In this document: in pieces, positions 1-33,032 of the stretch
Layout: each line of letters begins with the position of its first letter
Position numbering within the stretch: position 1 is the stretch's first letter
From: a virus
Virus record (IMG/VR): IMGVR_UViG_3300032342_000033
Coordinates: 1 to 33,032 of that record
Strand: one strand, 5' to 3'
DNA length: 33,032 nt
Position numbers and translations under genes: made by a program
Notes under the pieces: generated by a model
Databases searched by the model: none
Seen by the model: the letters and a program-made list of their open reading frames with translations, nothing else
Told to the model about the DNA's origin: nothing

Positions 1-3000
1 CACCACTATAGCCAGACGTTCCCGCTCCAGAATAGCCAGAAACTCCAGAGCCAGAGTAACCTGAAACGCCAGAACCAGAGTAGCCAGAGTAACCTGACAC
101 ACCGCTATAACCAGAAAAACCACTATAGCCAGACGTTCCCGCTCCAGAATAGCCAGAAACTCCAGAACCCGAGTAACCTGAAACGCCAGAACCAGAGTAG
201 CCAGAGTAACCTGACACACCGCTATAACCACTTATGCCGCTATAACCCGAGATGCCAGAATAGCCAGAAACTCCAGAGCCAGAGTAACCTGAAACGCCAG
301 AGTAGCCACTTGTGCCGCTGTAGCCCGAAACACCACTGTAGCCAGAATAACCTGAGACACCAGAGCCAGAGTAACCAGACACGCCAGAGCCAGAGTAGCC
401 ACTTACACCAGAGTAGCCACTTACACCAGAGCCGCTATAACCACTAAATCCTGAATAACCTAAGACACCAGAGCCAGAATAACCAGAAATACCGCTATAA
501 CCGCTTACACCCGAGCCAGAGTAACCAGAGATGCCGCTATAGCCACTTACACCTGAGCCAGAGTAACCAGAAACACCGGAGCCAGAGTAGCCACTTATTC
601 CACTATAGCCAGAGATGCCTGAATATCCAGAGACACCAGAGCCAGAGTAACCGGAAATGCCGCTATAGCCACTTACACCTGAGCCAGAATAGCCTGATAC
701 ACCGCTTCCGCTATAGCCGCTTACGCCAGAGCCTGAATATCCCGATGCTCCTGAACCTGTTGCACCAGAGTAACCAGAGACGCCAGATCCAGAATAACCA
801 GACACGCCAGAACCAGAGTAGCCAGAATAACCACTCACACCAGAGCCAGAATAACCAGAAACACCTGAGCCAGAGTAGCCACTTACACCAGAGCCAGAAT
901 AGCCACTGTAGCCAGAGACGCCAGAGCCTGAGTAACCACTTACACCAGAACCTGAGTAGCCAGAATCACCCGCAGGACCAGAATATCCTAAACCACTGTA
1001 TCCACTTACACCCGAACCAGAGTAGCCACTTACGCCTGAATAGCCTGAAACACCAGAATAGCCACTCAAACCTGAGTAGCCTGAGTAGCCAGATGTTGCA
1101 ATTCCAGAATATCCCGAAGTGCCTAAACCAGAATAACCACTAATACCAGAATAACCTGAAACGCCTGGAGAACCCGAATCAGCATTTAATCCTGAATATC
1201 CCGATGTGCCAATTGATCCTGAATAGCCAGAAGTACCAGAGCCGCTGTAGCCTGATATTCCAGAGCCTGAATAACCGCTTACACCAGAATAGCCACTGAG
1301 ACCGATTGAGCCAATTGAAAGGGTTGAAATCTGGTAACTGGTGTGTTCTATTCCGCAGAAGTACATTACGAAGTCGCAGTTTGCAGGGGCAGAGACACGT
1401 TGAGCGTAGATTCTGTACAGAAGTCTATTATCTGTAGTCAGAGCATGAGCATCGGGATTAGTCGTATGTATGTGTAACAGTTGAAGAGCGTCCGAGAAGT
1501 CTACACTTGTAGTGGTTCGTAGAAGTGATTCTGCAGAACCGTCTGCTTCAGTGTGGTATGTTTCTACGTAGACTTTTGCTACTTGGTTTCCAGCACCTGT
1601 TTGTACCCAGAAGTATCTTTCGTTGATGCCGGCTGGGAGAGCAGTTACGCCAGGGACTCCAGGTTCTGTGATGAATGCACCAACCAAGAATGGAGACGTA
1701 CCAGTTAATGTTAGAGCAATGCCACTCTCACCGTTAGGTGAAGGCGACTCACGCATGACGTAGTAGCCTGAAGTTGCAGAAATAGTTGATGGGTCAGGAT
1801 AGAAGGGCTTACCGGCAGCATTTCCATCATGCCCGCTATATCCAGAATGTCCAGAGTAGCCACTTATACCTGAATAGCCACTTATTCCTGAGTAACCAGA
1901 AATTCCACTATAGCCGGAATAGCCAGAGACACCAGAACCTGAATAGCCACTCACTCCTGAGCCAGAATATCCCGAGTAGCCACTTACTCCTGAGCCAGAA
2001 TATCCAGAATAACCGCTTACACCAGAACCAGAATAGCCAGAGATACCAGAGTAACCTGAAACGCCACTGCCACTGTATCCTGAAACACCAGATCCAGAAT
2101 AACCTGAAGTGCCAGAACCTGAATATCCGCTTACTCCCGATCCAGAATAGCCAGAAACACCAGAACCTGAATAGCCAGAAACACCAGATCCAGAATAACC
2201 CGAAGTGCCAGAACCTGAATATCCGCTTACTCCCGAGCCACTATAACCTGAATATCCACTTATGCCGGAACCACTATAGCCTGAATAACCCGAGACGCCA
2301 GAGTAGCCTGAAATACCAGAATAACCACTATAGCCTGAAGTGCCAATGCCAGAATAGCCAGAAACGCCAGAACCAGAGTAGCCAGAAACACCTGGAGATC
2401 CCGAATCGGCGTTTATTCCGGAATAGCCCGATATACCAGAATAGCCAGACGTTCCAAAACCAGAATAACCACTTACACCGGAACCAGAATAGCCTGAAAC
2501 ACCAGAGCCAGAATAACCACTTACACCAGATCCGCTATAACCTGATTTTCCTGAATAGCCAGAGATGCCCGAATAACCTGAATAGCCACTTACACCGGAG
2601 CCAGAATAGCCAGAAACGCCAGAACCAGAGTAGCCAGAAACACCAGAACCAGAGTAGCCAGAAACACCAAAACCAGAATAACCTGACTTTCCAGAATAAC
2701 CTGAGATGCCAGAATAACCAGAATAACCACTTACGCCGGAACCTGAATAACCGGAAACGCCAGAACCTGAGTAGCCAGAGACACCGCTGTATCCCGAAAT
2801 TCCCGAACCGGAATAGCCAGAAACCCCGCTGCCACTGTAGCCTGAAACACCAGAGCCTGAGTAGCCAGAGACACCAGAATAGCCAGAAATTCCAGAGTAG
2901 CCCGAGCCTCCTGCACCGCTATAACCAGATGTACCAGATCCCGAATAGCCACTTATACCAGAACCACTGTATCCAGAAATTCCAGAACCGCTGTAGCCTG

Positions 3001-3670
3001 AAACTCCAGAACCTGAGTAGCCTGAAGGGCCAGAATAACCCGACGTACCGAGGCCAGAATAGCCTGAAAATCCTAAGCCAGAATAACCTGAAGTTCCTGA
3101 TCCTGAATAACCGCTTACACCGGAGCCTGAGTAACCACTCACACCTGAGCCTGAGTAACCAGAGATACCAGAGTAACCACTTACGCCAGAATAGCCAGAG
3201 ACACCAGAACCCGAATAACCGGAAGTACCCGAACCTGAATAGCCAGAGTAACCGCTTACGCCACTATAGCCAGACTTTCCAGAATAACCTGAATAGCCTG
3301 AAACACCTGAGCCAGAATAGCCACTTACACCAGAGCCAGAGTAGCCACTTGTGCCTGAACCGGAATAGCCAGACTTTCCAGAATAACCCGAATAGCCTGA
3401 AACACCAGAGCCTGAGTAACCAGAGACACCAGCTGGACCAGAATAACCAAGACCCGAATAGCCTGATTGTCCTTGAAATCCTGAATAGCCTGATGTTTGA
3501 GCATCGGATCCGGAATAGCCCGAATAGCCTGACGTTCCAGAATAACCTGAAGTGCCCGCACCTGCAACAGCGTTTTCTATTGTTCCGCTAGTGCTCCAAC
3601 GCAAAAACTTCCCAGCATCTGGCTGAGAAGCATCTAGTAATTCACGGAATCGTTTATATACGCGCTGCAT
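1..3670 (-). CDS. Giant GYSG-repeat (collagen-like) fibre protein, 3'-truncated by window edge
   Basis: The gene starts at ATG 3670-3668, overlapping the previous stop as TAATG. The frame samples as open down to base 2, giving at least 1,222 residues with no stop reached. Residues 1-40 form a short anchor containing GKFLRWSTSGTIENAV, similar to GKFLVWKNDGTIENVV in the 12488 gene. Residues about 41-613 are GYSG-type repeats (GYSGSGVS, GYSGISGYSG). Residues about 615-787 (bases 1310-1830) are a non-repetitive, probably beta-sandwich domain with an aromatic/charged composition. GYSG repeats then resume to the window edge. Such chains are usually labelled collagen-like and occur in phage adsorption fibres; the attachment role is inferred from position. 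The repeat arm contains a 117-base tandem duplication and a block 96% identical to part of the 7380 gene. The C-terminal tip, which usually sets specificity, lies outside the window. Confidence 0.85.
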   Translation of the reverse strand, partial: MQRVYKRFRELLDASQPDAGKFLRWSTSGTIENAVAGAGTSGYSGTSGYSGYSGSDAQTSGYSGFQGQSGYSGLGYSGPAGVSGYSGSGVSGYSGYSGKSGYSGSGTSGYSGSGVSGYSGSGVSGYSGYSGKSGYSGVSGYSGYSGSGTSGYSGSGVSGYSGVSGYSGISGYSGSGVSGYSGSGVSGYSGSGTSGYSGLGFSGYSGLGTSGYSGPSGYSGSGVSGYSGSGISGYSGSGISGYSGSGTSGYSGAGGSGYSGISGYSGVSGYSGSGVSGYSGSGVSGYSGSGISGYSGVSGYSGSGVSGYSGSGVSGYSGYSGISGYSGKSGYSGFGVSGYSGSGVSGYSGSGVSGYSGSGVSGYSGYSGISGYSGKSGYSGSGVSGYSGSGVSGYSGSGVSGYSGFGTSGYSGISGYSGINADSGSPGVSGYSGSGVSGYSGIGTSGYSGYSGISGYSGVSGYSGYSGSGISGYSGYSGSGVSGYSGSGTSGYSGSGVSGYSGSGVSGYSGSGVSGYSGSGTSGYSGSGVSGYSGSGVSGYSGISGYSGSGVSGYSGYSGSGVSGYSGYSGSGVSGYSGSGVSGYSGYSGISGYSGISGYSGISGYSGHSGYSGHDGNAAGKPFYPDPSTISATSGYYVMRESPSPNGESGIALTLTGTSPFLVGAFITEPGVPGVTALPAGINERYFWVQTGAGNQVAKVYVETYHTEADGSAESLLRTTTSVDFSDALQLLHIHTTNPDAHALTTDNRLLYRIYAQRVSAPANCDFVMYFCGIEHTSYQISTLSIGSIGLSGYSGVSGYSGSGISGYSGSGTSGYSGSIGTSGYSGLNADSGSPGVSGYSGISGYSGLGTSGYSGIATSGYSGYSGLSGYSGVSGYSGVSGYSGSGVSGYSGLGYSGPAGDSGYSGSGVSGYSGSGVSGYSGYSGSGVSGYSGSGVSGYSGSGVSGYSGYSGSGVSGYSGSGVSGYSGATGSGASGYSGSGVSGYSGSGVSGYSGSGVSGYSGISGYSGSGVSGYSGISGYSGISGYSGSGVSGYSGSGVSGYSGISGYSGSGVSGYSGISGYSGSGVLGYSGFSGYSGSGVSGYSGVSGYSGSGVSGYSGSGVSGYSGYSGVSGYSGTSGYSGVSGYSGSGVSGYSGISGYSGISGYSGVSGYSGYSGSGVSGYSGSGVSGYSGAGTSGYSGFSGYSGVSGYSGYSGSGVSGYSGSGVSGYSGAGTSGYSG
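4..230. repeat. 117-base tandem duplication inside the GYSG gene
   Basis: Bases 4-113 recur at 121-230 with only two mismatches (at 50 and 53, against 167 and 170). The 117-base period is 39 codons, so the reading frame is kept. It is larger than the basic 24-base unit, and the low divergence suggests a recent duplication of a compound repeat block. Confidence 0.85.
41..160. repeat. Block shared with the neighbouring fibre gene (5641-5760)
   Basis: Bases 41-160 align without gaps to bases 5641-5760. I count five mismatches in 120 bases (50, 53, 83, 89 and 118). Both copies are in frame in different GYSG genes. Identity this high in a repeat whose codons otherwise vary suggests gene conversion or unequal recombination between the two genes. 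Confidence 0.8.
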
Positions 3671-3882
3671 TAAGTCGTTCTTCCATATTTTTCTTGAGAT
3701 ACGAAGGCGCTAACTTTTCTGGCAACGGTAAAAAGGGAGGGCTTTACATTGGCTAAGAATAGATTTACTTTTTTTGATGATATGAATATTGAGTCGATAT
3801 CGCCTTTATTGATGATTATTACAGTAACTACTGCAGAAAAATCACCGTATGGAAGCGACGCGTATTCATAGTTTCCGTACAT
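3670..3882 (-). CDS. Small hypothetical protein, 70 aa
   Basis: A 70-residue protein starting at ATG 3882, with a short GGA Shine-Dalgarno-like sequence about 6 bases upstream (AATAGGAATATGAATG). Its TAA stop overlaps the ATG of the following giant fibre gene as TAATG, which implies translational coupling. The N-terminus (MYGNYEYASLPYGDF) is aromatic, followed by a hydrophobic beta-like stretch (AVVTVIIINKGDID). I see no signal peptide or clear membrane helix. I do not recognise the family. Its place between two fibre-region genes suggests a small fibre-attachment or accessory protein, but this is inference only. Confidence 0.6.
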   Translation of the reverse strand: MYGNYEYASLPYGDFSAVVTVIIINKGDIDSIFISSKKVNLFLANVKPSLFTVARKVSAFVSQEKYGRTT

Positions 3883-3893
3883 TCATATTCCTA

Positions 3894-4634
3894 TTAAGTA
3901 TTAGACGTTGTGAAGACACTCTTGTTAGCTACTGGGTTGAGGACGAGTGAATGTGCTATAAATCCTTCAGCATTTGTATCTGTAGGACCAGTCATCGAGG
4001 CTGGTGTCTCGGCAGCATATCCAGGCCAAAATCTATAGCCTATTCTACCAGCTATACCACTTTTAGCTGTTCCGCTTCCTATGTGTAAGCAGCCAACAGC
4101 GTTTGTATAGTTAGCACCAACGACAAGCTGTACAGCAGATGTGAGTGAGCAAGTTCCAACCTCTAAAACAACAGAACCAGGAATAGTAGGTGTGACAGCT
4201 GCAAAAACAGGTAGCGGAGAGTTTGTGCCTGAGTTTGCACCACTTTGACTGGCGATCAGTGGAGTCACCGAATTTACGCCTCGCCAGACAGAAACCATGC
4301 CTATTCTGCCATAGCCTGCAGTGACAGTACCGAAGACAGTGACAGATGCTAAATCAGCATCAGCTGTTAGATACTTATAAGCAACACATGCTGAAGGGTC
4401 AATAGTTTCTGCCACAGCTGCTTTGTAGAGATTTGTGTACAGATTTGTATCTGAGCCAGATACGCCTGTTGAAGAGACACTGCCAGTTCCAGCAGAGTAT
4501 GCTGTATGTGCTACTACGAAGTCGCCAACACGGGCGGCTGTGTCGATGCCACCTGTGAGCTCCGTAAGACTTACATCGTATGTTCCCGTGGAGGCTATTC
4601 CACTTACAAAGTTTCCGCCTACGAATTTTATCAC
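3894..4634 (-). CDS. Fibre-region beta-rich structural protein, 246 aa
   Basis: The frame begins at GTG 4634, one base after the TAA of the giant fibre gene at 4636. No Shine-Dalgarno sequence is visible, so it is probably translated by re-initiation after the upstream gene. Composition is rich in Ala, Gly, Ser, Thr and Val with few charges, typical of phage appendage beta-structures. The N-terminus (MIKFVGGNFVSGIASTGTYD) and the region up to GDFVVAHTAYSAGTGS resemble domains often found in phage fibre or virion-decorating proteins. The chain ends LNPVANKSVF. No catalytic motif is seen. Position directly after a GYSG fibre suggests a co-assembling tip, knob or accessory protein; the exact role is unknown. 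Confidence 0.7.
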   Translation of the reverse strand: MIKFVGGNFVSGIASTGTYDVSLTELTGGIDTAARVGDFVVAHTAYSAGTGSVSSTGVSGSDTNLYTNLYKAAVAETIDPSACVAYKYLTADADLASVTVFGTVTAGYGRIGMVSVWRGVNSVTPLIASQSGANSGTNSPLPVFAAVTPTIPGSVVLEVGTCSLTSAVQLVVGANYTNAVGCLHIGSGTAKSGIAGRIGYRFWPGYAAETPASMTGPTDTNAEGFIAHSLVLNPVANKSVFTTSNT

Positions 4635-4635
4635 T

Positions 4636-7380
4636 TTATGGTACCGTACAAGACAGCGTTACAACACCGAGACCCGGTGTTCCAGAGACAGCAACTATTT
4701 GTAGCCATAGCCAGTTGTCGGCAGCTAGTGCTGTGTCTGCGAAGCCAGCTGGAGCAACTGTTACACCTGCAACAGGAGCATACGTACTTGTCGTTAGCAA
4801 CGATGAGCCAGATGTGCCGATTGATGATCGTTCTTGAATGTTGAACGTGAAGCCCGATACGTTGAGTGCATATGCATCAGCTCTGGTAGCAGTGTGAGCT
4901 TCTTTTAGTCGTGGACCAGGGATGCCAGAAGCGATGGCAGAACTTGCAACGGGATTATCTACAACCCATGTGTAAGTACGTATTCCAGCATTTCCAGAGT
5001 AGCCCGATGTGCCTGCTCCCGACCAGCCTGAATAACCTGAGTCACCGGCACCTGAATAACCTGAATTGCCTGAATAGCCTGAGCTGCCTACACCCGAGTA
5101 GCCACTAAAACCAGAATAACCACTTACACCAGAGCCAGAGAATCCAGAGTAGCCTGAAACACCAGAGCCAGAATAGCCTGATATTCCGCTGTAACCAGAA
5201 TAGCCAGAAACACCTGAACCAGAATAACCAGAAACGCCTGCACCAGAATAACCAGAAACGCCTGCACCAGAATAGCCACTTACGCCAGAGCCAGAGAAAC
5301 CAGAGTAGCCAGACGACCCGGAGCCGCTATAACCAGAATAGCCAGATGTACCAGAATAGCCAGACATTTGAGCATCCTGCCCTGAATAGCCAGAAGTACT
5401 AGAACCTGCGGCACCTGAGTAGCCAGAGGCTGTTAGAAGATCCCAATAAGCTGTTCCAGCTGGATTTGGTGTTTGCCCCGTTCCGCTTTGAATACAAATA
5501 TATCCTGCACCCAAATATCCGACCGTATCGTTCGGAACATATCCTGAACCTGCACTATATTGACCTTGCCAAGGATAATTTTCGCCACTTACTCCTGAGT
5601 AGCCAGAAACTCCAGAACCCGAGTAACCTGAAACGCCAGAAACTCCAGAACCCGAGTAACCTGAAACGCCAGAACCAGAGTAACCAGAATAACCTGACAC
5701 ACCGCTATAACCAGAAACACCACTATAGCCAGACGTTCCCGCTCCAGAATAGCCAGAAACACCAGAGCCCGAATAACCTGAAACGCCAGAACCAGAATAA
5801 CCAGAATAACCAGAATAACCAGAAATTCCAGAGTAGCCGCTTACACCAGAATAACCCGAATAGCCCGATGTACCTAAGCCAGAATAACCACTTACGCCAG
5901 AACCAGAATAGCCAGAAACACCAGAACCAGAATAGCCAGAAACACCAGAACCAGAATAGCCACTATAGCCCGAAGTTCCAGAATAACCCGAATATCCTGA
6001 AATTCCTGAGTAGCCAGAAGTTCCGATACCAGAGTAACCACTAACTCCAGAACCAGAATAACCAGAAACACCGGAGCCCGAATAGCCACTATAGCCCGAT
6101 GTACCAGAATAACCAGAAACGCCCGAATAGCCGCTTACACCAGAACCAGAATAGCCAGAGACGCCAGAACCAGAGTAACCAGAAAAACCAGAATAGCCAC
6201 TAACGCCGGAGCCAGAATAGCCAGACTTACCAGAGTAACCTGAATAACCGCTAACGCCTGAATAACCGCTAACGCCTGAATAGCCACTAACACCTGAATA
6301 GCCGCTAACACCAGAACCAGAATAACCTGAAACGCCTGAACCCGAATAACCCGATTTACCGCTATAACCAGAAACACCGGAGCCCGAATAGCCACTTGCA
6401 CCAGAATAGCCTGATCCGCCTGAATAACCAGATGTTAAAGCATCTGAACCCGAATAACCAGAAATTCCAGAATAACCCGAAGCACCTCCGCCAGGACCAG
6501 AATAACCAGAAGTACTAGTACCTGAATTGCCCGAATAACCAGAAACTCCAGAATATCCCGATGTTAGAGCATCAGAGCCAGAGTAGCCAGAAACTCCAGA
6601 ACCCGAGTAGCCGCTGACACCTGAACCAGAGTAACCCGAAACACCAGAGCCAGAGTAACCTGAAACACCAGAGCCAGAGTAACCTGAAACACCAGAGCCA
6701 GAGTAACCTGAAACACCAGAGCCAGAGTAACCAGACACGCCAGAGCCAGAGTAGCCAGATATACCCGAATAACCGCTAACACCCGAACCAGAATAGCCCG
6801 ATTCACCAGAATAACCCGAATAACCAGAAATTCCAGAGTAGCCAGATATACCCGAATAACCGCTAACACCCGAACCAGAATAACCACTAACGCCAGAGCC
6901 AGAGTAGCCCGATATACCACTATGACCCGAAGTTCCAATTCCAGAATAACCGGATGTTAGAGCATCGGAGCCAGAGTAGCCAGATGTTCCCACACCATCA
7001 ACACCTGAATAACCAGATGTTCCCATGCCAGAATAACCTGAAACGGGCACTGCTATATTGTTTTCTAGCTCTTGTATCTTTCCTGCTGTAATTGCATGAA
7101 TAATTTTATCGCCGACATTCCATTCTTTTGCTAAAGTGTCTTCTTGTGCTCGAGTAATCGTAAACGTATCTACAGAGGAAAGTTCACAAAGAACGATCTC
7201 TCTAGCAATATCATCAGAAGGATTTATATAAGTCGAAGACCAGATAACGGCAATAAAAATTCCCGTTTGAGGGAATCTTACACCATGTCCAACTGCAACT
7301 GTTAAGCTTAAATCACCAGAGCCAATTCGAGCCGCAATGGTCGATTTAGCAAAGTTTTTATTTTTGAAAACGATGGCCAA
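4636..7380 (-). CDS. GYSG-repeat fibre protein with embedded and C-terminal globular domains, 914 aa
   Basis: Start chosen at TTG 7380, because a strong AAAGGAGAG lies 5 bases upstream and the product then begins MAIVFKNKNFAKS. Residues 1-110 are a globular anchor with the same pattern as the N-terminus of the 18164 gene (F-K-N, short Ala/Ser stretch, T/S-L-T-V, FP, EIV, FTITRA). Residues 115-595 are GYSG repeats. Residues about 597-649 are a small aromatic module (WQGQYSAGSGYVPNDTVGYL, later YWDLL) resembling carbohydrate-binding modules of the chitin-binding type. Repeats resume to about residue 795, and a beta-rich C-terminal domain of about 118 residues (RTYTWVVDNPV to LSCTVP) ends the chain. 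The architecture fits a long tail fibre attached to the baseplate by its N-terminus. Attachment and sugar binding are inferred. Confidence 0.85.
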   Translation of the reverse strand: MAIVFKNKNFAKSTIAARIGSGDLSLTVAVGHGVRFPQTGIFIAVIWSSTYINPSDDIAREIVLCELSSVDTFTITRAQEDTLAKEWNVGDKIIHAITAGKIQELENNIAVPVSGYSGMGTSGYSGVDGVGTSGYSGSDALTSGYSGIGTSGHSGISGYSGSGVSGYSGSGVSGYSGISGYSGISGYSGYSGESGYSGSGVSGYSGISGYSGSGVSGYSGSGVSGYSGSGVSGYSGSGVSGYSGSGVSGYSGSGVSGYSGSGVSGYSGSDALTSGYSGVSGYSGNSGTSTSGYSGPGGGASGYSGISGYSGSDALTSGYSGGSGYSGASGYSGSGVSGYSGKSGYSGSGVSGYSGSGVSGYSGVSGYSGVSGYSGVSGYSGYSGKSGYSGSGVSGYSGFSGYSGSGVSGYSGSGVSGYSGVSGYSGTSGYSGYSGSGVSGYSGSGVSGYSGIGTSGYSGISGYSGYSGTSGYSGYSGSGVSGYSGSGVSGYSGSGVSGYSGLGTSGYSGYSGVSGYSGISGYSGYSGYSGSGVSGYSGSGVSGYSGAGTSGYSGVSGYSGVSGYSGYSGSGVSGYSGSGVSGVSGYSGSGVSGYSGVSGENYPWQGQYSAGSGYVPNDTVGYLGAGYICIQSGTGQTPNPAGTAYWDLLTASGYSGAAGSSTSGYSGQDAQMSGYSGTSGYSGYSGSGSSGYSGFSGSGVSGYSGAGVSGYSGAGVSGYSGSGVSGYSGYSGISGYSGSGVSGYSGFSGSGVSGYSGFSGYSGVGSSGYSGNSGYSGAGDSGYSGWSGAGTSGYSGNAGIRTYTWVVDNPVASSAIASGIPGPRLKEAHTATRADAYALNVSGFTFNIQERSSIGTSGSSLLTTSTYAPVAGVTVAPAGFADTALAADNWLWLQIVAVSGTPGLGVVTLSCTVP
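5332..5394. repeat. 63-base exact match to 11658-11720
   Basis: Bases 5332-5394 are identical to 11658-11720 over 63 bases. Both encode the same segment, containing SGQDAQMSGYSGTSGYSG, in two different fibre genes. The unusual QDAQM insertion makes chance convergence of a simple repeat unlikely and supports exchange of repeat modules between the genes. Confidence 0.85.
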
Positions 7381-7381
7381 A

Positions 7382-7714
7382 TTAACTCTCCTTTACAATA
7401 ATCCAGACATCATCTTCCTTTTTTTGAGTGTCCGACAACGTTATTCTATATGAAAGTCTATATTTGAAACCAGATATGCCCGCAGAAACCATGACAACAA
7501 GAACTCTTTCTCTACCCACAACACCAGTTAAAGAGGGAGAGCCAGTCTGAATGTGCGGACCATAGTTCGCTGCAATCAACCCTTGAGTTACAGCAACAGT
7601 TTCTTCTAATGTCACTGAATATGCCGCAATAGTCGTTCCAGAAGGAACACGTCGTGAAAAGTCTACAGCAACAAGTTCTTCTTCATAGGGTTGTTTAGTA
7701 TATTCGAAGGCCAT
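7382..7714 (-). CDS. Small beta-sandwich-like fibre accessory protein, 110 aa
   Basis: ATG at 7714 with AAGGGG 7 bases upstream. The product begins MAFEYTKQPYEEELVAVDFS, then shows alternating beta-like segments (GTTIAAYSVTLEETVAV, ERVLVVMVSAG, YRLSYRITLSD) ending in VWIIVKES. This composition and length are typical of small Ig-like proteins encoded beside phage fibre genes. No membrane helix, signal peptide or catalytic motif is seen. The stop lies one base before the TTG of the next GYSG fibre, and that gene's ribosome-binding site lies inside this coding end, so the two are probably translationally coupled. A fibre-assembly or attachment role is inferred from context. Confidence 0.7.
   Translation of the reverse strand: MAFEYTKQPYEEELVAVDFSRRVPSGTTIAAYSVTLEETVAVTQGLIAANYGPHIQTGSPSLTGVVGRERVLVVMVSAGISGFKYRLSYRITLSDTQKKEDDVWIIVKES
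7386..7394 (-). promoter_or_regulatory. Strong ribosome-binding site that decides a TTG start
   Basis: AAAGGAGAG on the minus strand, 5 bases before TTG 7380. There is no ATG or GTG nearby in this frame, so this site is the main support for the TTG start of the 914-residue fibre. Confidence 0.7.
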
Positions 7715-7725
7715 TTATTATCCCC

Positions 7726-8520
7726 TTAAACGATTACCGCTGTAGTTGTAAGCTGGACGGGCTGACTGATTCTATCCCAGTTGATGATTGGGATCATTCC
7801 TAAAGCTTTGCCGTAAGCTGTTTCTCCTAAGCTAATAAGATTACCGTTTTCGTATAATAACAAGCCCGAAGATGTCGTAGGATAATATGCACCAAGACTT
7901 GCAACGTAAGCTGCGCCGAGGGGAATGTAGACTCGAATATTGCCCTTGTTAACAGCATTATAGATATTAATTACAATAGCAGAGCGGCAGCTGAAACTGG
8001 ACGAGAACTTCATATAGAGAACTTCACCATCGGTAGCAATGCTCGATATATTACTCATAACTCCCGTTGAAGCTAACGTACAAACTCTAGTACCTGCAGG
8101 ATCAGCCATACTATTAGAAAAAGAAGAATATGAGCTAACATAAAAATCAATCATGCCAGTAAAGGCGCCGCAAACTTTAGAAAACACGTTAGAAGCATTT
8201 CCAATATAACCAAAAAGCAATTGACGAAGAGTTAATTGAGTACTCTCAATGGGAACTGTTGTATCGCCATAACCAATCACACGTCCAGTGTCGGAATTTA
8301 CAGTTTCCTCAATCCAAGGGCCTCCCGCAGGAAGAGATTCTTCTGCTGAATAAAGCGATTCTATCGTATCATCGTCTTGCATTTCTGTAAGAAACACCTT
8401 ACACGCAGGAACAAGCGTTGCTCCCCAGGTCAAAGAATTAAAATCCCAGAAATTCCCTGAAGCATCTCTTAAACGTGTATAGACACTCTTATTTTTTAAA
8501 TATCTAATAAAAAGAAACAT
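7726..8520 (-). CDS. Hypothetical virion/fibre-region protein, 264 aa
   Basis: I place the start at ATG 8520 (MFLFIRYLKNKSVYTRLRDA), which follows GGGAGAGAAT. A TTG four codons upstream is less likely because that Shine-Dalgarno lies inside the extension. The N-terminal part (RLRDASGNFWDFNSLTW, then KVFLTEMQDDD) resembles a small beta domain seen in phage fibre accessory proteins. The rest is beta-rich and low in charge (GEVLYMKFSSSFSCRSAIVI, GNIRVYIPLGAAYVASLGAY) and ends QLTTTAVIV. There is no signal peptide, clear transmembrane helix or enzymatic motif. It sits between a holin-like gene and a small Ig-like gene. Likely a structural or adhesin component; the function is not recognised. Confidence 0.65.
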   Translation of the reverse strand: MFLFIRYLKNKSVYTRLRDASGNFWDFNSLTWGATLVPACKVFLTEMQDDDTIESLYSAEESLPAGGPWIEETVNSDTGRVIGYGDTTVPIESTQLTLRQLLFGYIGNASNVFSKVCGAFTGMIDFYVSSYSSFSNSMADPAGTRVCTLASTGVMSNISSIATDGEVLYMKFSSSFSCRSAIVINIYNAVNKGNIRVYIPLGAAYVASLGAYYPTTSSGLLLYENGNLISLGETAYGKALGMIPIINWDRISQPVQLTTTAVIV

Positions 8521-8533
8521 ATTCTCTCCCAAC

Positions 8534-8839
8534 TTATTTCTTAATCAATTTTTCTAAAACGCTCGTCCCATCAGACCCGTTTTCAATAAGCTTCTGATAA
8601 CCCTTGCCAGCAATTAATATTAAGCACGTCGTTTGGACTCCTGCGGGAATATCCGACATCGTTTTAGACAATATTGATACGTATGACCAAACTAAAACAA
8701 CTGCAATACCAAACATTAAAAAAACGAGCCGCATCGAAGATAAAATGTTGTTATCTTCAGAAAAAAATTCTAATATACGATATTTTTTTATAATTGTTGA
8801 TTTTTCTTCAATTTCTTTGATCATAATTTCTTCTTTCAT
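8534..8839 (-). CDS. Holin-like small membrane protein, 101 aa
   Basis: ATG at 8839. The protein has a charged N-terminus (residues 1-30), a transmembrane helix at about residues 36-57 (MRLVFLMFGIAVVLVWSYVS), a second, weaker hydrophobic segment at about 64-83 (IPAGVQTTCLILIAGKGYQK) and a short charged tail ending KLIKK. This arrangement, with SSMRL before helix 1 and IPAGV...GKGYQK around helix 2, resembles small two-helix phage membrane proteins often annotated as putative holins. If correct, it would form membrane lesions that start lysis. No endolysin gene is adjacent, so the lysis role rests on topology alone. It could instead be a membrane protein acting in superinfection exclusion. Confidence 0.5.
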   Translation of the reverse strand: MKEEIMIKEIEEKSTIIKKYRILEFFSEDNNILSSMRLVFLMFGIAVVLVWSYVSILSKTMSDIPAGVQTTCLILIAGKGYQKLIENGSDGTSVLEKLIKK

Positions 8840-8875
8840 TTGTTTATTCCGCCTAACTTATTAATAGAGCTTTTC

Positions 8876-9151
8876 TTATGGCGGACCAACATTAACAACT
8901 GTATTAACGTCTTTACATCGCCACTTATGTAGTGTTTTATTCCACCAACAATCGCCATCAACAGCATTAGCAGGGTCTCCTGTATTATGAACGCCAATTA
9001 AACGAGTACCGTCTGCAGCAGTCGTCGAAACCGATGTAACATTATCTATATCGCCCCGAATATTTCTACCATCAATTAATACAGTCTCAGCATAAACAGT
9101 TGCGACGCCAACATTAAATATTAAAAAACAATAAAACAATATATTTTTCAC
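8876..9151 (-). CDS. Small exported protein with fibre-like GDCWWN motif, 91 aa
   Basis: The start is GTG 9151, with GGAG at 9157-9160. A TTG 11 codons upstream would overlap the end of the previous fibre gene and put charged residues before the signal. Residues 1-21 (MKNILFYCFLIFNVGVATVYA) look like a Sec signal peptide with cleavage after VYA. The mature part has about 70 residues and contains GDPANAVDGDCWWNKTLHKW with Cys68 and Cys79, which could pair in the periplasm. The GDCWWN...W-x-C pattern is common in short domains at phage fibre ends, so this looks like a fibre-type module made as a separate secreted protein. There is no lipobox. A role at the host envelope is inferred. Confidence 0.6.
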   Translation of the reverse strand: MKNILFYCFLIFNVGVATVYAETVLIDGRNIRGDIDNVTSVSTTAADGTRLIGVHNTGDPANAVDGDCWWNKTLHKWRCKDVNTVVNVGPP

Positions 9152-9156
9152 ATTTT

Positions 9157-9160
9157 CTCC
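9157..9160 (-). promoter_or_regulatory. Ribosome-binding site supporting a GTG start
   Basis: GGAG, 5 bases before GTG 9151. The ATG overlapping this GTG runs straight into TGA (ATGTGA), so GTG is the only sensible start that gives a clean signal peptide. Confidence 0.55.
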
Positions 9161-9164
9161 AATT

Positions 9165-12100
9165 CTAAACAGATATTGATCCAAAAGTATACCAAATTCC
9201 CGGAGTTCCTGCAGAAGTACAAACCCATCCTATATTTCCGCCAGCAACAGGATTAGAATTCCATCTTATCCAACCAAGAGGCCAATATCCTGATACGGGT
9301 GGCGCAAAGCCCATATCTTGTCCCGATATACTAATTCCAGAATAACCAGATGTTCCAGAATAACCAGATTTTCCAGAATAACCAGAGTAACCAGACTTAC
9401 CGCTAAAACCAGAATAGCCCGATCTACCAGAATAGCCAGAAGTTCCTACAATACCAGAATCGCCAGAGTAACCTGATTTACCAGAATAGCCCGATAAACC
9501 CAATCCCGAATAGCCAGAAACACCTGAACCCGAATAACCTGATTTACCAGAGTAGCCAGAGTAGCCAGAAACACCAGAGCCAGAGTAACCTGAAACGCCA
9601 GAACCAGAGTAGCCAGAGTAACCGCTTATACCGCTATAACCCGACGTTCCTATTCCAGAATAACCTGAATAACCCGAATAACCCGAATAACCCGATCTGC
9701 CAGAATAGCCACTATATCCACTAACACCAGAATAGCCACTAACTCCAGAGCCAGAGTAGCCAGAAAGACCAGAATAGCCTGACGTTCCCGATGAGCCTGA
9801 ATAACCCGAAGAACCAACAAACTCTTCGCCAGAGTAGCCAGAAGCACCTATGTCACCAGAGTAACCTTGCGGACCAACGATTGTCTGCCCAGAATAACCC
9901 GATGTGCCTGTACCTGAATAACCCGAAGTGCCTATACCTGAATAACCCGATGTACCTACACCAGAATAACCAGAGACACCTGAGCCAGAATAACCAGATG
10001 TGCCGATACCAGAATAACCAGATAAACCGCTATAGCCTGAAACACCTAAACCTGAAATGCCTGAATAGCCCGACGTACCCGATCCAGAATAGCCAGATTT
10101 ACCACTATAACCACTTACACCTGAGCCAGAATAGCCAGACGTACCAATGCCAGAATAACCTGATCTACCCGAGTAGCCAGAAGAACCAACGAAAGCAACT
10201 CCAGAGTAACCAGATGTGCCTGAGCCAGAATAACCCGAAAGACCCAAGCCAGAAGCACCAGAATAGCCAGAATCACCGCCTAAGTCTCCAGACGCGCCCT
10301 TATAACCTGATTCGCCAGAATAGCCAGAAAAACCAGAATCTCCCCCGGGTTCTCCTGAATAACCGCTTACACCAGAGCCAGAATAACCGCTAACACCAGA
10401 GCCAGAGTAGCCAGAAAGACCCTGAGAACCCTGTGATCCCACACTTCCCGAATAGCCCTGTAAACCGATACTACCAGAATAACCTGAGACGCCAGAACCA
10501 GAATATCCTGATTTACCAGAATAGCCAGAAGTACCCGTACCAGAATAACCCGAAGCACCGAGTCCCGAGTAACCCGACGAACCTATAAATTCTGAGCCAG
10601 AATAACCAGAAACACCTATGCCAGAATAACCACTAAGGCCTGAATAACCAGAGATGCCTAACAGGCCCTGAGGGCCCGTTGCGCCCACAAAGCCAGAATA
10701 TCCCGACACTCCTGAACCGCTATAACCACTAGTGCCACTATATCCGCTAATACCACTATAACCACTAGTACCAAAATAACCACTCTTCCCTGAATAGCCC
10801 GAAGTGCCGCCAGGATCGCCTGATTGACCACGATAACCCGAATAGCCTGAATAGCCCGAAGTACCACCTGGATCTCCCGTTTTTCCTGAATAGCCCGAAA
10901 GTCCTTCATATCCTTGGCTGCCCGTAACACCTGAAACACCAGAGTAGCCTGATTCGCCTGAATAACCAGAAGTTAAAGCATCTGATCCCGAGTAACCAGA
11001 GTAGCCAGAAGCACCTATTTCACCAGAGTATCCGGAAGTGCCAGAACCAGAATAGCCAGAAACTCCCGAGCCCGAATAGCCAGAAACTCCAGAGCCTGAA
11101 TAGCCAGAAGTTCCACCTGGCTCTCCAGAAATACCAGAGTAGCCCGAATAGCCAGAAGCAGGGCCCGGTATTCCCTGAATACCTGAATATCCTGATTTTC
11201 CCGAATAGCCCGAAACACCAGAGCCTAATATTCCAGAATAACCCGACGCTCCAGATCTACCAGAATAGCCACTTGTTCCGCTGCCACTAATACCAGAATA
11301 ACCACTAACTCCTGAACCAGACCAGCCAGATCTTCCAGAATAGCCAGAAATGCCCGAATAGCCAGAAACGCCTGAATAACCCGACGTACCCATACCAGAA
11401 TAACCCGATGTACCCGAACCAGAATAGCCAGAAACACCTGAACCAGAATAGCCAGAAACACCTGAACCAGAATAGCCAGAAACACCCGAACCAGAATAAC
11501 CAGAAACGCCTAAACCAGAATAGCCAGAATCGCCTGAATAACCCGACGTACCAATGCCAGAGTAGCCGCTAACACCAGAGTAGCCAGATACACCAGAACC
11601 AGAATAGCCAGAATAGCCAGAATAGCCAAAATCTCCCGAATAACCCGAAGCGCCCACACCAGAATAGCCAGATGTACCAGAATAGCCAGACATTTGAGCA
11701 TCCTGCCCTGAATAGCCAGATACTCCTTGTTCTCCTGAATAACCCGAAGAACCAACAAACTCTTCGCCAGAGTAGCCAGACACACCCATATCGCCAGAGT
11801 AGCCAGACACACCCATATCGCCAGAGTAGCCAGACACACCCATATCGCCAGAGTAGCCAGAAGCACCTATGTCACCAGAGTAGCCAGAAGCACCGGAATA
11901 GCCAGAATCACCGCCTAAGTCTCCAGACGCGCCCTTATAACCTGATTCGCCAGAATAGCCAGAAAAACCAGAATCTCCCCCGGGTTCTCCTGAATAACCG
12001 CTTACACCAGAGCCAGAATAACCGCTAACACCAGAGCCAGAATCGCCGCTTACGCCACTATATCCGCTTTTACCTGAATAACCAGATCTTCCAGAATAAC

Positions 12101-12488
12101 CAGATCTTCCAGAATAACCCGAATAGCCCGAATAGCCACTTATACCCAAGCCAGAAAATCCAGATCTACCAGATCTTCCAGAATAGCCAGATATTCCTGA
12201 ATAGCCAGAAACACCTAAACCTGAATAACCAGAAACTCCCCGCCCAGAATAGCCAGATTTACCAGAGTAACCAGAAGAACCCTGATTGTCTCCTGAATAA
12301 CCCGAAGATCCTGAATAACCCGAGGTTCCGGGATTATCGCCTGAAAAACCAGAATAGCCAGAGTCTCCTGGAGTTCCATTTCCAACAACGTTTTCGATTG
12401 TCCCATCATTTTTCCAAACCAAAAATTTACCTGTTTCTGGTATGGGAGCATCATAAAGATCCTTAAACTCATTAAATATTCTTTTCAT
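9165..12488 (-). CDS. Giant GYSG-repeat (collagen-like) fibre protein, 1,107 aa
   Basis: Complete gene from ATG 12488. Residues 1-40 form an anchor (MKRIFNEFKDLYDAPIPETG, then GKFLVWKNDGTIENVV) similar to the start of the 3670 gene. Residues about 41-1050 are GYSG repeats with insertions such as GEPGGDSG, GDMGVSGYS, GEEFVGSSG, GSDALTSG and short true Gly-X-Y runs (GATGPQGLLGIS, GSVGSQGSQGLS). The C-terminal cap of about 50 residues (PLGWIRWNSNPVAGGNIGW, then TPGIWYTFGSISV) resembles short caps on phage fibres. There is no catalytic motif. Internal DNA duplications (10247-10406 with 11882-12041; 11766-11846) show repeat turnover. A long fibre or shaft role is inferred; whether the chain is a triple helix, another glycine-rich fold or disordered is open. 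Confidence 0.87.
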   Translation of the reverse strand: MKRIFNEFKDLYDAPIPETGKFLVWKNDGTIENVVGNGTPGDSGYSGFSGDNPGTSGYSGSSGYSGDNQGSSGYSGKSGYSGRGVSGYSGLGVSGYSGISGYSGRSGRSGFSGLGISGYSGYSGYSGRSGYSGRSGYSGKSGYSGVSGDSGSGVSGYSGSGVSGYSGEPGGDSGFSGYSGESGYKGASGDLGGDSGYSGASGYSGDIGASGYSGDMGVSGYSGDMGVSGYSGDMGVSGYSGEEFVGSSGYSGEQGVSGYSGQDAQMSGYSGTSGYSGVGASGYSGDFGYSGYSGYSGSGVSGYSGVSGYSGIGTSGYSGDSGYSGLGVSGYSGSGVSGYSGSGVSGYSGSGVSGYSGSGTSGYSGMGTSGYSGVSGYSGISGYSGRSGWSGSGVSGYSGISGSGTSGYSGRSGASGYSGILGSGVSGYSGKSGYSGIQGIPGPASGYSGYSGISGEPGGTSGYSGSGVSGYSGSGVSGYSGSGTSGYSGEIGASGYSGYSGSDALTSGYSGESGYSGVSGVTGSQGYEGLSGYSGKTGDPGGTSGYSGYSGYRGQSGDPGGTSGYSGKSGYFGTSGYSGISGYSGTSGYSGSGVSGYSGFVGATGPQGLLGISGYSGLSGYSGIGVSGYSGSEFIGSSGYSGLGASGYSGTGTSGYSGKSGYSGSGVSGYSGSIGLQGYSGSVGSQGSQGLSGYSGSGVSGYSGSGVSGYSGEPGGDSGFSGYSGESGYKGASGDLGGDSGYSGASGLGLSGYSGSGTSGYSGVAFVGSSGYSGRSGYSGIGTSGYSGSGVSGYSGKSGYSGSGTSGYSGISGLGVSGYSGLSGYSGIGTSGYSGSGVSGYSGVGTSGYSGIGTSGYSGTGTSGYSGQTIVGPQGYSGDIGASGYSGEEFVGSSGYSGSSGTSGYSGLSGYSGSGVSGYSGVSGYSGYSGRSGYSGYSGYSGYSGIGTSGYSGISGYSGYSGSGVSGYSGSGVSGYSGYSGKSGYSGSGVSGYSGLGLSGYSGKSGYSGDSGIVGTSGYSGRSGYSGFSGKSGYSGYSGKSGYSGTSGYSGISISGQDMGFAPPVSGYWPLGWIRWNSNPVAGGNIGWVCTSAGTPGIWYTFGSISV
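10247..10406. repeat. 160-base internal direct repeat, copy 1
   Basis: Bases 10247-10406 match 11882-12041 in the same gene with one mismatch (10260 against 11895), 1,635 bases apart. The product segment includes GEPGGDSGFSGYSGESGYKG followed by ASGDLGGDSGYSG. The spacing is a multiple of three, so recombination between the copies would delete or duplicate 545 codons in frame. Confidence 0.9.
11766..11846. repeat. 27-base tandem repeat, three perfect copies
   Basis: Three identical 27-base units at 11766-11792, 11793-11819 and 11820-11846, each encoding the 9-residue unit GDMGVSGYS. A degenerate fourth unit follows. Perfect identity suggests recent slippage or unequal exchange. Confidence 0.9.
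11882..12041. repeat. 160-base internal direct repeat, copy 2
   Basis: Second copy of the block at 10247-10406, identical apart from one base. It lies nearer the N-terminus of the protein. Confidence 0.9.
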
Positions 12489-12561
12489 TCTATGTATCCC
12501 TAGTAACAGTTATTTCTTTTAAACAAAAGCAGTACAAAAATCATCTACGCTTTATCGACTC

Positions 12562-12894
12562 TCAAATGTCGCGAGTGCTCACAATTTCAGATTGAAGGTC
12601 GATATCGTACATTTGCAATGTTTGATATGAACCCGCGATAGTGAGTCGCATTAATTCGCCATAATATTTACTTATAAAAAGGTTTGCAGTAAGATCGTTC
12701 GTAATTTCAACATAGAAAAGCCCATGGACTTCATCGGTTATGGTGCACTCAATAGGCTCAATAGCATAAAAATCATCTTTGCGATCATTTTTCATCGCAA
12801 AGTACATCTTATCAGCAGCATCAATAGTGCGATGGAGGTCGAACTGAAGGTTTATCGTTCGGTCTCGAACAAATATCATTTTCGTAGTCGCCAC
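12562..12894 (-). CDS. Small baseplate/fibre adaptor-like protein, 110 aa
   Basis: GTG start at 12894 with GGAG 6 bases upstream; the next in-frame ATG (codon 6) has no such site. The sequence (MATTKMIFVRDRTINLQFDL, then ADKMYFAMKNDR, CTITDEVHGLFYVEITNDLT and GSYQTLQMYDIDLQSEIV) reads as a single Ig-like beta-sandwich. It resembles the N-terminal attachment domains of receptor-binding baseplate proteins of the BppU type and their T4-like counterparts. There is no signal peptide or membrane helix. It lies just upstream of a giant GYSG fibre gene, with about 73 bases between them, and may link the fibre to the baseplate. The family match is by eye and tentative. Confidence 0.6.
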   Translation of the reverse strand: MATTKMIFVRDRTINLQFDLHRTIDAADKMYFAMKNDRKDDFYAIEPIECTITDEVHGLFYVEITNDLTANLFISKYYGELMRLTIAGSYQTLQMYDIDLQSEIVSTRDI

Positions 12895-12948
12895 TAATCT
12901 CTCCTCAAAACCTGTCTACTATATAAATTAATGAATCTGAACCAATTA

Positions 12949-13434
12949 CTAAGGAACAAGTACCCCAGTAGCGATAAAAAGTACAGCCGTCGCAGTAGCA
13001 ACAAACCACGGCTTCTTATACCATATATCAAGGCTGTCAATCTTGTCCTTAGCATCTTTTAACTGTGATTCATACCTGGCAGCCTCAAGTGCTCTATCTT
13101 TCTCTGCATTTAATTGCTTTAACTGAGAAATCTCGAGGTCCTTCTGAGCAAATTTCAAGTTGTCCCTCAAATCATTAGATTCAGCAACCCCAATCATTGC
13201 TTTCTCTAGACGCTCTGGCTCAACCAAATACCCATCAAAGGGCGCTGGTTGGGTCTTCTTCAGAGGCGTTGTCGGATTCAAATAGACAACATTATCGCCT
13301 ATTTTTAATCTAATCAGAGGTTCAGGTGGACCTGCAAAAGCGTTACTTGCCCCAGCCCTTGGGAGGAGTGTAATTATCGACAACGTTATCAAACTGGCCA
13401 GAAATACGTTTCGGGTCCTTGCTCTCAATCGCAT
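12949..13434 (-). CDS. Spanin-like periplasmic coiled-coil protein with C-terminal membrane anchor, 161 aa
   Basis: Starts at ATG 13434, inside the end of the previous gene (92 bases of overlap in another frame). Residues 1-34 form a signal-peptide-like segment (basic MRLRARTRN, hydrophobic FLASLITLSIITLL, then AGASNAFA). Residues 35-75 are Pro-rich, 80-135 are predicted coiled coil (DLEISQLKQLNAEKDRALEA), and 143-160 form a C-terminal transmembrane helix (WFVATATAVLFIATGVLV). Overlapping envelope-protein genes recall Rz/Rz1 spanins, and an N-terminal export signal with a C-terminal helix recalls single-chain spanins. However, there is no lipobox cysteine, so outer-membrane lipidation is not supported. 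A lysis role is plausible but unproven. Confidence 0.55.
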   Translation of the reverse strand: MRLRARTRNVFLASLITLSIITLLPRAGASNAFAGPPEPLIRLKIGDNVVYLNPTTPLKKTQPAPFDGYLVEPERLEKAMIGVAESNDLRDNLKFAQKDLEISQLKQLNAEKDRALEAARYESQLKDAKDKIDSLDIWYKKPWFVATATAVLFIATGVLVP

Positions 13435-13768
13435 CCTTTATTCCCATCCGCCTTTTTTCTTGCAAGGCTTTTACTTTGATTCGTTCCGCTGCAAGACCTT
13501 TCTCGAGGTCCTCTATCTTTATCTTGTTCCTAAAAATCTCTTCCTGTTGGGACTGGATCGTGGCATCAAATTTTCGGCCCATCTCGTCCAACCATGCCTT
13601 CGTTCTGCCAGAAGCGTACCAGTGACTCACAAAGACTATCCCGACGATAAGAACAACAGCTACGACCGCTCCGATCACCTTTCGTTTTGTCGTACTGAAG
13701 AAACCTTTGGCATCAGCAATCTTCCTGTCCATCGCTTCATGTAACAATTTCTCTAAATCGGTGTCCAT
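13343..13768 (-). CDS. i-spanin-like inner-membrane coiled-coil protein, 141 aa
   Basis: ATG 13768 with AAGGGG 6 bases upstream. Residues 1-30 are charged and probably cytoplasmic, 31-50 form one transmembrane helix (VIGAVVAVVLIVGIVFVSHW), and about 57-105 form a long charged coiled coil (FDATIQSQQEEIFRNKIKIE and onward). The tail is Pro/Lys-rich (NVVDNYTPPKGWGK). A single N-terminal anchor with a periplasmic coiled coil is the Rz (i-spanin) layout. The downstream gene, also with export and membrane segments, overlaps its last 92 bases. Together they look like a two-component envelope-disrupting pair. The alternative is a membrane-associated structural or assembly protein, since no endolysin is nearby. 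Confidence 0.55.
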   Translation of the reverse strand: MDTDLEKLLHEAMDRKIADAKGFFSTTKRKVIGAVVAVVLIVGIVFVSHWYASGRTKAWLDEMGRKFDATIQSQQEEIFRNKIKIEDLEKGLAAERIKVKALQEKRRMGIKDAIESKDPKRISGQFDNVVDNYTPPKGWGK

Positions 13769-13777
13769 ACAATCCCC

Positions 13778-14392
13778 TTATGTTCGATAGCCTACAGCAA
13801 AAATAAAGAATGCGTGAGAACCCTGACCAACATCAATCGCATAGTTATAGCTAGAAAACGCTCTAGATGACTCATACGGCATTTCTACCTGGACATCATT
13901 TGAGTTCGTATCTCCGTTAGTACCACCATTAACATGCAAAACAGTTTTTGAAGGAAACAGAGAAGAAGAGAGATCTATCCAGCCATGACCTGCTCCACCA
14001 GATCCTCCGTAAACAGTGCCATGGCACATAATTATGATACTTCTAGCATTTACCGGTATGGACCCAGGATATGAAAGTGATAATGTTGTATTAATTGGAC
14101 CGCCACCAACTGCATATCGATAAAGTGGAGGATATATCAAATCATACGTCATGTCAAAAGTATTCGCACGATATAAAAGAACAGGAATAATTGAGTATAG
14201 CGTTGGTGTAACATAAGTGGGCGGGGCTACGTTCTCTAAAGTGGTCACTCGTGAGGCGACACCATATAATGCAGTATCTAAAGTAACATCGTTATTGAGT
14301 AATCGGTTGTGCGGAGTATTATGCACATCGGCAGTATGCACTGTTGCTGGCACAAATTGATCTAATGAACTATACGTAATATAATAACTCAT
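13778..14392 (-). CDS. Tail-fibre-like accessory protein, 204 aa
   Basis: ATG 14392 with AGAGG about 8 bases upstream, close to the TAA of the preceding gene. The N-terminal 55 residues (YSSLDQFVPATVHTADVHNT, then TLDTALYGVASRVTTLENV) look like a short helical or attachment segment common in phage fibre-region proteins. Residues 60-204 are beta-rich and glycine-rich (HGTVYGGSGGAGHGWIDLSS, NYAIDVGQGSHAFFIFAVGY), like a small jelly-roll head domain. There is no enzymatic motif, signal or membrane helix. A small fibre or baseplate-decorating role is inferred from sequence texture and neighbours; the family is not recognised. Confidence 0.65.
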   Translation of the reverse strand: MSYYITYSSLDQFVPATVHTADVHNTPHNRLLNNDVTLDTALYGVASRVTTLENVAPPTYVTPTLYSIIPVLLYRANTFDMTYDLIYPPLYRYAVGGGPINTTLSLSYPGSIPVNARSIIIMCHGTVYGGSGGAGHGWIDLSSSLFPSKTVLHVNGGTNGDTNSNDVQVEMPYESSRAFSSYNYAIDVGQGSHAFFIFAVGYRT

Positions 14393-14404
14393 CTCATAAA
14401 CCTC

Positions 14405-14908
14405 TTAGAAAATTATTTTCCAGTCTATTGTTATTATTCGTGTATTGCCTACGACAATTGAGTTTAATGTCGTTTTAAGTCGAGCAAGCATCGTATCTAA
14501 AGAAACAGGAGTTCCTCTCCTTGGAAAATCATTTGAATTCGCTCGATAAAATAATCCTAGTTCTCTAATTGTTTGATCACCGCCAAAACCTGTATTATTA
14601 AATATAAATTGAAGATGTATCCCTGTTGCAGTACCCAACAAAGCTATCGGATAACTTGGTGTATTAATTTGTATGCTAAGAGGACTTGTATAAGTCACTA
14701 AATCAGTATCAGATGCTACTGGGGTTGTAGTCCCTGTACCTAGATCACAGACAAAATAAATAGGATTAAACGAAATAGCACCTCGGAGAATATCAGCAAT
14801 AAAAACACGACCAGAATCTACAAAGAGATTATGATCTTCAAAGAGAATTTTTTCATCTTCATCTTTAATACAAACATTTACTTTTGTATACTTCAGAATC
14901 TCTTCCAT
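14405..14908 (-). CDS. Baseplate/fibre-associated structural protein, 167 aa
   Basis: ATG 14908, with AAGGA upstream inside the intergenic run. The chain starts MEEILKYTKVNVCIKDEDEK, then DHNLFVDSGRVFIADILRG, DLGTGTTTPVASDTDLVTY and TIRELGLFYRANSND, and ends RIITIDWKIIF. The pattern of a VDSGR-type loop, a LGTGTT-x-P-x-x-SDT segment and a late TIRELGLF motif recurs in small proteins encoded beside fibre genes of many myophages, where they are annotated as virion or tail proteins. No signal, membrane helix or catalytic residue is seen. Probably a small structural protein of the baseplate periphery; the biochemical role is unknown. Confidence 0.7.
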   Translation of the reverse strand: MEEILKYTKVNVCIKDEDEKILFEDHNLFVDSGRVFIADILRGAISFNPIYFVCDLGTGTTTPVASDTDLVTYTSPLSIQINTPSYPIALLGTATGIHLQFIFNNTGFGGDQTIRELGLFYRANSNDFPRRGTPVSLDTMLARLKTTLNSIVVGNTRIITIDWKIIF

Positions 14909-14909
14909 A

Positions 14910-17486
14910 TTATGTTGTCCTTGTTAAAATAACAATGTCGTCGGGACCATCATTACCGTAGAATATCTTGTTATCACTAGCTTTCCATTGATTATCCATA
15001 TAAATCGCTTCACCTATAGGCCAACTTGAATTCGTATTCTTATCGCCAGAATATGTTGGTCCCATAAAGAATATAAAGCCATATGGGATATTGCCTAAAT
15101 TTGTATCCCAATCGTCGAATGCTGTAGACACATCTTGTAAGATTTTTGTAAGCACATTCCCAATAGCACCGAGAGGATATATTTCTTCATAAATATCATT
15201 TAATACTACATCGTCTAATGTTGAAACACCCAAGTTGACACTATAAATATTTGACAACAATTTAGGTCTAATAGTCGAATTCGCCGAAGTAATTAATACA
15301 GGAGCAGTAGTAAGAATTGTAAGAGTTGTCGCTTGCCCATGCATAGTTGATTCTCTAACATTATCAAATTGATTAGGTAATAAGCCCCCTATGGGTTCAA
15401 ATGCAAGCACACCATCAATATTACTAATAAATTTTCCGTATGTTTTTGTTGTCCCATTAGCAGCAACAAATTCAAGAACAGTTCCGGAGTCTCCCACCCA
15501 AAATCCCCACTGATTAGTGAGAGGAGCGTGCGTAACCATTCCAGCTGTAGCATCTTCACCCAAACAAGACACATTGTCTATATACGCAATTTCAGTTCCA
15601 TGAACATGAAACCTGAGTCTACAAGAAGAACCCGGAGAAACAAATGGAATAGAATAATGTCCTGCAGCTTTTAGACTTTCAGCAATAATATTTCCTGAAC
15701 CATCATTAGAAGTGCTGACAGTCATATAAGCCGAGCCAGCATTTACATCGAAAGAAAGAGTACAAACCTGAGCTGGAGTAGTATTGATTACATATTCTCT
15801 ACTAGCAACACCATAACGAAGCATCATAGATCCGCCATATGCACTAGACCATGCTGAAGATCCTGGAGCAGGCGTGCCCGAACCCTCTACACGGACATCG
15901 TAAAGATAAGCAGGCGTACCGGGAGGATAGCCACCAATATCATAATAGCCATAATTAAAAACTCTGACAATAATTTGCGATAAATCCTGTGAACCAGAAA
16001 GAGAAATTGTATAGGTTCCGTCGAACAAATCGCCAAAACCTCCTCCTGGTCCGGGATAACTCCAACTACCACCGGCGTCAAGAGAATATGCTAAATATCC
16101 TCCGTCAACAAAATGTCGAATTCTTATTTTCAGATCTAAAGTAAGAAAAGAAGCACTCTGAACAGGGATACCATATACATCAAGCAGTGCTCGATCACCC
16201 GAAAGATCAGCATAAGAATTTAAATTTGTATCATATGCATACGTTGGATTATTTGCAGGAGTCCAAGATGGGAAACCGCCAGATAATGTGTTATGTGCTG
16301 TAGGACGGAACGTACGAACCGTCATGTCTAACGGCCCTTCGTTTCCCGAATCGAAATTAGTCCAATGAACGTTCACGGAATCAGACGTATTAAATCCGCC
16401 CATAGAAACTAATTCGGCAAATCCAAGAACAGGTGCCGCTGTGGGAGTAGTGTAGAAACTATTCGATATGAGACCGTTACTTAAAAGTCCTCCAACAAGA
16501 GCATAAGGTGTTCCTGTTGGGCCCGAATATCCTGTATACGTCAACGTCGTCCCGTCATCGGTCACACACGTAGCAATGCCATTAGAGCCTATAAATAAAA
16601 AGTAAATCTGCTCACCCGGAAAATACATTAGGCCATGATCAGCATCAAATTTAGCAGCAGTTTTTTCGGGAATAACTCTAAAACTATCTGCAGAGGGACC
16701 TGCATCTAAAATGTCACCTTCATAACCTAGTCTTAAAAGCATCGTTTTCTTTAAGGCTAAGTTTGAAATTTTATCCCAAAAAACACTATCAATTAAACGC
16801 TTTCGATATTGATCATCGTTTTCGGAAATAAGCAAGCCAGTATCTGGATCAATGACATTAACTCTTGAAATACCGATAATGCTATTCCACATATTAAGAA
16901 AAATATTAATAGCTTTCTGAAGATTGAGTTGCTTTAAAGCTTCTTTTATCTCAAATCTACTTTGAGCTAGTTCAGAACATAATGATTGAACAAATGAACG
17001 CCATAATTTAGAATCTTGATATTGTTTTCTAATCTCTGGTGTAAATCTAAGAGTAAGATCTTCTAAAGTTTTTTTATAAATCTCTTCATAAATTGCTAGT
17101 TTAAAATTATAATTATCAACTAGATTCGATAATGTTGAACCATTTCTATTATACGATAAAATTCTATAATAAATGACTGAAAGACTAAAAAATGCAGGAA
17201 TTTCATGATCGTATGATAATCTCGCTAAAGGATTAGCAGCAACACCATGGGGATCATTTATAGCACGAACACCAGGTTCATCAATACTTGTAAATGGATC
17301 ATCCGACCAATAGATAGTAAAAAAATCAACAAAATAAGGAGAAGTCCAAGATAAAGTATTTATATCCTCTGTCGGATATATAGATAATATTGCAGGCTCA
17401 TCAATCAGTCGAGTACTCGCATCATTATCGGGAAGACGTGATGTCGCGTTTACCTCGGCTGTATTAACGGCGTGAAAGTTAAACAT
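14910..17486 (-). CDS. Large baseplate-associated chimeric structural protein with FN3-like domain, 858 aa
   Basis: ATG 17486 directly follows the previous TAA, and the upstream AGGTGG lies in that gene. Residues about 32-122 look like a fibronectin type III or Ig-like domain (NTLSWTSPYFVDFFTIYWSD, then VIYYRILSYNRNG). Residues 125-260 are helical and charged, with YRKRLIDSVFWDKISNLALK, similar in texture to the tail protein I or wedge segments that join baseplates to fibres. From about 265 on the protein is beta-rich with Gly/Ser/Tyr-rich carbohydrate-binding-like stretches, containing one short GYSG (TYTGYSGPTG). There is no catalytic motif. Position between the baseplate and fibre genes suggests a connector or large adhesin. 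It may combine functions that other phages split between proteins. Confidence 0.7.
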   Translation of the reverse strand: MFNFHAVNTAEVNATSRLPDNDASTRLIDEPAILSIYPTEDINTLSWTSPYFVDFFTIYWSDDPFTSIDEPGVRAINDPHGVAANPLARLSYDHEIPAFFSLSVIYYRILSYNRNGSTLSNLVDNYNFKLAIYEEIYKKTLEDLTLRFTPEIRKQYQDSKLWRSFVQSLCSELAQSRFEIKEALKQLNLQKAINIFLNMWNSIIGISRVNVIDPDTGLLISENDDQYRKRLIDSVFWDKISNLALKKTMLLRLGYEGDILDAGPSADSFRVIPEKTAAKFDADHGLMYFPGEQIYFLFIGSNGIATCVTDDGTTLTYTGYSGPTGTPYALVGGLLSNGLISNSFYTTPTAAPVLGFAELVSMGGFNTSDSVNVHWTNFDSGNEGPLDMTVRTFRPTAHNTLSGGFPSWTPANNPTYAYDTNLNSYADLSGDRALLDVYGIPVQSASFLTLDLKIRIRHFVDGGYLAYSLDAGGSWSYPGPGGGFGDLFDGTYTISLSGSQDLSQIIVRVFNYGYYDIGGYPPGTPAYLYDVRVEGSGTPAPGSSAWSSAYGGSMMLRYGVASREYVINTTPAQVCTLSFDVNAGSAYMTVSTSNDGSGNIIAESLKAAGHYSIPFVSPGSSCRLRFHVHGTEIAYIDNVSCLGEDATAGMVTHAPLTNQWGFWVGDSGTVLEFVAANGTTKTYGKFISNIDGVLAFEPIGGLLPNQFDNVRESTMHGQATTLTILTTAPVLITSANSTIRPKLLSNIYSVNLGVSTLDDVVLNDIYEEIYPLGAIGNVLTKILQDVSTAFDDWDTNLGNIPYGFIFFMGPTYSGDKNTNSSWPIGEAIYMDNQWKASDNKIFYGNDGPDDIVILTRTT

Positions 17487-18164
17487 TTACCACCTATCAA
17501 CAGTCATAGATATCGTGCATCGAGTAATAGAAGAGCATGAATCGACATTAAAAGCAAAAATATCACCTTTAGAAAAATTTCTCGTCCAATCAGTCAATAA
17601 AGAATCTTGAGATTTTTGAGCACCTGCAATTGTTGCTTGAGTCGAACCAGTTATTGAATCCCACGTGTTCTCTGGAGGATAATTTGCATAAACATCTTTC
17701 CAAATATCAATAGCAATACTGCCAGCTTGATCGGCGAAAAGGCGGACACTCTTGATAGTCCCGTTAAATGGCGCTTCGATCCAGCCCTTCAAGCCAGCAT
17801 TTATTTCAAAGCCTCCACCATCAATAATGTAGACGATAGATCCTTCTTTAAGAGCGTCAATAAATCCTGCAGTAAGACGGAGCTCGACGAGGTCTTGAGC
17901 TTCAAAAGCAATTGCTGTAGTCCCTTCTTGACCTCTGCCATAACCGGGTGTAGCGTGAACAGTGAATGTATCACCAGATCGCTGTATAATTCTGACAATC
18001 TCTTTATCACCTACTGAATTCTCTAAAGTAACCAACATATGATCATCAACGCCGAGAGTCGGAAATAACGCTCCGTCATCAGTGATAATGTTAAAAGTTG
18101 TTGCAGTCGATGAAATACTACTTGCTAACCGAGATTTGGCATTATTTTTGAATAATTGTGACAT
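17487..18164 (-). CDS. Tail-fibre-type protein with baseplate-attachment N-terminus, 225 aa
   Basis: ATG 18164 with GAGGT 6 bases upstream. Residues 1-115 form an attachment domain (MSQLFKNNAKSRLASSISST, then TTFNI, LFPTLG, EIVRIIQRSGDTFTV, GQEGTTAIAF) of a kind common at the start of phage tail fibres, and similar to residues 1-110 of the 7380 fibre. Residues 120-225 are a beta-rich C-terminal domain (GLKGWIEAPFNGTIKSVRLF, then GSIAIDIWKDVYANYP, and KGDIFAFNVDSCSSITRCTI) that often ends short phage fibres and baseplate decorations. The protein therefore combines an anchor and a small head without a shaft. Its function in attachment is inferred. Confidence 0.75.
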   Translation of the reverse strand: MSQLFKNNAKSRLASSISSTATTFNIITDDGALFPTLGVDDHMLVTLENSVGDKEIVRIIQRSGDTFTVHATPGYGRGQEGTTAIAFEAQDLVELRLTAGFIDALKEGSIVYIIDGGGFEINAGLKGWIEAPFNGTIKSVRLFADQAGSIAIDIWKDVYANYPPENTWDSITGSTQATIAGAQKSQDSLLTDWTRNFSKGDIFAFNVDSCSSITRCTISMTVDRW

Positions 18165-18176
18165 TTTATTACCTCT

Positions 18177-19631
18177 TTAATAAAGATAGGAAGTTCCTGC
18201 AGCAACTGCAGCTGAATTAATTTGTCTAAAAAATAAATTGTCTTGAACAATCTTACTAGAACCAGGAATAGAAAGATCGAATCCTGGAAGACCCACATTT
18301 TGTTCATCTATATTATTAAATTTAAAATACATCATTGGCATCAGCAAACTATCGTGAGGCTGTGTCCCATCTGTTAAATTAAAATGGCCCACACCAGTAG
18401 CATCTAAACCGGGCTTTGAAATATATGCATGCAATACGGAGTCATAGTGCGCGCCTTCACCAAAGACATCATAATTGTCATTAATCATTACATTCACTAA
18501 ATATGTACCGTCTAATATAGAGTCTGATAGAAGGTGCTTTCTAATCGTAATCTTTAAATTTAATTTTACTGGAAATTCAGAATCATATACGAATGAATCA
18601 GATTTAGCAAGTTCTGTGACTGCAGCGCGGCCAGCAATTTTACCGACTTCAGGATTTGTAGATATTAGATATCCCAATTCTTTTTGAGATGTGCCCTCCG
18701 AAGCTGTATATTTATTAAATCTATCGGTTCCTACAACACTATTAAGCCAATCATTAACATCAGTACCCCAATTAAATTTTAAAATCGCAAATTCTAAATT
18801 TGAACCATTGCCCGAAGGTCTCAATACAACAGCATAAGAATTAAATGCAATCTCGAAATGTGTCGCTGCTGCTCTAGAAGCGATTGTTTGATCATTATTA
18901 CCAAAGAAATATGCCCATAAAACAGGCTTGATATTATTATTCGCCGAATCAACTATATCGAATAAATTCGAATTTATTCCTCCCTTGGGTATAATGTCTG
19001 AACCTGTTTGAAATCTAAATCTTGTATATAGATCAGAAGGAAGAATTCGTTTATAATTTGCACCAACAGAATAAATAGGTTTAGGTGTAAATAAAATCGA
19101 AGTACAACTCAACCCTCTTGCGTCGGTCCCGGGGCGATTATCTCTAATTTCAAAAACTGCGCCCTTTGTAATAATTGCGTTTGTTAAAGAAAATGAAGAT
19201 GCATCTTCGGCATTTATTTCAAAGGTAAAACTTGTATTTTCGTCTACTGAAAATATTCTCCAAACACCATTAACATTAGGATGCGTCGCATCCCACTCTA
19301 CACCGTTAAGCGAAATAATATCGCCAACTACATAGAGATTTACCGCAGTTACTGTACAAAGTCCAGAAACAATTGATATCGCTGTGGGAAGCTCCTGAGT
19401 ATATGCGGCATCTGGATGTTGATAATACCAGTTAGGTGTAAAAACACCCGACGATATTGTTATTATTCCATCTGGAGGAGACGGAGTTGTATCATCGAAA
19501 AGTGTCCCTTCGAGTGAATTATTAATGTATCCACCAAATGTTCCTAGTTCTTGATCGGCAAAAAGCAAATAAGGCCACTTCGCGAGAGTGTCGTAAGTAG
19601 TTCCTGTTTTAAAATTTAATTCATGTGCCAT
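18177..19631 (-). CDS. Baseplate-region protein of unknown function, 484 aa
   Basis: ATG 19631 with AGGA about 9 bases upstream. The protein begins MAHELNFKTGTTYDTLAKWP and is mostly beta-like with balanced composition (ISSGVFTPNWYYQ, GVWRIFSVDENTSFTFEINA, FRFQTGSDIIPKGGINSN, MMYFKFNNIDEQNVGLPGFD). No signal peptide, membrane helix, coiled coil or catalytic motif is evident. It lies between the gpJ-like wedge gene and a fibre-type gene, the position where many myophages encode wedge or fibre-docking proteins such as gpI or gp7 analogues, but I see no sequence support for those families. I treat it as an unrecognised virion protein. Confidence 0.65.
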   Translation of the reverse strand: MAHELNFKTGTTYDTLAKWPYLLFADQELGTFGGYINNSLEGTLFDDTTPSPPDGIITISSGVFTPNWYYQHPDAAYTQELPTAISIVSGLCTVTAVNLYVVGDIISLNGVEWDATHPNVNGVWRIFSVDENTSFTFEINAEDASSFSLTNAIITKGAVFEIRDNRPGTDARGLSCTSILFTPKPIYSVGANYKRILPSDLYTRFRFQTGSDIIPKGGINSNLFDIVDSANNNIKPVLWAYFFGNNDQTIASRAAATHFEIAFNSYAVVLRPSGNGSNLEFAILKFNWGTDVNDWLNSVVGTDRFNKYTASEGTSQKELGYLISTNPEVGKIAGRAAVTELAKSDSFVYDSEFPVKLNLKITIRKHLLSDSILDGTYLVNVMINDNYDVFGEGAHYDSVLHAYISKPGLDATGVGHFNLTDGTQPHDSLLMPMMYFKFNNIDEQNVGLPGFDLSIPGSSKIVQDNLFFRQINSAAVAAGTSYLY

Positions 19632-19648
19632 CTTATTCTCTTCCTTTA

Positions 19649-21472
19649 TTAATAAGCTGCAAAAATATCAGATCTAATAGCTGAAGGATCGCGATAATAA
19701 TCATTATAATTTGGAGCTGCATCTAAAAACTTATAGCCCGTAAGTGTATTCACTAATGAATTAAGATTATTAACTATATATATGTCTGAAAGCAATAGAT
19801 CAACTTTCTCATTAATCGAAGTATCGAGAGTTGCATCTCTAAAGCCCTCTTTGAAAGTACTAGTATTCAAGTCTTCATGAATAGAAGGATCATATCGATA
19901 ATAGATATAAAGATTTCCATACTGATTATATCTCTGATATAAATAAGCGTAAAGTTCATTTCTAATAAAATCAACTCCAATGTTTTTTGTATTGGCAAAT
20001 GCAATAACATCTGCTCTAATACTATCAACAATATCAGAAGGGACTAATGAACTAGTGAGACTACTTGTGTGTATGATTATCGTTGGATGAATCTGAATGA
20101 CAGAAGCGTCAGTAACTGTAGTGACAACACCAGCTGCCTTAAAGTTATCTATCGATTCTGTAATCAATATTTTATCATCGTTCGTAATTCTATCACGATA
20201 ATTTTTAAGACAATAAATATCAACATAACCAGGAAATGGATAGGTCATGACTTTATAAACATCGAATGGAGGAGAAGCTGTTGCTGTAACAACCTTCTTC
20301 ATATTAATCCTTATAAAATATGAGTTATAATCTTTTATTTGATATTTTCCCCACCGCGTAGAATCAATTTGCCATGCTAAATACTGCTCGGCTATAAGAG
20401 GATAATCATATGATATATCAACATTTAAAACCTCGGCTTGTTCCCAATCCTGTGTAATAACATCATAATATTCTATACCTCCAGCAACAACAAGAGATTG
20501 CCCTATCCCAACAATTAAATAACTTCCCGCATCACCTTCTGACGGAACAGACTGAGTTGACATCAAAAGATTATTAAATTTATCTTCAGCACCAACATAA
20601 AGATAAAATTCAGGATTAGCATTCGTCGCGTCGTTATCTATAAATAGTGAATATGAAGGATAAAATTTATTCTTAAAAGTTAAGTCTCCATCTTCACCTC
20701 CATAATTATTTGTACCCACTTGCGAATATGTCTGTTTAACAATATTCAAGAATCTAAAACCACTTATTGAATACATAAGACCAGAAAATGCTGCGTTAGT
20801 AGCTAAAGCATATTCTAGCGATTCTTTTGTGCCTCTACGAAGCGAGATTAGATATTTTTGAAATCTTAATTTCATATTTTCTTCAGTCTCTGCGTCTGCA
20901 CCTCCGGAAGCCGAATCATTTCTAATCCAGTATGCGTAATTATTTATATTTGTGATCGATGAAGCAAATTTCGTTATTGAATTCGCAGCAACATTGCCGA
21001 CTGTACTTGTTTCAGTGCACATTGCATGAACACGATATTCAATCTTATCATTAAATTCACCAGAATTAGATACTTGCATAAAAGCCGTCGAATAATCATC
21101 AGTAATCTCAAATGTGACCGAACCATCATCAGTCGTAACTTTAGCACCTCTAGGTATTGAAAAGAAATTAGTCTCTAAAGAAGCAACATCGGGAGCGTCT
21201 ATGTAGATAGTTAAAGCAACTAAAGCTCGTTTACCAGGGACTTTAAAGAAATTAAATCCATTATAGATATTTTCTAATGAATCACGTGTAACCTGAAAAA
21301 GATCGAAATAATAATTCTCTAAAACATCAGCAAATGCTTCTACTAGAACATTGAGGACACTGCCAATATTGTAGTCATTAACATTTGGACCACCATTTTC
21401 CTCTATCGCGGATCGCAAGAACTTAATAAAATCAGACTTTATTATATCGGCATTCTTTATCTGGATTGTCAC
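19649..21472 (-). CDS. Baseplate wedge protein, gpJ/gp6-like, 607 aa
   Basis: GTG start at 21472, with GAGG at 21481-21484; an ATG 8 bases upstream runs into a stop. The N-terminus (KSDFIKFLRSAIEENGG, YNIGSVLNVLVEAFADVLEN) matches the helical start of the baseplate J family. Next come LALTIYIDAP-type beta segments, a FFSIPRGAKVTTDDG motif, the characteristic GNVAANSIT turn and the GADAETEENMKLRFQKYLIS segment. The C-terminal half carries the vvtdasviqi-type region and helical tail expected of long gp6-like members. In contractile tails this protein forms the wedge ring that changes shape to start sheath contraction. It is flanked by gp25-domain and fibre-docking genes, as expected. Confidence 0.9.
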   Translation of the reverse strand: MTIQIKNADIIKSDFIKFLRSAIEENGGPNVNDYNIGSVLNVLVEAFADVLENYYFDLFQVTRDSLENIYNGFNFFKVPGKRALVALTIYIDAPDVASLETNFFSIPRGAKVTTDDGSVTFEITDDYSTAFMQVSNSGEFNDKIEYRVHAMCTETSTVGNVAANSITKFASSITNINNYAYWIRNDSASGGADAETEENMKLRFQKYLISLRRGTKESLEYALATNAAFSGLMYSISGFRFLNIVKQTYSQVGTNNYGGEDGDLTFKNKFYPSYSLFIDNDATNANPEFYLYVGAEDKFNNLLMSTQSVPSEGDAGSYLIVGIGQSLVVAGGIEYYDVITQDWEQAEVLNVDISYDYPLIAEQYLAWQIDSTRWGKYQIKDYNSYFIRINMKKVVTATASPPFDVYKVMTYPFPGYVDIYCLKNYRDRITNDDKILITESIDNFKAAGVVTTVTDASVIQIHPTIIIHTSSLTSSLVPSDIVDSIRADVIAFANTKNIGVDFIRNELYAYLYQRYNQYGNLYIYYRYDPSIHEDLNTSTFKEGFRDATLDTSINEKVDLLLSDIYIVNNLNSLVNTLTGYKFLDAAPNYNDYYRDPSAIRSDIFAAY

Positions 21473-21484
21473 GTGTTCATCCTC

Positions 21485-24253
21485 TTATAGCGTAGTCTTA
21501 ATGAGTACGTCCTCATTATTTACTAGTATCACTGAAGCTTGAGCTTTTATCGCATCGAAGGCATCTTCAATTTGAATGTCATTTGCTGATCTAACTCTAG
21601 CATCTGACATAAGTTGATTATATAGATTATATCGAAGAAGAATGAGGTGCTCGAGCGTATTCTTCTTACCAAGTAAAACAGGTAGACCATAGTCCATGTG
21701 CAATATTAAACCGCCCGGTGGACATTCTAGTCGGTCGCGAATTGCTTGCTTTACATTAGCTAATCCACTAATTAATTTAAACTCTAATATTCCCTGTTCT
21801 TCGCCAGTAGGACCAGGACCCAGATCAACTCTCGGTAGAATTGACACATGAGTATCGTCTAAATATGTAAATCTAATATCAAGATCGACCTTATATGTAT
21901 CTTCATGAGTAAATGCTTCAGTGAAAGGTAAGAATTTATCTTCAAGAGAAGGAAGTAAGATCTCTTGTCCATCAACCAATACCTTATATTCGCTGAAACA
22001 AGCAATTGAATAACTACTTTTTGTAGCAGAACCAGTACCAGTAAAATTTGTAAAAATTACATAATTTTTATTTTCCTCATCTCCAGCCAAGAAAGTCTTA
22101 TCGTCTTCAGTAAATGGGAAAAAACTATCTTCAGGATCAACTGTATCAGAAGGTTCGGGTAAAATAAATGATCCAACATTTTGTAGATATATCTGATACA
22201 TTACTGAGATTGTTGTATGAAAAAGCGGAATGAGCGGATCTACGATAAAGTCAAAATATTCACGTTGATCGTAATAATCGACCAAATCACCAGTAATTGT
22301 ATACGGACTTAATATCTCGAATAATGTATCATTATTGATGTCATATGAACGCCCTTTTCTAAGAGCACAAATAACATAACTCTTGACCTCTGGAGAGAAG
22401 AGAGTACATGTAGGCGCCAACGTATCTGTTATCCCAAACAAAGCATAACATCTATTTGAATAAGTTTCTTTAAACAGAAGAACAAAGAATTTATCACCAG
22501 TTTTAATCTGATCCTTCACTTCTTTCTGTTGTAATAGAAAAACTGTCGGATCATCAAGAAAAGCCGCTGTGCTGTCGTATAACGGAAGTGGTTGACCCGG
22601 ATATGCGCCAGTATCGATATTATATATATATAGAGTGAACTCACTAGCTGCTGTGAATATTTTATAACCATATGATCCAAAATACGCGATGAAATTCAGA
22701 TTGTCCGATGTAACCACATACGGATATTCGACTTTATTTAAATATGCGACTTCTGAAAGATATGTTCTAGAAGCATTAGCTTCATTTGGTGCATATTTCT
22801 TTACAATAGAGTCGAGGTTTTCGCCCTTCTGAATCAAGACTCTCTTGATGCTCTTGTATCGAGGCTGAACGATTGACTCAAAAGATGAATAGTTATATTC
22901 AATTACAAAGTTATAAGAATACCCAGATGTATTATAATTAGTCGATAAAACTATCTTTGAATCGCTGAATGATTCAACTAAGTCGTTCTCATTACCAAAA
23001 TCATTTATGGCATATATCTTGACTAAAGCGATCCCAAGCGATGAGGGTCGAGTCTTAAAGAATACATTAATTTTAGTCTTGCCATTCGTTGTAATCTCTT
23101 CAACTCGATCAATAGGGAATGGGAAAGAAACCCTATTTAGTTGTCTAATGTCTTTTTGAAATTGAGCGACTGTGGCTTTGTTCGCTGCTAATGTAACTGG
23201 CGCTGAAATAGAGGCTAATCTAGTCATATTAACATTAAAGGCTAGATTTTGTTGCTCACCAGTCATAGCATCTTTTAGAAGATTCATCTGTGCTTGAATA
23301 TTTTTTACACGAACATATGGTTCATAGAATGCTGTTTGAAGATCAGTAGAAACCAATGCCTTGAAGTTATTTACGAAGCCTCTTGTTAGGCCTATGCTCG
23401 TTGTAACACCATTAAGAGCATCGGTCATTCTTTCAAGACGACGAATGTCATTAACAACTGAGTTAGCTGAGCCAATGAAGGCATTACCAACAGCGACTGT
23501 TGTATTTATAGCCTCTACTGCAAACTCATAAGCATTATAGACATCTTTTACGCCCGGCTGTTCTAAAGCCATATTGACCATATTAGGAAGCCAATTAGCG
23601 TATGAAGCAATTGTTGAAGTAATCTCTGCAACACTAAATGACGTTCCGAATATCGTATAAGTCTTTCCAGCAGAAACCCTTGACGATTCTTGTGTAATAA
23701 TAAAATCTAGTTTATATTTGTAGAGGTGAGGCTGTTCTCTATTACGCATAAATGAATCGTTTTGTAAGAGAACGTCATATGTGATGCCCTGGTCGGGAAT
23801 TGTTATACTAACCGTTTCGATATTGTCTATATTATCAACTGAAAACGAATCTTTGATAGTTGCAGCCCATGATGTTCCTAAATATTTATTCTCGCCTTTT
23901 ATGAGTTGAATAATTGAATATAAATCTAACCAAAGAGATTTACCTGGAGCAGAATCAGCAGGAGCCACAGCAGCGGAAAGCGTTGATTTGGCGACTGGCG
24001 CCTGAATACCATATTTCTTTGGATCTAATTTATAACCTGTATGACCTTCGATTGAAAGTGTTTTGAGGCCGGCACCCAGATTTTGGAATACTTTTGCTCC
24101 ATATGTGAATGTAGCACTAACTCTACTAGCTTGATTTATTGTAAGCGATGACGGATTTAGAGGAAATAAGTAACTTATCGTATCCCCTGTCGTACGTATC
24201 TTGACAGAGATAACGATAAGGTTTTTCGCCTGTGGGTTAAATCTAGTAGCCAT
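21485..24253 (-). CDS. Baseplate fusion protein: N-terminal tail domain, LysM and gp25/W-like C-terminus, 922 aa
   Basis: ATG 24253 with AGGA about 5 bases upstream. Residues about 20-190 form a beta domain (YLFPLNPSSLTINQASRVSA, then GLKTLSIEGHTGY) seen in LysM-type tail proteins such as XkdP relatives. Residues 200-370 are helical, and about 470-515 form a LysM repeat (RVLIQKGENLDSIVKKY). Residues about 790-922 match the gp25/gpW family (GPGPTGEEQGILEFKLISG, VKQAIRDRLECPPGGLILHM, DYGLPVLLGKKN). In T4 the LysM-bearing gp53 and the gp25 lysozyme-like wedge protein are separate genes; here their analogues share one chain. No second gp25 gene is seen in the window. Likely the inner wedge connecting hub, sheath and gpJ. 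The domain borders are by eye. Confidence 0.85.
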   Translation of the reverse strand: MATRFNPQAKNLIVISVKIRTTGDTISYLFPLNPSSLTINQASRVSATFTYGAKVFQNLGAGLKTLSIEGHTGYKLDPKKYGIQAPVAKSTLSAAVAPADSAPGKSLWLDLYSIIQLIKGENKYLGTSWAATIKDSFSVDNIDNIETVSITIPDQGITYDVLLQNDSFMRNREQPHLYKYKLDFIITQESSRVSAGKTYTIFGTSFSVAEITSTIASYANWLPNMVNMALEQPGVKDVYNAYEFAVEAINTTVAVGNAFIGSANSVVNDIRRLERMTDALNGVTTSIGLTRGFVNNFKALVSTDLQTAFYEPYVRVKNIQAQMNLLKDAMTGEQQNLAFNVNMTRLASISAPVTLAANKATVAQFQKDIRQLNRVSFPFPIDRVEEITTNGKTKINVFFKTRPSSLGIALVKIYAINDFGNENDLVESFSDSKIVLSTNYNTSGYSYNFVIEYNYSSFESIVQPRYKSIKRVLIQKGENLDSIVKKYAPNEANASRTYLSEVAYLNKVEYPYVVTSDNLNFIAYFGSYGYKIFTAASEFTLYIYNIDTGAYPGQPLPLYDSTAAFLDDPTVFLLQQKEVKDQIKTGDKFFVLLFKETYSNRCYALFGITDTLAPTCTLFSPEVKSYVICALRKGRSYDINNDTLFEILSPYTITGDLVDYYDQREYFDFIVDPLIPLFHTTISVMYQIYLQNVGSFILPEPSDTVDPEDSFFPFTEDDKTFLAGDEENKNYVIFTNFTGTGSATKSSYSIACFSEYKVLVDGQEILLPSLEDKFLPFTEAFTHEDTYKVDLDIRFTYLDDTHVSILPRVDLGPGPTGEEQGILEFKLISGLANVKQAIRDRLECPPGGLILHMDYGLPVLLGKKNTLEHLILLRYNLYNQLMSDARVRSANDIQIEDAFDAIKAQASVILVNNEDVLIKTTL

Positions 24254-24261
24254 GTTATTCC

Positions 24262-25164
24262 TTAACTAATCTGAGTCACGATTCCATTTTGAGATGTAAT
24301 CACTGGATTCCCCGAATGAAAATGTTGACCTGTAACGCCTACTATACTGTTTATCTTTACTATCGGTGTGATAAAATCAATTTCTGGAGCATTAATAACT
24401 GCCTTGCCTGTAGCATTAACATTAACGTCGCCTGTAGCAGTAAGATTAATATCTGTTTCTGACACAATCTGCACTTGCTTCTTAGTATTTATGCCCACAA
24501 TACCATCCTTAGTTATAGTAATAAGTGCATTATCTTGATCAGTCCCTATTAAGACATTACCATCGTTACTGAGAATGATACTCTGTCCCGCGTGCCATTT
24601 AATAAATAAATTAGTCTCTTTTCGATCATTATAGTCGGCAGTATCTCTAACATTAAAACTATCTGCCTTTGTTGGAATCATTAAAGATTCAGACATCTCA
24701 TTACTATCATTTGATCCGATTTTTATAATGCTTCCGCTAGGATGATACATTTGAGCCGTGCCATCGGCTCTAATCATCCACATAACATCTGATTCATGTC
24801 TAAAAAGATAAAGACCATAATCTGGTATTGACAACATTGTTTCTTTAGGAAATAAAAATCCTAATATTACTGCATTATTATAGTCTTCACCAATAAATGC
24901 AGCGATACAATAAATATCACCCGGCGAATGTATGTATCCCGTTTCTAGATTAGAATCATTATGAGATGGGACATACTTTGCACCAAAAGCAAATCCAGCT
25001 GGCATCGAACATACAATCTGACAGTTAAGAAGAGAAATATCATCATCAATTGATACAACATCTGCTGTATTGCTACCTATATTGAATCGTGTAACTTTTG
25101 CAAAATAAATCTCGGTTGGGGCAGTAACACTTCCGTCTTCGTTATTTAAAAGTAGGTTATCCAT
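24262..25164 (-). CDS. Baseplate spike protein (gp5/gpV-like), 300 aa
   Basis: ATG 25164 overlaps the previous TAA as TAATG. Residues 15-110 fit an OB-fold (KVTRFNIGSNTADVVSIDDD, with SPGDIYCIAAFIGED). Residues 120-215 repeat short beta strands ending in DG turns (MIRADGTAQMY, ILSNDGNVLIGTD, ITKDGIVGIN). Residues 225-280 look like a triple-stranded beta-helix (QVQIVSETDINLTATGDVNV). The tip carries HFH at 281-283, the HxH motif that coordinates iron at the apex of P2 gpV-type spikes. There is no lysozyme domain, unlike T4 gp5. As a trimer it would sit under the hub and pierce the outer membrane. The family assignment is strong; the metal is inferred from the motif. Confidence 0.85.
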   Translation of the reverse strand: MDNLLLNNEDGSVTAPTEIYFAKVTRFNIGSNTADVVSIDDDISLLNCQIVCSMPAGFAFGAKYVPSHNDSNLETGYIHSPGDIYCIAAFIGEDYNNAVILGFLFPKETMLSIPDYGLYLFRHESDVMWMIRADGTAQMYHPSGSIIKIGSNDSNEMSESLMIPTKADSFNVRDTADYNDRKETNLFIKWHAGQSIILSNDGNVLIGTDQDNALITITKDGIVGINTKKQVQIVSETDINLTATGDVNVNATGKAVINAPEIDFITPIVKINSIVGVTGQHFHSGNPVITSQNGIVTQIS

Positions 25165-27284
25165 TACAATGCTTTAACAATCAGTACTGAATCATCTGAT
25201 GCGGTTCTAGTCATATTAAAGTTCGATTTCATAGTCGAAGCATTAAAATCTATAGTATGCGAAATAGCAGTAACATACCCACGAAATCTTGGTTTATTGA
25301 ATTCAGGATTTCCAGGAAAAACAGAATTAACTATCATTCCCGGGAGAATTGACAGGTCAATCGGTTTTAATATTTGACAATCATATAGGTGTTCATTTTC
25401 ACGATAAGCCTGAGCAACGATTCCATTAAGTTCAGCCACAAAGGTACCTAATGATGCACTACCGGCATTTTTTAATTTTAATAAAAAAGTAGAAACATCT
25501 GAAGCCTTAAACTCTTTAGGATCAAATTTAAATTGATCACATGCAGCTAAAAATCCTGCATCTTTAAAAGCTGCTTCATAAAAAACACCAATCTTTTTGG
25601 GCGGTGAAATATTTTTAACACTCTTTTTAGGATTCTTCTTCGTATTACTATCGGTTTTTTGAGAATTATTTTCTAGAATAGAATTTAATTTCTTCATCTC
25701 TTTTAAGTCGGTACTTTCTTCTATCATTTTTTCAATAAGTTCTTTATCTATATAATTAAGAATATAATAGGCTGTAGAGTCATAGAATGTTAAGCAATTC
25801 CACTTTATTTCAAACTCTCTAAATCCAAAATAATTCAAATCTCCAGAAACATATTTATCAGGAAACATATTCTTATAATTCATTAAAAATACAGGATTAG
25901 GATTTACATTTTTTACAAATTGATCTGCAACATATTTCTTAAAAGCTTCTTCACCGAGACCATATGAACTTAATTTGTCATATAAGAGACCGTAAACAAG
26001 AGAACGTCCAGAAGTCTTTAAAACAGCAGTATCTGTAGCTGGAGTTGTCCAAATAACATTGACGACAGATTGAGCCGTTCTCGTCATATTAATAGATTCT
26101 AAAAATCTTATATCAAAATCGATAACATTAAAAAAATTCTTTACAAGAAGACTACATTCGTAATTGGTCGGAATAAGAGAATCAACATCTAATTTTTTAG
26201 ACTCTTTAATCGTATCATTCATCGTTTTCATTATCGGATTCAAATGATCTCGTATAAATTTAACAGGCTGAAAACCCGTTTCAAATTCAATCGACTTAAT
26301 TCTATCGAAGCCAAAATCTCCTCTATTTATAACATTAAATGAATCAACACTTTCAACGCCACCCTGGAGATTTAACGTTTCTGTCTGCGTCAAGCTAGAA
26401 GGATCAGCCTCCTGATATTCGATCGTTGTCTTATCCTTCAACACTCGATCAAATGACATAAGCGGAGTTGTTCTAATTTGTAATATTACAGAGTCGACTG
26501 TTTCATATGTTGAGAATTCAAATAGCGGTTCTGGATAAAGATACTTGTATAAGTCTAGGGCAACACCTTGAAGTTGTTTATAAATTATTAATGAAGAGAC
26601 TTGACTCTTAAACATCGACTGCCATTCTTTTTCTTTGCCAACATCAAAACCAAAAGGCATAAAAAGCTTAAATTGCTTGAATATGCTCTCTTTACCAACC
26701 ATTTTTGATTCACCTGGTTTATCATAAACGATATTATATAAAAACTTAAAGAAAAAGAAGCTAAAAAATATAAAACCAATTTGATTTACTGAATAAAAAT
26801 CATTAAGCAGTTTATTTTTAGGATCATTAAATATTTCGGAAAAATTAAGAAGTCTAAACTCTGGAACAGCTTGATTTAAAATATCTAAAAAGGTGAGGTT
26901 TTTCGTATAGAACGTCGTCTTAAATAGATTAGCAAAGTCAACAATTACAATGGTAGTCGCCGATGAAGGACTCTGACCATACAGTGTCTGCTTGCTCATA
27001 TTTTGTATAAATCCTGAAAAATAAAATGTTTGATAATCCGAACCTTGATCATAGTTTTTAAGAAGCAACTCTATTTTAACATAGTTATATAGTTTCATCG
27101 ACTCTTCTAATTTTAGAAGAGTATATGATCTAGATTTAGCAAATGTAATTATAGCTTGATTATTTAATTGCAAGTCTTTTGTTATTTGAATATTTCGTAC
27201 GAGTTCAGCATCATCTCTTATTTTTATAGATGACTTTGTACGAACATCAAAAATCTCGATATTGAATTTCAGTACTTGTTGCAT
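25164..27284 (-). CDS. Large baseplate hub-like protein (gp27/gpD type), 706 aa
   Basis: ATG 27284 overlaps the tape-measure stop as TAATG. The N-terminus (MQQVLKFNIEIFDVRTKSSI, then VKIELLLKNYDQGSDYQTFY) and C-terminus (LSILPGMIVNSVFPGNPEFN, GYVTAISHTIDFNASTMKS) show the paired barrel texture of hub proteins that cap the tube and hold the spike. The order tape measure, hub, spike supports this. At 706 residues it is well above T4 gp27 (about 390) and Mu gp44 (about 380). Much of the excess lies between about residues 150 and 300, which includes a phenylalanine-rich stretch at 171-186 (FIFFSFFFFKFLYNIV), and in the Lys/Ser-rich segment ENNSQKTDSNTKKNPKKSVK. The domain call is partly positional. 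Confidence 0.75.
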   Translation of the reverse strand: MQQVLKFNIEIFDVRTKSSIKIRDDAELVRNIQITKDLQLNNQAIITFAKSRSYTLLKLEESMKLYNYVKIELLLKNYDQGSDYQTFYFSGFIQNMSKQTLYGQSPSSATTIVIVDFANLFKTTFYTKNLTFLDILNQAVPEFRLLNFSEIFNDPKNKLLNDFYSVNQIGFIFFSFFFFKFLYNIVYDKPGESKMVGKESIFKQFKLFMPFGFDVGKEKEWQSMFKSQVSSLIIYKQLQGVALDLYKYLYPEPLFEFSTYETVDSVILQIRTTPLMSFDRVLKDKTTIEYQEADPSSLTQTETLNLQGGVESVDSFNVINRGDFGFDRIKSIEFETGFQPVKFIRDHLNPIMKTMNDTIKESKKLDVDSLIPTNYECSLLVKNFFNVIDFDIRFLESINMTRTAQSVVNVIWTTPATDTAVLKTSGRSLVYGLLYDKLSSYGLGEEAFKKYVADQFVKNVNPNPVFLMNYKNMFPDKYVSGDLNYFGFREFEIKWNCLTFYDSTAYYILNYIDKELIEKMIEESTDLKEMKKLNSILENNSQKTDSNTKKNPKKSVKNISPPKKIGVFYEAAFKDAGFLAACDQFKFDPKEFKASDVSTFLLKLKNAGSASLGTFVAELNGIVAQAYRENEHLYDCQILKPIDLSILPGMIVNSVFPGNPEFNKPRFRGYVTAISHTIDFNASTMKSNFNMTRTASDDSVLIVKAL

Positions 27285-28987
27285 TAGGGTTTAGGTCGTC
27301 TGCGTCGAGCGCGGAGTCCCCCGTCGCCACCCAAATATTTCGTAATCCATTTTGCAATACTTTCATCAAGAACGTCCATGCTATTAACAACCGATATTTC
27401 CATAAGATTAGCAGCTCTCGTTGTCGCTTCTGATATAGTTTTTGATGTTGCTGCGATTGAATTAAGGCCCGTCGTAACTCTATCTATAGTCTTTCCAAAC
27501 TCAGCCTCCATTAAAGGACCCTGTGCTTTATCTAGAGCTAAGCCTGTTCTACCAAGTTTTTTCATTGCTTCAGACGGTTCAGCAGAGCCAGCAGCACCCA
27601 TCATCCTTCCAGCATCAAGTTCTCCTGTAGCTTCGCCATATAACTTTATCGCCTCATCTCGTGCCTCTTTACCGGCGCCTTTAAATATTCCTGTACCGAC
27701 ACCAAGAAGACCTCCCTGTTGTCCCATAACTCCAAATGTTTTAGCTGCACCTGACATCATTTTCATCCATGCTGGAGATGCTGTGCCCATGCTTTTTGCT
27801 TCAAGAAAATCCATATAAGAACTACCCGGATTAGCTTGTTGAAACTGCTGGAACAAAATCATTTCAGAAGCTTCATTCCCACCTGCAGCACCTGCAGCAC
27901 CTGCAGAGCCCTGAGTAAGTGCAGCCATAGCAATTGCAGGAGAATTTAATTGCTGTGCCATCGTTGTACTGGTAGCCATATTAAAAAGACGATTTCCAGC
28001 ACTTGGACCAAACATAAAAGATTGTCCCCTAGCTATTTCCATTGCTTGCGCAATCTGTGGAATCTGAAATCCTGTTCTTTCTGAAGCTCTTAAAAGCTCA
28101 TTCTCACTAAATCCTGTTCTATTACTGATCTGCATAGCAACTGCATTAGCACCAATATCTTGACCATAAATACTCATGTTTGTAATCTGTCTAGCTCTAT
28201 CCATACTAAACTTACTGTAACCTCTAGCTCCTTGTGCCTGGACATTGGCTATAATACCCGCCGACTCCATACCGCTAATTCCCAACTCAGAAAGAACAAA
28301 AGCAGCTTCTGAACCACCCTGACCGCGCATTCCCTTTCCAGCAACATCGCCTCTCTGAAGACGATAATTCAACATCATGCTGTCTCTAGCACCAATAACT
28401 CTTTCAGTTGCCATTCTTGCAGCTTGTTCTTCACCCGCTGCTTTAATAGATGCCTCTTGAAAAAATCCTCGACCTATTGCTGCATTTCCTCCTGCAGCAC
28501 CCAAGCCAACAATGGCGCCAGAAACATAAAGGCCTATTCCTGGAATCATAGCGGCAAGACCAGCCATGACTGTAGTAACTATTTGACCCGTATCTCGTTC
28601 TCTTTCCATCATGCGGCCGCCCACTTGACCCATCGTACCACCAAGCATTTCATACGGTCTAGCAATAGAGTATTTAGAATATTGTGAAACCATTGGACCA
28701 GCTAATGCCAGTGCAGTACCAAGAATCTCAAGTCCCTTTAAGTGCTGAGTTAAAGTGTCTTTGCTATCAGCCTGTGCTCTTACTGATTTTCCTGTTACTT
28801 CAGTAAGTTTTTCAATACTATCTTTAAGACCCGAAAGTATATCATTAACATTCTTACCGCCCACAGCTACTCCCGTATTAGGGTCGATAATATGACTACT
28901 ACCTCCCACAACAGGTCCTCCCGCCATCTTATTAACAGCGGCTGTCAGTTCTCTAATAGCATTATTTAAGCCCACATCAGGAGGCAT
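27284..28987 (-). CDS. Tail tape measure protein, 567 aa
   Basis: ATG 28987 overlaps the end of the chaperone frame by 11 bases. The protein is rich in Ala, Gly and Met, with helical segments (LNNAIRELTAAVNKMAG, ILSGLKDSIEKLTEVTGK) and a hydrophobic region at about residues 136-172 (MAGLAAMIPGIGLYVSGAIV), followed by Ala/Gly-rich helices (GSAGAAGAAGGNEASEMILF). It ends in a basic tail (RARRRRPKP). Position directly after the tube and frameshifted chaperones and before the hub is diagnostic. The length is short for a myovirus; at roughly 1.5 Å per residue it would set a tail of about 85 nm. No lytic transglycosylase or peptidase motif is seen. Confidence 0.85.
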   Translation of the reverse strand: MPPDVGLNNAIRELTAAVNKMAGGPVVGGSSHIIDPNTGVAVGGKNVNDILSGLKDSIEKLTEVTGKSVRAQADSKDTLTQHLKGLEILGTALALAGPMVSQYSKYSIARPYEMLGGTMGQVGGRMMERERDTGQIVTTVMAGLAAMIPGIGLYVSGAIVGLGAAGGNAAIGRGFFQEASIKAAGEEQAARMATERVIGARDSMMLNYRLQRGDVAGKGMRGQGGSEAAFVLSELGISGMESAGIIANVQAQGARGYSKFSMDRARQITNMSIYGQDIGANAVAMQISNRTGFSENELLRASERTGFQIPQIAQAMEIARGQSFMFGPSAGNRLFNMATSTTMAQQLNSPAIAMAALTQGSAGAAGAAGGNEASEMILFQQFQQANPGSSYMDFLEAKSMGTASPAWMKMMSGAAKTFGVMGQQGGLLGVGTGIFKGAGKEARDEAIKLYGEATGELDAGRMMGAAGSAEPSEAMKKLGRTGLALDKAQGPLMEAEFGKTIDRVTTGLNSIAATSKTISEATTRAANLMEISVVNSMDVLDESIAKWITKYLGGDGGLRARRRRPKP

Positions 28988-29447
28988 CTACTTTTTCCCA
29001 ATCTTCATCTGGAGTCATGAGCGATTCTAAATCGACATCTTCGCCCTTTTCTAGTCGCTTAGCTATACTATCATATTCATCTGTATTTCTATAAATAATT
29101 TTATTGTCGTCTCCCTCTTCTTCTTCAAATCGATGTTCAATCCATTTACTGTATTCAGATTGAAGAACGAGTTCATACACGATTTCTTCGTCTGTAAGAT
29201 CTAAAAACTGAGGGTTATTGGGGGGGAGATTGTATTTAGACCGATAGATTAATCGAGCCAAATTGTTTTTCAATTCATCATTGGCTTGCTTTTTGAGTTT
29301 CTGAAATGCAAAATCTTCTATATCGTCATCGACATCAGGATCTTTTCTAGAAGCTGCCGTCAGCTCACGACGGAGAAGGTTCTGCTGGAGCTTGGATACG
29401 AAAAAAGGCGAAGTTTTGATAATCGGTAAGCATCTGGCGGAGAACAT
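28977..29447 (-). CDS. Tail assembly chaperone, downstream frame (gpT-like; made by frameshift)
   Basis: This frame is open from about 29450 to the TGA at 28977 and encodes a charged, mostly helical domain (DPDVDDDIEDFAFQKLKKQA, EIVYELVLQSEYSKWIEHRF) ending DEDWEKVDAS. The first in-frame ATG (29447) has no Shine-Dalgarno sequence and lies inside the previous gene. It is better read as the C-terminal part of a fusion made when ribosomes shift from the upstream frame at the T6 run (29406-29401), giving about 238 residues. In tailed phages the short protein and the longer frameshift product coat the tape measure during tail assembly in a set ratio. Its end overlaps the tape-measure start by 11 bases. 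Confidence 0.85.
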   Translation of the reverse strand: MFSARCLPIIKTSPFFVSKLQQNLLRRELTAASRKDPDVDDDIEDFAFQKLKKQANDELKNNLARLIYRSKYNLPPNNPQFLDLTDEEIVYELVLQSEYSKWIEHRFEEEEGDDNKIIYRNTDEYDSIAKRLEKGEDVDLESLMTPDEDWEKVDAS

Positions 29448-29694
29448 GCCAATCAGACGTATCTATTTCTTCAAATTTTAGATCAACTGGTTTATCTACT
29501 ATAACTGTCTCCAATGTTGCTGTAGCATAAGCCAACAGCTCAGAAGTTTCATCAAGAGAAGGAAAACCAGCTTTATAAACGGCAAAACGCTGACCTATTG
29601 CTATCTGCTCTCCAACTTTTGGAGTTTTATATCTAATCTTGTATTCTTTTCCATCAAAATTGTACGTAAAGTATTGCGAGATTTTTTGAGACAT
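29365..29694 (-). CDS. Tail assembly chaperone, upstream frame (gpG-like), 109 aa
   Basis: ATG 29694 with AGAGGTG 5 bases upstream. The chain (MSQKISQYFTYNFDGKEYKI, then KVGEQIAIGQRFAVYKAGFP, KFEEIDTSDWHVLRQMLTDY) is a small alpha/beta protein ending AEPSPS. Length, position between tube and tape measure, and an overlapping downstream frame fit the gpG/T4-gp24-type chaperones of tail assembly. The last codons before the overlap contain GCC TTT TTT CGT, a likely frameshift site. Without frameshifting, translation ends at the TGA at 29365 and yields the short product. Confidence 0.85.
   Translation of the reverse strand: MSQKISQYFTYNFDGKEYKIRYKTPKVGEQIAIGQRFAVYKAGFPSLDETSELLAYATATLETVIVDKPVDLKFEEIDTSDWHVLRQMLTDYQNFAFFRIQAPAEPSPS
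29398..29409 (-). promoter_or_regulatory. Probable programmed +1 (or -2) frameshift site
   Basis: On the minus strand the upstream frame reads GCC TTT TTT CGT across 29409-29398; the downstream frame reads CCT TTT TTC GTA. Joining the frames needs +1 or -2. A +1 move lets tRNA-Phe slip from UUU to UUC, a perfect match for its GAA anticodon. A -2 move also re-pairs on U-rich codons. Mu uses -2 and Listeria PSA uses +1 at tail chaperone genes. The direction cannot be settled from sequence alone. Confidence 0.7.
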
Positions 29695-29713
29695 TTTTAC
29701 ACCTCTTTATTTA

Positions 29714-30151
29714 TTAGGCTGTAGTTTCAATAAACCCTGCTGCATCTCCAGCTAAAGCCTCAGTCGAAAGTAAAGTGCAATTGTGGCTTACGATAGTGTG
29801 CTTTCTAATAGAAAGAGTCCCTCTGGCAAAAATACAGTTATTATATTGACGAATTGTCTTTTGAGAAACTTTGTCAATGACAACTACTGTAAAGGGCTCA
29901 GTTGCGAGATACTTGTCAATACCTTCCGGGAAGACGCCGACAGAGAAGAGGGAGTCTTTCTTGAGTGACATTGAAGAAACGGCCAAAGAGATCCTGTACA
30001 TCGTTGGGACATATTCTACAACTCTTGGATCACCAATTCCCGACGCTGGATCTGGAGCAAAATCTTCATCGGCTGTACAGTCTTGGAGCAAGCCCACAGG
30101 TTTGTTTTTGATGACTACGAGGATCGTATTTCCTGAATAAACTTTAGCCAT
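29714..30151 (-). CDS. Tail tube protein, 145 aa
   Basis: ATG 30151 with a strong AAGGAG 8 bases upstream. The sequence (MAKVYSGNTILVVIKNKPVG, then VVEYVPTMYRISLAVSSMSL, FTVVVIDKVSQKTIRQYNNC, HTIVSHNCTLLSTEALAGD) shows alternating strands typical of the gp19-type tube fold, and 145 residues is within the usual 140-170. It follows the sheath and precedes the chaperone pair, the normal myophage order. It would polymerise as hexameric rings forming the inner tube through which DNA passes. Confidence 0.9.
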   Translation of the reverse strand: MAKVYSGNTILVVIKNKPVGLLQDCTADEDFAPDPASGIGDPRVVEYVPTMYRISLAVSSMSLKKDSLFSVGVFPEGIDKYLATEPFTVVVIDKVSQKTIRQYNNCIFARGTLSIRKHTIVSHNCTLLSTEALAGDAAGFIETTA

Positions 30152-30168
30152 TATAATAGCTCCTTAGA

Positions 30169-32031
30169 TTAGATCGTTGCTTTGAAAACAGTAGCGTGGA
30201 TATTGATAAGAATATAATTGATTGGGAGAACTGGTGAACATTCAAAAGATACACGAACAACATCTCCATCAGCAGTAAGAACCAAATTACGATATGCAGG
30301 ATAAGCCAAAGTCCCTACAATGATTTCATTATTCTCAAGTTCGCGGAGGATCTGTACCAAAGAGCCTTTGATAATCTGAAGAATTTGCGGAGAATTCTTT
30401 CTACCGATAAAAGTCTTCAAATTATCTCTGCAATTCTTAGCAACAAAGTTCGTTGCTAATCTGACAGAGATTTCTTTCTTGTTGAAGTTGTCGTCTGAAA
30501 TCCATGAAGTCACGCCCTGGACTACCTTGAGAGCTGATCCAACTCTTTCAACGGTGCAGACACCATTGTCGATAAGCTGAAGGATCTGGCGGTTCTTGAA
30601 GTATGTAGAAAGTGCCTGTATTCCAGAGATGTCTTTGTTTGTGATGGGTTCGCCCACCGGGAATGAAGCAATCAAACCAGCAATATAAGCAGCTGTGTAA
30701 GTACCATTGAAGAATTTTAGATCGCCCTTAATATTGAAGGTCTTGAATCTTGGAGCGCAGACAACCATATATGGTGAATTGAGTACGGCCGCTCTATTGA
30801 TTAATAGTTGAGTAAGCGTATCGGCATCTCCATCTGACGTTAAAGTTATATTTCCAACACCATCGAATTGATATCCCACTAATCCAATTCTTTCTTCTGA
30901 TTTTATCGTGCTCATCGCTTTGCAATGAGATAAGACCGAATTAAAGATCGAATCAGCACTTAAAACTATCGTATTTCCGAGATAATCATCTACAATCGGA
31001 ACGACAAGATCTAGATCCAAATCTTCATAAATTTCAGCCAGAACACCCTCGTACGATGTATTGTCAATATATCCCATATCGCCCGTCAGATTAGCGAGAG
31101 CCATATTGAACGTAAAAACTGCAAGTGGATTGCCCTGAATAGCAAAGAGTGTCGAGTCCTTTGTTATATAAGACGTAAAGATTCCCCTTGAATCTTCAGC
31201 ATAGACATAGGGCTGAAAACCCGAATTAAACCAATCAAATACAGCTCTGACGTTAGCTTTTAAAGTTCCCGATGATTGAACAGTTGTCGTGCCTGCGTCT
31301 AATTGCACACCTGGAATTTCTTTCAAAACCGTAAACGTAAACGATGTATCATCAATGGGCGACGGAATAGCAGTCGCCATTACCTCCTTAATTCTTTCAA
31401 CTAAATCAGTAGTTGACGATACGCCAACTAAATCTAACATACCGCTATTCGAACCCTGCGTTATCGTTAATTGATATTCCGTAGCATTAGTAACAATAAC
31501 AAAAGTTGTTTCTGCAGAAGTATTATCAATTCGGAGAACATTATAATAAATTCCAGTACCAGTAATCACATTACCTTGAGCAGAAACCGTTACATCAATG
31601 CCCTTCGTCGCATCAGCGTTTCGATGTGTAGAAACTTGAATTCCATTAGCCTGAAATCCATAGGCTTTCGAAAGAAGTCTAAACGGAATATTGGGCGAAT
31701 CATTATATTCGTAGATAGCTTGATTTGGCGGCGAGGTAAATAAATGTGTCGTTGCAGAATATGTTCCGCCAACACGCGTTGCCCAGATGTACTGAGCTCC
31801 TCCATTAAACGCCATCGCAACGCCATCAACAAGAGGACCTTCACCAAAAATGTCGGTGGCGTCCATCAAGGATGTCAAAAGATAAGCCTGATTAGGGATG
31901 CCGTCTTTAGCGGGACCCATCATTCCTATTACATTTGACCCAACAAGTCCAACCGGTGTTAACGCAGTATCGTCTACATAAGTAGCAACCTGTGGCTTAA
32001 TGTAGTAGCGTCCGTTAAAATATACACCCAT
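30169..32031 (-). CDS. Contractile tail sheath protein, 620 aa
   Basis: ATG 32031 with GGAG 7 bases upstream after a 73-base intergenic leader. The N-terminus (YIKPQVATYVDDTALTPVGL, then VGSNVIGMMGPAKDG) is the classic sheath signature. Residues about 150-260 look like a variable beta-rich insertion domain. The C-terminal third (CRDNLKTFIGRKNSPQILQI, LRELENNEIIVGTLAYPAYR, then VRVSFECSPVLPINYILINI) is the conserved domain that meshes with neighbouring subunits and hugs the tube. The length is near T4 gp18 (about 660). It would polymerise around the tube and contract after baseplate triggering. This is the strongest proof of a myovirus-type tail in the window. Confidence 0.95.
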   Translation of the reverse strand: MGVYFNGRYYIKPQVATYVDDTALTPVGLVGSNVIGMMGPAKDGIPNQAYLLTSLMDATDIFGEGPLVDGVAMAFNGGAQYIWATRVGGTYSATTHLFTSPPNQAIYEYNDSPNIPFRLLSKAYGFQANGIQVSTHRNADATKGIDVTVSAQGNVITGTGIYYNVLRIDNTSAETTFVIVTNATEYQLTITQGSNSGMLDLVGVSSTTDLVERIKEVMATAIPSPIDDTSFTFTVLKEIPGVQLDAGTTTVQSSGTLKANVRAVFDWFNSGFQPYVYAEDSRGIFTSYITKDSTLFAIQGNPLAVFTFNMALANLTGDMGYIDNTSYEGVLAEIYEDLDLDLVVPIVDDYLGNTIVLSADSIFNSVLSHCKAMSTIKSEERIGLVGYQFDGVGNITLTSDGDADTLTQLLINRAAVLNSPYMVVCAPRFKTFNIKGDLKFFNGTYTAAYIAGLIASFPVGEPITNKDISGIQALSTYFKNRQILQLIDNGVCTVERVGSALKVVQGVTSWISDDNFNKKEISVRLATNFVAKNCRDNLKTFIGRKNSPQILQIIKGSLVQILRELENNEIIVGTLAYPAYRNLVLTADGDVVRVSFECSPVLPINYILINIHATVFKATI

Positions 32032-32104
32032 TAAATTTCTCCTATCGCATAGAGTGAAGATAAACCTATGTCATGTTTATAAATTAACAAATCTATGGCG
32101 TTTC
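32032..32104 (-). promoter_or_regulatory. AT-rich leader upstream of the sheath gene
   Basis: A 73-base gap, one of the longest in this half. On the minus strand it holds AATTTATAAACATGAC and ends with ATAGGAGAAATTTA before the sheath ATG. The TATAAAC stretch could be part of a late promoter, loosely like T4-type TATAAATA, but the match is imperfect. Only the ribosome-binding site is well supported. Confidence 0.3.
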
Positions 32105-32740
32105 TTATGCAGTGCCCATGATATTTTGCCAGAAATCAGTACCGCATGATTGCATGAAAATCTGGTTGATCGGACCGTACACATCATTCCACGACTCTAC
32201 ATAGCGGAATCTAACAATCAAATGAACATGAAACACATCTTGCGGGAAAAACTCGGCATCTGGTGAAAATCTATCCGTGTTTATGTCCAAGTCCGGCATA
32301 TCATCGTTGACAGCCGAATAACTTTCCAAAATAAATCTAATGAAAGTACCGAGAAGCCTCACTAGCAAGATCTGTTTTGCCAGAATGTTAATAGAATAGA
32401 CGCCCATGTTGATGGTGCCATATTCTTCCGTATCTGTGCCATCGTCCATGATAGCACTACCCAATACATCGCCAATAGGCTTATCTGATTCTATTTGCGT
32501 TTCTTGATCCATAATTACAACGATGTTTGGAACCACTGCTGAAATCGTTGCATATGTTGTATGATACTGAATCTTGTCATTTATAATGATGTCTTTGAAT
32601 GCCGCTCTTTCTTCTTTACTCAAGTCGACGGTATCGAATAAATAAGCAAAAGTTTGATCAAAAGAGCTGCCTGTTTGCTTTAACGCATTAAAGGCCGACT
32701 GTATGATCCTTAGAATCTTGTACTCGTTAAAAGGAAACAT
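32105..32740 (-). CDS. Putative tail terminator/neck protein, 211 aa
   Basis: I place the start at ATG 32740 (MFPFNEYKILRIIQSAFNAL). A TTG at 32797 would lie deep in the upstream endonuclease gene. Even so, it overlaps that gene by 14 bases. The protein has a helical N-terminus (residues 5-70, with DLSKEERAAFKDIIINDKI), then beta segments (TISAVVPNIVVIMDQETQI, INMGVYSINILAKQILLVRL) and a C-terminal FHVHLIVRFRYVESWNDVYG. Position immediately before sheath and tube matches tail terminator, tail completion or neck proteins, which join tail to head. I do not recognise a specific family, so the call is mainly from gene order. Confidence 0.55.
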   Translation of the reverse strand: MFPFNEYKILRIIQSAFNALKQTGSSFDQTFAYLFDTVDLSKEERAAFKDIIINDKIQYHTTYATISAVVPNIVVIMDQETQIESDKPIGDVLGSAIMDDGTDTEEYGTINMGVYSINILAKQILLVRLLGTFIRFILESYSAVNDDMPDLDINTDRFSPDAEFFPQDVFHVHLIVRFRYVESWNDVYGPINQIFMQSCGTDFWQNIMGTA

Positions 32741-33032
32741 GACAAGAAGCCTCTCTCTTTTTAACCCAGTATTCTCGCCACCATTTAGCTGCACCAAGAT
32801 TTTTCTTACCGAACATTGAATGATTTTCTTTATTCTTCAATCTAGCTTTTGCCGCTATACTCATTTTTTCTCTTGTTTCATCGGAAAGTCTTTTTCCTTT
32901 CCAGTAACTAATGCGTCCCTTGGACGATTCGCCAATTTTTCTTTTAGATTCTTCAGAACGAAAACCCGTGAAGCCGCCCTCTCCACCATCAGCAACATTA
33001 TAGCCGATAGAAGAATCTTGAGAATTATAAAA
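32727..33032 (-). CDS. GIY-YIG homing endonuclease with NUMOD3 repeats, 5'-truncated by window edge
   Basis: The frame is open from the window edge to TAA 32729-32727, giving 101 visible residues. The start (YNSQDSSIGYNVADGGEGG) is the end of a GIY-YIG nuclease domain of the Seg/I-TevI type, with the conserved N-S...GYN...GG-x-GG pattern. Two NUMOD3-like DNA-binding segments follow (FRSEESKRKIGESSKGR and WKGKRLSDETREKMSIAAKA), then HSMFGKKNLGAAKWW. The nuclease's catalytic N-terminal part lies outside the window. Such free-standing enzymes cut related phage genomes that lack them and spread by repair. It lies just before the tail genes, overlapping the next gene by 14 bases. Whether it is intact cannot be seen. 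Confidence 0.8.
   Translation of the reverse strand, partial: FYNSQDSSIGYNVADGGEGGFTGFRSEESKRKIGESSKGRISYWKGKRLSDETREKMSIAAKARLKNKENHSMFGKKNLGAAKWWREYWVKKREASCHVSF

Follow-up and report, generated by a model that had tools for sequence, protein, structure and literature searches.

Three same-strand genes, here called fibers A, B, and C, likely encode long collagen-like tail fibers, most probably trimeric, of a contractile-tailed environmental phage. They lie at one end of a 33,032-bp virus record that was analyzed over its whole length (hereafter, the window) and compared with contigs from IMG/VR and GTDB, which we designate as L- and G-numbered loci. Together the genes total 9,738 bp, or 29.5% of the window, in agreement with an initial annotation that had described three mostly GYSG genes on one strand occupying about 29% of it. 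The tetrapeptide occurs 146 times in A, 88 times in B, and 123 times in C, far above the means of 4.3, 1.9, and 4.1 (maxima of 11, 7, and 12) obtained when the residues of each protein are shuffled. The features of the cassette are listed in Table 1.

Table 1. Genes and protein domains of the three-fiber cassette, in window coordinates
Feature	Position	Strand	Remarks
Fiber A, collagen-like tail fiber	2-3670	minus	at least 1,223 aa; open at window edge, C-terminus beyond
Non-repeat beta-sandwich module in A, aa ~619-788	1307-1816	minus	family of 19 islands, 17 loci
N-terminal ~37-aa anchor-like domain of A (MQRVYKRFRELLDA..GKFLRWSTSGTIEN)	3560-3670	minus	homologous to C N-terminus
246-aa protein between B and A	3894-4634	minus	ORF; GTG start
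Fiber B, collagen-like tail fiber	4636-7380	minus	914 aa; TTG start
C-terminal domain of B, aa ~798-914, putative tip/trimerization domain	4639-4989	minus	conserved in L009 and L022 orthologs
CBM5/12-like (chitin-binding type) module in B, aa ~598-654	5419-5589	minus	family-profile match
N-terminal anchor-like domain of B, ~112 aa	7045-7380	minus	cultured-phage homologs
Gp77-type fiber-tail adaptor-like protein, 110 aa	7382-7714	minus	Pfam PF23148
268-aa protein between C and adaptor gene	7726-8532	minus	present in all three lineages seen
101-aa small protein, one likely transmembrane segment	8534-8839	minus	ORF
102-aa small protein overlapping 3' end of C	8876-9184	minus	ORF
Fiber C, collagen-like tail fiber	9165-12488	minus	1,107 aa
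C-terminal ~56-aa non-repeat tip of C	9168-9335	minus	sequence
N-terminal anchor-like domain of C	12378-12488	minus	belongs to the A anchor family
110-aa protein encoded just upstream of C	12562-12894	minus	similar proteins at L009:3485-3823 and L022:1909-2247, likewise just upstream of C (by eye)

Assembly can collapse or duplicate such repeats, and fiber C contains an internal exact 146-bp duplicate. The cassette might accordingly be a single repeat gene that was copied or mis-joined three times during assembly, a possibility raised in the initial annotation itself, and one that we reject as extremely improbable. The longest exact DNA common to any two of the genes is only 48-63 bp, and they differ at both termini and in their inserts, which indicates that A, B, and C are real paralogs. 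The identical three-gene order in independent contigs, with the same cassette kept in three other IMG/VR contigs, likewise argues against an assembly duplication. Within the G-x-S-G units, the first two bases of the Gly codons are invariant while the third positions vary (~1.4-1.6 bits), and the identical peptide GYSG is encoded by 54 distinct 12-mers in A, 31 in B, and 35 in C. The protein pattern is therefore kept while the codons drift, as expected if selection acts on the protein, and here the earlier reading holds.

GYSG is indeed abundant, but the real repeat unit is the Gly-X-Y triplet, of which GYSG is a by-product. Glycines follow one another at a spacing of 3 in 280 (A), 171 (B), and 291 (C) cases and at a spacing of 2 in 79, 50, and 45 cases, respectively; other spacings are rare inside the repeats. 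The common 8-residue sequence GYSGSGVS corresponds to three triplets minus one residue (a "G1G" break), and such a register break occurs about every 3.5 triplets in A and B. The longest perfect runs span 13 triplets in A, 12 in B, and 19 in C. Glycine at every third position, by which collagen-like proteins are defined, is present in all three fibers, in A and B only with frequent breaks. All three exceed the curated cut-off of the Pfam Collagen family (PF01391; 27.2 bits), with 48.7 bits (E 6.4e-13) for A, 35.4 bits (E 9.1e-9) for B, and 167.8 bits (E 4.1e-50) for C, and all match PHROG tail fiber families (E 5e-23, 1.5e-21, and 3e-62, respectively). Fiber C additionally has a phmmer match to collagen I chains (E 4e-39), subject to the caveat of low complexity. 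Since collagen-profile matches of low-complexity sequence overstate significance, the wider GYSG family is better evidence for a collagen-like nature than these scores.

That family is widespread, and environmental phages commonly carry it. A DNA pattern for GYS repeats matched at least 117 viral stretches in IMG/VR. Among the matches listed, 152 distinct ORFs carry at least 10 GYSG; in these, a median of 89% of the short Gly gaps equal 3, and uninterrupted runs reach up to 333 triplets (999 residues). Position X is occupied by Tyr (41%), Ile (20%), Phe (9%), and Thr (8%), and position Y by Ser (89%), again among the matches listed. Ranked by G1G breaks within this listed set, A stands at about the 95th percentile, B at the 96th, and C at the 83rd. 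The same pattern found 46 stretches in GTDB, of which ~5 look like GYSG collagens by inspection (L262, L276, L297, L304, and L305), each on a MAG or uncultured contig; the remaining stretches look like short simple repeats. The GYSG type therefore appears to be mainly viral.

The composition of the three fibers bears directly on the fold. Pro makes up 1.4-1.6% of residues in A, B, and C, charged residues are few, X is mostly Tyr, Val/Ile, or Thr, and Y is mostly Ser. The helix-stabilizing Pro-rich and/or charged X-Y positions that are seen in studied collagens of phages and bacteria, and that lie outside the formal definition, are absent from all three. According to a review of host-guest peptide work, aromatic residues and Gly at X are among the most destabilizing to the triple helix (PMC12862961). 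With Pro at ~1.5%, Tyr leading at X, and aromatic X destabilizing, the stalks would be stabilized in another way or would form no classic triple helix; the breaks in A and B and the short perfect runs also count against a triple-helical reading. The same destabilization (PMC12862961), the richness in Tyr, Gly, and Ser, the very scarce Pro, and the many register breaks of A and B would suit GYSG stretches that are disordered or elastomeric in the manner of resilin or silk, held by Tyr stacking or cross-links and not triple-helical. This comes close to the sticky brush that was among the options of the initial annotation, and we consider it unlikely. A disordered brush needs no strict Gly-X-Y periodicity, yet the family contains up to 333 uninterrupted triplets; the X and Y compositions differ; and ordinary collagen triplets (GEP, GDP, and GPQ) are mixed into fiber C. 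On sequence grounds, and with all three proteins above the curated Pfam score, "collagen-like" describes the genes better than "sticky brush".

Alternatively, the repeats could fold into a polyglycine-II-type bundle, or another structure with Gly at every third position and no three-chain superhelix. Polyglycine-II packing can accommodate a Gly-X-X rhythm that lacks proline, and such a fold would tolerate Gly spacings of 2 or 3 more easily. However, the polyglycine-II domains known to us are short and compact, and repeats of hundreds of triplets with asymmetric X and Y positions make this alternative quite improbable here. We retain the collagen-like reading, with trimerization and a triple helix as probable features.

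The genomic setting is that of tail fiber genes. Genes for the tail sheath, baseplate J, and the tail tube initiator precede the cassette upstream on the same strand, which places the three genes among baseplate and tail genes. Together with the PHROG matches, this neighborhood supports the original proposal that A, B, and C encode tail-associated fibers, presumably as virion components. L009, L022, and L023 retain the gene order of the window, which runs from the upstream protein through C, the ~270-aa protein, the Gp77-type adaptor, and B to A, with homing-endonuclease-like genes inserted in the L009 cassette. Because L022 and L023 are near-identical phages, these contigs represent two independent lineages besides the window; L012 carries the same C gene, cut by the contig end. 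Three parallel fibers had been regarded as unusual, an impression dispelled both by these three contigs and by the wider family. Among the matches listed, at least two GYSG genes occur on 29 of 95 GYSG contigs and at least three on 8 of 95, counts taken from partial contigs in which some frames are split (e.g., L060). Several GYSG fibers per phage are therefore no peculiarity of this one. A baseplate J profile search for the host across 84,980 GTDB species returned no relative.

The small genes between the fibers are conserved to different degrees. The adaptor-like protein matches PF23148, "Podophage GP4 fiber-tail adaptor protein gp77", at 33.9 bits against a cut-off of 27 (E 4.5e-8), and a similar protein adjoins B in L009 and L022; the family takes its name from a podophage, whereas the phage described here is contractile-tailed. 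The 268-aa protein has 56-57% identical orthologs in L009 and L022, and L261 and L024 carry a second homolog, of its N-terminal half, downstream of the cassette. A phage search with it returned no relative, and its AlphaFold model (score 46.6) is too poor to use. A protein similar to the 246-aa product occupies the equivalent position in L022 (10251-11006, by eye). Neither the 246-aa nor the 102-aa protein matches a Pfam or PHROG family, and the 101-aa protein has, by eye, no counterpart in the cassettes of the relatives.

The ends of the fibers point to at least two modes of attachment. The N-terminal anchor-like domains of A and C are 50% identical, and the same type is present in the A and C fibers of L009, L022, and L012; in cultured phages it has no convincing relative, the best match being very weak (E 3). 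The N-terminus of B, in turn, recurs in 30 records from cultured phages, which mostly carry a tail fiber annotation, and is thus of the presumably virion-anchoring kind shared with known tail fibers. Another window protein, encoded at 17487-18164, has a homologous N-terminus (32% identity, E 2e-7). The TTG start of B is supported by its ortholog at L009:9487-13308, which begins MAIIYKNKNF. Heteromeric and separate fibers are both compatible with the sequence, but with A and C bearing one anchor type and B another, at least two attachment sites are suggested. At the opposite end, the C-terminal domain of B has no PDB or Pfam match and the tip of C no Pfam match. A tblastn search with the whole of fiber C found nothing in cultured phages, probably because low-complexity filtering masks the repeat.

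Two of the fibers also carry inserted modules. The profile built from the family of the B insert matches the chitin-binding domain of chitinase A1 (ChiA1, 1ed7; E 2.6e-6), and Pfam CBM_5_12 is matched by 11 of 11 family members (best 8e-8), the window copy alone reaching an E of only 0.003 and falling short of the cut-off. Members of this family occur in fibers A, B, and C of L009 and in fibers A and B of L022. Relative to CBM family 5/12, the copy in B differs in setting, as it lies inside a phage fiber and not in a chitinase. The module in A is modeled by AlphaFold as a beta-sandwich with a pLDDT of 86.8, and its PDB matches are jelly rolls, namely CocE-type hydrolases (TMq 0.58-0.70) and, at lower scores, CBM61 and TNF. 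Its best BFVD matches (TMq 0.83) are phage "Collagen triple helix repeat" proteins.

Module content appears to change in frame. Contigs G001 and G002 are 99.7-99.9% identical, and their fiber B genes differ by exactly 1,416 bp. The gap is in frame, its joint has 23 bp of homology, and the missing stretch comprises a beta-sandwich-like insert together with both CBM modules. This difference could be an assembly collapse; if it is not, recombination between repeats would remove modules without breaking the fiber.

Glycosyltransferase genes offer a further lead. GT2 genes occur on 28 of 44 GYSG contigs and on 13 of 50 GPQ-type collagen contigs (p 3.6e-4, a comparison confounded by host and lineage), at densities of 2.65 versus 0.68 matches per 100 kb, and a multi-domain GT2 gene lies downstream of fiber A in both cassette-bearing relatives. 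A linked GT2 gene is located at L261:1992-4361. Tested against circular shifts, the closeness of GT2 to fiber genes showed no significant excess (p 0.13). No GT2 was found among the window proteins scanned, the window ending inside fiber A and the region downstream lying outside it. The enrichment is a lead and no evidence of glycosylation, and lineage may explain the difference. A tentative and rather doubtful extension would join these observations: the GYSG fibers may represent a separate, proline-free class of phage collagen whose helix owes its stability to sugars on the Y-position Ser (89%), added by linked GT2 enzymes, and/or to side-by-side packing of Tyr, instead of to Pro or charge pairs. 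On this view, selection would have kept the regular one-residue breaks of A and B as a bend or super-repeat, and the repeats would serve as a track along which recombination swaps glycan-binding modules among the three fibers.

For the collagen-like tail fibers as such, we propose the following working model. The N-terminal domain would attach each fiber to the baseplate, A and C through one anchor type and B through another, the latter perhaps by way of the Gp77-type protein in a putative adaptor role. The (Gly-X-Y)n stretch would form a long thin stalk, in which the frequent one-residue register breaks may act as flexible points. The inserted modules (CBM5/12-like in B, beta-sandwich in A) and the C-terminal tips may contact glycans of the host surface, so that the fibers could be used to search and grip it, and recombination between the repeats would allow in-frame loss or gain of modules.

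Collagen-like phage tail fibers are already known and are annotated also in uncultured phages. The collagen-like proteins EPclA and EPclB of Escherichia coli O157:H7 prophages are, as recombinant proteins, trimeric, triple-helical, and dumbbell shaped, and they have been proposed as side-tail proteins (PMC3368898). The fibers described here share with them a Gly-X-Y domain, globular ends, and a likely role as side-tail fibers. They differ in composition: in the EPclPs, X is Pro in 48% of cases, charged residues are many, and the collagen domain contains no Tyr, Phe, or Trp (PMC3368898, Table 4), whereas the window fibers favor Tyr, Val/Ile, and Thr at X and Ser at Y and have almost no Pro. Uncultured Caudovirales encode "Collagen triple helix repeat" proteins (UniProt A0A6J5SWS4 and A0A6J5N627; PHROG 5073 and 6320) of the same annotation class, which are matched by the PHROG comparison and by the beta-sandwich module of A but are predicted only. 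In the open-access literature, we found no paper on the GYSG motif or its composition in phages, and no description of the length of this sub-class, its environmental frequency, or a conserved three-fiber cassette.

Overall, the rules of collagen stability come largely from Pro/Hyp-rich, charge-paired sequences. A widespread natural Gly-Tyr-Ser/Gly-Ile-Ser family, its runs approaching 1,000 residues, would mean either that these rules need extending or that the fold is a different one. It also suggests how phages may carry several long, modular, glycan-reading fibers with in-frame gain and loss of modules.

Within fibre C, one of the collagen-like GYSG-repeat tail-fibre genes, a 146-bp exact duplicate is found internally, in stretches encoding GEPGGDSGFSGYSGESGYKGASGDLGGDSGYSGASG, and may represent either a recent duplication or an effect of assembly. 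The GYSG reading frame of L060, a further repeat-carrying contig of 187 kb, is split into about 11 pieces, which suggests either sequencing errors (frameshift) or a decayed gene. Fibre B of L009, a contig stretch with the same cassette, contains the peptide RSEERRVGKD; because this resembles sequencing-adapter sequence in translation, the contig may harbor an adapter join at that site. Several homing-endonuclease-like genes lie within or adjoining the L009 fibre cassette.

Downstream of the fibres in two relatives (L261 and L024), the 268-aa cassette protein has a second, shorter counterpart that copies its N-terminal half and is located in both cases downstream of the multi-domain GT2 glycosyltransferase gene. 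In L261, a radical SAM-like gene is directly upstream of the GT2 gene, and both are downstream of the fibre region. Upstream of the window's fibres, two genes overlap (12949-13768) and likely constitute a lysis (spanin) pair.

Coordinates and basis of the features discussed
Feature	Location	Basis
Fibre C	window 9165-12488	
Signal-like start; overlaps next gene	window 12949-13434	
Rz-like spanin match	window 13343-13768	PHROG 4297, E 7e-6
Homing-endonuclease-like (GIY-YIG/NUMOD type)	window 32727-33032	by eye
Homing-endonuclease-like (GIY-YIG/NUMOD type)	L009:1092-3509, 8829-9503	by eye
Fibre B of L009	L009:9487-13308	
B12-binding radical SAM enzyme-like, 405 aa	L261:785-2002 (G001)	by eye
Shorter copies, 268-aa protein N-terminal half	L261:4799-5260; L024:165-641
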